64,000 bases of DNA. Origin: Mycolicibacterium monacense (GTDB taxonomy: Bacteria > Actinomycetota > Actinomycetes > Mycobacteriales > Mycobacteriaceae). Position 1 is the first letter of the stretch. Every line of letters begins with the position of its first letter. Positions 1 to 64,000 of this stretch are shown one piece after another. Under the pieces are notes generated by a model. It made no database searches. It worked only from the letters and a program-made list of their open reading frames with translations, and was not told the DNA's origin. Both the position numbers and the translations under genes were made by a program. The stretch is taken from NCBI RefSeq assembly GCF_010731575.1, contig NZ_AP022617.1, forward strand, positions 4,960,001-5,024,000, written 5' to 3'.

Positions 1-1245
1 GAGCCCAAGGCCCCGTCGGGCAGTTGGAGCGACGTCACCGGACGGGCCATCTCGACCTGGACGAGAGACTCCCAGGGCTGGATCAACTCCCTGCCGGTCG
101 AAAACCAGGCCAAGTACCACCTCGAGGGCGCGCTCTGGGCGACCCGCCGCACGTTCCTCAACCAGGCGCCCGACGTCGCGCCGATCCAGATCAGCGGCAA
201 GCTCGACGGCCCGGTGGTCGGGACGGTCGGCGCCGTCGATCCCGACGGTGACCGGCTGATCTACATCGTCACCCGCGGGCCGAAAACGGGTTCGGTGAAG
301 GTGAATGCCGACGGCACCTACACCTATACGCCCGGCGCGGGTTTCGACGGTGTCGACACCTTCCGCGTGGTGGCCGTCGACGTCGGGCCCCACGTCAACC
401 TGCTCGACCCGTTCCGCCCGATCGGCACCAGCGCCGACAACCTGGTCAACCAGCGGGCCATCAGGTTCACGTTCGCCTACCGGGACGGGTCCGAGCACTG
501 GACGCCCGAACGGCGCGCGGCTTTGAACGATGTCGCCGACCGGCTGGTGGAGTACTTCACGGTCACGCGGGCGGTGACCCTCACGTACGACATCCTGGGT
601 GAGAACGACGCCACCTCGAGAACCCTCGCGTGGGCGTGGAGCGATCCCCTCAGCCAGGAGCCGGGCTACTGGAGAACCGTGGTGCAGAACAAGATCATCT
701 CAGGGGTCGACGCCAACGGCGAGGCGTCCGATGGTCAGATCGCCTACAACTTCGGTCACAAGTGGGGGCTCGGTGACACGGTGGCCAGTGACGAGTACGC
801 CTTCACTCCGGTGGCGATTCACGAGATCCTGCATTCGTTCGGCTTCATGTCCTTCATCGAACGGCCGGGCGAGAACGTCGAGCGCACCTGGATGGTCTTC
901 GACCAGTTCGTCGTGACCGCCGACGGCAGCCGACCGATCGACTCCGACTACGGGTGGGATGCAGAATTCGATCCGTATCTGACCGGTCAGAACGGCGGGA
1001 TGTACTTCGGTGGGGCCAACGCCGTTGCGGCGTACGGCGGTCTGGTTCCGCTGTTCACCCCGAATCCCTGGCGGCCGGGCAGTTCGATGAGCCACGTGGA
1101 CGACGCCACGTTCACGGGTGTGAATGTCAAGGTGATGAACGCGCAGGCGCCCATCGGGCCACGCGTCCGCATCCTCAGCCCGATGGAGATCGGGATCCTG
1201 CGGGACCTCGGATACCGCGCGAGCGCGCCGGTCACTCAGCTCTGA
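1..1245 (+). CDS. Secreted-type protein with cadherin-like/Ig repeat and HExxH metal site (5' partial)
   Basis: The frame is open from base 1, so the N-terminus lies outside the window; 414 codons are visible. Residues about 57-127 look like a cadherin/VCBS-type Ig repeat (VDPDGD ... GTYTYTP ... GVDTFRVVAVD). The C-terminal part carries HEILHSFGF at about residues 274-282, an HExxHxxG arrangement typical of zinc metalloproteases of the metzincin type. The third metal ligand is not obvious. Repeats of this kind in mycobacteria are usually on exported proteins, but the signal peptide cannot be seen here. Its stop codon overlaps the convergent hydrolase gene by 10 bp. Proteolytic function is inferred from the motif only. 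Confidence 0.75.
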   Translation, partial: EPKAPSGSWSDVTGRAISTWTRDSQGWINSLPVENQAKYHLEGALWATRRTFLNQAPDVAPIQISGKLDGPVVGTVGAVDPDGDRLIYIVTRGPKTGSVKVNADGTYTYTPGAGFDGVDTFRVVAVDVGPHVNLLDPFRPIGTSADNLVNQRAIRFTFAYRDGSEHWTPERRAALNDVADRLVEYFTVTRAVTLTYDILGENDATSRTLAWAWSDPLSQEPGYWRTVVQNKIISGVDANGEASDGQIAYNFGHKWGLGDTVASDEYAFTPVAIHEILHSFGFMSFIERPGENVERTWMVFDQFVVTADGSRPIDSDYGWDAEFDPYLTGQNGGMYFGGANAVAAYGGLVPLFTPNPWRPGSSMSHVDDATFTGVNVKVMNAQAPIGPRVRILSPMEIGILRDLGYRASAPVTQL

Positions 1246-2132
1246 CGGGTGAGCACATCGCGCAGGATCTCGACGAGCGCCTTCGGTTGATCGCCCTGCA
1301 CGGAGTGCCCGGAGTCGGCGACCACGTGGGTGCGCTGAAAGCCCGGCGCTCCCTTGGCGAATGCGTCGGCATCCTCGTCGTTGACGAAGAACGACTTCGC
1401 ACCGCGCACGAGCGTGGTGGGCATGGTGATCGCAGGCACGTCGTCCCACAGCCCCTCGAAGCCGTCGCCCTTGCGGAACGAGTCGTAGCGCCACGTCCAG
1501 GTGCCGTCGTCGAGTCGCTTGCTGTTGTGGAAGACGCCGCGGCGCAACGAGTTCCGGTCCCGGTGCGGGGAGGCGGCGACGGTCACGTCGAGCATCGCCT
1601 CGAACGACGGGAATGTGCGGTCGCCCTGTACGAGCGCCACCGCACCCAATTGCGCCTTGGTCATCTGCTCATGGCGTTCGGGGGCCGACGGTGTGACGTC
1701 GACGAGGACGAGTTCGGGGACCAGCGCCGGTTCGGTGGCCGCGATGCGGAGCGCGGTCAAACCGCCCAGCGACATCCCGACGACCAGCCGCGGATTCGGC
1801 GCCCACTCGCGCAGCACGGGCCGCAGCGTCTCGGCGTTGAGCTTCGGTCCGTAGTCGCCGTCCTCGCGCCAGGCCGAGCGGCCGTGCCCGGGCAGGTCGA
1901 TCGCCAGCGCGGGCACCCCGAGGCCGAGGACGACGGTGTCCCAGGTGTGCGCGTTCTGTCCGCCGCCGTGCAGGAACACCACCCGGGGCTCGTCGTCGCC
2001 CCACCTGATCGCGCTGATCGGGCCGGCGTCGATGCGCGCCGCCGGCGGGATCTCGGAGACGCCGATCTGCTCGGCGTTCTCGGGCAGTAGGGCGAATTCG
2101 TCGAGCTCGAGCAGTTCGGCATCGGTGACCAC
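1236..2132 (-). CDS. Alpha/beta hydrolase, Rv0045c-type esterase
   Basis: A 298-residue alpha/beta hydrolase. FLHGGGQNAHTW forms the oxyanion region, the nucleophile elbow GMSLGG puts the serine at about residue 121, and the catalytic histidine is in the C-terminal ADSGHS segment. Length and position next to ino1 match M. tuberculosis Rv0045c, described as an esterase of short acyl chains. The GTG start gives the full family length. The substrate in this organism is not known from sequence. It is transcribed in the same direction as ino1 but sits behind a strong terminator, so it is probably expressed separately. Confidence 0.85.
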   Translation of the reverse strand: MVTDAELLELDEFALLPENAEQIGVSEIPPAARIDAGPISAIRWGDDEPRVVFLHGGGQNAHTWDTVVLGLGVPALAIDLPGHGRSAWREDGDYGPKLNAETLRPVLREWAPNPRLVVGMSLGGLTALRIAATEPALVPELVLVDVTPSAPERHEQMTKAQLGAVALVQGDRTFPSFEAMLDVTVAASPHRDRNSLRRGVFHNSKRLDDGTWTWRYDSFRKGDGFEGLWDDVPAITMPTTLVRGAKSFFVNDEDADAFAKGAPGFQRTHVVADSGHSVQGDQPKALVEILRDVLTRQS

Positions 2133-2151
2133 TCGCCCTTTATACGACGAA

Positions 2152-2199
2152 ACTGCGGTGAGATCGCCCGTTGCTCGGGAATCGCGATCTCACCGCAGT
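2152..2199 (-). terminator. Strong hairpin downstream of ino1
   Basis: A perfect 16-bp inverted repeat (2152-2167 with 2184-2199) starts ACTGCGGTGAGATCGC. The loop contains a further CCCG/CGGG pair, so the stem is nearly continuous. On the minus strand it is followed by TTTCGT, a short U-run. It lies 13 bp past the ino1 stop and before the Rv0045c-type gene. It reads as the ino1 intrinsic terminator; it could also be one copy of a dispersed palindromic repeat. Confidence 0.8.
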
Positions 2200-2212
2200 C
2201 TCGGCGGTATGA

Positions 2213-3292
2213 CTAGCCTTCGATGAAGGTTTCCAGCTGCGTGCGCGCGACGTCGTCGGGCAGCTGCTGCGGCGGGCTCTTCATCAGGTACGCCGAGGCG
2301 GCGACGACGGGGCCACCGACGCCGCGGTCCTTGGCGATCTTCGCCGCGCGCACGGCGTCGATGATGACGCCGGCCGAGTTCGGCGAATCCCACACCTCGA
2401 GCTTGTACTCCAGGTTCAGCGGCACGTCGCCGAAGGCGCGGCCCTCGAGGCGGACGTAGGCCCACTTGCGGTCGTCGAGCCAGCCGACGTGGTCGGACGG
2501 GCCGATGTGCACGTCCTTGGTCTTGAACTCGCGCTGCAGGTTGCTGGTGACGGCCTGGGTCTTGGAGATCTTCTTGGACTCCAGGCGCTCGCGCTCGAGC
2601 ATGTTGAGGAAGTCCATGTTGCCGCCGACGTTGAGCTGCATCGTGCGGTCGAGCTGCACGCCGCGGTCCTCGAACAGCTTGGCCATCACGCGGTGGGTGA
2701 TGGTCGCGCCGACCTGGCTCTTGATGTCGTCACCGACGATCGGGACGCCGGCGTCTTCGAACTTCTTGGCCCACACGGGATCGGACGCGATGAACACCGG
2801 GAGCGCGTTGACGAACGCCACGCCGGCGTCGATGCAGCACTGGGCGTAGAACTTGTCGGCCTCTTCGGAACCCACCGGGAGGTAGGACACCAGCACGTCG
2901 ACCTTGGCGTCCTTGAGTGCCTTGACCACGTCGACGGCCTCGGCGTCGGACACCTCGATGGTGTCGGCGTAGTACTTGCCGATGCCGTCGAGGGTCGGGC
3001 CGCGCTGCACGACGACGTCGGTCGGCGGCACGTCGGCGATCTTGATGGTGTTGTTCTCCGACGCGAAGATCGCCTCGGACAGGTCGAAGCCGACCTTCTT
3101 GGCGTCGACGTCGAAGGCGGCGACGAACTTCACGTCACGCACGTGGTAGGGCCCGAAGCGAACGTGCATCAGACCTGGCACGGTCGCATTCTCGTCTGCG
3201 TCCTTGTAGTACTGCACGCCCTGCACTAGCGAGGACGCGCAGTTTCCAACGCCGACAATGGCAACCCGGATGTCTCCTGCGTGCTCAGTCAT
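2213..3292 (-). CDS. ino1: Inositol-3-phosphate synthase
   Basis: A 359-residue enzyme converting glucose 6-phosphate to 1L-myo-inositol 1-phosphate, using NAD as a catalytic cofactor. In mycobacteria this feeds phosphatidylinositol, PIM/LAM glycolipids and mycothiol. The N-terminal Rossmann segment has [12 protein letters not shown] (about residues 10-21). The central region contains [11 protein letters not shown] and the [13 protein letters not shown] stretch characteristic of the short actinobacterial Ino1 family. It is syntenic with Rv0046c. The upstream neighbour is a PadR regulator on the same strand, separated by 69 bp. Confidence 0.97.
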
Positions 3293-3361
3293 GGCCGTTC
3301 TCTCCCTCTCCTACTGAAATTCGGTGGTGCTGTCTGTGGTCGCCCCGGTTCAAGGCGGTGT

Positions 3362-3925
3362 TCACGTGTTGTCCGGACTTCCCTGCCCGAGACGTTCCGC
3401 CGCGATGAGTTCGTTGAGCCACTTCACTTCGCGCTCGCTGGACTCCAACCCCAGCTGGTGCAGCTGCCGGGTGTATCGATCGAATGAGCTGCTGGCCCGC
3501 GCCACTGCTTCACGCAGACCTTCGCGACGTTCCTCCACCTGACGGCGGCGACCCTCCAGGATCCGCATCCTGGCTTCCGCCGGGGTGCGGTTGAAGAAGG
3601 CGAGATGCACACCGAATCCGTCGTCGGAGTAGTTCTGCGGGCCGGTGTCCGCCACGAGTTCGGCGAAGCGCTGCTTGCCGGCGTCGGTGAGCTGGTACAC
3701 CCGCCGGGCCCGGCGACGCGTCACCGTGCCCGCCGGTGCGGCGTCCTCGACGATCAGCCCGTCGACCTGCATGCGGCGCAGCGCCGGATACAGCGAACCG
3801 TACGAGAACGCACGGAAGGCGCCCAGCAGGCCGGTCAGCCGTTTACGCAGTTCATAGCCGTGCATCGGCGATTCGAGCAGCAGACCGAGAATGGCGAGTT
3901 CCAGCACCCGGAACCACCCCCTCAC
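3362..3925 (-). CDS. PadR-family transcriptional regulator (Rv0047c-like)
   Basis: A 187-residue protein. It has an N-terminal winged helix (LELAILGLLLESPMHGYELRKRL ... SYGSLYPALRRM) and a helical C-terminal dimerisation region rich in Arg and Glu. This is the standard PadR architecture, and the position corresponds to Rv0047c. A later start at the Leu-Glu-Leu segment would shorten it slightly. A palindrome 48 bp upstream of the start is a likely autoregulatory operator. It may also influence ino1 downstream, but only the gene order supports that. Confidence 0.88.
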   Translation of the reverse strand: MRGWFRVLELAILGLLLESPMHGYELRKRLTGLLGAFRAFSYGSLYPALRRMQVDGLIVEDAAPAGTVTRRRARRVYQLTDAGKQRFAELVADTGPQNYSDDGFGVHLAFFNRTPAEARMRILEGRRRQVEERREGLREAVARASSSFDRYTRQLHQLGLESSEREVKWLNELIAAERLGQGSPDNT

Positions 3926-3972
3926 AGTCTGCCCCGTCGCTACGACGCATCGACACGTCGTTGAATAGTATC

Positions 3973-3991
3973 GCGCCGATATATACGGCGC
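3973..3991 (-). promoter_or_regulatory. Palindromic operator upstream of the PadR gene
   Basis: GCGCCG (3973-3978) and CGGCGC (3986-3991) form a perfect inverted repeat around the AT-only spacer ATATATA. On the minus strand a TACTAT hexamer follows closely and could be the -10 of the PadR gene, so the palindrome would lie in the promoter. PadR proteins commonly repress their own promoters; binding here is inferred. Confidence 0.45.
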
Positions 3992-4041
3992 TACATCGGG
4001 CGTTGCCTTTTGTTCGCTTTCCGGTCACCTGGGCCGGCTGC

Positions 4042-4914
4042 TCAGCTGCTCGGGGGCCAGATCGCCTTGGTGGTGCCGTCCGGGAACAGCTCGATCCGGC
4101 CGGTGCCGAAATCGCTGTTGGCGATGATCTCGAGGGTGAGGAGGTCGGGGGTCGCGGGGTCGGCGGAGGGCCCGACCCGCAGCCACGTGTCGGTGACGTC
4201 GGCACGGTTCATGCCGAGGGTGTCGGGCGCCCCCCGCAGCACGCCGAGGGTCTTCTCGAAGTCGAACTCCGCCAGGTCGACGAGGCGGTCATCGGAGTCC
4301 AGCGTGCTGGGCGACCCCCACGGATCACCCCACCCGCCGCGGTAGTCGTAGTTCTGTTTACGCCGGTTGTCGGAGGGGTCCGGCCGGTCCAGCGACGCGG
4401 TGTCGGCGCGGATGTCGAGTTCGTAACCCATCGTGCTGCCGAACCGCTTCCGCATCTGCTCGAACAACCCGTTGAGCCCGTTGAGGGACTGCAACTGTCG
4501 CGGCGGAGTGAGCACGACGGGTCCGATGCCGTCGGATTTGGCGCCCGGATCGCTCTGAAAGTCCAGTGGCGAACTGGTGTTGCCGTAGAGCCCCCAGCCG
4601 ATGCACATGCCGAGCACCACCAGCACCACGGCCATCGCGGCCTTCACCCCCCAGCCGGCCTTCAGCGGGAGCCGTGGCCGCCTCGGCCTGCTCAGGTCGG
4701 GCAGTTGCACCGGCGCGTTGCCGGTCTGCAGGTCCGACACCAGCGCCTGCAGTTCACCCAGCGTGGCGGCGTGCGTCGCGGCCTTGACCCGCTCCCCGTG
4801 TTCGGTCATCGACAGCTGACCCTCGCCGAGTGCGGTGTCGAGCACCTTGCAGATGTCGTTGCGGTCGCTGTCTTTGGCCCGGGTCCCGGCCGTCGGCCGC
4901 CCTGAGCTGCTCAC
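4042..4914 (-). CDS. DUF1707 membrane-anchored protein (Rv0048c-like)
   Basis: About 290 residues from a GTG start at 4914 (another GTG lies two codons upstream at 4920). The N-terminus carries the DUF1707 signature (RAKDSDRNDICKVLDTAL ... LSMTEHGERV ... LGELQALVSDL). A Pro/Arg linker and one membrane helix (about residues 90-112) follow, then an extracytoplasmic domain of unknown fold. Length and synteny match Rv0048c. The open frame continues far upstream to 5496, but that part overlaps the divergent DUF5318 and ponA1 genes and is not coding. Function is not established; DUF1707 often sits on cell-envelope proteins. Confidence 0.85.
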   Translation of the reverse strand: MSSSGRPTAGTRAKDSDRNDICKVLDTALGEGQLSMTEHGERVKAATHAATLGELQALVSDLQTGNAPVQLPDLSRPRRPRLPLKAGWGVKAAMAVVLVVLGMCIGWGLYGNTSSPLDFQSDPGAKSDGIGPVVLTPPRQLQSLNGLNGLFEQMRKRFGSTMGYELDIRADTASLDRPDPSDNRRKQNYDYRGGWGDPWGSPSTLDSDDRLVDLAEFDFEKTLGVLRGAPDTLGMNRADVTDTWLRVGPSADPATPDLLTLEIIANSDFGTGRIELFPDGTTKAIWPPSS

Positions 4915-5031
4915 TGCCACGCCGAGATCGTAAGAGTTCGGCGGGCAGAACCGCAGACCAGACGACGAATCCGGGGTGGCGTTGCGGCGTCTGCCGTTCG
5001 GCGTCTCCGGTGCCGACGTACTCTGGTCTGC

Positions 5032-5457
5032 GTGCGATTGCAGAGACAGGTGGTGGACTACGCGCTGCGGCGCCGGTCCCTGCTGGCCGAGGTCTACTCG
5101 GGGCGCACCGGCGTCTCGGAGGTCTGTGACGCCAACCCCTATCTGCTGCGCGCCGCGAAGTTCCATGGCAAGCCCAGCTCGGTGATGTGCCCGATTTGCC
5201 GTAAAGAGCAGTTGACGTTGGTCTCGTGGGTGTTCGGGGACCACCTCGGCCCGGTGTCGGGGTCGGCGCGTACCGCCGAGGAGCTGGTCCTGCTGGCCAC
5301 CAAGTTCGACGAGTTCTCCGTACATGTGGTGGAGGTATGCCGAACCTGCGAATGGAATCATCTGGTGAAGTCGTATGTGCTCGGCGCGGTGCGGCCGCCC
5401 AAGGCCCCGCGCGGAACCCGGCCGGCGCGTAAGAGCGCGCGTACGGCGAGTGAATAG
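5032..5457 (+). CDS. DUF5318 protein (Rv0049-like), zinc-ribbon-like
   Basis: A 141-residue conserved mycobacterial protein starting at GTG 5032. Two CxxC pairs, CPIC (near residue 53) and CRTC (near residue 104), suggest a zinc-ribbon-type metal site. A basic Arg/Lys-rich tail ends the protein. It occupies the Rv0049 position just upstream of ponA1 and overlaps the proposed ponA1 start by 8 bp, so the two are probably co-transcribed and translationally coupled. No enzymatic motif is visible. Confidence 0.88.
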   Translation: MRLQRQVVDYALRRRSLLAEVYSGRTGVSEVCDANPYLLRAAKFHGKPSSVMCPICRKEQLTLVSWVFGDHLGPVSGSARTAEELVLLATKFDEFSVHVVEVCRTCEWNHLVKSYVLGAVRPPKAPRGTRPARKSARTASE

Positions 5458-8029
5458 CGAAGGGCGCCACGAACGGTCGGTCGACGATGTCCGCAAGGGA
5501 CACTCGGCTGACGGTGTCGGTGCGCCGCCTCCGAATCAAGACCGTGGACCTCGGCATGCCGACCGGGGCCGTCCGCCACGTCCCGCCCAGGGCCCGGTGC
5601 AGGGTCGCATGCAACGACCCCCCGAACCGGCTCCCCGGAACCGGCCACCGCGGGCGCCCGACGACAACCGCACCGCGATCCTGCCGCAGGTCCGTCACGA
5701 ACCGCCGCCCCATCTGCGGGATCCGATCGACGTGGTCAAGGCCGCTCTCGAGGGCACCCCTCCGCAGAAACCGCCCCCGCCGCGCGGCCCGGGTGGCGGC
5801 GGTGACGGGCCGTCCGGCCCGCCGCCCGGCGGGCATCCGCATTGGCGTGAGCGCGTCAACTGGCGGTGGGTCCGGCGAGGGCTGATCGCCGCGGCCGTGG
5901 TGCTGATCGTGCTGCCGCTGGTCACCTTCGGTATGGCGTACATGATCGTCGACGTCCCGAACCCGGGCGACATCCGGACCAACCAGGTGTCGACGATCCT
6001 GGCCAGCGACGGCAGCGAGATCGCGAAAATCGTTCCGCCCGAGGGCAACCGCGTCGACGTGAACATCGACCAGATCCCGGTGCACGTGCGCGACGCGGTG
6101 ATGGCCGCCGAGGACCGTGACTTCTACTCCAATCCGGGCTTCTCGTTCACCGGCTTCGCCCGCGCGTTCAAGAACAACCTGTTCGGCGGCGACATCCAGG
6201 GTGGGTCGACGATCACCCAGCAGTACGTGAAGAACGCGCTCGTCGGTTCCGAACGCGGCGGCCTGGGCGGCATCACGCGTAAGGCCAAGGAGCTGGTCAT
6301 CTCGACGAAGATGTCCGGTGAGTGGTCCAAAGACCAGGTACTGCAGTCGTACCTGAACATCATCTACTTCGGTCGCGGCGCCTACGGGGTGGCCGCGGCG
6401 TCGCGGGCGTACTTCAACAAGCCGGTCGAGGAACTCAACGTCGCCGAGGGCGCGCTCCTGGCGGCGCTGATCCAGCGTCCGTCCGCACTCGACCCGGCCG
6501 TGGACCCCGAGGGTGCCGCGGACCGGTGGAACTGGGTGCTCGACGGGATGGTCGAGATCGGGGCGCTCTCGGAGGCCGACCGCGCCGCACAGGTCTTCCC
6601 CCCGACTGTCCCGCCCGACGTCGCGCAGACCCAGAATCAGACGACGGGCCCCAACGGCCTCATCGAACGTCAGGTCCAGCGCGAACTGCTCGAGCTGTTC
6701 AACATCAGCGAACAGCAGCTCAACACCGAGGGTCTGCAGATCACCACGACGATCGACCCGAAGGCGCAGCGGGCGGCCGAGGAGGCCGTCGCGGAGTACA
6801 TGGACGGTCAGGATCCCGACATGCGCACCGCGGTGGTGTCGATCGATCCGAAGAACGGCGGGGTCAAGGCCTACTACGGCGGTTCGGACGCCAACGGTTT
6901 CGACTTCGCCCAGGCCGGCCTGCCGACCGGTTCGTCGTTCAAGGTGTTCGCCCTGGTGGCCGCGCTGCAGCAGGGCATCGGCCTGGGGTATCAGGTCGAC
7001 AGCTCACCGCTCGAGGTCGACGGCATCAAGATCACGAACGTCGAGGGCAACAGCTGCGGCACCTGCAACATCGCCGAGGCGCTGAAGCGGTCGCTGAACA
7101 CGAGCTACTACCGCCTGATGCTCGAGCTGAACAACGGCCCGCAGGACGTGGCCGACGCCGCCCACCGCGCCGGCATCGCCGAGAGCTTCCCCGGTGTCGA
7201 GCACACCCTCAGCGAGGACGGGCAGGGCGGACCACCCAACAACGGGGTCGTGCTCGGCCAGTACCAGTCCCGGGTGATCGACATGGCCTCGGCGTACGCG
7301 ACGTTGGCCGCCTCGGGCGTCTACCACAAACCGCACTTCGTCCAGAAGGTCGTCAACTCGCAGGGTGACGTCTTGTTCGACGCCTCGCAGGAGGACAACA
7401 GCGGCGAGCAGCGCATCGACAAGGCCGTCGCCGACAACGCCACCTCCGCGATGCAGCCGATCGCCGCGTACTCGAACGGTCACGCGCTGGCGGGCGGGCG
7501 GCCTTCGGCGGCCAAGACCGGCACCAACCAGCTCGGCGACACCGACGCCAACCGCGACGCGTGGATGGTCGGGTTCACCCCGTCGCTGTCGACCGCGGTG
7601 TGGGTCGGCACCGTCGACGGCACCAAACCGCTCGAGAACCAGTGGGGCTCCCCGGTGTACGGGTCGGGCCTGCCGTCGGACATCTGGAAGGCCACGATGG
7701 ACGGGGCGCTCGAGGACACCGACAACGAGTCCTTCCCCAAGCCGGAGGAGATCGGCGGATACGCGGGTGTGCCGCAGGCGCCGCCGCCGCGGCCGACGCA
7801 GACCTCCACGCTGGTGCCGACACCGTCGGAGACGGTCATTCAGCCGACCCTTGAGGTGGCGCCGGGCATCACGATCCCATTCGGACCGCCGACGACCGTT
7901 CCGGTGGGACCGCCCCCGCCCGTCGGTCAACCGGTGCCCGCGCCCGCGCCCGCCCCCGGTGTGCCCTTGCCGCCGCAGCCGGTCGCCCCGGGCGTGCCCG
8001 TACCGCCCGGTCCGCCGCCGCCTCCGTGA
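5450..8029 (+). CDS. ponA1: Bifunctional penicillin-binding protein PonA1
   Basis: An 859-residue class A PBP that polymerises and cross-links peptidoglycan outside the membrane. Order: a Pro/Arg-rich cytoplasmic tail (about 1-140); one membrane helix (about 145-165); a GT51 transglycosylase domain with the catalytic Glu in AAEDRDFY (about E221) and QYVKN; then a transpeptidase with SSFK (Ser about 495), SLN and KTG (about 689). A Pro-rich tail ends the protein. GTG 5450 is chosen because the N-terminal VNSEGRH matches the M. tuberculosis PonA1 N-terminus (MNSDGRH). The longer frame from 5375 would run deep into DUF5318. The stop overlaps the next gene by 4 bp (GTGA). Confidence 0.96.
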   Translation: MNSEGRHERSVDDVRKGHSADGVGAPPPNQDRGPRHADRGRPPRPAQGPVQGRMQRPPEPAPRNRPPRAPDDNRTAILPQVRHEPPPHLRDPIDVVKAALEGTPPQKPPPPRGPGGGGDGPSGPPPGGHPHWRERVNWRWVRRGLIAAAVVLIVLPLVTFGMAYMIVDVPNPGDIRTNQVSTILASDGSEIAKIVPPEGNRVDVNIDQIPVHVRDAVMAAEDRDFYSNPGFSFTGFARAFKNNLFGGDIQGGSTITQQYVKNALVGSERGGLGGITRKAKELVISTKMSGEWSKDQVLQSYLNIIYFGRGAYGVAAASRAYFNKPVEELNVAEGALLAALIQRPSALDPAVDPEGAADRWNWVLDGMVEIGALSEADRAAQVFPPTVPPDVAQTQNQTTGPNGLIERQVQRELLELFNISEQQLNTEGLQITTTIDPKAQRAAEEAVAEYMDGQDPDMRTAVVSIDPKNGGVKAYYGGSDANGFDFAQAGLPTGSSFKVFALVAALQQGIGLGYQVDSSPLEVDGIKITNVEGNSCGTCNIAEALKRSLNTSYYRLMLELNNGPQDVADAAHRAGIAESFPGVEHTLSEDGQGGPPNNGVVLGQYQSRVIDMASAYATLAASGVYHKPHFVQKVVNSQGDVLFDASQEDNSGEQRIDKAVADNATSAMQPIAAYSNGHALAGGRPSAAKTGTNQLGDTDANRDAWMVGFTPSLSTAVWVGTVDGTKPLENQWGSPVYGSGLPSDIWKATMDGALEDTDNESFPKPEEIGGYAGVPQAPPPRPTQTSTLVPTPSETVIQPTLEVAPGITIPFGPPTTVPVGPPPPVGQPVPAPAPAPGVPLPPQPVAPGVPVPPGPPPPP

Positions 8030-9702
8030 CGGCGCCCGAGGAGCCGGCGGAGCCGGAGTCCCGGTGGGTGTCGCCGTCGCCGCTTGCGCAGGATCTGCGC
8101 AGCGCGGAGGACCGCGACCTGCCCAGCCGCACCGACCGGATCGGCGCCGCGCTGTCGGAGACGATCGGCGGCCCGGTGGGCCGGCACGCCCTCATCGGCC
8201 GTCAGCGTCTGATGACGCCGCTGCGGGTGATGCTGATCATCGCCGTGGTGTTCCTGGCACTGGGCTATTCGACGAAGGCCGCCTGCCTGCAGACCACGGG
8301 CGGCGGATCGGCCGACCAACGCGTGGCCAACTGGGACAACAACCGCGCGTACTACCAGCTCTGCTACTCCGACACCGTGCCGCTCTACACCGCGGAACTG
8401 TTGAACCAGGGCAAGTTCCCGTACAAGTCGAGCTGGATCGAGACCGACGGCAGCGGTGAGCCCCGCATGACCTACGACGGTCAGGTCGCGGTGCGGTACA
8501 TGGAGTATCCGGTGCTGACCGGGCTGTACCAGTACGTGTCGATGGCGCTGGCCAAGACGTACTCGGCGGTCACGCGCGCGGCGTCGATCCCGGTGGTCGC
8601 CGAGGTGGTGATGTTCTTCAACATCGCCGCGTTCGGGCTGGCGTTGGCGTGGTTGGCGACGGTGTGGGCGACGGCGATGCTAGCCGGCCGTCGCGTGTGG
8701 GATGCGGCCCTGGTCGCCGCGTCACCGCTGGTGATCTTCCAGATCTTCACCAATTTCGACGCGCTGGCAACGGCTTTCGCGGTCGGCGCGATGCTCGCCT
8801 GGGCGCGGCGAAGACCGGTGCTGGCCGGTGCGCTGATCGGCCTCGGGGTGGCGGCGAAGCTGTATCCCCTGCTGCTGTTGGTGCCCCTGGCGCTGCTGGC
8901 GGTGCGGACCGGGCGGTGGCGTGAGGTCGCGAAGACGGCGGCCACGGCGTTCGCCACGTGGCTGCTGGTCAACCTGCCGATCATGGTGCTGTTCCCACGC
9001 GGATGGTCGGAGTTCTTCCGGCTCAACACCCGTCGCGGTGACGACATGGATTCGCTCTACAACGTGGTGAAGTCGTTCACCGGATGGGGCGGGTTCGACA
9101 CCGGCCTTGGTTTCTGGCAGCCACCGACCGTCCTGAACGCCGTGACCGCGGTGTTGTTCGCCTCGTGCTGTATCGCCATCGGGGTCATCGCGCTGACCGC
9201 CCGGCAGCGGCCGCGCCTGGCGCAACTGGCGTTCCTGGTGGTGGCGGCGTTCCTGTTGACGAACAAGGTGTGGAGTCCGCAGTTCTCGCTGTGGCTGGTG
9301 CCGCTGGCGGTGCTCGCGCTGCCGCACCGGCGGATCCTGTTGGCGTGGATGACGATCGACGCGCTGGTCTGGGTGCCCCGGATGCTCTATCTCTACGGCG
9401 AAGCCAACCGGGGCCTGCCCGAACAGTGGTTCACCGCGACGGTGCTGCTGCGTGACATCGCGGTGATCACGTTGTGCGCGTTGGTGATCCGGCAGATCTA
9501 CCGGCCGGAACTCGACCTGGTCCGGTACGGCGGCCGGGTCGACGACCCGGCGGGCGGGGTCTTCGACCGGGCCCCCGACGATCCGCCGCGCTGGCTGCCC
9601 GACTGGTTGCGCCCGACGGGACAGCGGGTCCGCGTCGACGCACCGCCACCGGCTCCCGACGAGGAGCCGACGGATTTCGCAGCTCAGACCCGTCTCCTGT
9701 AG
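8026..9702 (+). CDS. GT87-type polytopic glycosyltransferase (Rv0051-like)
   Basis: A 558-residue integral membrane protein starting at GTG 8026 and overlapping the ponA1 stop. A cytoplasmic N-terminal arm (about 60 residues) precedes about ten hydrophobic helices, with soluble loops containing [12 protein letters not shown] and RPRLAQLAF. It resembles the DUF2029/GT87 polyprenyl-phosphate-mannose-dependent mannosyltransferases that act on the outer face of the membrane. It sits in the Rv0051 position. The tight coupling to ponA1 suggests an envelope role; donor and acceptor are not determined. Confidence 0.85.
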
Positions 9703-9736
9703 CCTGGGCAGGTTGCCGACGCAGGCGACCCTCCTG

Positions 9737-9791
9737 CCACGGAATCCGCCGTGGCCGCACTACGACCATAGGAGGTGATGAGGTTCTAATG
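9737..9791 (+). promoter_or_regulatory. rpsF leader: hairpin, Shine-Dalgarno and three-codon upstream ORF
   Basis: CCACGG (9737-9742) and CCGTGG (9749-9754) form a 6-bp hairpin with loop AATCCG. AGGAGG follows at 9770-9775. An ATG at 9778 opens a three-codon frame (Met-Arg-Phe) whose TAA (9787-9789) overlaps the rpsF ATG as TAATG. rpsF leaders in several bacteria bind the S6:S18 complex through a CCG-containing hairpin; the resemblance here is suggestive only. Confidence 0.4.
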
Positions 9792-10079
9792 CGTCCATAC
9801 GAAATCATGGTCATTCTCGACCCCACACTTGACGAGCGCACCGTGGCTCCCTCGCTGGAGACGTTCCTGAACGTGATCCGCAAGGACGGCGGCAGTGTCG
9901 ACAAGGTCGACATCTGGGGCCGTCGCCGGCTCGCCTACGAGATCGCCAAGCATGCCGAGGGCATCTACGCGGTGATCGACGTCAAGGCCGCCCCGGCCAC
10001 GGTGACCGAGCTCGACCGTCAGCTCAGCCTGAACGAGTCGGTGCTGCGCACCAAGGTCATGCGGACCGACAAGCACTGA
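9789..10079 (+). CDS. rpsF: 30S ribosomal protein S6
   Basis: A 96-residue S6 protein of the small-subunit platform, which pairs with S18. The start [12 protein letters not shown] and the segment [25 protein letters not shown] are family hallmarks. ATG 9789 is preceded by AGGAGG 13 nt away, with a second GAGG closer. It is the first gene of the rpsF-ssb-rpsR-rplI operon, a common bacterial arrangement. Confidence 0.98.
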
Positions 10080-10154
10080 TCACCGAACGGCTCCGGGTGT
10101 CATGCGCCTTGCGTAGGCTCGCGCCCAATATGCCGTCCATTTCAGGAGGACCCA

Positions 10155-10673
10155 GTGGCTGGTGACACCACCATCACCGTCGTCGGAAACCTGACCGCCG
10201 ATCCGGAATTGCGGTTCACGCCGTCCGGTGCGGCTGTCGCCAACTTCACCGTGGCGTCGACTCCGCGGATCTATGACCGCCAGAGCGGGGAGTGGAAGGA
10301 CGGCGAAGCGCTGTTCTTGCGCTGCAACATCTGGCGCGAGGCCGCCGAGAACGTCGCCGAAAGCCTGACCCGGGGATCCCGGGTCATCGTGACCGGCCGG
10401 CTCAAGCAGCGGTCCTTCGAAACCCGCGAGGGTGAGAAGCGCACCGTCATGGAGGTCGAGGTCGACGAGATCGGCCCGTCGCTGCGGTATGCCACGGCCA
10501 AGGTCAACAAGGCCAGCCGCGGTGGCGGCGGTGGCGGCGGCTTCGGCGGTGGCGGCGGTGGCGGATCGCGCGCCGGCGGCGGTGGCGGACAGGCGGCTGC
10601 GGCCGAGGACCCGTGGGGCAGCGCCCCGGCGTCGGGTTCCTTCAGCGGCGCCGACGACGAGCCCCCCTTCTGA
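10155..10673 (+). CDS. ssb: Single-stranded DNA-binding protein
   Basis: A 172-residue SSB from GTG 10155 behind AGGAGG. The N-terminal OB fold (about 1-110) includes [18 protein letters not shown] and the [14 protein letters not shown] segment. A Gly-rich flexible linker follows (about 120-145). The acidic tip DDEPPF is the docking peptide for replication and repair partners. It binds ssDNA as a tetramer. The position between rpsF and rpsR is the usual one. Confidence 0.98.
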
Positions 10674-10723
10674 GTGGCTTCTGAGAAGCACTCCACAGCA
10701 ATACTGAGAAAGAGATAGCGATT

Positions 10724-10978
10724 ATGGCCAAGTCCAACAAGCGGCGGCCGGCACCGGAAAAGCCGGTCAAGACCCGCAAGTGCGTGTTCTGCTCCAAGAA
10801 GGGGCAGGACATCGATTACAAGGACACCGCACTGCTGCGCACCTACATCAGCGAGCGCGGCAAGATCCGCGCCCGCCGGGTGACGGGTAACTGCGTGCAG
10901 CACCAGCGCGACATCGCGGTTGCGGTGAAGAACGCCCGTGAGGTGGCGCTGCTGCCGTTCGGTTCGTCCACGCGGTAG
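10724..10978 (+). CDS. rpsR: 30S ribosomal protein S18, zinc-binding (C+) form
   Basis: An 84-residue S18 that binds S6 in the 30S subunit. It keeps the cysteine motif CVFC (residues 20-23) plus a further Cys in the GNCVQHQ segment. This marks the zinc-requiring C+ paralogue (rpsR1 type) rather than the zinc-independent C- form that mycobacteria induce under zinc limitation. The ATG start gives the usual length. Confidence 0.97.
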
Positions 10979-11007
10979 TCCATCACCGGAAACGAAAGAT
11001 CAACGAG

Positions 11008-11466
11008 ATGAAACTGATTCTTACCGCCGAGGTGGATCACCTGGGTGAGCCCGGTGACACCGTGGAAGTCAAGGACGGCTACGGCCGCAACTACCTGCTG
11101 CCGCGCGGGCTGGCGATCGTCGCCAGCCGTGGCGCCCAGCGCCAGGCCGACGACATCCGTCGTGCCCGCGAGTTGAAGACCGTCAAGGGTCTGGAGCACG
11201 CGAACGAGATCAAGACCGCGCTCGAGGCGCTCGACACCGTCGAGCTCGCGGTGAACGCCTCGGCCGATACGGGCAAGCTGTTCGGCTCGGTCACGGCCAC
11301 CGATGTGGTTGCCGCGATCAAGAAGGCCGGCGGCCCGAACCTCGACAAGCGGACCGTCGCTCTGCCGAAGGCGCACATCAAGAGCCTCGGCACGCACTCG
11401 GTTTCGGTTCGGCTTCACCCGGGGGTCGAAGCCTCGGTGTCGCTGAACGTCGTCGCCGAAAGCTGA
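11008..11466 (+). CDS. rplI: 50S ribosomal protein L9
   Basis: A 152-residue L9, last gene of the rpsF operon. The N-terminal domain begins [36 protein letters not shown] with the conserved [12 protein letters not shown]-binding segment. A long connecting helix and the C-terminal domain (LFGSVTATD ... [10 protein letters not shown]) follow. A strong terminator lies 14 bp after the stop, so dnaB downstream is a separate transcription unit. Confidence 0.97.
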
Positions 11467-11480
11467 CGCCAGCGTCAATA

Positions 11481-11518
11481 CGCCCGGGTGAGAACTGATC
11501 TTGGTTCTCACCCGGGCG
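11481..11518 (+). terminator. Intrinsic terminator of the rpsF-rplI operon
   Basis: A perfect 15-bp stem (CGCCCGGGTGAGAAC at 11481-11495 with its complement at 11504-11518) encloses an 8-nt loop. TTGCTGTG follows, which is only a weak U-run, as is common in mycobacteria. It is placed directly after the rplI stop. Confidence 0.9.
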
Positions 11519-11652
11519 TTGCTGTGTCTCCTGGCGAACTATGCCGGGTGATCTTTGCCTAGCGAACGTTATCTGCTGTTAACCTGGTGGGCCATTCGGC
11601 GCTACTCAACACGCCCGAGTCGTCAACCCGACACGACACGCCGTGAGAGTTT

Positions 11653-11793
11653 CTATCCACAAAGAACTACCAGTTTTGTAGTGCGCTTATCTGCGGGGAT
11701 GTCCACATAACGAACAGTTATCCCCAGGTTTTCCCCAACGCCTCAACACACCTGTCCTGATTTATGCACAGGCGCTCCACAGGGTTGTCCACA
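11653..11793 (+). promoter_or_regulatory. Cluster of DnaA-box-like 9-mers upstream of dnaB
   Basis: The roughly 400-bp region before dnaB has a run of DnaA-box-like sites in one orientation. They are CTATCCACA (11653-11661), ATGTCCACA (11699-11707), TTATCCCCA (11718-11726), TTTTCCCCA (11729-11737), TTATGCACA (11762-11770) and TTGTCCACA (11785-11793). The last matches the mycobacterial consensus exactly and four of the others differ by one base from TTRTCCACA or TTATCCACA. This is not the dnaA-dnaN intergenic oriC. DnaA binding to regulate dnaB is an inference. Confidence 0.5.
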
Positions 11794-11883
11794 GGGCCGG
11801 TTCCCGGCCGCGCCAGCAACGTCTAACGTTGGCCGTCGCGCGGAGTTGTCGGTGGGCCTTCCTACAGTCACAACCAGCGGACA

Positions 11884-11899
11884 ACGAACTGACGTTCGA
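11884..11899 (+). promoter_or_regulatory. Near-consensus LexA (SOS) box upstream of dnaB
   Basis: ACGAACTGACGTTCGA differs at one position from the mycobacterial SOS box TCGAAC-N4-GTTCGA. It ends 17 bp before the dnaB GTG start, in promoter/leader territory. LexA control of dnaB is inferred. Confidence 0.5.
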
Positions 11900-11916
11900 C
11901 AGATTGAGGGGGTCTT

Positions 11917-13299
11917 GTGGCTGTCGTGGACGACCGTGGTCATCCAGACATGGACGCTCCGCCGCCCAGCGAGGATTTCGGCCGCCAGCCTCCGCACGAT
12001 GCGGCTGCCGAACAGGCCGTCCTCGGCGGCATGCTGTTGAGCAAGGACGCCATCGCCGACGTGCTCGAGCGGCTGCGTCCCGGTGACTTCTACCGGCCGG
12101 CGCACCAGAACGTCTACGACGCGGTCCTCGACCTGTACGGCCGCGGTGAGCCCGCGGACGCGGTGACCGTGGCCGCCGAGTTGGACCGGCGCGGGCTGCT
12201 GCGGCGGATCGGCGGGGCGCCGTATCTGCACACCTTGATCTCGACCGTGCCGACCGCGGCCAACGCCGGGTTCTACGCGGGCATCGTGGCCGAGAAGGCG
12301 CTGCTGCGGCGGTTGGTCGAGGCGGGCACCCGCGTGGTGCAGTACGGCTATGCGGGCGCCGACGGGGCGGATGTCGCCGATGTGGTCGACCGGGCGCAGG
12401 CCGAGGTCTACGACGTGGTGGACCGGCGCTCGTCGGAGGACTTCGCGGTGCTGGAGAGCCTGCTGCAGCCCACGATGGACGAGATCGACGCCATCGCCTC
12501 GCAGGGCGGGATCGCCCGCGGTGTGCCGACCGGTTTCACCGAACTCGACGAGCTGACGAACGGTCTGCACTCGGGGCAGATGGTCGTGATCGCGGCGCGG
12601 CCGGGTATGGGGAAAAGCACCCTGGGTTTAGATTTCATGCGGTCGTGCTCGATCAAGCATCAACTGCCGAGCGTGATCTTCTCTCTGGAGATGAGCAAGT
12701 CCGAGATCGTCATGCGCCTGCTGTCCGCGGAGGCGAAAATCAAGCTGGCCGATATGCGTTCGGGCCGGATGAGTGACGACGACTGGACGCGGTTGGCGCG
12801 GCGCATGAGTGAGATCAGCGAGGCTCCGCTCTACATTGACGACTCGCCGAACCTGACGATGATGGAGATCCGGGCCAAGGCGCGACGGCTGCACCAGAAG
12901 GCCGGGCTGCGCCTGATCGTCATCGACTACCTGCAGCTGATGACGTCGGGCAAGAAGGTGGAGTCACGCCAGCAGGAAGTGTCGGAATTCTCGCGAAACA
13001 TGAAGCTGCTGGCCAAGGAACTCGAGGTGCCGGTGATCGCGATGAGCCAGCTGAACCGTGGACCCGAGCAGCGAACTGACAAGAAGCCGATGCTGTCGGA
13101 TCTGCGTGAGTCGGGTGCCATCGAGCAGGACGCCGACATGGTGATCCTGCTGCACCGCCCCGATGCCTTCGAACGTGACGACCCGCGCGGTGGCGAGGCC
13201 GATCTCATTGTGGCCAAGCACCGTAACGGTCCGACGAAGACGATCACCGTTGCGCACCAACTGCATCTGTCGCGGTTCGCGAACATGGCCCACGCGTAG
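11917..13299 (+). CDS. dnaB: Replicative DNA helicase DnaB (no intein)
   Basis: A 460-residue hexameric helicase that unwinds DNA at the replication fork. The N-terminal primase-interaction domain (about 25-130) starts QPPHDAAAEQAVLGGMLL. The RecA-like ATPase has the Walker A segment RPGMGKST (Lys about 233), FSLEMSK, the Walker B LIVIDYLQLM, and ADMVILLHRP near the end. GTG 11917 follows GAGGGGG. The length equals the extein length, so there is no intein, unlike M. tuberculosis DnaB. The gene stands behind the rpsF-operon terminator with its own regulatory region. Confidence 0.98.
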   Translation: MAVVDDRGHPDMDAPPPSEDFGRQPPHDAAAEQAVLGGMLLSKDAIADVLERLRPGDFYRPAHQNVYDAVLDLYGRGEPADAVTVAAELDRRGLLRRIGGAPYLHTLISTVPTAANAGFYAGIVAEKALLRRLVEAGTRVVQYGYAGADGADVADVVDRAQAEVYDVVDRRSSEDFAVLESLLQPTMDEIDAIASQGGIARGVPTGFTELDELTNGLHSGQMVVIAARPGMGKSTLGLDFMRSCSIKHQLPSVIFSLEMSKSEIVMRLLSAEAKIKLADMRSGRMSDDDWTRLARRMSEISEAPLYIDDSPNLTMMEIRAKARRLHQKAGLRLIVIDYLQLMTSGKKVESRQQEVSEFSRNMKLLAKELEVPVIAMSQLNRGPEQRTDKKPMLSDLRESGAIEQDADMVILLHRPDAFERDDPRGGEADLIVAKHRNGPTKTITVAHQLHLSRFANMAHA

Positions 13300-13793
13300 G
13301 GGCACCAGAGCACGACGACGGTTGTAGGGTCTCACGCCGTACTTCAAAATTTGAACGGCTGACTTCCAATGGACTTCGAACCGGAAACGTCCGTGACGCA
13401 CGAGTTTCATCGAGTCCTGCATCAGTGGTCCAGCGCGGTTGCCGTAGGCCGGCGGCGACGTTGACCGCACGGAGCGTGGGCTGGGCGGGCGAGCGTCAGA
13501 GCTTCTCACCGATCTGCAACACGAGCCCAGCAGCTGTCATGTGCACGTGGGAGATACTCGACCGGCGCCGACAATCAACGACGCCGCTCAGCCATCCGCG
13601 GCCAACCGCCTATCAGACGACGGCCAACAACCGCATAGCCGGGCGCATTAGCGACGCGCGGACCAACGTGACCGAAGAATGAGTGGGCAGCCGTGGCTCC
13701 GCACCTGCACGTAGATCAACGGCAGCGCAGCGGGGGACCTCACGCCGACGCGAACTAATCCGGTGCGGGTGCGGTGTCGACTATTTGCGACGG
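13300..13793. other. Intergenic stretch without a recognised gene
   Basis: Between the convergent dnaB and HNH genes. A short frame at 13425-13682 on the plus strand has no recognisable family and mycobacterium-like GC alone would produce it. No clear terminator hairpin, tRNA or repeat was seen. Confidence 0.5.
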
Positions 13794-15338
13794 TCATGCC
13801 GCCCGACCTTCCGGAGGTGCGGGGCCGCCGGGTTCACCGGCGCTGTCGGCGGACCGCGTCGGCGAGTCCGGCTCGGCGGGGACAGTCTCGTCGCATTCGT
13901 CAGCCGGCTCGGCGTCGCTGATGTCGTTGGCGTCAGCCGGCTCCGCCCATACAACGGGATCGCCGGGAACGCTCGGGTCGTCGGGTGGCCGGAGAAGGCG
14001 TTCGGGTCGGTGGTAGTGGTTGAGGCGGGCTTGGCCGGTGTCCAGCCGTGGCGGCGGGATCCATTCGACGTCGCAGTGGTCGTTCATGCGGGTGGACCAG
14101 CCGCCGTCTTTGTCGACGCTGCGGTTGTCGGCCCCGCACGCGAGCCCGAGTTCATCGACGTTGGTGTTGCCGCCGTCTGACCAGTCGGCATCCACATGAT
14201 GCACCTGGCAGCCGTAGGCGCCGACAGTGCAGCACGGTTTGGTGCATCCGCCATCTCGCGCGATCAGCATGATGCGTTGCGCAGCCGAGGCAGTCCGCTT
14301 GGCGCGGAACAGATCAAGAGCAGATCCGGTAGCTCCGTCGAACACCGCCAGGTAGTGGTTGGCGTGGCCGGCCATCCGGATCACATCGGCGATCGGCACG
14401 ACGGTGCCGCCACCGGTGGTGCCGACCCCGGCGCGGGACTCCAGATCCTCCAGCGTGGTGCGGATGATGATCGAGACCGGCAGTCCATTCAGTTGGCCGA
14501 GTTCGCCGCTCATCAAGGCGATGCGCCCGATCGCGACCATCGCATCGTGTTGGCGCTGGGCCAGGGTGCGGTGGTCGTTGTCGATCTGCTCCTGCGACGG
14601 GGTCCCCGAGGTGCAGGGTTCGGGATCGTCGGGATTGCACATGCCCGGCGCCGCGTACTTCGCGAAGATCACCTCCCACACCGCCCACGCTTCCGGCGTC
14701 AGGTGCCCGGACAGGTCGACCATCCCGTCGGGGCGTTGTTTCGATCGCGACACGCCACGCTTGCGGGCCCGTTCGGTGTCATCGGGCTCGGGACCGTCCT
14801 GATCGAGCAGGAACAACGTGAGGTCGGCTGCGTCCTTGAGTTCCTTGGGGCCGACACCGACCGCGGTGCGCACCAGGGTGACCTCAAACTGCTCCCGCGT
14901 GACGGTGTCGACGAACCCCGGCAACTTGTCGACCGCTCTGCGGATGACCTCGACGTGTTCGCTGTTGATCAACCCGTGCGCCTGTGCTGCCGCCGTTGCG
15001 GGTAACACCGGCGGCAGCGAAGGACCGGTCAATGCCTGGCGCGGCGCCAGCAGACCGGCCTCGGTGAGTCGTCGGTTGGCCTCACTGCCCGAGATCCGCC
15101 AGCGGACCGTCAGCACCTCTCTCCACGATTTGGCGCCCATCTGCTGCGGTGTCGCCTCGGAGCGCAGACGGGCCAGCAAGCGGTGGCTCATCGTGGGCAG
15201 CCGGCATCCCAGGATCTCGAGTTCATCCAGCGCCGCAACGAGTTCGGCGCGGTCCAACAAGGCGACATCACAGGAGGCCACCTCGTCGAAGGCCGCACGC
15301 AGCGCGGTCACCGCGGCCTGGAGGTCGTGCCCTGACAT
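13794..15338 (-). CDS. DUF222 / HNH endonuclease protein (13E12 repeat family)
   Basis: A 514-residue member of the mycobacterial 13E12-type family. The long helical DUF222 region (about 1-330) includes VALLDRAELVAALDELE and MSHRLLARL. A C-terminal HNH-like module follows, with paired cysteines (GCTKPCC), HHVDADWSDGGNTNVDELGLACG and WSTRMN, then an acidic, Pro-rich tail. Start ATG 15338 is preferred over the ATG five codons upstream because the latter lies inside a LexA box. These genes are multicopy in mycobacterial genomes and some are SOS-induced. Nuclease activity is inferred; the substrate is unknown. Confidence 0.85.
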   Translation of the reverse strand: MSGHDLQAAVTALRAAFDEVASCDVALLDRAELVAALDELEILGCRLPTMSHRLLARLRSEATPQQMGAKSWREVLTVRWRISGSEANRRLTEAGLLAPRQALTGPSLPPVLPATAAAQAHGLINSEHVEVIRRAVDKLPGFVDTVTREQFEVTLVRTAVGVGPKELKDAADLTLFLLDQDGPEPDDTERARKRGVSRSKQRPDGMVDLSGHLTPEAWAVWEVIFAKYAAPGMCNPDDPEPCTSGTPSQEQIDNDHRTLAQRQHDAMVAIGRIALMSGELGQLNGLPVSIIIRTTLEDLESRAGVGTTGGGTVVPIADVIRMAGHANHYLAVFDGATGSALDLFRAKRTASAAQRIMLIARDGGCTKPCCTVGAYGCQVHHVDADWSDGGNTNVDELGLACGADNRSVDKDGGWSTRMNDHCDVEWIPPPRLDTGQARLNHYHRPERLLRPPDDPSVPGDPVVWAEPADANDISDAEPADECDETVPAEPDSPTRSADSAGEPGGPAPPEGRAA

Positions 15339-15341
15339 ACC

Positions 15342-15357
15342 TCGAACATACATTCGA
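15342..15357 (-). promoter_or_regulatory. LexA (SOS) box of the 13E12-type gene
   Basis: On the minus strand TCGAATGTATGTTCGA has one mismatch from TCGAAC-N4-GTTCGA. It sits immediately upstream of the chosen start codon. SOS boxes are known in front of several 13E12-family genes in M. tuberculosis, which supports the call. Confidence 0.72.
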
Positions 15358-16150
15358 CCACCGACAAATTCGCTGCCTCAGACTCCGATGCGGATGCAGA
15401 GGACGTCGCGAAGGGCTGTCATCAGGTGGTCAAAGGATGCGGAGGACCGGACGCGTCAAACTCTTTGGCGCACTGACGTTAACGCGCTGGAACCTTCACC
15501 GGCAGCGCCGTAGTCGTCTTTATCCACGAATTCCGCACGGGCAGAACATCATTGAACAAGAGTGCGGCAGGTTCACAACGAAGCGCTGCCATCGGTGCGG
15601 CCGAATGGAAATGGCGCCTTAGGTGGTCGGCGTAAAACCAATCGCTTGGCCGTGCCACAAGGGCCTGGTCACCTCGAGCGGCGGAAACCCGACGGGGACC
15701 TATTCCGAAGGCGTCGCTGAATTGTTACTTGTGGCACCCTGGGCGCGAAATGTGTTCTGACACACTGGTCCGGCGGGTTCGACTACATCACGCCCTCACC
15801 GCGTTCCCAGTGTCGGGGGAGGGCAGAGCAAGGGGGTCGCCACATCAAGCCGACCCGGGATCGGCTTTCGCCTGTCGTCGCCGGAAGGGGCCTCCGGCGG
15901 CACAATGCGCATATTCAATCGGGCTTCTACGTGGTGTTTTGTGAGAATCGCGGGGATTCCACTAAAGTCTGCGCCTAACTCTGACAGGGCAGTGACCCGA
16001 GAACAGCGCAATGTAGGCCACGTCCGCCAAGTAGTGGCAGTAGTCGTTCTGGGTGATCTATCGGCGCCGCGTCCGTGCGCGTCGCCTTGGCTGTTCTGTG
16101 CGTAGCAATCGTTCGTTGCCGGCACACATCTGGCCGTGTCGGCAATAGCC
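15358..16150. other. About 0.8 kb without a recognised gene
   Basis: No frame here resembles a known family, and codon patterns look random. One 7-bp hairpin is visible (CGCCGGA 15879-15885 with TCCGGCG 15893-15899) but no U-run follows. A minus-strand open frame covering 15975-17027 is antisense to a convincing gene and is not taken as coding. The region may be degraded accessory DNA. Confidence 0.5.
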
Positions 16151-16162
16151 GCTGCCTACGAA

Positions 16163-16250
16163 TCAGAGTCCAACGCCGTTTCTCAACGCCCGAGAGGCGA
16201 GTTGGCGGGGAGGGGAGCCCTGTCCGGGGGGAGCTGAAACCTTCACAGAA
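16163..16250 (+). promoter_or_regulatory. Structured leader, possible c-di-AMP (ydaO-like) element, incomplete
   Basis: The 5' leader of the transglycosylase-like gene contains GAGTCC. A hairpin follows (CCAAC 16170-16174 with GTTGG 16201-16205, enclosing CGCC/GGCG at 16187-16199), then GGCGGGGAGGGGAGCCC and GGGGGGAGCTGAAACC. The order GAGTCC - hairpin - GGGGGA-CC - hairpin - GGGG-TGAA recalls the 5' half of actinobacterial ydaO riboswitches, which often precede cell-wall hydrolase genes. The conserved 3' half (CCG-CAGCTAAC-type segment) is not visible, so this may be a degenerate or different element. Confidence 0.3.
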
Positions 16251-16259
16251 GAAAGAACC

Positions 16260-16973
16260 ATGCCGAAGCACGCCCGAGTGACGAAGTTCTCCGATCAGAA
16301 ACAAGTAAAGACGCTCATCGCCACGGCTGTACTCACCGCCGGCCTCGGGGGCTCTGCACTTGTCGTTTCGCCGGACCATCCGCTGACGGCCGCTCCAGTT
16401 GCGCAGTCGGGGGTAGTCGTTGCGGCCAATCCCGTCGCCGCGGCCGCCCCCGCAACACCCGAGCCGGTGCTCGCGGCCGCCCCGGCCCCCAAGCCGGTGG
16501 TGGTGACCGCAGACTCCAGCCCCCAGGACATCGTCAACGCCATCGTGAGCCAGGGCCGGGCCGTCGGGCTGGCCGAAGAGCAGATCAAGACCATCATCGC
16601 CACCGCGAAGATCGAATCCGGCTTCCGCCCGGCAGTGTCCGGCGGTGCGCAGCCCTACGGCGCCCCGGCGACCGCGGCCGATGAGGTCCTCGGCCTGTTC
16701 CAGGAGAAGGCCACCTTCGGCACCGTCGCCGAACGCCAAGACCCCAACAAGGCGATCGCTCGCTTCATCGTCCGGTACACCGAGGCGTTCAAGAAGTACG
16801 GCATCACCGACGACACCGTGCAGGCCGCCACGCTGGCGCAGAACCCGCAACTCCTCAAGCACCGGCGCGGGGTCGGAACCGGCTACTACAACACCGTCAA
16901 AGCGGCGATGGGCGAAGCCGGGCACCTCTACGACCAGGCAGCCGCACGCCCGCCGCAATCGGTCATCCGCTAG
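16260..16973 (+). CDS. Secreted lysozyme/transglycosylase-like protein
   Basis: A 237-residue protein with an N-terminal signal segment (TLIATAVLTAGLGGSALVV, about 20-38) and an Ala/Pro-rich linker. The C-terminal domain of about 110 residues contains AKIESGFRP and VLGLFQEK, the arrangement around the catalytic Glu of soluble lytic transglycosylases (Glu in IESGF, about residue 119). It probably cleaves or remodels peptidoglycan outside the membrane. Only a weak ribosome site (GAAAGA) precedes the ATG, and the leader looks structured. Its 3' end abuts the breakpoint of a decayed methyltransferase gene. Confidence 0.78.
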   Translation: MPKHARVTKFSDQKQVKTLIATAVLTAGLGGSALVVSPDHPLTAAPVAQSGVVVAANPVAAAAPATPEPVLAAAPAPKPVVVTADSSPQDIVNAIVSQGRAVGLAEEQIKTIIATAKIESGFRPAVSGGAQPYGAPATAADEVLGLFQEKATFGTVAERQDPNKAIARFIVRYTEAFKKYGITDDTVQAATLAQNPQLLKHRRGVGTGYYNTVKAAMGEAGHLYDQAAARPPQSVIR

Positions 16974-17067
16974 CCGGACCGATGCTCCACGGCGGGCGTA
17001 CTCCTTCGAACTCGGGGGCGTCGCCACGGTAGACCGATTCGAACATCTCCTCGGACGGTGTACTCAC
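16963..17067 (-). pseudogene. N-terminal fragment of a class I SAM methyltransferase
   Basis: A GTG start at 17067 with good ribosome site GGGAGAAG opens a 34-codon frame reading ...EEMFESVYRGDAPEFEG and RPPWSIG, then PASG and a stop. The first 30 residues match the conserved N-terminus of mycobacterial class I methyltransferases (FE-x-YRG ... RPPWDIG-x-PQP). The expected PQP and the SAM-binding GCG segment are absent. It is therefore a 3'-truncated remnant, 35 bp downstream of the PPOX gene on the same strand, and probably once followed it in an operon. The break lies close to 16977. Confidence 0.7.
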
Positions 17068-17102
17068 GTTTCTTCTCCCTTCGGTGCTTGGGGGTAAAAC
17101 GC

Positions 17103-17492
17103 TTAGTGCACAGTCTTTTTCGGGGGAACCATCTTGTGGTGATTCAACGGCTCACCGCTGAGGTTCCAACTCCAGGACACGGTCGGCCGGACCCGAAGGT
17201 ATGGGTTAGGGCCGCCGACGACCTCAGCGGTGCCGTACACCCGCAGGTACCGCGGTGACCACGGGTCGGTCGACGCCAGGTCGTCGATCACCAGTGCCAC
17301 CTTGTGGTGCCCGGCTGCGACGTTGTGGTGTCGACGGGTGTTCGCCGGCCGGAACCCGCCGATGTTGATGTAGGTCCCGTCGAATTCGAACCCCACCGGA
17401 ACGACGTCGGGTTGCCCCTCGTCGTCCACGGTCGCGATGCGCGCCAACGGTTGAGAAGCCATGTACGCCAATTCCTCGTCGGTGAAGCTCAT
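17103..17492 (-). CDS. PPOX-class F420/flavin-dependent oxidoreductase
   Basis: A 129-residue split-barrel protein of the pyridoxamine-phosphate-oxidase-like family. The start MSFTDEELAYM, then LARIATVDDEGQPDVVPVGFEFDG and the C-terminal RYLRVYGTAEVV match the short F420-dependent type (often TIGR-class PPOX). ATG 17492 follows AAGGA. It overlaps by 4 bp (ATGA) the 3' end of a broken TetR gene and is followed by a truncated methyltransferase, so it is the only intact member of the remnant operon. The substrate is unknown. Confidence 0.85.
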   Translation of the reverse strand: MSFTDEELAYMASQPLARIATVDDEGQPDVVPVGFEFDGTYINIGGFRPANTRRHHNVAAGHHKVALVIDDLASTDPWSPRYLRVYGTAEVVGGPNPYLRVRPTVSWSWNLSGEPLNHHKMVPPKKTVH

Positions 17493-17735
17493 GGTCGTCG
17501 TCCTTCCGCGTGATCTGGGTCGAGGTGCGTTCGTATCAACGGCGTGACGAGCCCGAGGATGTAGCGCTGGTTGGCGATGCCCATCAGTATCGCTCCGGCC
17601 AGGGCGGCGCGCAGGCGTGTGTCGGGGCGTCAATGGTGGCGGCCAACGGGTCGACGGCCTGTGCGGTGATGTGAGCGCGCATCAGTTCGGCAGCGTAGCG
17701 CTGTAGAGTTTCAAGACCCACCAGGATCGAAGCCA
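17489..17735 (-). pseudogene. Broken TetR-family regulator (C-terminal part, frameshifted)
   Basis: Two minus-strand frames together encode a TetR C-terminal domain. One, about 17735-17625, reads ILVGLETLQRYAAELMRAH and AVDPLAATIDAP. After a one-base shift near 17620, the other reads DTRLRAALAGAILMGIANQRYIL and ends at TGA 17489-17491. The DNA-binding N-terminal half is missing. The stop overlaps the PPOX start as ATGA, the arrangement expected of a former TetR-PPOX operon. Confidence 0.72.
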
Positions 17736-17883
17736 TGCAGACGCCAATACGTCTGATGGCCCGAGGCATTGCAGGCCGGCGTTATTGAAATAGCCCCGGT
17801 AGAGCGCAGTGTCCCGATTGAAACCAAGGATTCGGCGAGCAGCTCCGCAACACGGCGAGCCCCGCAGAAGACAAGGGGGCCCA

Positions 17884-19227
17884 ATGGCCCAGCATGATTT
17901 GGGACCGGGTATCGGCCCCCTGAGGGATGCGACGATCGGACGCCGATCTTTGCTGTTGCTTACCGGTGCTGTCGGCGCGGGGGCCGTTTTGGCGGCTTGC
18001 GCCAAACCCCCGCGACCACCCGGCGCCGGTGCGATACCGCCGATGCCGGTCTACGCGGCAGCCCTCAACGAGCAGATCCCACCCATTCTGAAAGAAAACG
18101 GGATCCCTGGTGCGATCGTGTTGATCCGCAGCCCCGACAAGGGTGATTGGAGCGCGACATTCGGTGTGGCCGGTATCGGAAGCGACGCGCCGCCCTCGCT
18201 CCACGACCACGTCCGCATAGCGAGCATTTCCAAGTCGATGACGGCCACCGTCATTCTGCAATTGCAACAAGAGGGCGAGCTGGCGATCACCGATCCGATA
18301 TCGCGCTACATACCTGGGGTCCCCGACGGAGACAGCATCACCATCCAGCAGCTGGCAGAGATGCGCAGCGGGTTGTACAGCTACGCCGATGACCCCGGGT
18401 TCGCCGCCACACTGGAGAAGCAGCCCGACACGGTCTGGACCCCGCAACAGCTCCTCGGAATCGCGTTCGCCCACCCGCAGAACTTCCCACCGGGCCGCCA
18501 GTACGAGTACAGCAACACCAACTACGTGCTGCTCGGCTTGGTCATAGAGAAGGTCACGGGCACGACGGCGGCGGCTGCGCTGAAGGCCCGGATCTTCGAT
18601 CCGCTCGGTCTGCGCAACACGATGTTGCCGGCCGCCGCCGATGCTGCGCTGCCCGATCCGCATCCCCGCGGATACATGTGGGGGCCCAATGAGGCGTCTG
18701 ACGGACCACTGCCCCAGGCTCAGCTCGAGGCGGCACTGGCCGGAGATCTCCAGCCCGCCGATCACACGAATGACAATCCATCGTGGGCATGGACGGCCGG
18801 TGGTGTCATCTCTCGGGCAGAGGACGTCGCCGACTTCATCGAGGCGATGGTGGCCGGACCGCTGCTCGACGACGCGACTCGGCAGTGGCGGCTGGTGAAC
18901 ATGAAGCCAACGGACCTGTCCGACCCGGGCGGCGCGTCCAAGCTCGGATTCGGAACCTACGGATTCGGATTGGAGGGCGCAGGGCCGATGTACGGCCATC
19001 CCGGGAACATCGTCGGCTTCTCCGGACTGGCCGCACACGACCCGAAGGTCGGCACCACGGTGGTCATCCTGACGACGGTGTACCTCACCCCGCGGGGCGA
19101 CTCGCCGCAAAATGCACTCTTCGCGCCGATTCTCAGTCAGCTGTATCCAGATGTGGCGGCACAGCTTCCCGGACTCGACAGCTCGAGGTCGACGCCGCCC
19201 ACCAGCTCGACGGGGCCGGGCCGTTGA
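17884..19227 (+). CDS. Beta-lactamase-family serine hydrolase, Tat lipoprotein
   Basis: A 447-residue protein from ATG 17884 behind AAGGGGG (the frame opens 25 codons earlier). The N-terminus has twin arginines (GRRSLLLL) and a lipobox LAAC, so it is probably a Tat-exported lipoprotein. The body is the class C beta-lactamase/DD-peptidase fold: SISK (SxxK), YSNTNY (YxN) and HPGNIVGFSG (HxG, replacing KTG). It may be a peptidase, esterase or lactamase; sequence does not decide. The gene starts about 110 bp from the TetR remnant and faces away from it. Confidence 0.87.
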   Translation: MAQHDLGPGIGPLRDATIGRRSLLLLTGAVGAGAVLAACAKPPRPPGAGAIPPMPVYAAALNEQIPPILKENGIPGAIVLIRSPDKGDWSATFGVAGIGSDAPPSLHDHVRIASISKSMTATVILQLQQEGELAITDPISRYIPGVPDGDSITIQQLAEMRSGLYSYADDPGFAATLEKQPDTVWTPQQLLGIAFAHPQNFPPGRQYEYSNTNYVLLGLVIEKVTGTTAAAALKARIFDPLGLRNTMLPAAADAALPDPHPRGYMWGPNEASDGPLPQAQLEAALAGDLQPADHTNDNPSWAWTAGGVISRAEDVADFIEAMVAGPLLDDATRQWRLVNMKPTDLSDPGGASKLGFGTYGFGLEGAGPMYGHPGNIVGFSGLAAHDPKVGTTVVILTTVYLTPRGDSPQNALFAPILSQLYPDVAAQLPGLDSSRSTPPTSSTGPGR

Positions 19228-19332
19228 CGCGGCTGTCTGCTTCAGGCAACGACACGGATGGGTCTGGTCGGCGTGGTCCACATTCGCCGGACACGTGCAG
19301 ACCGCTCTCGAACCCGCGACGCTGACACAGGG

Positions 19333-19363
19333 TTGACAACCTACAACTGATTGGTTGTACATT
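19333..19363 (+). promoter_or_regulatory. Promoter and palindromic operator of the ArsR-SRPBCC pair
   Basis: TTGACA (19333-19338) and TACATT (19358-19363) look like -35 and -10 elements with a 19-bp spacer. The expected transcription start coincides with the GTG at 19370, so the mRNA may be leaderless. Inside is the inverted repeat TACAAC (19342-19347) / GTTGTA (19354-19359), overlapping a second pair ACAACC / GGTTGT, a typical ArsR-type operator placing autorepression on this promoter. Confidence 0.6.
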
Positions 19364-19369
19364 AGGGCG

Positions 19370-19696
19370 GTGACCGATCGGGACGAGGACAGAGCGGACG
19401 CGTTCTTCCATGCCCTGGCCGACCGGACCCGACGAGACATCCTTCGTCGGGTACTGGCCGGGGAGCACTCGGTCTCGGCGCTCGCGGCGAAGTACGAGAT
19501 GAGCTTCGCCGCGGTGCAGAAGCACGTCGCCGTGCTGGAGAAAGCAGGCCTGATCTCCAAGCGTCGCCAGGGGCGACAGCAGCTGGCGAGTGGCGATGTG
19601 GAGGCGGTGCGATCCGTCGCTTCGATGCTCACCGAGCTCGAGGACGTCTGGCGCGGCCGCATCGCTCGCATCGATGACCTACTCAGTAAGGAATGA
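19370..19696 (+). CDS. ArsR-family transcriptional regulator
   Basis: A 108-residue winged-helix repressor from GTG 19370. FFHALADRTRRDILRRVLAGEHSVSALAAKYEMSFAAVQKHVAVLEKAGLI is the ArsR/SdpR-type HTH, without the usual metal-binding cysteines, so a metal effector is unlikely. It overlaps the next gene by 4 bp. Pairs of such regulators with SRPBCC proteins are common in actinobacteria and usually autoregulated. Confidence 0.9.
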   Translation: MTDRDEDRADAFFHALADRTRRDILRRVLAGEHSVSALAAKYEMSFAAVQKHVAVLEKAGLISKRRQGRQQLASGDVEAVRSVASMLTELEDVWRGRIARIDDLLSKE

Positions 19697-20187
19697 CCAT
19701 GCCTGTCACCGAATTCAACACGAACATCGACGACCTCACCCTGACGATCACCGCGGAGTTCGCGGCGCCCGTCGAGCGGGTCTGGCAGATCTACGCCGAC
19801 CCGCGACAGCTCGAGAAGATCTGGGGTCCACCCGATTACCCGGCAACCGTGGTCGATCATTCGCTCACCCCGGGCGGCATCGTCACGTACTTCATGACGG
19901 GACCCGACGGCGACAAATATCCCGGCTACTGGAAGGTCATCGCCGTCGACGAGCCACGCAGTTTCAGCTTCGAGGACGGATTCGCCGACGACGATCTCAA
20001 ACCGGCGAGCGATATGCCGGTCGCGCACAGTGTGTACACCTTCGAGCCTGCCGGCGACGGCAGAACCATAGCCACCTATGTCAGCCGCTACGCGTCGGCC
20101 GAAGGTCTGCAGAAGGTGCTCGAGATGGGCGTCGAGGAGGGCTCGACGCAGGCGATCAACCAGATCGACGCCTTCCTCGCGGGCTGA
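19693..20187 (+). CDS. SRPBCC (AHSA1-type) protein
   Basis: A 164-residue START-like ligand-binding fold: LTITAEFAAPVERVWQIYADPRQLEKIWGPPDYP at the N-terminus and YVSRYASAEGLQKVLEMGVEEG near the C-terminus, both AHSA1 signatures. ATG 19693 overlaps the ArsR stop (ATGA), so it is translationally coupled. It probably binds a small hydrophobic ligand; no catalytic motif is evident. Confidence 0.9.
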   Translation: MTMPVTEFNTNIDDLTLTITAEFAAPVERVWQIYADPRQLEKIWGPPDYPATVVDHSLTPGGIVTYFMTGPDGDKYPGYWKVIAVDEPRSFSFEDGFADDDLKPASDMPVAHSVYTFEPAGDGRTIATYVSRYASAEGLQKVLEMGVEEGSTQAINQIDAFLAG

Positions 20188-20276
20188 CCCGGACGGAGCC
20201 GATGGTGACCTGCGCGGAATCCGACCGTGGGCTAACGTCTTAATCAGTGCCCTGTAGTCCTGCGGATAGGACTTCG

Positions 20277-21665
20277 ATGACTGTGACCGGCGAGCGCCCG
20301 GAGATCCTGGTCGGAGACGTCGACTTTAATCGTCGGGACCATCCCGATCGGCCACTGCGGCCCATCCCACCGGGTCGCGACCACTTCGCCGACCAGTGGC
20401 GGCACATGCGGGAGTACATGTTCGGTGAGTGGATCGACGTCGACAAAGAGGTCGAACCCAACACCATCACCCGCCTGCGCGACGACTACTTCTGGCAGGC
20501 CGACGAGCACATGATCGGTGTGGTCGACGCATTCGAGCGCCTCGGCTTCGAGCAGGGCCGGGCACTGTTCGAGCAGGCGCTGACCCAGGGCATCGACACA
20601 CTCGACGATCCGCCGCAGGAGTTCGTCGAACTCTTCGAGCACCTCGACACCCTGGGCGACCGGTTTGATCTCGTCGCCGCCGAACGAGGCCGGATGCTGG
20701 CGATGGCGAGTACCAAAGCCGCCACCACGATCATCCAGGGATGGGCGTTCTACGAGACCGCGATGACCGGCGACATCTCCGCGGCCACCGGAGCCACCGG
20801 CCGGTTCGCCGACGACGGCCCGCGCCGCTTCATCGAGACGGCACGGGTGTTCGCGCAGTTCACCCTGCCCGACATCTTCGACCGGCACTCGGAAGCCTTC
20901 CAGGACGTGGTGCGGGTGCGGTTGATGCACGCGATCGTCAGCCGGGGGTTACGACGCAAGTGGGGTGACGCGGTCTACCTCAAGTTCGGTGAGCCGATTC
21001 CCGTGACATCACTGCTCGGGTTCGGCAGCGGAATGCTGCTCGGCCGACTCGTCGACCACGCGTTCGGGCGCAAGCTGACCCGGCAGCAACTCGACGATCT
21101 CGCCGTATACTCCTCGTACTCCGGACGGTTGTGGGGTGCGCCCGAGCGCCTCCACTCTCCCGACGGTCTGGAACTCATCAAATCGCTGAACTACGTGCTG
21201 GCCAGGGGCGGCAACCCGTCCCCGTGGCGCGCCGAACTCGTCGACGCCATCGCCGGTCCCGCCCACATCGAAACCCTGACCGAGACGCAGCCGGACTGGG
21301 TCAAGAAGTTGGTGGCCCGCTACGCCAACCAGATCACGGCGACCATTGCACTGGCCCCCGCCGGAGTCGTGTTCGGATATCGGCAGATCGAGGCGATGGT
21401 CGCCGGGACGCTCTTCGAGCCGCTGGGCTACGACTTCGAGCGCCGGGTGCGGATCTTCGAGAACATCACCCGGCTCAACGTCGGAATCGCGATGGTCACC
21501 GACCGGCTGCCGTTCTCCAATCCCATCCGGGAGCGCAAGAAGAAGACCGGGGCGGCTGCGCGCGCACGGATCGCCATGCTGAACAAGATCGCCCGTGGAC
21601 GGCAGATCCCGCTGACCTACACCCATCACGACCGCTCGGCGAAGGGCGAGGGTTTCACCGGCTAG
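20277..21665 (+). CDS. MpaB/DUF2236-family oxygenase (latex-clearing-protein-like)
   Basis: A 462-residue protein from ATG 20277. Conserved features of the oxygenase MpaB / DUF2236 family are RVRLMHAIVSRGLRRKWGD, with conserved His and Arg in the predicted haem pocket, and TSLLGFGSGMLLGRL. The long helical body has the usual family length. Members include rubber oxygenase Lcp and fungal MpaB, which use b-type haem. Substrate cannot be told from sequence. It stands alone between the ArsR pair and the coiled-coil protein. Confidence 0.8.
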   Translation: MTVTGERPEILVGDVDFNRRDHPDRPLRPIPPGRDHFADQWRHMREYMFGEWIDVDKEVEPNTITRLRDDYFWQADEHMIGVVDAFERLGFEQGRALFEQALTQGIDTLDDPPQEFVELFEHLDTLGDRFDLVAAERGRMLAMASTKAATTIIQGWAFYETAMTGDISAATGATGRFADDGPRRFIETARVFAQFTLPDIFDRHSEAFQDVVRVRLMHAIVSRGLRRKWGDAVYLKFGEPIPVTSLLGFGSGMLLGRLVDHAFGRKLTRQQLDDLAVYSSYSGRLWGAPERLHSPDGLELIKSLNYVLARGGNPSPWRAELVDAIAGPAHIETLTETQPDWVKKLVARYANQITATIALAPAGVVFGYRQIEAMVAGTLFEPLGYDFERRVRIFENITRLNVGIAMVTDRLPFSNPIRERKKKTGAAARARIAMLNKIARGRQIPLTYTHHDRSAKGEGFTG

Positions 21666-21791
21666 CGGCTCCTGACGCCACCGGGTTCGCCACCTCATTC
21701 GATGCGGCGGCCGGGTGGACATTGTCGAGGCCAGTTCGTAACCTTGCCGGGTCTTGTAAAGCCGGACCAACGAAGGATCGTGGCAATACGT

Positions 21792-22889
21792 ATGACCGGG
21801 GTGCGCCATACACTTCGGCGAACTGTGTGCGGTTCGGTCGTCGTCCTGGTGTTGGCCCTGTCGACGGGGATTGTGAAGGCGGACCCGGCGGCTGACGCCC
21901 TGGCCAGGCTCAACGAGTTGTCCAGTGAGGCGGTGCAGACCCGCGAGGCCGTCACGGCCGCCCAGCGCGAAGCCGACGCCCGACGGGCCGCCCAGACCGC
22001 CGCCGAAGAGCGCCACCGCGCCGACGCCGACGCCCTTGCGGGCGCGAACGCCGAGCTTGCGCCTTATCAGGCGGCCGTCGACCGGATCGCCGCGATGACC
22101 TACATGGGTGGCCAAGACGGTCAGATGGCGGCGGCGTTGACCGCGGCCTCGCCGCAACAGCTGATCGACAAGCTGTCGGTGCAACAGGTCGTAGCCGCCA
22201 CGACGGCCGATCAGATGAAGGCGTACCGAGCGACGCGTGAGCGCGCGGCCGCCGCCGCCCAGGCCTCGGAAAAATCGGCCGCAGACGCCCGCGCCGCCGC
22301 CGAGCAGGCCGCCAAGGTGCGCGCGGACCTGCAGGCCAAGTGGAGTGAACTGATGCGGAAGATCGCCGCCGCGGAGGCGCAGTACGCGGCATTGACTCCG
22401 CAACAGCAGGCGATCGTCGACAACGCACCTCCACCGAGTGCACCCGCTCCGCAGGACCCGGCGATCGTCGCGATGCCGGCCCCACTTCCCGGTGCGAACG
22501 GTCCGTCCCCGGCGGCCGGCGGCTTCGACATCCCGGAGGCGTTGCCCATGGGCGTTGCGTCCGAGGCCGGATTACAGCCCAACACCGTCCTGGCTGCCCG
22601 CGCCGTCAGCGCACGGTTCCCCCAGATCGCCGACATCGACGGGGTTCGGCCGGACTCGAAGCCGTGGCATCCCAGCGGCCTGGCGATCGACATCATGATT
22701 CCGAACCCCGAGAGCCCCGAGGGCATCGCGCTCGGCGACGAGATCCTCGCGTTCGCGATGGCCAACGCGGCCCGGCTCGGGTTACAGGACGTGATCTGGC
22801 GTGGCACCTACTACACGCCGGCCGGCCCGCAGGCGTCCGGTTACGGCCACTACGACCACGTGCACATCACCACGACGCCGCGCCGCTGA
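21792..22889 (+). CDS. Secreted coiled-coil protein with ARB_07466-like C-terminal domain
   Basis: About 365 residues. A signal peptide (CGSVVVLVLALSTGIVKADP) is followed by a long Ala/Glu/Arg-rich coiled coil (about 35-215) resembling the N-terminal part of RipA-type peptidoglycan hydrolases. After a Pro linker comes a compact domain (GLQPNTVLAARAVSARFP ... WHPSGLAIDIMIP ... GYGHYDHVHITT) with His/Asp residues as in D-Ala-D-Ala peptidase-related (M15/ARB_07466) folds. ATG 21792 is chosen; GTG 21780 is an in-frame alternative nearer to GAAGGA. A cell-wall role is likely. Confidence 0.8.
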   Translation: MTGVRHTLRRTVCGSVVVLVLALSTGIVKADPAADALARLNELSSEAVQTREAVTAAQREADARRAAQTAAEERHRADADALAGANAELAPYQAAVDRIAAMTYMGGQDGQMAAALTAASPQQLIDKLSVQQVVAATTADQMKAYRATRERAAAAAQASEKSAADARAAAEQAAKVRADLQAKWSELMRKIAAAEAQYAALTPQQQAIVDNAPPPSAPAPQDPAIVAMPAPLPGANGPSPAAGGFDIPEALPMGVASEAGLQPNTVLAARAVSARFPQIADIDGVRPDSKPWHPSGLAIDIMIPNPESPEGIALGDEILAFAMANAARLGLQDVIWRGTYYTPAGPQASGYGHYDHVHITTTPRR

Positions 22890-22897
22890 CCGCTCGG

Positions 22898-23668
22898 TCA
22901 CGGGTGGAGATTCCACTGGCCGCAATCCTGGGCCAGCACGTCGTTGACGTCGACGCGGATGCCACCGACCACCGGTCCCGGATTGGAGGCGGTGTCGATG
23001 ATGCGTTGGTACAGCACTGCGCCGGGGTAGATCTGACCGTTGGACCAGGACCGGGTCTGCCAGGCCCACACCTTGCCGGGTGAGCGTGATCTGCCGATGA
23101 CACCGTCGGCGACAGCCCACTGGCAGGCCCTGATGCCGGCGTAGATCCCCGTGCGCTGCACACCGACCACCGAGTTGATACCGCGAAACCACGGCAGGAC
23201 CAAGGTGTTCCACGCCTCGCGGTCGACGTCGTCGTCGACGCTGAAGAAGATCGGTGCGCTCTGGCCGCCACCTGCGGCGGAATGCAGCTGCCAGCCGGTG
23301 CGAGCGTCGGCGACGCCGCCGGCGTACCCGCGGGTGAAGTCCGACGGCGCTGTCCCGCCCGGCTTGCCGTACTGGTAGTTGCTGACGATCGCCAAACCGG
23401 CCGCGGCCAACGAGCGGGCGTAGGGCAGCGTGATCGGCTTGGCGCCGAATGACGAGCCGGGCCGTGAGGTCGAGACGTAGTTGATCACTCCGGCGTGGCC
23501 GGCGGCCCGGATGTCCTGTGCCGGAATCTGGCGCATGGCGTAGTCGATCAGCGTGGGGGCGGCGGCCGCGGCGGCAGGCGCGTACCTACCCGCTGATACC
23601 GCACCGAGGCCGGCCAATGCCGACACCGCGGTGGCATAGCGCAGTGCGTCACGCCGGGATACCTGCAC
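22898..23668 (-). CDS. DUF1906 glycoside-hydrolase-like protein, Tat substrate (Rv2525c-like)
   Basis: A 256-residue protein with Tat signal SRRDALRYATAVSALAGLG at its N-terminus. The mature part has the DUF1906 fold: APTLIDYAMRQIPAQDIRAAGHAGVINYVSTSRPG, PIFFSVDDDVD, and RVDVNDVLAQDCGQWNLHP at the end. The acidic residues of a TIM-barrel glycoside hydrolase-like site are present. M. tuberculosis Rv2525c, of the same family, is a Tat-exported surface protein linked to beta-lactam sensitivity. It converges with the preceding gene with an 8-bp gap. Confidence 0.88.
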   Translation of the reverse strand: MQVSRRDALRYATAVSALAGLGAVSAGRYAPAAAAAAPTLIDYAMRQIPAQDIRAAGHAGVINYVSTSRPGSSFGAKPITLPYARSLAAAGLAIVSNYQYGKPGGTAPSDFTRGYAGGVADARTGWQLHSAAGGGQSAPIFFSVDDDVDREAWNTLVLPWFRGINSVVGVQRTGIYAGIRACQWAVADGVIGRSRSPGKVWAWQTRSWSNGQIYPGAVLYQRIIDTASNPGPVVGGIRVDVNDVLAQDCGQWNLHP

Positions 23669-23797
23669 TGCGCGAAGTTACCAAAGTGACTGACGTGAAC
23701 CGTGTAACGCTGACGTCGGTGTCAGTTCGTGTCTGATTCGGCCCGAGGGCGGCGCCGTCTGGTTCGGTGGGTGTGGTTGGAAGGGGTTGGTGGCTGT

Positions 23798-24484
23798 CTA
23801 CGGGCTACTGCTGAACCCGGCGATTCCGTCGCGGGCGGCTTCCTGCACACCGGCCAACTGGTCGACGTCGGCCATCACCGCCCGCAGCGACGTTCTCGCT
23901 GCGGCGTCGGCGAACAGGTGCAGGTCCTCGCGGCTCTGACCGGTCGCGTGGTAGCGGTACTGGCTTCCCTCGTTCAGGCACAGCGCCGTGCGCGCGAACT
24001 CCTCGGGAGAGACGTCGATGAACTCGCCCGATCTGACCCCTGATTCGATGATGGTGCGGAGTCGCACCGCCAACTCTTCGTAGTCACCCTGGAAGTCGCT
24101 GAAGACGTCCGGCTGCTTCTTCGCCGCCTCTTCCAGGTCGTAGAAGTTCAGCGGTGCAGTGCACATCTGGACCACATCCTGGTACAGCACGATGTAGAGC
24201 CGCACCGCCGCTGATTCATCGCGGTCGGTCAAGGCCCGCGCTGCCTCCAGCGACACCCGGTTCTGGTTCATGATGCCTCGCAGGATCGCGTCTTTGGACC
24301 GGAACCAGTAGTAGAGCGACGACTGTCCCAGCCCTGCCCGCTGCGCGATCGCCTCCATGCGGGTGGATCCGAATCCGTTCGCCGCGAACAACTCTGCGGC
24401 GGCCTTGAGAATGTCTCCGCGCGGATCCTCGGCGACGATGCCACTGCGGCGCGGGCGGCCCCCTTGCGACGGCGCTCTAGTCAT
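23798..24484 (-). CDS. TetR-family regulator, AmtR-like
   Basis: A 228-residue repressor. The N-terminus (GRPRRS ... DPRGDILKAAAELFAANGFGSTRMEAIAQRAGLGQSSLYYWFRSKDAI) closely resembles corynebacterial AmtR, the nitrogen-control regulator, including the GRPRRS arm. The C-terminal ligand domain is more divergent. It lies 60 bp beyond the end of the nine-gene ABC/glutamine-synthetase operon, behind a hairpin. The palindrome at that operon's promoter is its most likely target. Nitrogen control is inferred. Confidence 0.85.
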   Translation of the reverse strand: MTRAPSQGGRPRRSGIVAEDPRGDILKAAAELFAANGFGSTRMEAIAQRAGLGQSSLYYWFRSKDAILRGIMNQNRVSLEAARALTDRDESAAVRLYIVLYQDVVQMCTAPLNFYDLEEAAKKQPDVFSDFQGDYEELAVRLRTIIESGVRSGEFIDVSPEEFARTALCLNEGSQYRYHATGQSREDLHLFADAAARTSLRAVMADVDQLAGVQEAARDGIAGFSSSP

Positions 24485-24502
24485 GGCGCCATGCTAGGTC
24501 GC

Positions 24503-24533
24503 CGGTCCACCGGCCGCTGGGGCCGGTGGACCG
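24503..24533 (-). terminator. Hairpin at the end of the ABC/GS operon
   Basis: A perfect 13-bp stem (CGGTCCACCGGCC 24503-24515 with 24521-24533) closes a 5-nt loop, 11 bp after the last operon stop codon. No U-run follows on the minus strand. It should limit read-through into the TetR gene. Confidence 0.65.
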
Positions 24534-24544
24534 TCACGACATGC

Positions 24545-25534
24545 TCAGTCCGTGGCAGCGAACAGGGCATCGTAATCTTCGGGCTCCTTGTCGATGATGC
24601 CGTACTCGACGACGGCCGCTCCGTAGTTGCGCAGCGCCTGACCGTCATCCTCGGTCGGGAACTTCGGGAAGTTCACCTGGTCGATGATCGCCGCGTCGAT
24701 GCCCATCTCCGCGACAGCGACCTCACCCACTCGATCCGGGTTGTCCTGGGCGAATCCGTTCACCTCGGTCATCGCCTCGCGGAACTTCCTGACGACCTCC
24801 GGGTTCGACTCGGCGAACTGCTGCGACGTCGAGTAGTACCCACCGATCTGATCGGGGAACGACTGGACCCCGGGGGCGATGATCTGCTTCCACCCCTTGT
24901 TCAGGCCCGGCGTACGGTGCGGCTCCGACACCCAGATCGCGTCGACGTCACCGCGCTCCAGCGCCTCACCCATGTCCGAGAACGGCAGCTGCGTCCACGT
25001 CAGGCTCTCGTGGTTGACGCCCAGATTGTCCATCGCGCGACGGATGTGGACCTCGCCGATGTTCTGCAACGTGTTGACCGCGATGTTCGCGCCTTCCAGA
25101 TCCTTCGGTTCGTTGATCCCGCTGTCCGGCAGGACGAGTACGCCGTGGTCGTCCTGGTCGGGCTGACAGCACGGCGCCCACGCCGGCTGGACCAGCCGCA
25201 ACGGCAGGCCCTGATCGATCGCCGCGAGCTGGCTCACGGTGTTCGAGTAGCCGAACTGGTTCTCCCCGCTGAGCACGGACGGGATGACGGCCGCACCGCC
25301 GTCGGCGAAGTTGACCTGCACCTCGAGGCCGTGCTTCTCGAAGATCCCCTCCTCGATGCCGACGAACAGCGGGGCGCTGAGGATCGCCGGGATCGTCCCC
25401 ACGTTGACCTTGTCGAGTCCGCCGTCGGTCTTCGCGGGCTCGGTGCCACCACCGCTTCCGCATGCAGTCAGGACGACCGCGGCGGCCGAGGCGACCGCCC
25501 CCCATCTCGCGAGGCGTGAAAAGTGTCTGAACAC
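24545..25534 (-). CDS. ABC transporter substrate-binding lipoprotein (NMT1/SsuA type)
   Basis: A 329-residue exported protein. The signal segment ends at a lipobox (VVLTACGSGGG, Cys about 25). The body follows the NMT1/ThiY/SsuA family: KVNVGTIPAILSAPLFVGIEEGIFEKHGLEVQVNFADGG and the hinge ANIAVNTLQNIGEVHIRRAM. Such proteins bind sulfonates, nitrate, pyrimidine or aromatic compounds. It is the last gene of the minus-strand operon and delivers substrate to the two permeases encoded upstream. Confidence 0.92.
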   Translation of the reverse strand: MFRHFSRLARWGAVASAAAVVLTACGSGGGTEPAKTDGGLDKVNVGTIPAILSAPLFVGIEEGIFEKHGLEVQVNFADGGAAVIPSVLSGENQFGYSNTVSQLAAIDQGLPLRLVQPAWAPCCQPDQDDHGVLVLPDSGINEPKDLEGANIAVNTLQNIGEVHIRRAMDNLGVNHESLTWTQLPFSDMGEALERGDVDAIWVSEPHRTPGLNKGWKQIIAPGVQSFPDQIGGYYSTSQQFAESNPEVVRKFREAMTEVNGFAQDNPDRVGEVAVAEMGIDAAIIDQVNFPKFPTEDDGQALRNYGAAVVEYGIIDKEPEDYDALFAATD

Positions 25535-25558
25535 AGATGTTCTCCGATCGATCAGTTG

Positions 25559-26347
25559 TCAGATGGAAGCGAGAGCCGCGTCGTTGCGGACCATCTCGCG
25601 GATACGGCTGAACACATGGGCGCGCAGATGCGCGAACTCGGGGAGGGATTTGGTCTCGATCTGGTCGCGACGATCCGGCAGATCGATGTCGACGATCTCG
25701 GCAACACAGCTGGGGGAGCGGGTCACGATCGCCACCCGGTTGCTGAGGTACACCGACTCGTCGACGTCGTGGGTGACGAAAAGGATTGTGGTGCCGGTCT
25801 CTTCGCGCACCCGTAGCAGCAGGTCCTCGAGATCGGCGCGGGTCTGTGCGTCGACCGATGCGAAGGGCTCATCCATGATCAGGACCGCCGGGCGGTAGGC
25901 GATGGCCCGGGCGATCGCGACCCGCTGCTGCATACCGCCGGAGAGCTGGAACGGCTTCTTGTGCGCGGCATCGGCCAGCCCGACCTCGTCGAGTGCCTGT
26001 GCGACCCGGGCCCGGCGCTCGGCAGCGTCGAGCCCCTTCTTCATCAGCGGCAGCTCGACGTTCTTCGCCACCGTGATCCACGGGAACAACGAGCGCGCGT
26101 AGTCCTGGAACACCACCGCGAAGTTGGCCGGGGGACCGTCGACGCGTTGCCCGTTGAACGTCACAGACCCGCTCGTCGGCTGGTCCAGTCCGGCGACACA
26201 CCGCAACAGCGTCGTCTTACCCGCCCCCGACGGGCCGACGATGCTGAACAACTCCCCCTCGGCCACACTGAATGACATGCCGGCGACCGCGGTGAAACCG
26301 CCGCCTTTGACGGGGTAGGTCTTCTCGAGGCTTGACACGACGAGCAT
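25559..26347 (-). CDS. ABC transporter ATP-binding protein
   Basis: A 262-residue cytoplasmic ATPase with Walker A GPSGAGKTT (about 38-46), Q-loop VFQDY, signature LSGGMQQR, Walker B AVLIMDEP and the H-loop in FVTHDVDE. It is of the SsuB/TauB subfamily, matching the binding protein and permeases beside it, and would drive import. Confidence 0.95.
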   Translation of the reverse strand: MLVVSSLEKTYPVKGGGFTAVAGMSFSVAEGELFSIVGPSGAGKTTLLRCVAGLDQPTSGSVTFNGQRVDGPPANFAVVFQDYARSLFPWITVAKNVELPLMKKGLDAAERRARVAQALDEVGLADAAHKKPFQLSGGMQQRVAIARAIAYRPAVLIMDEPFASVDAQTRADLEDLLLRVREETGTTILFVTHDVDESVYLSNRVAIVTRSPSCVAEIVDIDLPDRRDQIETKSLPEFAHLRAHVFSRIREMVRNDAALASI

Positions 26348-26405
26348 CGATCACTGCCTTTCACATTGTCCGGGAACGGAACCGATTCGGTGGAACACGG
26401 CGCGT

Positions 26406-27197
26406 TCAGCGCGTGTCGGAACGCCGCGGGTCGCACCACCGCAACAGTCGGCGTTCGGCCAGGGCGTAGAGGAACGTCATGAGGAATCCGAGGATTCCCA
26501 GCACCAGGATCCCCGACCACATCGTCAACAGCTGGAACGTCGCTTGTGCCTGGGTGATGACGAATCCCAATCCCGTTCGTGCGCCGACCATCTCGCTCGT
26601 CACCATCAGGATGAGGCTGAGCGGGATCGCGATCCGCACGCCGACGAGGACCCGGGGTAGCACGGCCGGCAGGACCACGTACCACTGACGCTGCAGGCCG
26701 GTGATGTTGAACGCGCGTACCGAGGCGATCATCGTCGAGTCGAGCCGGCGCGCGCCGTCGGCGGTACTGAGCAGAACCGGCCACACACAGCCCAGCGCGA
26801 TGAGGAAGATCTTCATCTCGGGGCTCACGCCGAACAGCATCATCGCAAAGGGGATGAGCGCGGTGCTGGGGATCGCTCGGGCGAACTCCAGCGTCGGCGA
26901 CACCGTCTTTTCGACGATCGGAAGTTGCCCGATCACCAATCCCGCTGCGACACCGACGACTACCGCGATCGCCAGGCCCGCGCTCAGTGTTGTCAGACTG
27001 GCACGGATGTTGGCCAGCCCCTCCGGGGTCGACCAGTACTCCGCCGCCTGCTCGAGCACCGCCGAGAGAGGCGGGAAGTAGGCGTTGCCGCTGTTGGCGG
27101 AGACCAGGAACCAGGCCGTCAGGGCGCCGACCGCCCCCAGGACGCCGAGTGCGATGCGGCCGCGACCGGTGGACGCCGCCACCATGAAGGTACTCAT
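26406..27197 (-). CDS. ABC transporter permease (SsuC type)
   Basis: A 263-residue inner-membrane protein with about six helices. It has the BPD_transp_1 EAA-type loop (DSTMIASVRAFNITGLQRQWYVVLPAVLPRVLVGVRIA) that contacts the ATPase. Its start overlaps the stop of the next permease by 4 bp (ATGA), indicating translational coupling. Confidence 0.93.
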   Translation of the reverse strand: MSTFMVAASTGRGRIALGVLGAVGALTAWFLVSANSGNAYFPPLSAVLEQAAEYWSTPEGLANIRASLTTLSAGLAIAVVVGVAAGLVIGQLPIVEKTVSPTLEFARAIPSTALIPFAMMLFGVSPEMKIFLIALGCVWPVLLSTADGARRLDSTMIASVRAFNITGLQRQWYVVLPAVLPRVLVGVRIAIPLSLILMVTSEMVGARTGLGFVITQAQATFQLLTMWSGILVLGILGFLMTFLYALAERRLLRWCDPRRSDTR

Positions 27198-28009
27198 CGG
27201 CTCTCCCCGAGTCCCTGCGCCGAGAGCACCCTGTTCTCCAGCCGGCGCATCAGCGCGTTGAGCACGATCCCGGCCAGACCGCTGACCGCGATGTAGGCGT
27301 ACATGCGTGCCGGATCACCCGCAGATCGCGACATCGTGATCTCGTAGCCGATGCCCGGCATCTGGATGATGATCTCGGCGGTCACCACGAGGATGAGCGT
27401 CGTCGAGGTCGCCAACCGGATGGCCGTGGCCAGGTACGGCAGCATGCTGGGTAGCTGGATCCAGCGGATCCGCTGCCACACCGTGAGGTGGTACGAGCGG
27501 GCCGTCTCCAGCGCGACCGGATGAGCCGCCCGCACTCCGGCGATCGCCGGTACCAGAACCTGCCAGAAGGCCGCGAAAACCGCCAGGAACAAGGCGCTTT
27601 GGGAGCCGGTGCCGATGGTGAGCACCACCAGCGGGATCAGCGCGACCGACGGCACCGGGCGCAGGAACTCGATCACCGGGCGAAGCAGCGCCTCGAGCGG
27701 GACGAGCAGGCCCAACCCTATTCCGGCCACGGTGCCCAGGACCACCGCGATGCACAGGGCGAGCAGCCAGGTGCTCGCCGTGCTCCACAACGCCGGTCCC
27801 AGCGCCGGGCCGCCGAGTTCCCCGACGAAGGCCGCCGCGATCTGAGTCGCGGGCGGGAAGTAGCCGGCCGGCAGGATGTCGGTGCGGGTGAGGACCTCCT
27901 GCAGGACGATCAAGCCCACCACGAACGCGGCAGTCCACAGGTGCGTGTCGAGCGCGACGGACGGCAGCCGGCGGGGCCGGGGGAGTGACAGCGCGGTGAC
28001 GGCGGTCAT
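27194..28009 (-). CDS. ABC transporter permease (SsuC type), second subunit
   Basis: A 271-residue permease with helices around 25-265 and the EAA loop ALETARSYHLTVWQRIRWIQLPSMLPYLATAIRLA. With the other permease it would form a heterodimeric channel. It overlaps the monooxygenase stop by 4 bp, tying transport to the catabolic genes. Confidence 0.93.
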   Translation of the reverse strand: MTAVTALSLPRPRRLPSVALDTHLWTAAFVVGLIVLQEVLTRTDILPAGYFPPATQIAAAFVGELGGPALGPALWSTASTWLLALCIAVVLGTVAGIGLGLLVPLEALLRPVIEFLRPVPSVALIPLVVLTIGTGSQSALFLAVFAAFWQVLVPAIAGVRAAHPVALETARSYHLTVWQRIRWIQLPSMLPYLATAIRLATSTTLILVVTAEIIIQMPGIGYEITMSRSAGDPARMYAYIAVSGLAGIVLNALMRRLENRVLSAQGLGESR

Positions 28010-29100
28010 GACTCGAACTCCAGGTACCGGTTGATCTGCAGGTTGCCCTGGCCGGACCGGTACTCCTTACGGGTCCGCTCGTAGTCGAAGTGCAGCCTCG
28101 AATAGTCGACCATCTTGTTCGCCACCGGAATGCGTTCCCGCTCGAACATCTGCAACGCCGTGGGCACGTCGCCGTGCACGGTGAGGTGGTGCGTCAGTGT
28201 CTGCCCGTCGATCAGCGCCTGATTGGCCCCCTGGGCCATCCCGGGGTACATCGGGTGCGCCGCATCGCCGATCAGTGCCACCCGGCCGTCCACCCACCGC
28301 GGGAGGTGCTCACGGTAGTGGCCGATCTCGCGGCCGATGATCGATTCCGGTTCACTGCTCGCGATGATCTGGGGGACAGGGGTGTTGGTCCACGTGTCGT
28401 AGACCGCGCGGAACTCGTCGAAGGTCGAGAGCCCGCCGACCGAGCCGTACCAGTAGGCGTGCGTGGCGTCGATCGGGATCCACCCGAAGTGGCCACGGGC
28501 GCCGTACACGTCGGCCTGCACCCGTGCCGGGACACCGGCCTGTGCGGTCTCGAACACCCCGCGCCAGCGGACGATCGCCTCGTCGGTGAACGCCGGGGGC
28601 GCGCCGAACATCGCGTTGCGGATTCGCGACCCGATACCGTCCGCGCCGAGGAGTACATCGCCCGTGGCGCTGCGGCCGTCCTCGAAGTGGACCGTCACCG
28701 TGTCGTCGGTCTGCGTGTAACCCACTGCGGTGGTGTTGAACTGGATCTCCGCGGGGTCGAGCGCGTCGGCGAGCATGGCGTTGAGCCGACGTCGGCGGGC
28801 CCCGGTCACCGGCGCACCCAGGAGCTCGTTCCAGTGGCTGACGTCGATATCCGAGGTGAGCTCACCGTCGCTGTCGAGCGCCCACCATCGGTCCATCGCG
28901 GCGGCGAACGACCGGAACTGCGCACCCAGTCCGAGCCCGTCGAGGACGCGCACGCCGTTGGGCCAGATGTTGAGCCCGACACCGGCCGTCCGCAACTCCG
29001 AATCACTTTCGAAGATCTGGACCTTCCAGCCCTGCTGCTTCAGGTGCAGGGCGGACGACAGTCCCGCGACTCCACCGCCGCAGATCAATGCTGTTGGCAC
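28006..29100 (-). CDS. FAD-dependent monooxygenase (aromatic hydroxylase/HpxO type)
   Basis: A 364-residue flavoprotein hydroxylase. It has N-terminal ALICGGGVAGLSSALHL (GxGxxG for FAD), the middle DG-type motif GDVLLGADGIGSRIR, and the second FAD motif GRVALIGDAAHPMYPGMAQGAN. This is the class A monooxygenase group that includes salicylate and 6-hydroxynicotinate hydroxylases and urate hydroxylase HpxO, and uses NAD(P)H and O2. The GTG start overlaps the previous gene's end by 16 bp. The substrate is presumably the imported compound or a derivative. Confidence 0.9.
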   Translation of the reverse strand: MPTALICGGGVAGLSSALHLKQQGWKVQIFESDSELRTAGVGLNIWPNGVRVLDGLGLGAQFRSFAAAMDRWWALDSDGELTSDIDVSHWNELLGAPVTGARRRRLNAMLADALDPAEIQFNTTAVGYTQTDDTVTVHFEDGRSATGDVLLGADGIGSRIRNAMFGAPPAFTDEAIVRWRGVFETAQAGVPARVQADVYGARGHFGWIPIDATHAYWYGSVGGLSTFDEFRAVYDTWTNTPVPQIIASSEPESIIGREIGHYREHLPRWVDGRVALIGDAAHPMYPGMAQGANQALIDGQTLTHHLTVHGDVPTALQMFERERIPVANKMVDYSRLHFDYERTRKEYRSGQGNLQINRYLEFES

Positions 29101-30002
29101 GACTCCACTTCCTTCCGGTTTCCACTGGCGTCTGCCCCGCTCAGTCGTTCGAGCGCCTTGATGAGGGCGCTGTGGTCCAGCCCGCCGTCCCCGGCGGACC
29201 GCAGCGCCTGGACGAGTTGGGTGATGATGCCGGTCAGCGGTACCGCGATCCGGGCCTGCTCCGCGGCGGCCAGCGCGATCTTGAGATCCTTGTAGTGCAG
29301 GTCGATCCGGAAGCCCGGCGCGAAATCGCGGGCCAGCATCTTCGGCGCCTTGGCCTCGAGCACCTTGCTGGCCGCCAGGCCGCCGCCCAGAACTGCCAGC
29401 GCCGCATCGACGTCGACCCCGGTGCGCTGCAGCAGCGTCACCGCCTCACCGACCAGGGCGATATTGCCGGCCACGAGCATCTGGTTGGCGGCCTTCACCA
29501 GCTGCCCGGCGCCGACGGGACCGACGTGGACCGACGTCGCGGCCACCGCGTCGAGCACCGTGGCGGCCCGCCGCACCGCGTCCTCGTCGCCGCCCATCAT
29601 GACCGCGAGTGCGCCGGCGATGGCCCCGGCCTCCCCGCCGCTGACCGGTGCGTCCACGAACGCGATGTCCTTCTCGGCCAACCGTGCGCCGATCGCGACG
29701 GCGGCGTCCGGAGAGATTGTGCTGCAGTCGATCACCAGCGATCCCGGCCGCAGCGTGGTGGTCACCCCGGCGGGCCCGAACAGCACTTCCTCGACCTCCG
29801 GAGAGTCGGGGAGCATGGTGATGACGACATCTGCCTTCTCCCCGACATGCGCCGGGCTCGTGGCGCCGACGGCGCCCCGCGCCTCCAGTTCGTCGACCTT
29901 GGCGCGGGAGCGGTTGAAGACCACGACGTGGTGGCCGGCGTCGACGAGATGGCCGGCCATGGGCTTGCCCATCACACCGAGGCCGATGAATCCGACGTTC
30001 AT
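29085..30002 (-). CDS. NAD-binding beta-hydroxyacid dehydrogenase (GarR/HIBADH type)
   Basis: A 305-residue dehydrogenase: MNVGFIGLGVMGKPMAGHL (Rossmann GxGxxG), VDAPVSGGEAGA (substrate motif) and GAGQLVKAANQMLVAGN with the catalytic Lys (about 169). It interconverts a beta-hydroxyacid and its semialdehyde, as in 3-hydroxyisobutyrate or tartronate semialdehyde metabolism. In this operon it probably oxidises or reduces a breakdown product. Confidence 0.92.
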   Translation of the reverse strand: MNVGFIGLGVMGKPMAGHLVDAGHHVVVFNRSRAKVDELEARGAVGATSPAHVGEKADVVITMLPDSPEVEEVLFGPAGVTTTLRPGSLVIDCSTISPDAAVAIGARLAEKDIAFVDAPVSGGEAGAIAGALAVMMGGDEDAVRRAATVLDAVAATSVHVGPVGAGQLVKAANQMLVAGNIALVGEAVTLLQRTGVDVDAALAVLGGGLAASKVLEAKAPKMLARDFAPGFRIDLHYKDLKIALAAAEQARIAVPLTGIITQLVQALRSAGDGGLDHSALIKALERLSGADASGNRKEVESCQQH

Positions 30003-30014
30003 GAGCAGTCCTCC

Positions 30015-31049
30015 TCAGTAGCCCAGCGACAGGTCGACGACGTTGCGGAATTCGCGCCCGGCGACGAGCCGTTGCAGGTTGTCGACGAACACGTCCACCT
30101 GGCGGTCGCCGAGCAGCTGAGATGCGTGCGAATCGTGTGGGAAGACCATGGCTCCCGGCGCTTTCCACAGCGGGTCGTCGGCCGGCAGCGGCTCGGTGAC
30201 GTGGCAGTCGATGAGCGCCCCGGACAGATGCCCCCGTTCGAGCGCATCGGTGAGCGCGTCGGCGTCATGGATGGCACCGCGAGCGACGTTGGCCACCCAC
30301 CCGCCGGGCTTCAACGCCGCCAACGCTTTCGCGTCGATCAGTCCGCGGGTGGCCGGCGTCAGCGGCGCCGCGATCACCAGGTAGTCCGATTCGGCGAGCA
30401 CGTCGTGCAGCTGTGCGGTGGGGACCGTCTCGTCGAATCCCTCGACTGCGTTGCCGCGCCGGTTGACGCCGATCGTCCGGATACCCAGCACGCCGGCGAT
30501 CGTCGCCGTCCTGGCCCCGATGTTGCCGGTTCCGAGCACGGTCATGGTGGTGCCCGCCAGTTCACGCGCGGGAAGTTCCTTCCACTCCCGCGCGGCCTGG
30601 TTGCTCCAGCGTTCCCGCAGCATCTTCGCCTGTGCCAGGATGCCGGCGATCACGGTCTCGGCGATGGCGTTGGCCGCCACACCGGATGCGTTCGCCAGCA
30701 CCACACCCTCGGGCATGATGTTGACGAGGTGCTCGGCCCCTGCGCTCATCGACTGCAGCAGTTTGAGATCCGGGTTGAACAGCTGTTGCAGGCCGGGCAT
30801 CTTCAGGATGCCCTGCTCGATCTCGATCTCCTTCTTGGAGCCGCTGGTCTCGACCATGATCGCGTGCGGCGGCCGTTGTGGCGCCTTGCCGGCGTTGAGC
30901 TCCGAGACCGGGATGTGTTCGAGCCAAACGTCATCGGCGACTGCGGTGATCCGGTCCTTCTGCTCGGGAGTCAGCCAGATCCCCTCGTCGGGGTCCTCGG
31001 CGTTCTGTACTGCCTTGGGTAGACCTGCGACTACGACGTTGAGTGACAC
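30015..31049 (-). CDS. D-2-hydroxyacid dehydrogenase
   Basis: A 344-residue member of the 2-hydroxyacid dehydrogenase superfamily. The NAD site VLGTGNIGARTATIAGVLG is followed by the conserved Arg region LVIAAPLTPATRGLI and the C-terminal catalytic His in VFPHDSHASQLL. The N-terminal about 110 residues form the split catalytic domain. It reduces 2-oxoacids or oxidises 2-hydroxyacids. It lies 12 bp from the preceding dehydrogenase gene, so it works in the same pathway. Confidence 0.9.
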   Translation of the reverse strand: MSLNVVVAGLPKAVQNAEDPDEGIWLTPEQKDRITAVADDVWLEHIPVSELNAGKAPQRPPHAIMVETSGSKKEIEIEQGILKMPGLQQLFNPDLKLLQSMSAGAEHLVNIMPEGVVLANASGVAANAIAETVIAGILAQAKMLRERWSNQAAREWKELPARELAGTTMTVLGTGNIGARTATIAGVLGIRTIGVNRRGNAVEGFDETVPTAQLHDVLAESDYLVIAAPLTPATRGLIDAKALAALKPGGWVANVARGAIHDADALTDALERGHLSGALIDCHVTEPLPADDPLWKAPGAMVFPHDSHASQLLGDRQVDVFVDNLQRLVAGREFRNVVDLSLGY

Positions 31050-31076
31050 GCGTCTATTTCTCCTGCTCTCGGATCT

Positions 31077-32108
31077 CTACTTGATTGATGTCAAATGCGC
31101 TGCGGCGGCACGTGGTTGCACGAGCTCACGCAGGCAGGCGTCGACCACGGACTGTTCGTCGGCGCGGATCCCCGGCCGTCCTGCGATGTGCCCCAGCGGC
31201 GAGGCCAGCGGACGGACTTCGCCGTCGACGAGCCAGCCGGCCTCGAGGTGGTTCTCGGTGACGGTGAAGTACGTGTCGGTCACCGCGGGCATGAGGATCA
31301 CCCGAGCCCGGATGCGGCCGAGCCGCCTGCCCAGGGCGTCGAGGCTGCCCCCGTCGTCGGCCGTGCGCCACATCCGCAGCGAGGCCATCAGATCGCCTGC
31401 GTGCATGCTCCGGTGATCCCGTCCCCACGCCTCGACCACGTCGGCAGGGCCGGCGTAACCGAATTCGCGGTACACCTCCTCGGCGAAGAACCGTTCGCAG
31501 TACGCCCACCCCGCGTAGACCCGGCCGAAGACGTCCAGCCGCTCCGGCGCGGAGGGGTCGTCGGCGTCGACGGTCCGGCCGCCGGTGGTGAGCGCGGCAC
31601 CGACCGAGTCGAGGAACACCTGGTTGACCGGCGAACATCGCGCCGCCGAACACAGCGCGAACACCGTGGCGGCGCACTCGGGGTACCGGGAGGCGAACTC
31701 CAACGACTGCATGCCGCCCAATGACCACCCGGCGACCATGCGCAGCCGCTGCACGCCCAGGTCGTCGAGGACGAGTTTGGCTGCACGCACGCTGTCACCC
31801 ACGGCGACGTCGGGAAAGCCCGCGGCCGACGTCGACGGAGACGACGAGACTCCGCCACCGAAATGATTGACGATGATGACGAAGTGCTCGCTCGGATCGA
31901 GCGGGCGTCCCGGTCCTATCCACGGTTGGTAACTGAGGTCGTCGCCGGTGTAGTAGGTGAAGAGCAGCACGGCGTTGTCACCGTCGGCCGACAGCGCCCC
32001 GTGAGTCCGGTAGGAGATCCGGGCATCATCCAGCACTGCACCCGACTCCAGCGAAAACGTCGGTACGCGAAGCTCTTTCCGTTCGCCGCGAGCGGCATCC
32101 ATGGTCAT
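31077..32108 (-). CDS. MetX-like alpha/beta-fold hydrolase/acyltransferase
   Basis: A 343-residue protein of the homoserine O-acetyltransferase-like family. The nucleophile is in AGWSLGGMQSLEFASRYPE (Ser about 147), where true MetX has GGSMGGMQ. HFGGGVSSS precedes it, and the C-terminal His is probably in PLGHIAG (about 309). It could be an acyltransferase or an amide/ester hydrolase. A dedicated methionine role is unlikely in this catabolic operon. Confidence 0.85.
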   Translation of the reverse strand: MTMDAARGERKELRVPTFSLESGAVLDDARISYRTHGALSADGDNAVLLFTYYTGDDLSYQPWIGPGRPLDPSEHFVIIVNHFGGGVSSSPSTSAAGFPDVAVGDSVRAAKLVLDDLGVQRLRMVAGWSLGGMQSLEFASRYPECAATVFALCSAARCSPVNQVFLDSVGAALTTGGRTVDADDPSAPERLDVFGRVYAGWAYCERFFAEEVYREFGYAGPADVVEAWGRDHRSMHAGDLMASLRMWRTADDGGSLDALGRRLGRIRARVILMPAVTDTYFTVTENHLEAGWLVDGEVRPLASPLGHIAGRPGIRADEQSVVDACLRELVQPRAAAAHLTSIK

Positions 32109-32136
32109 CGATCTGGCGTCCGTCTGGTTGCGCAGC

Positions 32137-33492
32137 TCAGAAGAACTTGAGGTAGCGGTCGCGCTCCCAATCGGTCACGGCGGTGGCATAGGACGTCCAC
32201 TCGCTGCGCTTGTAGTCGATGAACGACTGCCACAGCTTCTCCCCGCACACCTGCTTGGTGAACGGGTCGGCCTCGAACGCGTCCACCGCCTCCTCGAGAG
32301 TGCGTGGCAGCAGCGAGAGCCCACGCTTCTCGTACTCGCCGGCGTCGACCTCGTACAGGTTGTCGGTGTGGAAGTGCTCCAGTTCGAGCTGCTCGCGCAC
32401 CCCTTCCAGGCCGGCGGCCAGCAGCAGTGCCGCCGCAAGATGGGGGTTGGCCGCCGAATCGACGGCGCGACACTCCACACGGCCGCCGCCGAGCGGGATG
32501 CGCAGCATGTTCGTGCGGTTGTTGTTGCCGCAGCTGGCGAAGATCGGTGCCCACGTCGAACCCGACATGCTGCCCTGGCGCACCAGCCGTTTGTAGCTGT
32601 TGACCGTCGGCGCGATGACCGCACAGATCGCCGCGGCGTGCCGGACGATGCCTGCCGCGAAGTGGTAGCCGATGTCGCTCAGCCCCGCCGCCCGTGGGTC
32701 GTCGGCGGACTCGAAGACGTTGTGCCCGTCGTCGAGCCCCGCCAGTGACATGTTGAAGTGCGCACCGGAGCCTGTGCGGTCGGCGAACGGTTTCGGCATG
32801 AAGGAGACGTACGCTCCGTGTCTGCGCGCGACCTCGTTGGCCATCAAGCGGAAGAACGAGACGCGGTCTGCCATCGACAGTCCGTCGGCGTAGGCGAAGT
32901 CGATCTCGAACTGGCCCTGCGCATCCTCGTGGTCGAATGAGTAGACATCCCAACCGAGTTCGTTCATGTAGTCGACGAGCTCCTGCAGCCAACCGAAGTT
33001 GTCCAGCAGCATGGGAACCGCGTAGCAGGGCTTCTCCAGCGTGTCGCGCTCGCTCAGCGCGCTCGGGCCTACGGGCCCGTCCTCGAGGACGAAGAACTCG
33101 GTCTCGACGCCCAGGTTGAACACATATCCCAACTCCTCGGCCGCTTTCATCTGCCGGCCCAGGATGTTTCGCGTCGATGCCTCGAACGGCTCGCCTCCGA
33201 CGTAGAGATCGGAGAGGAACAGGGCGATGTCCTTACGCCAGGGCAGGACGAACCCCCGGTCCAGGTCGGGATGCGCGGAGAGTTCCTCGTCGCTGACGTC
33301 CTGCGGCAGGCCGTCCAACGCCGCCCCGGTGAACAGTTCCGAGCCTCCGGCCATCTGCACGAAGTGATCGATCGGCACCATCTTTCCTTTGATGTTGCCG
33401 TGCAGATCGGTGTAGGCAGCGATGCTGAACCGAACCCCGTCTTCCTTGAGCTGCTTGGCCATGACCTCGACCTCAGCTGCATCGCGCGCCAT
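32137..33492 (-). CDS. Glutamine-synthetase-like ligase (GlnT / gamma-glutamylamide synthetase type)
   Basis: A 451-residue enzyme with the GS fold: DLHGNIKGKMVPIDHF near the N-terminus; EDAQGQFEIDFAYADGLSMADRV and GSGAHFNMSL (metal and ATP sites); NNNRTNMLRIPLGGGRVECRAVDSAANPHLA (Arg-rich catalytic loop). It belongs to the GlnT/PuuA-like branch, not the housekeeping GlnA. Relatives ligate glutamate to amines (aniline, isopropylamine, putrescine, ethanolamine). It is the first gene of the operon, directly after the promoter palindrome, and suggests amine activation as the first step. Confidence 0.9.
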   Translation of the reverse strand: MARDAAEVEVMAKQLKEDGVRFSIAAYTDLHGNIKGKMVPIDHFVQMAGGSELFTGAALDGLPQDVSDEELSAHPDLDRGFVLPWRKDIALFLSDLYVGGEPFEASTRNILGRQMKAAEELGYVFNLGVETEFFVLEDGPVGPSALSERDTLEKPCYAVPMLLDNFGWLQELVDYMNELGWDVYSFDHEDAQGQFEIDFAYADGLSMADRVSFFRLMANEVARRHGAYVSFMPKPFADRTGSGAHFNMSLAGLDDGHNVFESADDPRAAGLSDIGYHFAAGIVRHAAAICAVIAPTVNSYKRLVRQGSMSGSTWAPIFASCGNNNRTNMLRIPLGGGRVECRAVDSAANPHLAAALLLAAGLEGVREQLELEHFHTDNLYEVDAGEYEKRGLSLLPRTLEEAVDAFEADPFTKQVCGEKLWQSFIDYKRSEWTSYATAVTDWERDRYLKFF

Positions 33493-33506
33493 CGTCGACC
33501 CCTCAT

Positions 33507-33539
33507 TCCTAGTTTCGATCAGTTATCGAAACCATAGGA
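33507..33539 (-). promoter_or_regulatory. Promoter palindrome of the nine-gene operon (probable TetR/AmtR-like operator)
   Basis: GTTTCGAT (33512-33519) and ATCGAAAC (33525-33532) form a perfect 8-bp inverted repeat with a 5-bp spacer. It is nested inside TCCTA (33507-33511) / TAGGA (33535-33539). It lies 20-40 bp upstream of the glutamine-synthetase-like gene. The TTTC-GAT ... ATC-GAAA form is reminiscent of AmtR boxes. Confidence 0.65.
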
Positions 33540-33706
33540 ACGGGTCATTTCTCATCTGTGGCGCGTACGTTAAAACGAGATTTCGGAGCGTCGGATCGTC
33601 TGGCGCCCGTGAGGGTCCGCGGTATCGCTGAAATCCAGCCGCATGAACCGACATTGAAGCCCGACGTCGCCGGGCGTCGACGTCTCGGCCGCGGTCCGCG
33701 AGCCGG

Positions 33707-35842
33707 CTACTCGGCCGGCGTCACCCCGTCACCGGAACCCTTGACGGACGCCTTGGCGCGGTTCTCGGCCCGCACCTTCTTCTTGCCGCGCATGAACCCG
33801 GTCGGCGACACCGACGCCGACAGCAGCGCATCCTCCCCGCCGACGAACGGGTGGAACCCGACCCCGGCGCCGCCGCGGCCCTTGACCGGGATGTCCGGCA
33901 CTTCGGTGACCTTCCAACCCTTTTCGGATATCGACAGGATGGCCTCGTCGTTGCCGCAGGTCAGTGGCAGTGCGGCGATCACCGTGTCCATGGGGTCACC
34001 GGCCGCGAGCTTCACCCCGGCCACCCCATTGCCCGCCGCGCCCTGCGGATTCACCGCAGCCGGGTCGATGCGCAGGATCTTGCCGCGCCGGGTCACCAGT
34101 GCCAGATGGGCCCCGTCGGGCAGCACGCCCGAGCGCAGCAACCCGGTGATGTCCGGGGCCACCGGGATGTCGCGGATCTTGTAGGGCAGGCCGGCTCCGG
34201 TGGTGAACTTCACCCGTCCGTCGGTCCACACCGCCCAGCCCAGACCCGAGGTGAGCAAATCGCCGTGGCTGTCGGAGAACACACCACGGTCGTCGAGTCG
34301 CCAGGACGCGTTGACCTTACGTTCACGGGGTCCGTCGTCGGCGGCGCCGGTGGTGATCGGGGTGGCCTCGAAGTCCAGCACGGTGCGGCGGTCGAACTCG
34401 GGGCCCTTGAACAGCTTCGCGGTCTCCACCAACTCCTTGTCGATCACCACCCGGCGGGCATCCGGATTCGACACCAGTTCAGTGAGTTCGGCGAATTCGG
34501 CGTCCAGCCTCTCGGCCTCGGCCTGCAGTTCGATGACGTCGAGCTTGGTCAGGCGGCGCAGCTGCAACGCCAGCACGTAGTCGGCCTGGACGGCGTCGAT
34601 GGCGAACCGGTCCTGCAGGCCCTGGCGGGCCTCGTCGACGGTGTCGGAGCCACGGATGACCGCCACTGCGGCGTCGATGTCCAGGTGGATCAGCATCAGG
34701 CCGGCCACCAGATGGCGCCGCGCGGTGACCTTCTCCAACCGGTACTCGCTGCGGTGCAGCACCACCTTGTCGCGCAGGGACAGGAACGCGGCGATCAGCT
34801 CACGGACCGACCACCAGCGCGGCACCCGGTTCTCGTCGAGGGCGACGAGGCTCGCGGCGAACGTCGACTCCAGCGGCGTCAGCGCCAGCAGCTGCTCGCG
34901 GATCTGCTCGGCGTTGTGGCCGCGCTTGGCGGTGACGACGATCCGCAGCCCGTTGCGGCGGTCGGTCAGATCCGACATGTCGGCGACGCCGGACATCTCG
35001 CCGGACTCCACCAGGGCCCGGATCCGTTCCTGCACAGTGTTGCTCGCGACACCTGGCGGCAGTTCGGTGATGACGCAGTTCTTCCCGTCGACGGTCACGG
35101 TGCCGCGCACCGTGAACTGACCCCGGCCGGTGGTGATGTACTCACGCAGGCCGGTTTCGCCGACCACCGTCGCGCCGCAGCCCCAGTCCGGGCCGGGTAT
35201 GAGCTTGACCAGGCGGTCGTCGGTCATGTTCGGGGTCTTCAGCAGTGCGCGGCAGGCGGCCATGACCTCGCGCGGATTGTGGGCCGGGACCTTGGTGGCC
35301 CACCCTTCGGCGATCCCCACCGCACCGTTGCACAGCAGCACCGGCCACTGCGCCGGCAGGACGGTGGGCTCGGTCCACTCGCCGTCGAAGGTCGCCACCA
35401 TGGGCACCGCGTGGCTGTCGAGTTCGGCGGTCAGCGCGGCGCCGGGGGCGGACAGCCGCATCTCGGTGTAGCGGTCGGCGGCCGGGATGTCGCCCTGGAT
35501 GCGCGGGAAGGCGCCCTGTCCGTCGATGACCTTCACGCGCTGGAAGTCGGCGGCCATCAGCGCCGCCGCGCCGTACATCGATGCGCCGCCGTGCGGGTGC
35601 AGGTTGCCGGTGACGGCCGAGCAGACCTTCGAGGACTTCTGCGGTTTGTTGCCGGGCAGCAGTTTCGAGTCGTGCATCTGGTAGAGCAGACGGCGCTGAC
35701 CCGGCTTGAGCCCGTCGAACGCCGACGGGATGGCGCGGTCGCTGACGCTGTAGAGCGCGAAGGTCAGCTGGTAGTGGTTCCAGTAGTCGTCGGCGCTCTG
35801 GTCGAGGACCAGGTCGGGGTTCTGCTCGATGATCGCGGTCAC
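33707..35842 (-). CDS. Type II topoisomerase subunit A (TopoM-like, GyrA/ParC family)
   Basis: A 711-residue DNA-cleaving subunit. LKPGQRRLLYQMHDSKLLPGNKPQKSSKV and GNLHPHGGASMYGAAALM form the DNA-gate helices, and AADRYTEMRL contains the catalytic tyrosine (about 123; AAMRYTE in GyrA). A coiled-coil tower (about 330-470) and a C-terminal beta region follow. This is not the housekeeping GyrA: the GyrA box and length differ. It matches the atypical ATP-dependent decatenase (TopoM) described in M. smegmatis. GTG 35842 lies 10 bp from the B-subunit gene, so it is a two-gene operon. Confidence 0.88.
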   Translation of the reverse strand: MTAIIEQNPDLVLDQSADDYWNHYQLTFALYSVSDRAIPSAFDGLKPGQRRLLYQMHDSKLLPGNKPQKSSKVCSAVTGNLHPHGGASMYGAAALMAADFQRVKVIDGQGAFPRIQGDIPAADRYTEMRLSAPGAALTAELDSHAVPMVATFDGEWTEPTVLPAQWPVLLCNGAVGIAEGWATKVPAHNPREVMAACRALLKTPNMTDDRLVKLIPGPDWGCGATVVGETGLREYITTGRGQFTVRGTVTVDGKNCVITELPPGVASNTVQERIRALVESGEMSGVADMSDLTDRRNGLRIVVTAKRGHNAEQIREQLLALTPLESTFAASLVALDENRVPRWWSVRELIAAFLSLRDKVVLHRSEYRLEKVTARRHLVAGLMLIHLDIDAAVAVIRGSDTVDEARQGLQDRFAIDAVQADYVLALQLRRLTKLDVIELQAEAERLDAEFAELTELVSNPDARRVVIDKELVETAKLFKGPEFDRRTVLDFEATPITTGAADDGPRERKVNASWRLDDRGVFSDSHGDLLTSGLGWAVWTDGRVKFTTGAGLPYKIRDIPVAPDITGLLRSGVLPDGAHLALVTRRGKILRIDPAAVNPQGAAGNGVAGVKLAAGDPMDTVIAALPLTCGNDEAILSISEKGWKVTEVPDIPVKGRGGAGVGFHPFVGGEDALLSASVSPTGFMRGKKKVRAENRAKASVKGSGDGVTPAE

Positions 35843-35852
35843 AGTGTGTCTC

Positions 35853-37886
35853 CTAGCTCAGGTCGAGCGCAGTGGTGTCGACACGGGAGGCCACATCGGC
35901 CATCCACGTGCGCCTGCCCTCTGGCGGCCCGCCGAACAGAGTGTGGTGCAACTTGTTCTCACTGTCATCGGGGTGCACGCGAATGACGGTGCGCCGCTGC
36001 GGATCCAGCACGGTGTTCCAGAAGTCGTCGGCGTCCATCTCGCCGAGGCCCTTGTTGCGCTGCACCTCGACCTTGCGCTTCGAGGTGGCTTTCATCTTGG
36101 CCACGGCGGCGTCGCGCTCGGACTCGTCCTGGCAGTAGATCCGCTGCGTGCCGTCCTTGACGACGAACAGCGGCGGCAGCGTCACGTACACCATCCCCGC
36201 TTCGACCAGCGGACGGTAGAAGTCGAGGAACATCGAGATCAGGCTGGAGTTGATGTTGCCGCCGTCGGGGTCGGCGTCGGAGGCGAACAGGATCCGGTCG
36301 TACCGGCACAGTTCGGGATCACAGTTGTCCCGCACGCCGCAGCCGAGGATGCGTTCGATCGAATCGAACTCGTCCTTGGCCCGCGCCTTGTTCAGCGCGA
36401 AGCCGTAGACGTTGGGCGGCTTGCCTTTCAGCGGGAAAGCCGCCTGGAAGGTGGCGTCACGCGCCGCCTTGATGGTACCGAGCGCCGAATCGCCCTCACA
36501 CAGGAACAGTTCGGCACCCGATCCGCGTCCGGTCTCCCGGCTGGGCAGCAGTTTGGGCGGCAGCGACAGGTTCGTCCCGAGACCCTTGGCTTTCGAGGCG
36601 GCGCGCGAGCGTGCCTTCGCGCCTTCCGCGCTGCGGCGCGCCCTGGCGGACTCCAGCGCCAGCTTGGTCCACAACGAAACCGCGTCGCCGTTGGCGGGGT
36701 TGGCCGCCCAGATGGTGACGCTGCGTGCCACGTCGGGGGCCATCGCCACGTTCAGCGACCGCGACGACACCGCGGTCTTCGCCTGGGAGTCCCAGGCGAC
36801 ATCGGGTGCGCGGGTGTCCACGGCGAGAGCGGTGACCGCGGCGAAATCCTGTGCCTCCGGCCCCTCTTCGCCTTTGGCGAGGCCCAGGTCCCGCATCCGG
36901 GACGCGCGATCGGCCAGCGCTTCGGACAGCCCTTTCATCGCGGCGGTCAGATGGGAACCGCCGCCGGGGGTGCGCACGGTGTTGCAGAACGCGGCCACCG
37001 TCGCCGGTTCGGCCGGGCCGGCGGTCAGCGACCAGCGGAACGGGGTGGGGCCGCGACCGGTGGTGTATTCGCCGCGGCCCTCCACGACCGCGCGCACGCC
37101 GGGCGCGGGTGTACCGGCCGCGGTGCACATCAGATCCAGCAGCGTGTCCGTGCCCCACGGGCCGGTGAACGGTTCGAGCAACGCCGGCGCAACCTCGTCG
37201 CCGGGCCAGCCTTCGTCGATGACGCTCAGGTGCACGCCGGGTGACATCCGGGCCGCGGCGTGCGCGCGCAGCAGCACCTCGCCGATGTCGATCTGGGAAT
37301 CCGGCACGACGGCGGGGTCGAACAGGATGCGGACCGTGGTGCCGTGCACGTCGGGCTTGCGGTTGCCGGTGCCCCGCAGCTTCTGCGTGTCGGCGCGGGT
37401 GAACGGGGCGTCCGGGTCGAAGTCTTTGCCCTCGAACACGCCGGGGTAGCCGCGGCCGAAGCTCTGCAGGTAGGTCTTGCCGGCCCGGCGCACGGTGACG
37501 TCGGTGCGCGCGGAGATGAACACCGCTGCGGCGGCGCCGATTCCGTTCAAACCGGCCCCGGTGCTGGCGGCATCGGTATGGGCGGAGAACTTCCCGCCGG
37601 CCCGTGCGGTGCCCAGCGTCTTGACGATCCCGTTCTTCCCGTTCACCGGGTCGGAGTCGACGGGCAGACCGCGGCCGTCGTCGGCGACGCCGACCGAACC
37701 GTCGTCGTGCAGGGTGATCGTCACCGCCGAGCCGCCGTGGCTGGGATCCGCGACTTCCTCGATGGCGTTGTCGATCAGCTCACGCAGCGCGGTGTTGAGC
37801 ACGTCGAGTCCCAGGTTCACCGCCGGCCGCAGGCGTGTGTGCTGGACATCATCGAGTTCGGTGATGTCGGCGGCGGTGTAACTCAA
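35853..37886 (-). CDS. Type II topoisomerase subunit B (TopoM system, GyrB/ParE family)
   Basis: A 677-residue ATPase subunit. The GHKL/Bergerat site is ELIDNAIEEVADPSHGG and VADDGRGLPVD (about 37-75), with GAGLNGIGAAAAVFISA as the ATP lid. The TOPRIM domain shows LCEGDSALGTIKAARD and ASDADPDGGNI. These differ from GyrB's EGDSAGGSA and DADVDG but keep the metal-binding acids. It pairs with the adjacent A subunit. The Walker-like and TOPRIM changes are characteristic of this separate lineage rather than a sign of inactivation. Confidence 0.88.
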   Translation of the reverse strand: MSYTAADITELDDVQHTRLRPAVNLGLDVLNTALRELIDNAIEEVADPSHGGSAVTITLHDDGSVGVADDGRGLPVDSDPVNGKNGIVKTLGTARAGGKFSAHTDAASTGAGLNGIGAAAAVFISARTDVTVRRAGKTYLQSFGRGYPGVFEGKDFDPDAPFTRADTQKLRGTGNRKPDVHGTTVRILFDPAVVPDSQIDIGEVLLRAHAAARMSPGVHLSVIDEGWPGDEVAPALLEPFTGPWGTDTLLDLMCTAAGTPAPGVRAVVEGRGEYTTGRGPTPFRWSLTAGPAEPATVAAFCNTVRTPGGGSHLTAAMKGLSEALADRASRMRDLGLAKGEEGPEAQDFAAVTALAVDTRAPDVAWDSQAKTAVSSRSLNVAMAPDVARSVTIWAANPANGDAVSLWTKLALESARARRSAEGAKARSRAASKAKGLGTNLSLPPKLLPSRETGRGSGAELFLCEGDSALGTIKAARDATFQAAFPLKGKPPNVYGFALNKARAKDEFDSIERILGCGVRDNCDPELCRYDRILFASDADPDGGNINSSLISMFLDFYRPLVEAGMVYVTLPPLFVVKDGTQRIYCQDESERDAAVAKMKATSKRKVEVQRNKGLGEMDADDFWNTVLDPQRRTVIRVHPDDSENKLHHTLFGGPPEGRRTWMADVASRVDTTALDLS

Positions 37887-38020
37887 CTGCTGATCCTTTT
37901 CATCGATGCCGTCAGGCGTGCCGCAGGCATCGTAGACGCCGGCACCGACATCTTCGTGGGAGCACCGCTGCAGAATCGGAGCGAAATCCGCCCCCTCGGC
38001 ACATCCAGGGCGGCCGGCGA

Positions 38021-38803
38021 TTATTGGTGCGGGATGTCGATACCCGCGGAGCGCAGTTTCGCCTCGACCAGGGTGGTCAACCGCGCCAGGGCCGGCGCCT
38101 CGTCTTCGCCGTGGTGGTTGAGCAGGCCGTACCGGGTGACGTCCGTTCGGGCCTGAAGGCCATTCGACACGGCGAGCAACGCGGGGTTGGCGAGGAAGCG
38201 GGCGGCCATGGCGGTTGCGAGTTCCTCGATGCGGGGGTCATCTGGATCCAGGTCCTTGGCGGACCAGAACTGCTTCACCAGGTCGACGAATTGGGGGTCA
38301 GTGAGGGCGTTTTCAGCCTCGGTGAGGTATTCGGAGAAGCCGTCGGGGACCAGTGCCCTGACCAGCACCAGGCTCTCGCGGAAGAGCGCCACCGCGTCGG
38401 GGGTGAAGCCCAAGACGATGGTCCGGTCCAACAGTGCGCATGTCTGGTCGGGCAACAGGGTCAGATCGTCGCTGGTCAGCCTGTCGAGCAGGTCGCGGCG
38501 CGCGATCAGCTCATCGACCCGCTCGGTCAGCTGTCGTTTGACTGCGGCCAGGTGGCCGGCGAACTGCTCTGGATCGGCGGTGAGCAATGCGCCGATGTCG
38601 GAGAGCGGTACGCCGGCCTGGGCCAGCGTCCGGACCTGGATCAGCCGCAGCAGGTCGGACGACCCGTAGCGGCGATATCCGGCACCGTCACGGGGCGGTT
38701 CGTCGAGCAGGCCGATCCGGTGGTAGTGGCGGACCGTCTTGATCGTGACGCCGGCGAAGGCCGCTGCTCGGCCGATGGTGACGCCAGCAGTGTTGGCGGT
38801 CAA
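38021..38803 (-). CDS. MerR-family transcriptional regulator
   Basis: About 260 residues. An N-terminal MerR HTH (GRAAAFAGVTIKTVRHYHRIGLLDEPPRDGAGYRRYGSSDLLRL) is followed by a coiled-coil and a helical C-terminal domain of the TipAS-like/unknown effector type. No metal-binding cysteine pattern is present. The likely start is TTG 38803, whose TTGA overlaps the stop of the upstream hydrolase. The longer frame to 39148 is antisense-like sequence within that hydrolase. Tight coupling suggests the regulator and hydrolase respond to the same compound. Confidence 0.85.
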   Translation of the reverse strand: MTANTAGVTIGRAAAFAGVTIKTVRHYHRIGLLDEPPRDGAGYRRYGSSDLLRLIQVRTLAQAGVPLSDIGALLTADPEQFAGHLAAVKRQLTERVDELIARRDLLDRLTSDDLTLLPDQTCALLDRTIVLGFTPDAVALFRESLVLVRALVPDGFSEYLTEAENALTDPQFVDLVKQFWSAKDLDPDDPRIEELATAMAARFLANPALLAVSNGLQARTDVTRYGLLNHHGEDEAPALARLTTLVEAKLRSAGIDIPHQ

Positions 38804-39603
38804 CGACTTTGGCGGCCGAAGGCGGCGACTTCGCGTACCGCCCGGGCGATGGCGCGGAAATCCTTGCGCACGATCGTGCCGTGGTTGCTGTCGACCTTCG
38901 CGCTGACAGCGAGGTTCGGGTTGCGGGCGAGCACCGGTCTCAGGGTAGTGCGCATGCGCTCCTGTGCGTTGTCTTTGCTTCCGAGGTACTCGCCGGAGGC
39001 GACGACGTACCGGACCGGGACGGTCACGCTTTCCAGGATCGGTTCGAGCGCGGCGTGGATCTTGTGCGCCTCGATGTTGATCTCGGCATGCTGGTCCGCA
39101 CTCATCCTCGCGGCGTTGCCGATGAGGCGCGCCATCGGCAACACCCACCGATACCTACGGAAGGACCGCCTGATGTATTCATGGTCGGCCTCATCGGTCC
39201 AGCCATCCGGGTAGGGGCCGTCGACGCCGACCACGCCGGCGACGCGGCTCGGGTGTCGCGCGGCCCACTGCACCGCGATCAACGCGCCGTAGGACCAGCC
39301 CACCAGGATCGGCTCGTCCACTTTTCTGGCTCGCAGGACGGCGTCGAGATCCCGGACGGTGGCCTCGAAGGAGTAGTCCGCTGATCTCGTCGACTTGCCG
39401 CGCGCGCGTTCGTCGTAGGTGATGTGCCGCCATCCCGGTCCCAGCTCGTCGATGACGCGCCGCCAGTGTCGCTGGCTGCCGTAGGAACCGTTCAGGTAGA
39501 CCAGGGGGACACCAGTCCCGCCGCTGTCGGTCGCGGCCAGGGCGGTGTCTTCCACCGGCACCATGCCACGCCAGGCCGAGGTGGTCGCGTGTGGGTTCGT
39601 CAT
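38800..39603 (-). CDS. Alpha/beta hydrolase
   Basis: A 267-residue hydrolase: YLNGSYGSQRHWRRV (oxyanion region), GWSYGALIAVQWAA with the nucleophile serine (about 106), and the C-terminal DSNHGTIVRKDF with the catalytic histidine. The specific substrate is unknown. It is coupled to the MerR regulator downstream. Confidence 0.88.
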   Translation of the reverse strand: MTNPHATTSAWRGMVPVEDTALAATDSGGTGVPLVYLNGSYGSQRHWRRVIDELGPGWRHITYDERARGKSTRSADYSFEATVRDLDAVLRARKVDEPILVGWSYGALIAVQWAARHPSRVAGVVGVDGPYPDGWTDEADHEYIRRSFRRYRWVLPMARLIGNAARMSADQHAEINIEAHKIHAALEPILESVTVPVRYVVASGEYLGSKDNAQERMRTTLRPVLARNPNLAVSAKVDSNHGTIVRKDFRAIARAVREVAAFGRQSR

Positions 39604-39643
39604 GCGACCAGCGTCGACCCTGACCCAAGGGCAGAGTCAACGG

Positions 39644-40438
39644 CTATCTGGTCTGCATCTGGCCGCCATCGACGAGGAGGTCGCTCGCGGTGATCCACGC
39701 CGCCCGGTCGGAGGCGAGAAATGCGATGGCCTCGGCGATGTCGGACGCTTCGCCCTTCCGGCCGAGCGGGATCGGCATGCCACCGGCCGCTGGGCTGTCG
39801 ACGTCCCCGGCCTCGGTGAGCGCTCGTCGAATGGCATCCGCACCCGGTGAGGCGACGTTTCCGGGGGTGATGGTGTTGACCCGCACTCCGCGCGGCCCGG
39901 CTTCGGCGGCAAGGCCTGTGGTGTACGTGGCCAGGGCCGCTTTGGCGCTGGCGTAGTGCAGCATCGTCGACGACGGACTCAGCGTCGCGGCCGAAGACAC
40001 ATTGATGATCGAGCCCTTGCCGCGGGCGTACAGCGCGGGTAGCAGTGCGGCATTGAGCCGGACGGCGGCCAGGAAGTTGATGTGGAGATCTTTGACCCAC
40101 TCGGCGTCGTCGATGTCGAGGACGCCGCCGAGATGCGGTGTCGACGCTCCGGCGTTGTTGACGATGATGTCGATGTCGCCGAGGACATCCCGGGCACGTC
40201 GAGCCAATTGGTCGACACCGTCGACAGTGCTCACGTCGGCAACCACGTACTCCACCCCCGAGGGCAGTGACTCCGGTTGTGCGCGACCGGAGGTGACGAC
40301 GCGAGCTCCCCCTTTGACGAACCGGGCCACGGTGGCCGCGCCGATGCCCTTGCTGCCGCCGGTGATGACGGCGGTCTTGCCGGCGAGGTCCAGGATGGGT
40401 GCGGTGGGTACTTCTGGAGCGACGATCGGGGTACTCAT
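39644..40438 (-). CDS. Short-chain dehydrogenase/reductase
   Basis: A 264-residue SDR: TAVITGGSKGIGAATVARF (cofactor motif), NNAGAS, and the catalytic YASAK (Tyr about 164) after NVSSAATLSPSSTM. ATG 40438 follows AAGGAGA; the frame opens 15 codons earlier without a ribosome site. It diverges from a TetR gene with a shared operator between, so the TetR protein probably represses it. Confidence 0.92.
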   Translation of the reverse strand: MSTPIVAPEVPTAPILDLAGKTAVITGGSKGIGAATVARFVKGGARVVTSGRAQPESLPSGVEYVVADVSTVDGVDQLARRARDVLGDIDIIVNNAGASTPHLGGVLDIDDAEWVKDLHINFLAAVRLNAALLPALYARGKGSIINVSSAATLSPSSTMLHYASAKAALATYTTGLAAEAGPRGVRVNTITPGNVASPGADAIRRALTEAGDVDSPAAGGMPIPLGRKGEASDIAEAIAFLASDRAAWITASDLLVDGGQMQTR

Positions 40439-40493
40439 GAGGCATCTCCTTCGGGGTTTGACGATCACCGGCGGCCACGCCACCGAGCTGTTA

Positions 40494-40509
40494 TGTACTG
40501 TCTAGTACA
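40494..40509. promoter_or_regulatory. TetR operator between the SDR and TetR genes
   Basis: TGTACT (40494-40499), GTCT, AGTACA (40504-40509): a perfect 6-bp inverted repeat in the divergent intergenic region, 56 bp upstream of the SDR start and 71 bp upstream of the TetR start. Confidence 0.65.
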
Positions 40510-40580
40510 CAACTAGAGCCGCCGCAACCGGGTCCGGGCAAGTTATGTACCGAAGTGTCGTCAATGAGTATCATGCGGGT

Positions 40581-41186
40581 ATGGCACGTCCCCGTAAATT
40601 CGATGAAGCGGAGGTCGTCGAGGCCAGTCGGGATCTGTTCTGGGATCAGGGATACGCCGCGACGAGCATCGACGACCTGAGTGCCGCCACCGGATTGGGT
40701 CGCGGCAGTTTCTACAAGGCGTTCGGCGACAAGCACAGCATGTTCCTGCGCAGTCTGGAGTTGTACTGCACCGAAGCCCTCGACGGCATCCGCGCCGAAC
40801 TCCGCAACCCGGACTTGTCGGCCTACGACCGTCTGGTCGGCCACGTGCGGGGCACCGCCGCGGGCGTGGCTTCCGACACCGATCGCCGCGGCTGCCTGCT
40901 GGCCAAGAGTGCGGCGGAACTGTCCGCCACCGACCCGGCGGTGGCCAAGCTGGTCAAACGCACGTTGGACGGGTGGCTGCGGGAACTGACGGCCACCATC
41001 GTCGCGGCCCAAACCGACGGCGACGTCCCGGCCGACACCGACGCCAAAGCGATGGCCAGCCTGCTACTGGTCGTGCTGCGCGGGATGGAGGCACTGCGCA
41101 AGGGTGGGGCGTCCGCGACGACGGTCAAGTTGGCCGCCGAACAGGCCATCGCCTTGCTCGCGGTGCCGGCACCCGTCGCCGGCTAG
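40581..41186 (+). CDS. TetR-family regulator
   Basis: A 201-residue repressor from ATG 40581. The HTH is ARPRKFDEAEVVEASRDLFWDQGYAATSIDDLSAATGLGRGSFYKAFGDKHSMF. The C-terminal domain (TDRRGCLLAKSAAEL ...) matches the group that controls divergent SDR or flavin reductase genes, often via a reactive cysteine. The Cys in RRGCLL is a candidate sensor. Confidence 0.92.
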   Translation: MARPRKFDEAEVVEASRDLFWDQGYAATSIDDLSAATGLGRGSFYKAFGDKHSMFLRSLELYCTEALDGIRAELRNPDLSAYDRLVGHVRGTAAGVASDTDRRGCLLAKSAAELSATDPAVAKLVKRTLDGWLRELTATIVAAQTDGDVPADTDAKAMASLLLVVLRGMEALRKGGASATTVKLAAEQAIALLAVPAPVAG

Positions 41187-41273
41187 CTCCGCGAGGCCAC
41201 CGGTCCACCTCCACAGCTGCTTCACAGGTCCCGTCGCGTGTGACGCCCCCCACAGTGCGGGTACCCGACCGGA

Positions 41274-42209
41274 ATGGCCGACACCGACCCCCGTCCCACC
41301 GCCGTCCGCGAGCAGTCCCGACAGCACGCAGACGAAGCCCGCCGAAAGATGTCCGAGCGGCGCAGCGCACACGACGGTGGCATCAACGGTTGGCTCAACG
41401 AGCGGGCCGGCCGGTGGGACTTGAGCGGGCAGGACGAGGCGACGATGCAGCGCCAGAAGTACCTGTGGAACTTTCTGGTGGACCACTGGTTCCGGATGGA
41501 GTTCGACGGCTGGGAGAACCTGCCCGACCCGCCGGTGCTGCTCGTCGGCATTCACTCGGGCGCCCCGTTCGTCTGGGACGCCTGGACGGTCGGGGTGCAG
41601 TGGTGGCGCCGGTTCGGCCAGGAGCGCCCGCTGCACGGCACCGCTCACGATGCGCTGATGGCGATCCCGCTGATCGGCCGGTACTTCCGGGCGATGGGAG
41701 TACTACCCGCCGCGCCCGACTCGATGGCCACGGCGCTGGCGGAAGGCCGCGACGTGGCGGTCTGGCCGGGCGGTGAGGTGGATTCGCTGCGGCCGTGGGT
41801 CGAGCGTGACGTCGCGAATCTGGCAGGCCGCGCGGGCTTCGTCCGCATGGCGATCAGGGCGGGAGTGCCAATCGTTCCGATCGCGACGGTCGGTGGGGCC
41901 GACGCGATGCCGGTGCTGATCCGCGGTGACCGGCTGTCGCGCGCGCTGCGGTTGGACAAGATGTTGCGGCTCAAGGTTTTTCCGCTCGCGGTGTCGTTGC
42001 CGTGGGGTATCGCGCCCGCGGCGCTACCGCAGCTGCCGTTGCCCGCCAAGATCCGCACCCGGCTGATGCCCGCCGTGTCGATCGATCACGATCCGGACCG
42101 CGCCGAGGACGACGACTACGTCGAGCAGAAATACCGGGAGGTTCAGGACAGCATCCAGCGCGGAATGGACGCGCTGGCCCGCAAGCGGGCGTTGCCGCTG
42201 TTCGGCTGA
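41274..42209 (+). CDS. Lysophospholipid acyltransferase-like protein
   Basis: A 311-residue PlsC-related enzyme. LLVGIHSGAPFVWDAWT occupies the NHxxxxD position with extra spacing between His and Asp. VAVWPGGEVDSLRPW corresponds to the FPEGTR motif, and VPIVPIATVGGADAMPVL to motif IV. Such proteins transfer acyl chains to lysophosphatidic acid or other lipids at the membrane. The modified first motif is typical of a mycobacterial subgroup whose substrate is unsettled. ATG 41274 lacks a strong ribosome site. Confidence 0.82.
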   Translation: MADTDPRPTAVREQSRQHADEARRKMSERRSAHDGGINGWLNERAGRWDLSGQDEATMQRQKYLWNFLVDHWFRMEFDGWENLPDPPVLLVGIHSGAPFVWDAWTVGVQWWRRFGQERPLHGTAHDALMAIPLIGRYFRAMGVLPAAPDSMATALAEGRDVAVWPGGEVDSLRPWVERDVANLAGRAGFVRMAIRAGVPIVPIATVGGADAMPVLIRGDRLSRALRLDKMLRLKVFPLAVSLPWGIAPAALPQLPLPAKIRTRLMPAVSIDHDPDRAEDDDYVEQKYREVQDSIQRGMDALARKRALPLFG

Positions 42210-42225
42210 ACCTCCGCGGACGGCG

Positions 42226-42377
42226 TGACCCCCGAAAGAACGGGAGTCGGCTCAGGACGTGCTGCGGGCGCTGCGGGAGAGGGCGCCGTGAAACAGCCGG
42301 CCAATCGGGACGCACTCTCCGAACTCGCCGACCGGACGCTGCGCGAATTGAGCGCGGCGACCCGGGCTTTGGGGTGA
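42226..42377 (+). other. Two tiny overlapping reading frames (21 and 29 codons)
   Basis: GTG 42226 opens a 21-codon frame (VTPKERESAQDVLRALRERAP) ending at TGA 42289-42291. GTG 42288 overlaps that stop as GTGA and opens a 29-codon frame (VKQPANRDALSELADRTL...) ending at 42377. Both are helical and charged and follow the acyltransferase gene by 16 bp. They may be small proteins or the remnant of one gene. No family was recognised. Confidence 0.25.
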
Positions 42378-42397
42378 CGACACGGGTATCGGTGCCG

Positions 42398-43330
42398 TCA
42401 GATCCTGCCGCCCGGGAACATCGTCTTGACGGCCTGGGTCATGGTCTCGCGGGCGGACGCGTCGTCGTCGGGGTCGAGCGAGCTGATCGCCATCACGTAG
42501 CGGCGGTCGGGCCCGATGACGCCGGTCGACACGTGCAGTTGATTGGCGCCGTTCCAGCAGCAGAACCAGCCCTGCTTCACCGCGACCGGCTCCGCATAGA
42601 GGCCCTCGGGGATGCCGAACCGCTGCGGGTATCCGTCGGTTCCCGTCGGGGTGGACTGCGCGAGATTGCCGATGATCACGTCGGCCTGTTCGGAGGGGAG
42701 CCCCCCGGTGCCGTCCAGAAGCATGCGGTAGTAGCGGACGAGATCGCCCGCGGTGCTCTGCGTGACATCCCAATGTGCGTTGTAGGGCGCCGTGGTACCC
42801 GTCAACCCGTACCGCGCCACCACGCGCGCGATGATGGCGTTCTGACCGCCGCGGTCCCAGAACATCTGCGCCGCACTGTCATCGGAGGAGCGCAGCATGA
42901 TGTCGAGTGACTTGCGGTCGGCAGCGGACAGTTTCGTCTCACCCTGGGACTCCTGCAGCAACAGGTCGTCGGCGATGAACAGCTTCACCACCGATGCGAT
43001 CGGGAAAGAGTCGTCGGCTCCGTCTGACACGATCTGGCCGGTGGTGCGGTCCAACACGACGGTGTTGATGTCGGCACCGGACTCGGCCGCGTTCGCGGTC
43101 GCTTGACGGACGCGGGCGTCGAGCCCGTCGAATTCTGCCGTCGGCTGGGCGGGTGGGGCTTCGGGCAGCACCGGACGCGGGGCCTGCGGAGCGGTGACCG
43201 TTGCCTGCGGCGTGTTCACATCCGCCGGCGGCATACCCGAGACCCGTGCCTCACACCCGTTCACGAGCAGCGCCACGCAAGCGAGCGCGATACTCGCCAT
43301 CGCCCTTTTCGGCAGCCGCCGCCGACCCAT
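42398..43330 (-). CDS. Serine beta-lactamase/PBP-like lipoprotein
   Basis: A 310-residue lipoprotein (lipobox LLVNGC, Cys about 25) with a Pro-rich spacer and a class A beta-lactamase-like domain. SVVK supplies SxxK, SSDDSA the SDN position (Asp for Asn), and VKQGWF the KTG position. Loss of the canonical KTG and Glu166-type motif suggests it is not a true lactamase; it may bind penicillin or act as a peptidase-like sensor. ATG 43330 is chosen because GGAGG precedes it by 5 nt. It diverges from the secreted lipase gene. Confidence 0.8.
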   Translation of the reverse strand: MGRRRLPKRAMASIALACVALLVNGCEARVSGMPPADVNTPQATVTAPQAPRPVLPEAPPAQPTAEFDGLDARVRQATANAAESGADINTVVLDRTTGQIVSDGADDSFPIASVVKLFIADDLLLQESQGETKLSAADRKSLDIMLRSSDDSAAQMFWDRGGQNAIIARVVARYGLTGTTAPYNAHWDVTQSTAGDLVRYYRMLLDGTGGLPSEQADVIIGNLAQSTPTGTDGYPQRFGIPEGLYAEPVAVKQGWFCCWNGANQLHVSTGVIGPDRRYVMAISSLDPDDDASARETMTQAVKTMFPGGRI

Positions 43331-43538
43331 GAACCCCTCCAACACAGTCTGAACCAGGGGAGCGGGTCAACGCTGAGCCCGCCGCTTCCCTCCAGCGTAA
43401 TCAACCGGCGCAGACGTGCGAGTCGGCCGCAAACACCCGCGCTTCAGGGTCGGTGCCGGCGAATCCCGAGACCGGCCCCACATGACAATGTACGTTGTCA
43501 CCGAGGCGCCGCCGTGGCGCCAGGGGGAGCGGGCTGCA

Positions 43539-45344
43539 GTGGAGCAGGTCAAGCAGATGAGAGGCCGCCAGGACGGCAGGCTGTTGCGCTACGGCCTCGC
43601 GGCGATCGCAGTCGGCGCGTGGGTGGCGTGCGCACCCGCGCAGGGGACGGCGTGGGCCGACACCCCGGCCTCCGACACGACATCGAGCACGGCCGACACC
43701 GACCCGAAGCCCAGCGACGCGACCACCAAGGTCGACCCTCAGGCGCAGGACTCGGCCGCGGACGCGGACACGAAGGACGAGTCGAAACTCGAGGAGCCGG
43801 ATCTCGATGCCGAGATCACGGACCCCGACGTCGACGAGCCCACAACCACACCAGAGCCGCCCGCGGAACCCGCTGACCCGCCGGAGCCGGTCCCGGCCGA
43901 GCCCACCGACACCGCCGTCGACGAACCGGTCACCACGCAACCGGTTGTCGAGGAGACGAATTCGAGCACACGGGAGAGCGATCCACCGAAACAGGAACCG
44001 CCGCACGCCGAAGTCGAGGCGAACCCGGCGAAGGCGCGCGCTGCCGAAGAAGTACACACCGCCGCTGTCGCGACGCTCACCCCGGCGGCGAAGGTGCTCG
44101 CTCTCGACGCTCTGACCCCCGCGTCCACACGGATGGACACCACAGCGCCCGCGCCGGCCGCCGTCGTCAGTCCCACCGTCGACACGACCCCGGCCCCGGC
44201 CCCGCCGCAGCCGCTGTCGCCGATCGCCGAACTGCTCGAAGTGCCCGGCCGGGTGGTCAACGCGGTGTTGCAGGTATTCGGCTTCACCACGTCGGCGAAC
44301 GTGCCCGTCAGTCCGATCACGTTCGCGCCGATCAACGATGCGATCTTCGGCGCGTTCCGCGAACTGGAGCGACATCTGGGACTCTGGCAGACCCCGGCCC
44401 CGCAACCGGTGGTCCCCACCATGACCTACACCGGCGATACGACGAGGCCGACTCCGACTGTCGCGCAGTTCCTCAACGCATCCGCGGCCGGATACGTGCT
44501 CGGGTCGACGCCCGGTGGCCTGGTGCCGCTCACCGTCGACGGATTCCAGATGTCTTCCACCAACGTCTTCTCGGGCATGGTGGGTAAGGCCTGGGTCACC
44601 CCGGAGGGGCAGGTGATCATCGCTTATCAGGGCACGACGGGCGGGTCGCATCTGCTGTTCAACCCGCTCATCACGATCGCTCAGGTGCTGGCCGACCTGC
44701 AGGTGGTGTTCACGGGCACAACGCCGTTGGCGTTCCACGATGCCCTCGATTTCGCCGAGCAGGTTCGTGCCGAGGCCGCCCTGCAGGGTTACAGCGACGA
44801 GGACATCTTCGTCACGGGTCATTCGCTCGGCGGCTGGGAGGCGCAGTACGTCGCGCAGCAGACCGGCCTTGCCGGCGTCGGCTTCGAGGCCCCCGGCATC
44901 AACACCGTCGTTCCGGGCAACGGTGCCGACTCGATGTTCGTCAACATCGGTACCTACGGGAGCTCGGCGCCGTACATGTCGACGGATCTGCCCGGGCTGC
45001 AACCGTTCATGCCGCCGTACGTCCCGGGCGGCGGCGCCAAACCGCACTATGGCCCGATCATCATGATCGGCGATCCCACCGCCATGACGCCGCTGTACAA
45101 CGCATCCCAGCTGTGGGGTACCAGCCCGATCGGCAGTGCCGTGTTCCTCGTCGACTACCTCATGAACTTCTTCCAGTACCACCTGCCCGGTGTGCAGGCC
45201 TATCACCTGGACGTCACCCCCGATCCCGGCATCGTGCTGTGGCTCGGCACCGCCCGCGGACCGGTCCACACCGGCTACGGGGACCTGACGATCCCGCAGC
45301 TGATGAAGGCCGCGTCGGACGACGGGATCCTGTTCCGGCCCTGA
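43539..45344 (+). CDS. Secreted lipase-like alpha/beta hydrolase with acidic Pro/Thr-rich region
   Basis: About 601 residues from GTG 43539 behind CAGGGGGAG; ATG 43557 and ATG 43482 are alternatives. A signal peptide (YGLAAIAVGAWVACAPAQGTAWAD) is followed by a 200-residue low-complexity region rich in Asp, Glu, Pro and Thr. The C-terminal domain is lipase class 3-like, with VIIAYQGTTGG and the nucleophile elbow GHSLGGWEAQY. It probably hydrolyses lipid esters at the cell surface. The acidic stalk suggests it spans the outer envelope. Confidence 0.83.
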   Translation: MEQVKQMRGRQDGRLLRYGLAAIAVGAWVACAPAQGTAWADTPASDTTSSTADTDPKPSDATTKVDPQAQDSAADADTKDESKLEEPDLDAEITDPDVDEPTTTPEPPAEPADPPEPVPAEPTDTAVDEPVTTQPVVEETNSSTRESDPPKQEPPHAEVEANPAKARAAEEVHTAAVATLTPAAKVLALDALTPASTRMDTTAPAPAAVVSPTVDTTPAPAPPQPLSPIAELLEVPGRVVNAVLQVFGFTTSANVPVSPITFAPINDAIFGAFRELERHLGLWQTPAPQPVVPTMTYTGDTTRPTPTVAQFLNASAAGYVLGSTPGGLVPLTVDGFQMSSTNVFSGMVGKAWVTPEGQVIIAYQGTTGGSHLLFNPLITIAQVLADLQVVFTGTTPLAFHDALDFAEQVRAEAALQGYSDEDIFVTGHSLGGWEAQYVAQQTGLAGVGFEAPGINTVVPGNGADSMFVNIGTYGSSAPYMSTDLPGLQPFMPPYVPGGGAKPHYGPIIMIGDPTAMTPLYNASQLWGTSPIGSAVFLVDYLMNFFQYHLPGVQAYHLDVTPDPGIVLWLGTARGPVHTGYGDLTIPQLMKAASDDGILFRP

Positions 45345-45396
45345 CACCCGGCGACCATCCGCTAACGCGGCGCTGCCGTCCGCCGATGACAGGGGC

Positions 45397-45834
45397 ATGG
45401 CTCTGTTCCGTCTTGCCGGCGCCCTCGCCGTGGGGCTGATGGCGCCCTGGCTGTCGGTGTCGCCGGCACACGCCGAGACCTACGCGCAGCTCGGCGCCGT
45501 CCCGGTGGTGGCGTCCCCGTCGTGCGCCGGCAGCGTCAGCGCCGAGGCTCAGCTGACCCCGGTGCAGGTCGACGATCGGGTGGAGGACGGTGTCCGCATC
45601 GCGATCCACTACGACGCCGGCGTCTACGACGGTTCCTGCGCGCTCACCGTGACCGCCGCGTGGGCGAATCTCGACACCGGCGCCTCGGGAAGCGGCGACA
45701 TCACCGCGGTGTCGACGATCGACGGGCATTACGGGTTCATCGGCTACGCGAACACCACCTTCGAGACGGGGCGCGGCACGGTGGTCTTCACGCTCAATTC
45801 GCATCCGGAAGCCGAAATGGTGATCACGGTCTAG
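45397..45834 (+). CDS. Small secreted protein of unknown function
   Basis: A 145-residue protein with a clear signal peptide (LAGALAVGLMAPWLSVSPAHAE, cleavage about residue 27). The mature part is beta-rich, with two cysteines (SPSCAGS and DGSCALT) that could form a disulfide. It ends with a segment typical of Ig-like secreted mycobacterial proteins. It follows the lipase gene by 52 bp on the same strand. I do not recognise the family. Confidence 0.75.
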   Translation: MALFRLAGALAVGLMAPWLSVSPAHAETYAQLGAVPVVASPSCAGSVSAEAQLTPVQVDDRVEDGVRIAIHYDAGVYDGSCALTVTAAWANLDTGASGSGDITAVSTIDGHYGFIGYANTTFETGRGTVVFTLNSHPEAEMVITV

Positions 45835-45873
45835 ATCGGCTGTGCCGAGCCGGAATCTGGCAGGGTGATCCGT

Positions 45874-47478
45874 ATGAAGAAGCGGACGCTTGCCGTGCTG
45901 GCTCCGGCGGCAACACTGGCCGGCGTCGCCCTACAGGATCTGATCCAGAAAGAGCATGCGTTACGGCGCAATTTCCCGGTCCTCGCCCGGTTCCGGTACC
46001 TGTTGGAGTCGATCGGGCCGGAATTGCGCCAGTACATCATCACCAGCAACGACGCCGAGCGGCCCTTCAGCCGCGACCAGCGGCGCTGGGTGTACACGTC
46101 GGCCAAGAAGGAGAACAACTACTTCGCGTTCGGCACCGACAACGACACCGAGAACGCCGCCTATCCGATCATCAAACAGGCCACCTTCTCCGACGTCGTG
46201 CCCGCCTCACCGATACACGGCCGGGACATCGACCTGCCGGGCGCCAAGGTGCTGGGTGGCCCGCGCGGCCGCCGGCACGCCTTCCGTCCGGCATCGGTGG
46301 TCAACGTGTCGGCGATGTCGTTCGGGTCGCTCAGTCCGCAGGCGATCGAGGCGATCAACAAGGCGGCCAAGATCGCCGGTTTCTGGCACAACACCGGTGA
46401 GGGTGGTCTGTCGGATCATCACCGCCAGGGTGGGGACCTCGTGTTCCAGATCGGCACCGGCTATTTCGGTTGTCGCGACGAGCACGGCAGGTTCGATCTC
46501 GACCGTCTGGTGGATGTCGTCGGGTCCGGCCCGGTGCGCGCGATCGAGATCAAACTGAGCCAGGGGGCGAAGCCCGGTCTGGGCGGGCACCTGCCGGGCG
46601 CCAAGGTCAACGCGGAGATCGCCCGCATCCGCGGCGTCCAGGAGGGGAAGGACGTCGCGAGTCCCTCTCGGCACACCGCATTCCGCAACGTCGACGAGAT
46701 GCTCGACGTCGTCGAGCGGATCGCCGAGACCACCGGCCTGCCCGTCGGAATCAAATCGGCGGTAGGGGGTTTGCAGTTCTGGCACGAGTTGGCCGACCAG
46801 ATGGCCGACGGCCAACGGGGCGTCGACTTCATCGCGATCGACGGCGGCGAAGGCGGCACCGGTGCGGCACCGCTGGTGTTCGCCGACCACGTGTCGTTCC
46901 CGTTCCGGCTCGGCTTCGCCGAGGTCTACGGTCTCTTCGCGCGCGCGGGTCTGCACGACCGCGTCACCTGGATCGGGTCCGGAAAGCTCGGTCTGCCCGG
47001 CAATGCGATGGTGGCGTTCGCAATGGGGGTCGACCTCCTCAACGTGGCTCGCGAGGCGATGCTCGCCATCGGCTGCATTCAGGCGCAGAAGTGCCACACC
47101 GACCACTGCCCGACCGGTGTCGCGACGCAGAACCCGTGGCTGGCGCGTGGCCTGGATCCAGAACAGAAGGCCCATCGACTGGCCAACTACGTTCTGACGT
47201 TGCGCCGTGATCTGCTGAAGGTCTCCGAGGCGGCCGGGGTTCGCCACCCGGCGATGGTGGGGCCCGCCGACATCGAGATCCTCGACGGCGATCGCGGACA
47301 CCGGACACTCGCCGAGGTCTACGGCTACCAGCAGGGGTGGGGTGTGCCCGGCCCGGAGATCACCCGCGACATCGACGAGTACATGTCCCGGTATGACGAT
47401 CGGCCCGGCACCGACGAGGTCGTCGAGCACGCGCCGCTCGAGGTGGCGACCGAGCCGAATCAAGCCACCGAACCGTAA
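45874..47478 (+). CDS. FMN-binding glutamate synthase-like protein
   Basis: About 534 residues. An N-terminal hydrophobic anchor (LAVLAPAATLAGVAL) precedes a domain homologous to the FMN/synthase part of GltB: RPASVVNVSAMSFGSLSPQAIEAI, HNTGEGGLSDHH, FIAIDGGEGGTGAAP, and the cysteine group IGCIQAQKCHTDHCPTGVATQ that could hold a [3Fe-4S] cluster. It lacks the amidotransferase domain, so it is an orphan membrane-linked relative with undefined substrate. ATG 45874 (AGGG 8 nt upstream) is preferred over GTG 45865. Confidence 0.85.
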   Translation: MKKRTLAVLAPAATLAGVALQDLIQKEHALRRNFPVLARFRYLLESIGPELRQYIITSNDAERPFSRDQRRWVYTSAKKENNYFAFGTDNDTENAAYPIIKQATFSDVVPASPIHGRDIDLPGAKVLGGPRGRRHAFRPASVVNVSAMSFGSLSPQAIEAINKAAKIAGFWHNTGEGGLSDHHRQGGDLVFQIGTGYFGCRDEHGRFDLDRLVDVVGSGPVRAIEIKLSQGAKPGLGGHLPGAKVNAEIARIRGVQEGKDVASPSRHTAFRNVDEMLDVVERIAETTGLPVGIKSAVGGLQFWHELADQMADGQRGVDFIAIDGGEGGTGAAPLVFADHVSFPFRLGFAEVYGLFARAGLHDRVTWIGSGKLGLPGNAMVAFAMGVDLLNVAREAMLAIGCIQAQKCHTDHCPTGVATQNPWLARGLDPEQKAHRLANYVLTLRRDLLKVSEAAGVRHPAMVGPADIEILDGDRGHRTLAEVYGYQQGWGVPGPEITRDIDEYMSRYDDRPGTDEVVEHAPLEVATEPNQATEP

Positions 47479-47564
47479 ATCCCCATCGCCGAACCGTCCG
47501 GAACCTGTGTGCGGACGCGCTAGCATCGCGCCCAACTGACCTCAACGGCGAAGGCGGTACAGCG

Positions 47565-49205
<1,641 letters not shown>

Positions 49206-49230
49206 CGGAGCGCACCGTGGGCTCCGACGC

Positions 49231-50148
49231 TCACGGCACGATGACGATCTTCCCGTTGAGATGCCCCGCGCGACTCTCGTCCAGGGCGGCGACGACCTCC
49301 TCGAGCGGATAGGTGCGGCTGACGGCGACGGTGAGGCGGCCCCGGTCGATGAGCGTGACGAGTTCGCGAAGGGCCTCTCCGAGAACGCTTCCCGCACCGC
49401 CGACATGCAGTTGGATGCCCGTATCGGCGGCGTCGAACGCCACCAGTGAGAGGACACGGGCGGGGTCTCCGGTGAGCTCGATCGACATCGGTATCTCGCC
49501 GCGACCGGAGGCGTCGAGTACGGCGTCGACTCCCTGCGGGGCGGCCGCGCGCACCCGGTCGATCAGCCCGTCGCCGTAGTCGACCGGTGTCGCACCGATC
49601 GACCGCAGGTACTCGTGGTTGCGTTCGCTCGCCGTGCCGACGACGCGGGCGCCCCGGGCTGTGGCGAGTTGGACGGCGAACGTCCCGACACCACCCGCCG
49701 CCGCGTGGACGAGCAGCGTGTCACCGGCTCGCACCCCGAGTTTCTGCAGCACGGTGTAGGCGGTGCCGCCCGCACCTGCAAGAGAACCGGCCACCTCCCA
49801 GCTCATACCGTCGGGTTTGCGGACGAGGTCACCCGCGCCGGCCACGGCGTACTCGGCGAACGACGGTGTCGCCGAGACACCCAGCACCTCGTCTCCGATA
49901 GTCCATTCCGTTACGCCAGAGCCGATTTCGTCGACGACCCCGGCAACGTCCGACCCCGTTCCGGCGGGCAGCTGCAGGGGGATCTGCTCTCGCATGAAAC
50001 CCGCGACGATCTTCCAGTCGATGGGGTTGACGCCGGCGGCTCGCACCGAGATGCGTACCTGCCCCGGCCCGGGCGTCGGGGGCGGTGCGTCGACCAGTTT
50101 CAGGACGTCGGGGTCGCCGTACTCGGCGAACTGCGCGGCGCGTGCCAT
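49231..50148 (-). CDS. Zinc-free NADP-dependent quinone oxidoreductase-like (MDR superfamily)
   Basis: A 305-residue medium-chain reductase: AAQFAEYGDPDVLKLVDAPPP, GTGSDVAGVVDEIGSGV and the NADPH site VHAAAGGVGTFAVQLATARGARVVGTAS. The structural and catalytic zinc ligands of alcohol dehydrogenases are absent, as expected for quinone reductases. ATG 50148 follows GGGAGA; the frame upstream runs across the AlkD-like gene and is not coding. Confidence 0.92.
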   Translation of the reverse strand: MARAAQFAEYGDPDVLKLVDAPPPTPGPGQVRISVRAAGVNPIDWKIVAGFMREQIPLQLPAGTGSDVAGVVDEIGSGVTEWTIGDEVLGVSATPSFAEYAVAGAGDLVRKPDGMSWEVAGSLAGAGGTAYTVLQKLGVRAGDTLLVHAAAGGVGTFAVQLATARGARVVGTASERNHEYLRSIGATPVDYGDGLIDRVRAAAPQGVDAVLDASGRGEIPMSIELTGDPARVLSLVAFDAADTGIQLHVGGAGSVLGEALRELVTLIDRGRLTVAVSRTYPLEEVVAALDESRAGHLNGKIVIVP

Positions 50149-50204
50149 GCCTGTCTCCCATCGGTTGAGGTGGTCCATGCGGTGCAACCACGGCAGGCGG
50201 CGCA

Positions 50205-50900
50205 TTACTCCGCGGCAGGTAGCAGGTGCTTGCGCGCCTCCCGTTTGGAGAGCCCGCTGAGCCGGTCCTCCCGCGCAGCGACGAACCGCAGGACCCACGT
50301 CGGGTCGGTGCGGGCGTACTGGCGCAGCGCCCAGCCGATGGCCTTGCGGATGAAGAACTCGGTGTCGCCGGCGTTCGCGTCGATGGCGCAGGTCAGCAGC
50401 TCGAGGTCGGTTCGCTCCTTCGCGCTCAGTTGAGAGATGATCGCCGTCCGGCGCAGCCACAGGTTGTGGTCGGTCGCCCATCCGAGCACGATCGGCCGCA
50501 CCTCGGCCGGATGCGACACCAGGATGGGGCCGATCAGATTGCCGGCGATCTCGTCCACGGTGTCCCACCAGTCTCCGGCGATGATCAGCCGCCGGTACAG
50601 CGGGATCCGGTCCGGGGTCTGGAAGGGCCGGTAACGCCGGTGGCGCGCGAGTTGGATTGCCGCGTAACGCTCCTCGCGGTGCGTCGCCTCGACGAACATG
50701 CGCTCGACGGCGTCCTCGAACGATGTCTCCGAGCCGAGGGGATGCGCGTCGAAGACCGGGCCACACAGTCGGCGGACGTCGGGTAGTCGGATGCCGTAGT
50801 AGGGCATCTGCGACTTCATGTACGCCTGCATCGCCGGTGCACGGTCCGGATCCGCTGCGGCGGCCAGTTCGCGCCGGACGCTGTCGATCAGCGCCACCAT
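50205..50900 (-). CDS. DNA alkylation repair (AlkD-like HEAT-repeat) protein
   Basis: A 231-residue all-helical protein of the AlkD family (PYYGIRLPDVRRL, WWDTVDEIAGNLIGPIL, WLRRTAIISQL, IGWALRQYARTDPTWV). AlkD-type glycosylases remove bulky or cationic alkylpurines using a conserved Trp/Asp surface; W and D are present in DWWDTVDE. It lies 1 bp from the gluconate permease gene on the same strand, probably co-transcribed by proximity only. Confidence 0.9.
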   Translation of the reverse strand: MVALIDSVRRELAAAADPDRAPAMQAYMKSQMPYYGIRLPDVRRLCGPVFDAHPLGSETSFEDAVERMFVEATHREERYAAIQLARHRRYRPFQTPDRIPLYRRLIIAGDWWDTVDEIAGNLIGPILVSHPAEVRPIVLGWATDHNLWLRRTAIISQLSAKERTDLELLTCAIDANAGDTEFFIRKAIGWALRQYARTDPTWVLRFVAAREDRLSGLSKREARKHLLPAAE

Positions 50901-50901
50901 C

Positions 50902-52335
50902 TCACGCGACGGCCCACAACCCGAGGCTGAGCACGAAGGCGCTGAGCCCGAGCGTCGTCTCCATGACCGTCCACGTCTTGAGCGTCGTCTTCACGTCCAT
51001 CCCGAAGAATCGACTGACCAACCAGAACCCGGAGTCGTTGACGTGTGAGAGCACTGTCGCACCCGCCGCGATGGCCATCACCAACGCCGTGAGCTGGACA
51101 TTGCTCAGATCTGCCGTGGCGACCGCCGCGCTCAGGAGTCCGGCGGTGGTCGTCAGCGCGACGGTGGCCGAACCCTGGGCGACCCGAAGCAGCGTGGAGA
51201 TGAGGAACGCCTGAAGGATCAGCGAGATACCGAGATTCGACAGTGAGCTGCTCAGCGCATCGCCGATACCGCTGAGCCGCAGCACGCCACCGAACATCCC
51301 GCCGGCACCGGTGATGAGGATGATCGCGCAGATGGGGCCGAGCGCGTTGTCGAGGATGTTGCTCACATCGGCCATCGACCTGCCCCGCAACCCCAGTGCC
51401 AGGGTCGCCACGATCACCGTGATCAACAGCGCGATCGAGGTGGTTCCGAGCAGCTTGAGATACTCGGCCCAGGTGGCGCCCTCCTCGATCACACCGGCCG
51501 TCATCAGGGTGTCGAGCACGGTGTTGAACGAGATCAACACGAACGGCAGCAGCAACACACCGAGCACCGTCATGAACGCGGGTGGTGTCCGGGTGGCGGT
51601 ACGGGCCGTGCCGACGGCGCCGCCCGCGGATGGGGCGGATTCGTCGGCGTCGCGGCCCCCGTTGATCTCACCGAACAACGAGGTGGGAATGTCGACGTGC
51701 ACTCGCCGCCCGATGAACTGGGATACCAGGAACGCACCGACGTACCACGACGCGACCGCGACCGGAACCCCGATGATCAGGGTGAGACCGATGTTGGCGC
51801 CGAGTAGTTCGGCGGCCGCGACCGGGCCGGGATGCGGGGGAACCAACGCGTGCATGGCCGCGAAGGCGCCGGCGGCCGGGAACGCGTACAGCAGCAGCGA
51901 GCCGCCGAAGCGCCGGGCGACAGTCATGATGATCGGCAGGAAGACGACCAGACCGGCGTCGAAGAAGATCGGGAAACCGAACAGCAGCGCGGCCACACCG
52001 AGTGCGAACGGTGCCCGCTTCTCGCCGAACCGGCCGATCAGGGTGTCGGCGAGAACCTGTGCACCGCCGGTGATTTCGAGGAGCCGGCCGATCATGACGC
52101 CGAACCCGACGAGCAGCGCCACCGAGCCGAGGGTGTTCGAGAAGCCGAACGCCAACGCGCTCGGGACATCGGCGACGGGGATGCCGGCGGCCAGCGCCGT
52201 CAGCAGGCTCACCAGTACGAGCGCCACGAACGCGTGGAGCTTCACCTTGATGATCAGGAACAGCAGGACCGCGACGGCGCCCGCGGCGATGAGCAGGAGC
52301 GTGGCGGTCCCGTATGCGGGATCAATGGCCTCCAC
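50902..52335 (-). CDS. Gluconate permease (GntP family)
   Basis: A 477-residue polytopic membrane protein with about 12 helices: PIFFDAGLVVFLPI (GntP signature), PPHPGPVAAAELLGANIG and SHVNDSGFWLVSRFFGM near the C-terminus. It is a proton-coupled importer of gluconate or related sugar acids. It follows gntK by 36 bp on the same strand, and both diverge from the FCD-type regulator. Confidence 0.93.
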   Translation of the reverse strand: MEAIDPAYGTATLLLIAAGAVAVLLFLIIKVKLHAFVALVLVSLLTALAAGIPVADVPSALAFGFSNTLGSVALLVGFGVMIGRLLEITGGAQVLADTLIGRFGEKRAPFALGVAALLFGFPIFFDAGLVVFLPIIMTVARRFGGSLLLYAFPAAGAFAAMHALVPPHPGPVAAAELLGANIGLTLIIGVPVAVASWYVGAFLVSQFIGRRVHVDIPTSLFGEINGGRDADESAPSAGGAVGTARTATRTPPAFMTVLGVLLLPFVLISFNTVLDTLMTAGVIEEGATWAEYLKLLGTTSIALLITVIVATLALGLRGRSMADVSNILDNALGPICAIILITGAGGMFGGVLRLSGIGDALSSSLSNLGISLILQAFLISTLLRVAQGSATVALTTTAGLLSAAVATADLSNVQLTALVMAIAAGATVLSHVNDSGFWLVSRFFGMDVKTTLKTWTVMETTLGLSAFVLSLGLWAVA

Positions 52336-52371
52336 GAGACCCCCCGACCGTCGTGATGTCAGTGCCCCGAA

Positions 52372-52887
52372 TCATCGGTCCTCCTTCTCGGCTCCATGCG
52401 AATGCGTTGTGTTGACGTAACTTTCGATGATCGAATCGATGCTCTGGTCGATGTCGAGCGCGACGCCGTTCTCGTCGGGTTCGAGGGGTTCCAGCGTCTC
52501 GAACTGGGAGGCCAGCAGCGTCGCCGGCATGAAATGTCCCGGCCGGCTGGCCTGTCGTCTGCCGATGGTCTCGACTGAACCCGCCAGGTGGAGGAACTCG
52601 ACGTCGGCGCAATGCCGCCGCAGCTGGTCTCGATACTTGCGTTTCAGGGCGGAGCAACTCATCACTCCGCCGTCGTGGTGCGCCGCCAACCACCCTCCGA
52701 TCGACTCCAGCCAGGGAAGCCGGTCGTCGTCGTCTAGCGGGTGGCCGGCCGTCATCTTGGCGATGTTCTCCGGCGGATGGAAGTCGTCGGCGTCGGCGAA
52801 AGGAACCCGCAGCCGTTGTGCCAGTGCGGCACCCACCGTCGATTTTCCTGACCCCGAGACCCCCATGACGACGATCGGTGCTGCCAT
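52372..52887 (-). CDS. gntK: Gluconokinase
   Basis: A 171-residue kinase (from ATG 52887; GTG 52896 is an alternative). VVMGVSGSGKSTVG is the P-loop, DADDFHPPENIAKMTAGHPLDDDDRLPWL the gluconate-binding region, and SCSALKRKYRDQLR the conserved Arg/Lys segment. It makes 6-phosphogluconate, which enters the pentose phosphate or Entner-Doudoroff pathway; no 6-phosphogluconate dehydrogenase gene is adjacent. It is co-transcribed with the permease. Confidence 0.95.
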   Translation of the reverse strand: MAAPIVVMGVSGSGKSTVGAALAQRLRVPFADADDFHPPENIAKMTAGHPLDDDDRLPWLESIGGWLAAHHDGGVMSCSALKRKYRDQLRRHCADVEFLHLAGSVETIGRRQASRPGHFMPATLLASQFETLEPLEPDENGVALDIDQSIDSIIESYVNTTHSHGAEKEDR

Positions 52888-52923
52888 ACCCTCCACCTGC
52901 TCCGTGTGTGCGACATCACATAG

Positions 52924-52951
52924 CTTGCATCAAAGGTCATACTATTGCAAG
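52924..52951. promoter_or_regulatory. Inverted repeat between gntK and the FCD regulator
   Basis: CTTGCA (52924-52929) and TGCAAG (52946-52951) form a 6-bp inverted repeat across 16 bp in the divergent promoter region. FadR/GntR-type regulators bind such sites; this is the best candidate operator by position only. Confidence 0.35.
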
Positions 52952-53010
52952 GGTCGCGCCGAAACTGGCTATCGCTACCGTCTGCACCGCGTCTCTGACA
53001 TGATTTATCG

Positions 53011-53724
53011 ATGCTCGATCGGCCGAATGCAGGCGCTCTTCACGGCAGTCTGGTGACTGCATTGGGGACCGCGATCGTGTCCGGTCGGTACCCGCCCGGC
53101 GCCGTCCTCACGCTGGAAGGCGTGAGCGCTGAGCACGGCGTGTCCCGCAGTGTCGCCCGAGAGGCAATCCGGGTACTGGAATCGATGGGCATGGTCGAAT
53201 CGCGGCGCCGGGTCGGGATCACGGTGCGGCCCGCGGAGAAGTGGAACGCCTTCGACCCGGTGCTGATCCGCTGGCGGCTGGACGTCGGCGACCGGACCGC
53301 CCTGTTGGTGTCGCTCTCGGAACTGCGATTGGGCTTCGAGCCGGCCGCGGCGGCGCTGGCCGCGCGACGGGCCACCCCGCATCAGTGCCGGATCATGGCC
53401 TCCGCCGTGTCCGACATGGTGGTACACGGTCGGGCGGGGGACCTCGACGCGTACCTCGTGGCGGACAAGCTGTTTCATCAGACGCTGCTGGAAGCCAGTG
53501 GAAACGAGATGTTCCGGGCGTTGACCGGCGTCGTCGCGGAGGTGCTCACCGGCCGCACCCAGCACGGGATGATGCCCGCCAAGCCGAACCTGGCGGCGAT
53601 CGCCCTGCATGACGAGGTTGCGCGGGCGATCCGGATGGGTGAGGCGAAGATGGCCGAGGACGCGATGCGCGCGATCATCGACGAGGCGGCATCCGCCGTC
53701 GTCGAGGACTCGCGGGAGCCCTGA
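53011..53724 (+). CDS. FadR/GntR-family regulator of gluconate genes
   Basis: A 237-residue regulator. The GntR winged helix (LHGSLVTALGTAIVSGRYPPGAVLTLEGVSAEHGVSRSVAREAIRVLESMGMV) is followed by an FCD effector domain whose Asp/His residues (DKLFHQTLLEASGN, LHDEVARAI) would hold a metal and the sugar acid. It is divergent from gntK-gntP, so it most probably represses them until gluconate or its phosphate binds. Confidence 0.93.
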   Translation: MLDRPNAGALHGSLVTALGTAIVSGRYPPGAVLTLEGVSAEHGVSRSVAREAIRVLESMGMVESRRRVGITVRPAEKWNAFDPVLIRWRLDVGDRTALLVSLSELRLGFEPAAAALAARRATPHQCRIMASAVSDMVVHGRAGDLDAYLVADKLFHQTLLEASGNEMFRALTGVVAEVLTGRTQHGMMPAKPNLAAIALHDEVARAIRMGEAKMAEDAMRAIIDEAASAVVEDSREP

Positions 53725-53818
53725 CCGCGCCGGCCCGCGGATAACGATTCAAAACCTGTTGTGTTGCGGGATGAAACATGCGCGCCGACGGTTCGGCCGC
53801 GCACACTATGGTCACGAG

Positions 53819-54961
53819 GTGCACCGGCGAACGGCCCTCAAGCTCCCGCTGTATCTGGCAGCCGCCGCGGCACTGGCCGAACTACCTCGGGCCGCCGCCG
53901 AGGCGAGTCGATGGTCGGCTGACCGCGCCAACGCTTGGTACGCGGCGCAGGGCTGGTTGGTCGGCGCCAACTACGTCACCTCGACCGCCGCGAACCAGAT
54001 CGAGATGTTCCAGGCGGGCACCTACGACCCCCGTCGCATCGACGCCGAACTCCGGCTGGCGCAGCAGGTCGGGTTCAACACGGTCCGGGTGTTCCTGCAC
54101 GATCTGTTGTGGGCCACCGACCGGGCCGGCTTCAGTCAGCGGCTTACGCAGTTCGTCGGCATCGCGGCGCGCCATCAGATCAAACCGCTCTTCGTCCTGT
54201 TCGACTCCTGTTGGGATCCGATGCCGAAGCCGGGCCGTCAGCGGGCGCCGATCGCCGGAGTGCACAACTCCGGCTGGGTGCAGAGTCCGGGTGCCGCCCG
54301 GCTGCAGGATCCGGGCTACACCCGCGTCCTGCAGAGCTACGTCACCGGCGTGGTCGGCCTGTTCCGCAACGATCCTCGCGTACTCGGCTGGGACGTGTGG
54401 AACGAGCCGGACAACCCGGCGCGCGACTACCGCAAGGTGGAACGCGAGGACAAACAGGAACTGGTCGCCGCGTTCCTCCCGCACGTCTTCCAGTGGACCC
54501 GCGCCATGAATCCGGTACAGCCGGTGACCAGCGGTGTCTGGCAGGGACACTGGCGGGATCCGGGTAGCCGCAGCACGATCTGCGGTCTGCAACTCGAGCA
54601 TTCGGACGTCATCACATTCCACAGCTACGGCGATCCGGACGAGTTCGAGGCCCGTATCGACGAACTCGCCCCGCTGGGACGTCCGATCCTGTGCACCGAG
54701 TATCTGGCGCGGGGGATGGGCAGCACGGTGGAGGGAATCCTCCCGGTTGCCAAGCGGCGCAACGTCGGTGCCTACAACTGGGGTTTCGTCGCTGGGCGGA
54801 CGCAGACGTACCTGCCGTGGGATTCGTGGAAGAAGCCCTACACCGAGCCTCCCGATCCCTGGTTCAGCGATCTCCTGCACCCGGATGGCCGGCCCTACGA
54901 CGAGGACGAGATCCGCGTGATCCAGAAGCTCACCACCGGAGCGGCAGCATCGGCTCGATGA
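53819..54961 (+). CDS. GH5-like (cellulase-family) glycosidase with Tat signal
   Basis: About 380 residues from GTG 53819; ATG 53771 would add 16 residues. The N-terminus HRRTALKLPLYLAAAAALA is a Tat-type signal. The TIM-barrel body shows GFNTVRVFLHD, WDVWNEPDNPARDY with the acid/base Glu, HSYGDPDEFEARI, and GRPILCTEYLAR with the probable nucleophile Glu. It is exported and probably cleaves a beta-glucan or mannan-type polymer. A -10-like TATGGT just before the GTG would allow a leaderless mRNA. Its stop overlaps the convergent gene by 32 bp. Confidence 0.85.
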   Translation: MHRRTALKLPLYLAAAAALAELPRAAAEASRWSADRANAWYAAQGWLVGANYVTSTAANQIEMFQAGTYDPRRIDAELRLAQQVGFNTVRVFLHDLLWATDRAGFSQRLTQFVGIAARHQIKPLFVLFDSCWDPMPKPGRQRAPIAGVHNSGWVQSPGAARLQDPGYTRVLQSYVTGVVGLFRNDPRVLGWDVWNEPDNPARDYRKVEREDKQELVAAFLPHVFQWTRAMNPVQPVTSGVWQGHWRDPGSRSTICGLQLEHSDVITFHSYGDPDEFEARIDELAPLGRPILCTEYLARGMGSTVEGILPVAKRRNVGAYNWGFVAGRTQTYLPWDSWKKPYTEPPDPWFSDLLHPDGRPYDEDEIRVIQKLTTGAAASAR

Positions 54962-55871
54962 GCGCCAGTTCCGCCACGCTCACCCACGACGGGTTGGACT
55001 GCTGGGGTGAGCGCAACACCTCCAGCGAGCGCAGCTGCGGGACCGACGACACCCCGGCCGCCGTCACCGGTTCGGCGAACAGCGGGATGTGTACCGGCAC
55101 CTGCAGTGTGCCGTCGTCGACCAGCAGTTCGCCGGTGATCCGGCCGGCGCCCCAGAAGCCCCGCAGGGGGTGCGCCGAAACCCAGAAGAGGACCCGCTGG
55201 CCGGGCGCGATGAGGCGTGACCGGTAGTTGTCGGCGACGCACCAGTGCGGCTTGGTCTCACCGGCGGCGACCATGGGTTCGATCGCGGTTCTGGCCGGGT
55301 TGCACTTGATGACCCAGGCGCCGAGCGTGTCGACGGACACGCGGCGACCTGACCGGCGCCGCAGCGCGGCGTCCAGCGTCCGATAGAGCTGTCCCAGTCG
55401 GCTGCGCCCGGTATCCGGTACGGGCATCGCCCGTACGGCACGCCGGACGTCGGCATTCGAATGCTCTGCAGCCCAGATCAATTCGGTATCTGCCGCGTCC
55501 GGCTCGCTGGTGCTGAACTCCCGCGCTTGTGCGGCATGGACCGCGGGCGCCAGCAGGTGCTTGGTCTGTCTGGCCGCGGCGACACCGTTCAGATCGAGGT
55601 GCGTATAAGCCACCGCCACCGCCATCTGTGCGGCGCGGGCCGCGGACGCCGCAGAGCGGTCGTCGGTCTCGCGGGCTGCTGCCAGCGCGCCGAAGGCCAG
55701 GGTTCGCATCCGCTGGTCGCGTCGTGCGCCGTGACCGAAACTCCTCGCGGCGTCGACGGCCTCGCGCGGCCGGTGATCGCCCGGCGCCGCCGCCTCGTAG
55801 AGGGGAAGCGCACGCGCCGCACAGTCCGCCGCCCACAGGGCGACGGGCCGGAGCGCGTCGACGGTGTTCAG
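54930..55871 (-). CDS. Imm5-like helical domain fused to EVE/PUA-like domain
   Basis: About 313 residues. The first 150 follow the helical Imm5-like putative immunity protein pattern (LRPVALWAADCAARALPLYEAA, DHRPREAVDAAR, MRTLAFGALAAARE, AVAVAYTHLDLNG). The last 120 resemble an EVE/PUA-like domain: WVIKCNP ... APGQRVLFWVSAHPLRGFWGAGRITGEL. The Imm5-like part begins upstream of the first ATG (55709). The frame stays open to CTG 55871, whose CTGA overlaps the HadAB stop; no ATG, GTG or TTG lies between. Either a CTG start is used or the N-terminus is degenerate. Confidence 0.6.
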   Translation of the reverse strand: MNTVDALRPVALWAADCAARALPLYEAAAPGDHRPREAVDAARSFGHGARRDQRMRTLAFGALAAARETDDRSAASAARAAQMAVAVAYTHLDLNGVAAARQTKHLLAPAVHAAQAREFSTSEPDAADTELIWAAEHSNADVRRAVRAMPVPDTGRSRLGQLYRTLDAALRRRSGRRVSVDTLGAWVIKCNPARTAIEPMVAAGETKPHWCVADNYRSRLIAPGQRVLFWVSAHPLRGFWGAGRITGELLVDDGTLQVPVHIPLFAEPVTAAGVSSVPQLRSLEVLRSPQQSNPSWVSVAELALIEPMLPLRW

Positions 55872-56899
55872 CGGAAGCGGACGTTCATCGTCGCCAGGCC
55901 GAAGATCTTCTTGCCCTGCGACTTCGCCGCGACCACGATGACGCCGGAGCGCGTCGCCGGGTCCAGCGATTTGATGCGCCCGCTGAACTCGATGTCGGCG
56001 CCCTCCTTGGCCGGCACGATCGCGGGCGCGGACAGCCGCACCGCGTAGCGGGTGACCGCACCGGGGTCACCCGTCCATGCGGAGGCGAATCCGGCGCCCA
56101 GACCCATGGTGAGCATGCCGTGGGCGATCACGTCGGGCAGTCCGGCCAGTTTGGCGATGTCCTCGTCCCAGTGGATCGGGTTGGCGTCACCGGCCACGCC
56201 GGCATAGTTGACGAGGTCACCGCGGGACAGCCGGGTGTGGCGCACCGGCAACTCGTCGCCGACCTTCACGTCGTCGAAGGACGGCGTCCCGGGTGTGCGT
56301 GTCAGGCCGCCGTCGGCGATGCGCACGTCGCCCTCCGGACGGACGGTCTTCTCGTAGTGGCCGTCGAGGCTGCCGACGCCGGAGAAGTCCACGTCGTGCA
56401 TCATCGCGTTCTGCACGGCCGTCTTCACCTCGGGATTGAGGTCCTCGGCGGTGACGCCGACCACCGTGGTGTGCAGGGTGTGCACCCGTTCGCCGGCCGT
56501 GTCGGTGAAGGTGTTGGTGACCGTGATCATGTCCCGGCCGGCGATCCTGCGCACCGACGTCAACTCGACGTCGACCCGGAGTTCGTCCCCGGCCACGATC
56601 GGGCGGTGCTGCTCGAAGACCTCCTCGGTCTGCAGGTAGGTGTCGTAGCCGACGACGATCTGCTCGAACATGCGGCGGTTGCAGGACATGCCCGGGGCCG
56701 ACGTGAACGTCAGTGGCGCCACCAGACCCGAATATCCCAGGTCGGCGGCGGCGGCGACGTCCCAGTGCGCCGGGTGATAGTCCTGCACGGCACGGGCGTA
56801 TTCGCGGACCTTCTCGCGGCCGACCAGATAGGTGTCATCCATCTGGTAGTAGTGGCCGACCCGGGCTTCGAGCGGCGACGCTTCTGGTGCTGCGGTCAT
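55868..56899 (-). CDS. Fused HadA-HadB-type (3R)-hydroxyacyl dehydratase
   Basis: About 343 residues. The N-terminal half resembles HadA (YLVGREKVREYARAVQDYHPAHWD, LGYSGLVAPLTFTSAPG, IVAGDELRVDVELTSVR). The C-terminal half resembles HadB (VKVGDELPVRHTRLSRGDLVNYAGVAGDANPIHWDEDIAKLAG, VIAHGMLTMGLGAGFASAW) and carries the MaoC Asp/His catalytic pair (DANPIHWD). Separate HadA and HadB form a heterodimer in mycolic-acid FAS-II; here both hot-dog halves are one chain. ATG 56899 is chosen; GTG 56908 is possible. It probably dehydrates 3-hydroxyacyl chains. Confidence 0.88.
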   Translation of the reverse strand: MTAAPEASPLEARVGHYYQMDDTYLVGREKVREYARAVQDYHPAHWDVAAAADLGYSGLVAPLTFTSAPGMSCNRRMFEQIVVGYDTYLQTEEVFEQHRPIVAGDELRVDVELTSVRRIAGRDMITVTNTFTDTAGERVHTLHTTVVGVTAEDLNPEVKTAVQNAMMHDVDFSGVGSLDGHYEKTVRPEGDVRIADGGLTRTPGTPSFDDVKVGDELPVRHTRLSRGDLVNYAGVAGDANPIHWDEDIAKLAGLPDVIAHGMLTMGLGAGFASAWTGDPGAVTRYAVRLSAPAIVPAKEGADIEFSGRIKSLDPATRSGVIVVAAKSQGKKIFGLATMNVRFR

Positions 56900-56963
56900 G
56901 AAATTCACTCAACTCTTCTATCGGCACGTCGCGGACGGCGACCCCAGCACATTAACCGGCGCG

Positions 56964-57392
56964 TCATGCCAGGGCGTCGCCGAGCTTGTTCAGCAGTTCG
57001 GTGAGCAACTTCTTCTCGTCGTCGCTGAATCCGGCGAACATCTCGTGCGCGGCCTCGGTGTACAGCTCGCGCCAGGCCCGCGCTTGTTCGCGGCCCTCCG
57101 CCGTCGTCGTCAAACGCACTGCGCGACGGTCGTTCTCATCGGGCGCACGGACCACCAGCCCCTCGCGCACAAGGGCATCGACGAGCGTGGAGGCGGTCGC
57201 CTGGGTGATGCCCACCGCGCGCGCCGCATCCGCGGACCGGACCGGCTGCAGACGCTCGATCTCGGCGAGGAGTTTGGAACGGGGTGTCGAGACGCCATGG
57301 TCGCCGAGCCGCTCGTCGAAGGCGCGGACAACCGATTTGGCGGCGCGGCCGAACGCATCGGCGAGTTGCGCCGCGACCTGCTGGTCATCCAC
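56964..57392 (-). CDS. MarR-family transcriptional regulator
   Basis: About 142 residues from GTG 57392 behind AGGAG. It has the winged-helix core PVRSADAARAVGITQATASTLVDALVREGLVVRAPDENDRRAVRLTTT with the DNDRR-type wing (here ENDRRA). Dimerisation helices flank it. It is divergent from the aldo/keto reductase gene with a palindrome between, so it probably represses it and itself in response to an electrophile or aromatic ligand. Confidence 0.9.
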   Translation of the reverse strand: MDDQQVAAQLADAFGRAAKSVVRAFDERLGDHGVSTPRSKLLAEIERLQPVRSADAARAVGITQATASTLVDALVREGLVVRAPDENDRRAVRLTTTAEGREQARAWRELYTEAAHEMFAGFSDDEKKLLTELLNKLGDALA

Positions 57393-57454
57393 CAGAGAAC
57401 TCCTCAGAACGGTTGACCAGAATATCAGCCCTCGTATAGTTTGATGACAGATAG

Positions 57455-57466
57455 TTAGATACCTAA
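57455..57466. promoter_or_regulatory. Palindrome between MarR and aldo/keto reductase genes
   Basis: TTAGATACCTAA is a near-perfect palindrome (TTAG-N4-CTAA) located 18 bp before the reductase ATG and 62 bp before the MarR start. TATAGT at 57435-57440 is a possible -10. Typical location for a MarR operator. Confidence 0.4.
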
Positions 57467-57484
57467 GGAAAGGCCGATGCCCTG

Positions 57485-58342
57485 ATGTCCACGACGTTCC
57501 CCCTCGGTCCGTACACCGTCCGGCGAGTCGGATTCGGCGCCATGCAACTGCCCGGACCCGGAGTGTTCGGGCCGCCACGCGACCACGATCAGGCCATCGC
57601 CGTGCTGCGGCGCGCCGTCGAACTCGGTGTCGATCACATCGACACCGCGCAGTTCTACGGTCCGAACGTCGCCAACGAACTCATCCGGGAGGCGCTGCAC
57701 CCGTACCCCGAAAGCCTGGCCCTGGTCAGCAAGGTCGGCGGCAGACGCGACGACCAGGCCAACTGGCTACCCGCCCAGGAGCCCGACGATCTGCGCCGCG
57801 ACATCGAGGCGAACCTGCGCACCCTCGGGGTGGACCGGCTCGCCGCGGTGAACCTGCGGGTGTTCGGTGATGACATCGGCGGTCCCGCCCAGGTCGACCG
57901 AAACCTGTTCGAACGGCAACTCGACGCGATGATCGCCGCGCGCGACGAAGGTCTGATCGTCGGGATCGGGCTGAGCAGCATCTCCCGCGAGCATCTGGAG
58001 ATCGCGCTCGAACGCACCGAGATCGCCTGCGTGCAGAACGCGTTCAACCTCGCCGACCGCACCTCCCAGCCGGTACTTGACCTGTGCGTCGAACGGAACA
58101 TCGCGTTCGTGCCGTTCTTCCCGCTGGGTTCGGGGTTCGTCGCGGACAACCCCGTCCTCGGTAACCCGACCATCAAACGCGTCGCGGAGCAGCTGGGCCG
58201 GACTCCGGCACAGGTCGCCCTGGCGTGGACGCTGAACGTGGCCCCGAATGTGCTGCTGATCCCCGGTACGTCGTCGGTCGCCCATCTCGAGGAGAACCTG
58301 GCCGTCGCCGACATCGACCTGCCTGCGGAAGTGGCGATCTAG
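57485..58342 (+). CDS. Aldo/keto reductase
   Basis: A 285-residue TIM-barrel oxidoreductase. RRVGFGAMQLPGPGVFG, GVDHIDTAQFYGPNVANELIREAL (catalytic Asp and Tyr), LALVSKVGGRRDD with the catalytic Lys, and the NADPH-binding LLIPGTSSVAHLEENLA are present. It reduces carbonyl compounds with NADPH. ATG 57485 follows AAGGAAAGG. Divergent MarR control suggests a stress or xenobiotic role. Confidence 0.93.
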   Translation: MSTTFPLGPYTVRRVGFGAMQLPGPGVFGPPRDHDQAIAVLRRAVELGVDHIDTAQFYGPNVANELIREALHPYPESLALVSKVGGRRDDQANWLPAQEPDDLRRDIEANLRTLGVDRLAAVNLRVFGDDIGGPAQVDRNLFERQLDAMIAARDEGLIVGIGLSSISREHLEIALERTEIACVQNAFNLADRTSQPVLDLCVERNIAFVPFFPLGSGFVADNPVLGNPTIKRVAEQLGRTPAQVALAWTLNVAPNVLLIPGTSSVAHLEENLAVADIDLPAEVAI

Positions 58343-58345
58343 AGG

Positions 58346-59434
58346 TCACCCGTGTGCTGGTGCGGTGAGATTCAGGGCAATGTCGGATGCACCGGCCGCG
58401 GGCGGGCGAGGCGAGTAGCTGATGCCGTTGGGCCCCTTACCCACCGGGATCGTCGTGGACACCCTCTCGCCGGCCAGATCGATGACCGACACGCTGTCGT
58501 CGTAACTGTTGGTCACCCACGCGCGGCGACCGCTGGAATCGATCACCACCCCGTGCGGGCCTGCCCCGGTCTCGACGGTGGCGCGCACCGACATCGTGCG
58601 GGTGTCGATCAGCGAGGCGGCATGCCCGGGGGCGTCCGGGCTGCCCTGGTCGGCGGATACCACCATCGCGTCGTCGGGGCTGAGGTACACCTGCACCGGT
58701 GCCGCAGACACCGCGACCCTGCCGACCACCGTTCGGCTGTCGAGGTCGACTTTGACCACCGACGCCGGATCTGTGACCCCGGTGTAGGCGTGCCGCCCGT
58801 CCGCGCTGACCGCAACCTGGGCGGGTCCCTCACCGACCGGCACCGAGAACGTCTTCTGGTCGGTCCGGGCGTCGATCACATCCAGTGCGCCGGTCATGTG
58901 ATTGGCGACGACGATCACCGAACCGTCGGGTGCCGCGCGTAGCCCGTGCGGCATCCCGCCCACCTCGATGCGGCCCAGCGACCGCAGGTCCTGACCCTGG
59001 AACACCGACACGGTGCCGGCTTCGGAGTCGGCCACATAGACCTTGCCGTTGGGCGCCTCGATCACATGCGCCGGATGGGAGCCGGTCTCGGCGGTCGCGG
59101 CGACGGTGTAGGTATCGGCGTCGATGGCCACGACCGTGTCGGTCCCGGCGCTGGTCGCGTAGACCACGGCGGCGTCCCGACCGACCTGGACGTTGTGCGG
59201 CGCCTGAATGCCGGTCAGGGTGGTCGCCACGGAATCGGCGGTCGTATCGAGCACCGTCAGGCTGTTCCCGCCCTCATCGGCAACCCACAACGATCCGGTC
59301 ACTCCGGCCGACCGCGGGGGCGGAGTCGGGCGCGGCGGTGACTGGCCGGCGGTCTCGGGGTCACCGCCGGCGCAGCCCGCAAGCGCCACTGCCAGCAGTA
59401 GGGCGGACAGCAGCGCTTCCGTTCGGAGTTTCAT
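58346..59434 (-). CDS. YVTN-type beta-propeller lipoprotein
   Basis: A 362-residue exported protein with a lipobox (ALAGC, Cys about 21). It has repeated 40-residue blades containing YVADSEAGTVSVF, VVANHMTGALDVID and WVTNSYDDSVSVIDL, the YVTN/cytochrome-D1-like pattern. Seven blades are likely. It is co-directional with, and 20 bp downstream of, the DUF305 gene, so the two probably form an operon in the metal-handling cluster. Its ligand is unknown; no haem or copper motif is obvious. Confidence 0.85.
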   Translation of the reverse strand: MKLRTEALLSALLLAVALAGCAGGDPETAGQSPPRPTPPPRSAGVTGSLWVADEGGNSLTVLDTTADSVATTLTGIQAPHNVQVGRDAAVVYATSAGTDTVVAIDADTYTVAATAETGSHPAHVIEAPNGKVYVADSEAGTVSVFQGQDLRSLGRIEVGGMPHGLRAAPDGSVIVVANHMTGALDVIDARTDQKTFSVPVGEGPAQVAVSADGRHAYTGVTDPASVVKVDLDSRTVVGRVAVSAAPVQVYLSPDDAMVVSADQGSPDAPGHAASLIDTRTMSVRATVETGAGPHGVVIDSSGRRAWVTNSYDDSVSVIDLAGERVSTTIPVGKGPNGISYSPRPPAAGASDIALNLTAPAHG

Positions 59435-59454
59435 CTGGCCTCACCGGCAGAGGG

Positions 59455-60132
59455 CTACAGCGAGTCCAGAATCTGCTTCATGGTGTCGATCTCCTTCTTT
59501 TGACTGGTCACGATCGACTTGGCCAACGCGACGGTGTCTGGGAACTGGCCGTTGTCGATCTCGTTCTGCGCCATGGTGATCGCACCCTCGTGATGCCGGA
59601 TCATCTGGGTCAGGAACAACCGGCTCGCGTCGACGCCCTGGGCGTTGCGGAGTGCGTCCATATCGGCCGGCGACATCATCCCGTCCATACCGGCCATCCC
59701 GCCCATACCGGGCATGCCGCCCATACCGGGCATCATCGGACCGCTCGACGTACCACCGTGGTGTGGTCCCATGTCCCCGCCCGGAGCGTTCGGCCCCGGC
59801 ATGCCCCACTGGTCGAGCCAGCCCTGCATCTGCTTGATCTCCGGGTCCTGCGCGGCCTTGATCTGCCTGGCCATGTCGATGACCCGCGAGTCGATGCCCT
59901 CCTTGGCCGCGACCATGTCGCTCATCTCGATCGCCTGCTGGTGGTGCGGGATCATGTGGCGCGAGAACATCATGTCGGTCTGGTTGTGCGATGCCGCGGG
60001 AGCCGCGCTCGACGTCTGAACGGGTGCGGGCGCGGGTGACGCCGCCTCGTCGTTTCCGGAGTTGCCACACGATGCGATCGCCGTCACCAGCGCCACCGCG
60101 GCTCCTGCTACCAGAACCTTGTTGCTGTGCAC
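59455..60132 (-). CDS. DUF305 lipoprotein (copper-resistance-associated)
   Basis: A 225-residue protein from GTG 60132 behind AAGGGAAG. The lipobox IASC (about residue 22) precedes two four-helix-type DUF305 halves: TDMMFSRHMIPHHQQAIEMSDMV and FLTQMIRHHEGAITMAQNEI. A Met/Gly/His-rich linker (PMMPGMGGMPGMGGMAGMDG) lies between them. The paired His and abundant Met residues are plausible copper ligands. It diverges from the CopB-type ATPase gene across 180 bp. Confidence 0.88.
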   Translation of the reverse strand: MHSNKVLVAGAAVALVTAIASCGNSGNDEAASPAPAPVQTSSAAPAASHNQTDMMFSRHMIPHHQQAIEMSDMVAAKEGIDSRVIDMARQIKAAQDPEIKQMQGWLDQWGMPGPNAPGGDMGPHHGGTSSGPMMPGMGGMPGMGGMAGMDGMMSPADMDALRNAQGVDASRLFLTQMIRHHEGAITMAQNEIDNGQFPDTVALAKSIVTSQKKEIDTMKQILDSL

Positions 60133-60312
60133 AACGCTTCCCTTTCGACCGTCGGACGTTCGGTACCGGGCCAAGCCTTCCCGCGTGACGTGGAGCGGGC
60201 CTGGTGGTCCTGTGAAGATTCGGTATAGAAACCGCCGACTGGTCCGGCGCCGGTCGGCCAGGCGCGCATACTCGGCGGGGTCATCACCGAGAGCGCGGCC
60301 CCGAGGAACAGC

Positions 60313-62406
60313 GTGACCGACCCCCACCGTCATCGCGACGCTCCTGTGGCAGCGGGTGTCCGCCCGGTCGACCACGCCGGCTCTGACACCCACAGCCATG
60401 ACACCCACGGCCATGACGGCCATGGCGGTGATCACGTCGCGCAGTTTCGGCGGTTGTTCTGGGTCAACCTGGTCATCGCAATACCCGTCGTCGCGTTCTC
60501 GACCATGTTCGCGATGCTGATCGGCTATCGGCTCCCCGACTTCCCGGGCGCCCGGTGGATCGCACCCCTCCTCGGTACGGTGATGTACGCCGTCGGCGGG
60601 CGGCCCTTCCTGACCGGCGCGAGGAGCGAAATCCGTTCTCGCAAACCGGGAATGATGTTGCTGATCGGCCTGGCCATCACCGTCGCGTTCGTCGCGTCCT
60701 GGGGCGCCACCCTCGGGCTGCTCCACCACGAACTGGAGTTCTGGTGGGAGCTGGCGTTGCTCATCGTCATCATGCTGCTCGGTCACTGGGTCGAGATGCG
60801 GTCACTGGCCCAGACGACCTCCGCATTGGATTCGCTTGCGGCGCTGCTCCCCGACGAAGCCGAGAAGATCGACGGTGACCGCACCGTCATCGTGCCCCCG
60901 GCGGATCTGCGCGTCGGTGACGTGGTGGTCGTACGGCCGGGTGGCAGCGTCCCGGCGGACGGCCGGATCGTCGACGGCCGCGCGGACATGGACGAGTCAA
61001 TGGTGACCGGAGAGTCCAGACCGATCGCCCGCGGTGTCGGCGACGCCGTTACGGCCGGCACCGTAGCCACCGACTCCGGACTGCGGGTCGAGATCACCGC
61101 CACGGGCGACGACACCACCCTGGCCGGGATCCAGCGTCTGGTGACCGAGGCGCAGAACTCGTCGTCGCGAGCACAGCGCCTCGCCGACCGGGCGGCCGGC
61201 TGGCTGTTCTGGTTCGCCTTGGCCACCGCGGCGGTCACGGCGGTGGTGTGGACGATGGCCGGCAGCCCCGACGCGTCGGTCGTGCGAGCGATCACCGTGC
61301 TGGTCATCGCATGCCCACATGCGCTGGGTCTGGCGATCCCGCTGGTCGTGTCCATCGCCACCGAACGGGCCGCCCGAGGCGGCGTGCTGGTCAAGGACCG
61401 GCTGTCGCTGGAGAGTATGCGCACCGTCAACGCCGTGCTGTTCGACAAGACCGGCACCCTGACCAAGGGCGAACCGACGCTCGTTGCGATCGAACCGGTC
61501 GGCACTCTCGGCGCCGACGGTGTGTTGGCGCTGGCGGCCGCGGCGGAGAGCGACAGCGAGCACCCCCTGGCGCGGGCGATCGTGCGCGCCGCCGAGGAGC
61601 GTGGCCTCACCGTGCCACGCGCCACCGGGTTCTCCTCCGCTCCGGCTGTCGGGGTGACCGCGACCGTCGACGGACGGGAGATCCGGATCGGGGGTCCCCG
61701 CCTGCTCGAGGAGGTCGGCGCAGAGGAAGTCGGGACCGCGGCGGCGTGGCGGGAGGAGGGCGCGATCATCCTGCACGTCGTCCGCGACGGCGACGTGGTC
61801 GGCGGCCTCCGCCTGGCCGACGAGGTGCGCCACGAATCCCGCGAAGCCGTCGAGGCGCTGCACAAGCTGGGCATCGAGGTGGTCATGATCACCGGTGACG
61901 CGGAAGCCGTCGCCCATGCCGTCGGCGATGAGCTCGGCATCGACCGGGTGTTCGCAGGCGTGCGTCCGGAGGACAAGGCCGCCAAGGTATCCGGGCTGCA
62001 GCGCGAGGGCAGGAAGGTCGCCATGGTGGGCGACGGGGTCAATGACGCCCCCGCGCTCGCACAGGCCGACGTCGGGATCGCGATCGGCGCCGGCACCGAC
62101 GTCGCGATCGCGTCGGCCGGTGTCATCCTGGCGAGCTCGGATCCTCGTTCGGTCCTCTCGGTGATCGAGCTGTCCCGGGCGAGCTATCGCAAGATGAAGC
62201 AGAACCTCTGGTGGGGTGCGGGATACAACCTCATCGCCGTGCCGCTGGCCGCCGGGGTTCTGGCGCCGATCGGTTTCGTCCTGCCGATGTCGGTCGGGGC
62301 GATCCTGATGTCGCTGTCGACGGTGGTCGTGGCGCTCAACGCACAACTGCTGCGCCGGATCGACCTGAGACCGGAGGCCAGTACCCGCGCAATTCTCGAC
62401 CGGTAG
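60313..62406 (+). CDS. CopB-type copper/heavy-metal P-type ATPase
   Basis: A 697-residue P1B ATPase with a His/Asp-rich N-terminus (HSHDTHGHDGHGGDH), eight expected membrane helices and the transport motif ACPHALGLAIP. CPH (not CPC) marks the CopB/P1B-3 subgroup. The catalytic DKTGTLTKGEPT (phosphorylated Asp), SEHPLARAI (HP motif) and MVGDGVNDAPAL are intact, as is the actuator VTGES. Translation starts at GTG 60313. It probably exports copper or silver; CopB members vary in Cu(I)/Cu(II) preference. Confidence 0.93.
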   Translation: MTDPHRHRDAPVAAGVRPVDHAGSDTHSHDTHGHDGHGGDHVAQFRRLFWVNLVIAIPVVAFSTMFAMLIGYRLPDFPGARWIAPLLGTVMYAVGGRPFLTGARSEIRSRKPGMMLLIGLAITVAFVASWGATLGLLHHELEFWWELALLIVIMLLGHWVEMRSLAQTTSALDSLAALLPDEAEKIDGDRTVIVPPADLRVGDVVVVRPGGSVPADGRIVDGRADMDESMVTGESRPIARGVGDAVTAGTVATDSGLRVEITATGDDTTLAGIQRLVTEAQNSSSRAQRLADRAAGWLFWFALATAAVTAVVWTMAGSPDASVVRAITVLVIACPHALGLAIPLVVSIATERAARGGVLVKDRLSLESMRTVNAVLFDKTGTLTKGEPTLVAIEPVGTLGADGVLALAAAAESDSEHPLARAIVRAAEERGLTVPRATGFSSAPAVGVTATVDGREIRIGGPRLLEEVGAEEVGTAAAWREEGAIILHVVRDGDVVGGLRLADEVRHESREAVEALHKLGIEVVMITGDAEAVAHAVGDELGIDRVFAGVRPEDKAAKVSGLQREGRKVAMVGDGVNDAPALAQADVGIAIGAGTDVAIASAGVILASSDPRSVLSVIELSRASYRKMKQNLWWGAGYNLIAVPLAAGVLAPIGFVLPMSVGAILMSLSTVVVALNAQLLRRIDLRPEASTRAILDR

Positions 62407-62418
62407 ACCCGCAGTCGG

Positions 62419-63126
62419 CTAGTGGGCGTGTTCCCCGTGCTCGTCGTGGGCCGGCGGCGTGTCGACGGGTGCCGGCGCCTGGGGGATGGTCCCGAGCGGT
62501 GCGGTATCCGACGGGGGAGCGGCCGGCGGCTCGGGTCGGTGATGGCTGTGGGCCTCGGCGTGTTCCGCGCTCGGATGGGGGACCTCCGCGCCTGCCGGCG
62601 TGTGGTGACCGTGCCGAAGACCCGAGGCCACACCCACGGTGGACGCCAGCGTGACGACGCCCACGGCGCCGAGCAGGATCAGCGCGTTCGCGAGCGCGGG
62701 GATCTGCTGACCGAAGTGGCCCCGGTAGAGCACCCAGCCGGCTCCCATCACGACATAGATCTGGAGCAGCAGCGCACAGAGGTCCGCGGCCTGCACCCGT
62801 TCGGGCATTCCGGCGTGCGGGCCGAACGGCGCTCCCGCGGTTCTCGACACCAACCACAGTGCGACCGCTCCGACATTGAGCAGAACCCCGGCGACGAGCA
62901 CTTCGGTGGTGGCCCGGCCCAGTGCGGCGAACGCCCAGATCAGTTGGAAGACGGCGATCGAGACGAAGAACACCCCCGCCGCCGGCCACTCCTGCCAGTG
63001 GGTGGGTACGACGGCGAAGTGGATGACGGCAGCGCCCAGCGAGGCGAGCGCCGCAAGTCGAGCCGCCAGCTTGCTGTCCGTCTTCGTCGCTGCTCTGGGT
63101 GACATCCGTTCGATGGTGACAGCCAC
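62419..63126 (-). CDS. His-rich membrane protein
   Basis: A 235-residue protein from GTG 63126 (GGGGGA upstream). It has about six membrane helices (residues 25-165) and a soluble His/Pro-rich tail (GLRHGHHTPAGAEVPHPSAEHAEAHSHHRPEPP ... HDEHGEHAH) suited to binding metal. It converges with the CopB gene with a 12-bp gap. The family is not recognised. The tail and location argue for copper or nickel buffering. Confidence 0.72.
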   Translation of the reverse strand: MAVTIERMSPRAATKTDSKLAARLAALASLGAAVIHFAVVPTHWQEWPAAGVFFVSIAVFQLIWAFAALGRATTEVLVAGVLLNVGAVALWLVSRTAGAPFGPHAGMPERVQAADLCALLLQIYVVMGAGWVLYRGHFGQQIPALANALILLGAVGVVTLASTVGVASGLRHGHHTPAGAEVPHPSAEHAEAHSHHRPEPPAAPPSDTAPLGTIPQAPAPVDTPPAHDEHGEHAH

Positions 63127-63244
63127 GGCCCGTTTTCCCCCGGGGTGACATCACATCTCAACCCGACCGATATTCGGCCGTCATCCGTCGCCGACGGTGC
63201 GACGTACGCTGAGCAACGATGTGTGCTCCGAGGGATTCGATCCG

Positions 63245-63598
63245 GTGAGCGCCGGTGAGCAGGAACCGGACTACCGCTTCACGCTGGCCAACGAGCGGAC
63301 GTTTCTGGCGTGGATCCGGACGTCGCTGGCGTTGATCGCCGGTGGCATCGCGGTGGTGCAGTTCGTGCCGTCTTTCGGGATACCCGGTGTGCGGCACGGC
63401 CTCAGTGTGGCGCTGACCGCCGGGGGTGGGGTGCTGGCGGCGTTGGCCGTGCGGCGCTGGCAACGCGTGCAGGCCGCGATGCGCCGGGACGAGGACCTAC
63501 CGGCCACCCGCGTTCCGGTGCTGCTCGGCGGGACCATCTTCCTGATCACCATGGTGGTTCTCGTGGTGCTGGTCATCTGGCCTCCGACCGGGCCGTGA
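63245..63598 (+). CDS. DUF202 (YidH-type) small membrane protein
   Basis: A 117-residue protein from GTG 63245. It has DYRFTLANERTFLAWIRTSLALIAGGIAVVQF, the DUF202 signature, and three membrane helices. It forms a pair with the next DUF202 gene (1-bp gap). Function is undefined. Confidence 0.85.
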   Translation: MSAGEQEPDYRFTLANERTFLAWIRTSLALIAGGIAVVQFVPSFGIPGVRHGLSVALTAGGGVLAALAVRRWQRVQAAMRRDEDLPATRVPVLLGGTIFLITMVVLVVLVIWPPTGP

Positions 63599-63599
63599 G

Positions 63600-63941
63600 A
63601 TGCCGCGCCGCGCACCCACCAAACCCGGTCTGCCCGCCGAGCGCACCCTGTTGTCCTGGGAGAGAAGCTCGTTCGGCTTCCTCGTGGGCGGTGCGCTGGT
63701 GCTGCTGCGCAACCACGGACCCCTGGGGCCGGCGCGGATGCTGTTGGCGATCACCGCGGCCCTGCTCGCGCTGCTGGTGCTCGCGCTCGGGTACCGGCGG
63801 ACGCGTCAGATCCGGAACAGCCCGGTGATCGCGGGCCGGGTGGTCACCTCCGCCCCGGGAGCGGAGGTGCTGGTGATCGGCGGAGCCACCGTCGGCTTCG
63901 CGACGGCCGTGGTCGTGGTGCTGCTGCTCTTCTCGATCTGA
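63600..63941 (+). CDS. DUF202 small membrane protein
   Basis: A 113-residue protein with AERTLLSWERSSFGFLVGGALVLL (the second DUF202 form) and three hydrophobic helices. ATG 63600 follows the previous stop by 1 bp, so it is probably translated by re-initiation. Tandem DUF202 genes may form a heteromeric membrane complex. Confidence 0.82.
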   Translation: MPRRAPTKPGLPAERTLLSWERSSFGFLVGGALVLLRNHGPLGPARMLLAITAALLALLVLALGYRRTRQIRNSPVIAGRVVTSAPGAEVLVIGGATVGFATAVVVVLLLFSI

Positions 63942-63949
63942 CCGACGGA

Positions 63950-64000
63950 TCAGGCCAGGGCCAGGAACAGCTTCTCCAACTCGGTTTCGGACATCGGCTC
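63950..64000 (-). CDS. C-terminal end of an unrecognised gene (partial)
   Basis: On the minus strand the frame ...EPMSETELEKLFLALA ends at TGA 63950-63952 and runs out of the window. Sixteen codons are too few to name a family. It converges with the DUF202 pair. Confidence 0.45.
   Translation of the reverse strand, partial: EPMSETELEKLFLALA

Follow-up and report, generated by a model that had tools for sequence, protein, structure and literature searches.

In the 64,000-nt window analyzed here, from the genome of Mycolicibacterium monacense, nine genes for a ligase, a hydrolase, two dehydrogenases, a monooxygenase, and an importer form one putative operon, which raises the question of what this unit takes up and how it processes it. 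The preferred answer, at a probability of about 0.4, is that it is an exchanged catabolic operon through which a small amine would be imported, glutamylated, oxidized as the conjugate, hydrolyzed, and finished by two dehydrogenases under TetR and GlnR control. The sequence-only reading knew of no pathway with this gene set, and likewise searches of open-licence PMC papers met none. The features of the locus, in the direction of transcription, are as follows.

33557..33572 (position approximate), minus strand: GlnR-type site, TAAC-N6-GCCAC, continued by -N6-GAAAT; AC-n9-AC motif
33531..33536, minus strand: TANNNT element (TATGGT) that abuts the operator as a candidate -10 box; invariant flanking bases
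33512..33532, no strand: operator palindrome GTTTCGAT-N5-ATCGAAAC; conserved, single genomic site
32137..33492, minus strand: GlnT-like (GS-like) ligase, 451 aa; TIGR03105, PDB match 9qur, Asp to Thr at the ammonium site
31077..32108, minus strand: MetX-like alpha/beta hydrolase, 343 aa; PRK07581 below cut-off, Abhydrolase_1, conserved Ser/Asp/His
30015..31049, minus strand: D-2-hydroxyacid dehydrogenase family protein, 344 aa; PF02826
29085..30002, minus strand: 3-hydroxyisobutyrate (HIBADH) / tartronate-semialdehyde reductase type dehydrogenase, 305 aa; PF03446, PF14833, TIGR01505
28006..29100, minus strand: class A FAD monooxygenase, 364 aa; PF01494 (FAD_binding_3)
27194..28009, minus strand: ABC importer permease, SsuC/TauC type; PF00528
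26406..27197, minus strand: second ABC importer permease; PF00528
25559..26347, minus strand: ABC importer ATPase, Nrt/Ssu/Tau type; PF00005, ntrCD subfamily 227 bits against a cut-off of 291.8
24545..25534, minus strand: NMT1/SsuA-type binding lipoprotein, 329 aa; PF09084, predicted model pLDDT 90.9
24503..24533, minus strand: perfect 13-bp hairpin after the binding-protein gene, ahead of the TetR gene; folding z -5.07
23798..24484, minus strand: TetR-family regulator; PF00440, adjoins all eight operon copies

ORF and family calls place the nine genes between 33492 and 24545, in the order that the sequence-only reading had given, with the TetR gene next. Successive spacings are 28, 27, 12, -16, -4, -4, 58, and 24 nt, with 60 nt to the TetR gene. 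The earlier figure of 4-58 bp gaps or overlaps was nearly exact, the smallest gap being 12 and the overlaps 4, 4, and 16.

The gene set is conserved elsewhere in actinobacteria. Ten genes, the nine plus TetR, occur in identical order in at least eight genomes, several of them distantly related. The genome-contig scan covered the best 80 of 592 candidates and is hence no census. Desertihabitans is among the eight, with the TetR gene on the opposite strand yet still beside the operon. A monooxygenase of the operon type is found in only 7 of 396 genomes of the genus, and the flanking genes vary between genomes; the operon therefore looks like an exchanged catabolic trait. Relatives of the monooxygenase with 40-50% identity are present in Proteobacteria, plasmid matches to it are all below 60% identity, and plasmids gave no dehydrogenase match at 1e-40. 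One ORF (L011:11312-12940) read by eye as a permease matched no Pfam or NCBIfam family, and that reading was dropped.

The ligase scores 529.4 bits against the NCBIfam model for type III glutamate-ammonia ligase (TIGR03105, cut-off 469.6), where the activity in the family name is an annotation. The Asp of the DGSS motif, the ammonium-site residue of glutamine synthetase, is present in 7tdv and in the own-genome L004 and is replaced by Thr (TGAA) in all eight operon copies. The loss of this Asp makes ordinary glutamine synthetase an unlikely identity for the enzyme, which probably couples glutamate to an organic amine. The earlier proposal of a GlnT-type, glutamine-synthetase-like first step stands as to the gene type, with organic-amine ligase as the better reading of the protein. 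It carries the SGxTWAP insert of methylamine ligase. By eye, its loop GLPQDVSDEE at the position of the 15th motif is closer to glutamine synthetase; passages of PMC11335346 describe a hydrophobic 15th motif in the same loop of amine ligases.

The best PDB match of the ligase is the glutamate-methylamine ligase 9qur, which, with the above-cut-off type III score, suits methylamine assimilation: the ligase would be a gamma-glutamylmethylamide synthetase and the other genes would supply methylamine from an N-methyl compound. Loci of the glnT-glxBCD and gamma-glutamylmethylamide synthetase kind share a TIGR03105 ligase, about 39-41% identical. However, the ligase lies outside the glx-linked clade. 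Its own clade (the eight operon copies, L145, L002, and L102/L103) splits from the glx-linked and methylamine ligases with support of 94/96, and of 97/93 in a second tree; across the ligase trees, support for the separation is 97/93, 88/85, 97/95, and 94/96, dropping to 88/85 once L002 is left out. L002 and L102/L103 have long branches. The genome also has a separate GlnT-like gene adjoining glxD-like synthase genes, and the operon has neither glx genes nor N-methylglutamate synthase genes. The trees and the separate glx locus make a methylamine role for the ligase unlikely, and methylamine assimilation as a whole is very improbable.

The isopropylamine (Ipu) and putrescine (Puu) pathways glutamylate, oxidize, and deglutamylate their substrates with oxidizing enzymes and hydrolases other than those of the operon. 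According to passages of PMC11335346, the aniline and 1-naphthylamine pathways (AtdA1-A5, NpaA1-A5) combine a GS-like amine ligase, a GAT-like hydrolase able to split the conjugate, and an oxygenase that acts on it; the gene types of the operon fit this scheme of ligase, hydrolase, and oxygenase. The known pathways use a Rieske oxygenase and the GAT-like enzyme, whereas the operon encodes a one-component FAD enzyme (FAD_binding_3) and a MetX-like protein (Abhydrolase_1), and it adds an importer and two hydroxyacid-type dehydrogenases. By this analogy, the best reading of the operon is aniline-pathway logic in which a FAD monooxygenase and a MetX-like hydrolase would serve in new roles.

The MetX-like hydrolase scores 253 bits against PRK07581 (cut-off 332) and 117.8 against the MetX homoserine acyltransferase model (cut-off 500), reaching neither. 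Its Ser/Asp/His motif positions are conserved in all eight copies, and GS-linked MetX-like proteins form a group apart from the others with support of 99/97. The PDB relatives are acetyltransferases or esterases by label, and relatives lie near annotated amidases on six of nine non-GS plasmids. The protein is a candidate splitter of the glutamyl amide. The D-2-hydroxyacid dehydrogenase retains its Arg/Glu/His motifs in all eight copies and has a 53% identical paralog in the same genome beside another gene of the GlnT clade. The HIBADH-type dehydrogenase scores 335.4 bits against TIGR01505, slightly below the cut-off of 340.75.

The predicted structure of the monooxygenase (pLDDT 92.9) is nearest to the tropone monooxygenase TrlE and the urate hydroxylase HpxO, with similarity over the whole fold and about 28% identity; the model singles out no substrate class. 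A urate hydroxylase reading was rejected at 191.9 against the HpxO cut-off of 500 and with His, invariant in 29 homologs, at the position of HpxO Arg204. Because HpxO and the pyridine enzymes NicC and MHPCO are among the nearest characterized folds, the operon may instead open an N-heterocycle: the monooxygenase would hydroxylate or open the ring, the MetX-like enzyme would split the amide, the dehydrogenases would convert the semialdehyde and 2-oxo acid, leaving the ligase only to capture the released amine. The amidase neighborhoods fit this reading, but the carbocycle enzymes TrlE and 3-hydroxybenzoate 6-hydroxylase score equally high, and the HpxO score and the His substitution also speak against it. 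The monooxygenase and D-2-hydroxyacid dehydrogenase occur as a pair without an adjacent ligase in the same-genus genome G348 (68%/74%) and in Amycolatopsis (41%/37%), which favors ring opening and suggests that the pair may not need glutamylation. Next to the Amycolatopsis pair lies a dehydrogenase that, among NCBIfam models, scores best with FHMPC_DH (pyridoxine breakdown), at 143.5 bits against a cut-off of 500; in G348, the ligase is 2.6 Mb from the pair, beside a Rieske gene. Ring opening does not account for the leading position of the ligase gene or for its retention in eight of eight copies; as a reading it is possible but doubtful.

The importer is complete, as the sequence-only reading had proposed: Pfam matches the NMT1 binding protein (PF09084), both permeases (PF00528 twice), and the ATPase (PF00005). 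In its predicted fold, the binding protein has SsuA, CmpA, NrtA, and TauA close together, and binders of sulfonate, nitrate, bicarbonate, taurine, and pyrimidine score close, so the comparison points to no single ligand. Membership in the SsuA/TauA fold group would suit sulfonate scavenging by an Ssu/Tau-type importer with a sulfite-releasing monooxygenase. Against this, nitrate and bicarbonate binders fit equally well, scores to sulfonate families are far under their cut-offs, the operon has no FMNH2-dependent SsuD/luciferase-type enzyme or flavin reductase, and its promoter has a predicted nitrogen-type site. Sulfonate scavenging is the least probable of the readings considered.

The promoter palindrome and terminal hairpin of the earlier reading are both present. 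A plain consensus scan of 23600-33720 found neither sigma-70 promoters nor T-run terminators, against expectations of 0.7 and 3.1, respectively, so the promoter and terminator calls rest on conservation. The palindrome abuts a TANNNT element in all eight copies and is perfect in five; CCTA and the operator GT are invariant across seven aligned loci and are likewise read in L109. At up to two mismatches, the palindrome has one site in the 6.04-Mb genome, which, together with the shared gene order, speaks against a chance arrangement. Since it is conserved and unique, the TetR protein is probably a dedicated, local regulator rather than AmtR.

Its proposed likeness to AmtR is borne out in part: the best PDB match is the AmtR structure 5e57 (57.4 bits, residues 11-145, mostly the DNA-binding part), with RutR and others close behind. 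The proposed resemblance of the palindrome to an AmtR box fails. Passages of PMC8864220 give published boxes as CTAT-N6-ATAG and TAtCTGTCa-n2-cGACAGATAT; TTTCGAT-N5-ATCGAAA differs from both and occurs once, and the genome has an AmtR-type box only at C1:2948546, which argues for a local regulator.

Six of the eight loci have a predicted GlnR-type site in the upstream region, at 0.017 expected per 110 nt; L010 is without one. The GlnR motif is given as AC-n9-AC in passages of PMC3662644, and the operon promoter matches it in sequence, with TnAC/GnnAC halves. Because of this site and the recurrence of the ligase clade and MetX-like family in nitrogen and amide loci, the idea that the operon degrades an N-containing (amide or heterocyclic) compound is upheld as far as a catabolic uptake unit with a nitrogen link. 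A GlnR-type promoter and a full importer also weigh against a biosynthetic or antibiotic-inactivating cassette, a role suggested by the biosynthetic and tetracycline-oxidizing members of the class A superfamily. Genes for a carrier protein, a synthase, or an exporter are absent from the operon, the tetracycline destructase model reaches 68 bits against a cut-off of 550, and such a non-nutritional role is very improbable.

For amine breakdown by glutamylation, the preferred reading, the proposed substrate type, reaction sequence, and regulation are as follows. The SsuABC-type importer would take up a small amine compound, and the GlnT-clade ligase would use ATP to link the amino group of this compound with the gamma-carboxyl of glutamate. 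The FAD monooxygenase would oxidize the conjugate, the MetX-like serine hydrolase would cleave the amide to give glutamate back, and the dehydrogenases would handle the carbonyl products. TetR would repress at the single promoter-abutting operator as long as the compound or a product of it is absent, while GlnR would switch the operon on under nitrogen shortage. If true, the range of amine degradation through glutamylation would widen to actinobacteria, where it would employ a FAD monooxygenase and a hydrolase from a family not known for that role. The binding protein, the ligase, and the operator with its clear sequence would then form a ready test set in several non-pathogenic hosts, and the first two together could reveal an unlisted natural nitrogen source of soil actinobacteria.

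In four settings, members of the ligase clade have a hydrolase and an importer as neighbors; one of these is the operon, with its MetX-like hydrolase and FAD monooxygenase. Cluster L145 of G348 resembles the operon in its ligase (60% identical), TetR (36%), permease, hydrolase, and oxygenase; it differs in that these include a Rieske oxygenase, a creatininase, and a PF02133 permease, together with an SDR. Rhodobacterales plasmids combine MetX-like and Rieske/ferredoxin genes, and the own-genome setting has gamma-glutamyltranspeptidase, creatininase, and the dehydrogenase paralog, with no oxygenase among the ORFs scanned. An oxygenase is present in two or three of the three non-operon settings. 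It is a rather doubtful extension that clade members anchor general glutamylate-oxygenate-hydrolyze cassettes with exchangeable oxygenase (FAD or Rieske), hydrolase (MetX-like, creatininase, or transpeptidase), and importer, in which the MetX-like protein would be a new type of gamma-glutamylamide hydrolase. Among dehydrogenase relatives, 'Wt8.2' of the uncultured bacterium WT8, a clone for which no paper stood among the literature matches listed, is 74% identical.

Ten genes on the minus strand of the window form a predicted catabolic operon linked to nitrogen, which is conserved and rare and probably has a dedicated regulator. It opens with a glutamine synthetase (GS)-like ligase and closes with a TetR gene:

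33492-32137, minus strand: ligase, first gene
minus strand, following the ligase in order: MetX-like hydrolase, D-2-hydroxyacid dehydrogenase, HIBADH-type dehydrogenase, class A FAD monooxygenase
minus strand, distal half in order: two permeases, ATPase, and the NMT1-type binding protein, whose gene ends at 24545
24484-23798, minus strand: TetR, after the binding-protein gene

Intergenic distances down the ten genes are 28, 27, 12, -16, -4, -4, 58, 24, and 60 nt. The nine-gene operon with an adjacent TetR gene, as claimed in the sequence-only reading, is a real observation beyond chance, and its gene order recurs in other genomes. A search of the open-licence literature found no description of the ten-gene set.

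The genome containing the window is a single contig of 6.04 Mb. Elsewhere in the window, a minus-strand pair of type II topoisomerase subunit A-like and B-like genes (33707-37886) falls under all NCBIfam cut-offs listed and is perhaps a second, atypical gyrase. A plus-strand relative of RipC-like wall hydrolases (21702-22889) scores 226.6 bits against a cut-off of 425.

Five more genomes of the genus (loci L096-L100) carry the ten genes in the same order, with identities of 70-95% per gene. Desertihabitans aurantiacus (L010) keeps the order at 56-79% identity with the TetR gene inverted, and L109, from another genome of the same class, has all ten genes in order. The window and these loci make eight genomes with one gene order. 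The L109 ATPase gene (L109:6391-5616) matches as two pieces in differing frames, which may reflect either a genuine frameshift or an error of assembly.

Counted as genomes with a monooxygenase match at E <= 1e-60, carriers are few: 7/396 in the genus (six with the complete cluster, counting the window's genome, and G348), 1/301 in the family and 1/396 in the phylum, both the window's own genome, and 1/297 in another order. The four genes flanking the operon in the window were not found in any of the other seven stretches, where flanks are short. Few carriers and differing neighbours fit an exchanged accessory trait. Protein searches also place single parts in Nocardia carnea, Nesterenkonia, Microbacterium, Aeromicrobium, and Rhodococcus pyridinivorans, among others. 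The D-2-hydroxyacid dehydrogenase also has a 74% identical match, Wt8.2 (P0273) of uncultured bacterium WT8.

The putative operator palindrome is perfect at five of eight loci; L096 and L010 each show a single mismatch and L109 shows two. It occurs once in the genome with <=2 mismatches allowed. GTTTCGATA is invariant across seven aligned loci; a TANNNT element lies immediately before and overlaps it there, and likewise in L109. A consensus promoter scan found no promoter. A putative GlnR-type site, TnAC-N6-GnnAC, is present in 6/8 promoters, against a background of 20 sites on both strands of the 64-kb window (0.017 per 110 nt). The L109 site, GTCAC-N6-GAAAC, is placed farther upstream; the exceptions are L098, with AC-N9-AT, and L010, with none. 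PMC3662644 gives the GlnR motif of M. smegmatis as AC/T-n9-AC.

The claimed terminal hairpin, located before TetR, folds well in the window (z -5.07) and in 4/7 spacers overall (the others at z -5.57, -5.52, and -3.04), and is therefore not a conserved part. Spacers of L099, L100, and L010 gave no good fold (z -0.78, -1.18, and -0.79); that of L096 was too short for the test.

The ligase passes TIGR03105, and its best PDB match is the glutamate-methylamine ligase 9qur, with which all eight copies share an SGxTWAP insert. Each copy has TGAA at the position of DGSS in 7tdv and own-genome L004; the Asp of DGSS is the ammonium-binding residue. In trees, a clade of the eight copies, L145 (in G348), L002, and the Rhodobacterales pair separates from methylamine/glx ligases with support of 97/93 (88/85 without L002, 97/95 without the Rhodobacterales pair, 94/96 with L145 added); placement of L002 and the pair is less certain because their branches are long. 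A separate GlnT-like gene adjoins glxD-like genes elsewhere in the genome. The likeliest chemistry is glutamylation, oxidation, and deglutamylation of an amine; the main rival is N-heterocycle ring opening.

The ligase clade occurs in four settings, each with an importer and an enzyme type capable of splitting amide bonds. The first is the window operon. In G348 (L145:6771-13061), a PF02133 permease, Rieske oxygenase, ligase (60%), SDR, creatininase, and TetR (36%) lie together. The third is a plus-strand paralogous cluster in the window's own genome (C1:3.93 Mb; L131:6593-13758, creatininase to L131:14510) with gamma-glutamyltranspeptidase, ligase (41%), an amino-acid-type ABC importer including a binding protein and a fused permease-ATPase ORF, D-2-hydroxyacid-type dehydrogenase (53%), and creatininase. 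No oxygenase was found among its scanned ORFs, and its dehydrogenase at E <= 1e-110 occurs in 1/98 genus genomes, its own. The fourth, on Rhodobacterales plasmids, combines a GS-like gene (35-36%), MetX-like hydrolase (39-40%), and ABC importer. Oxygenase annotations there are a ring-hydroxylating dioxygenase alpha in L102 and an oxygenase ferredoxin and desaturase in L103 and L116, which are counted once because they are near-identical.

The hydrolase retains intact GWSxxG, TDxYF, and PLGH motifs in 8/8 copies. A tree splits 11 GS-linked MetX-like proteins from nine others (support 99/97), as is partly expected because the three GS-linked plasmid copies are the most query-similar ones. Of 25 plasmid records with a relative, 12 were examined; a GS gene lies close by in three and is absent nearby in nine, six of which have an annotated amidase near the MetX-like gene. 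On proteobacterial plasmids (L104, L111, L113, L115, L117), the gene lies near an amidase, ANTAR regulator, urea-type ABC, or cytosine permease in varying sets; the L115 neighbourhood holds ANTAR, binding-protein, and UreE genes. These plasmid hydrolases may represent a hitherto unstudied amide-utilisation gene.
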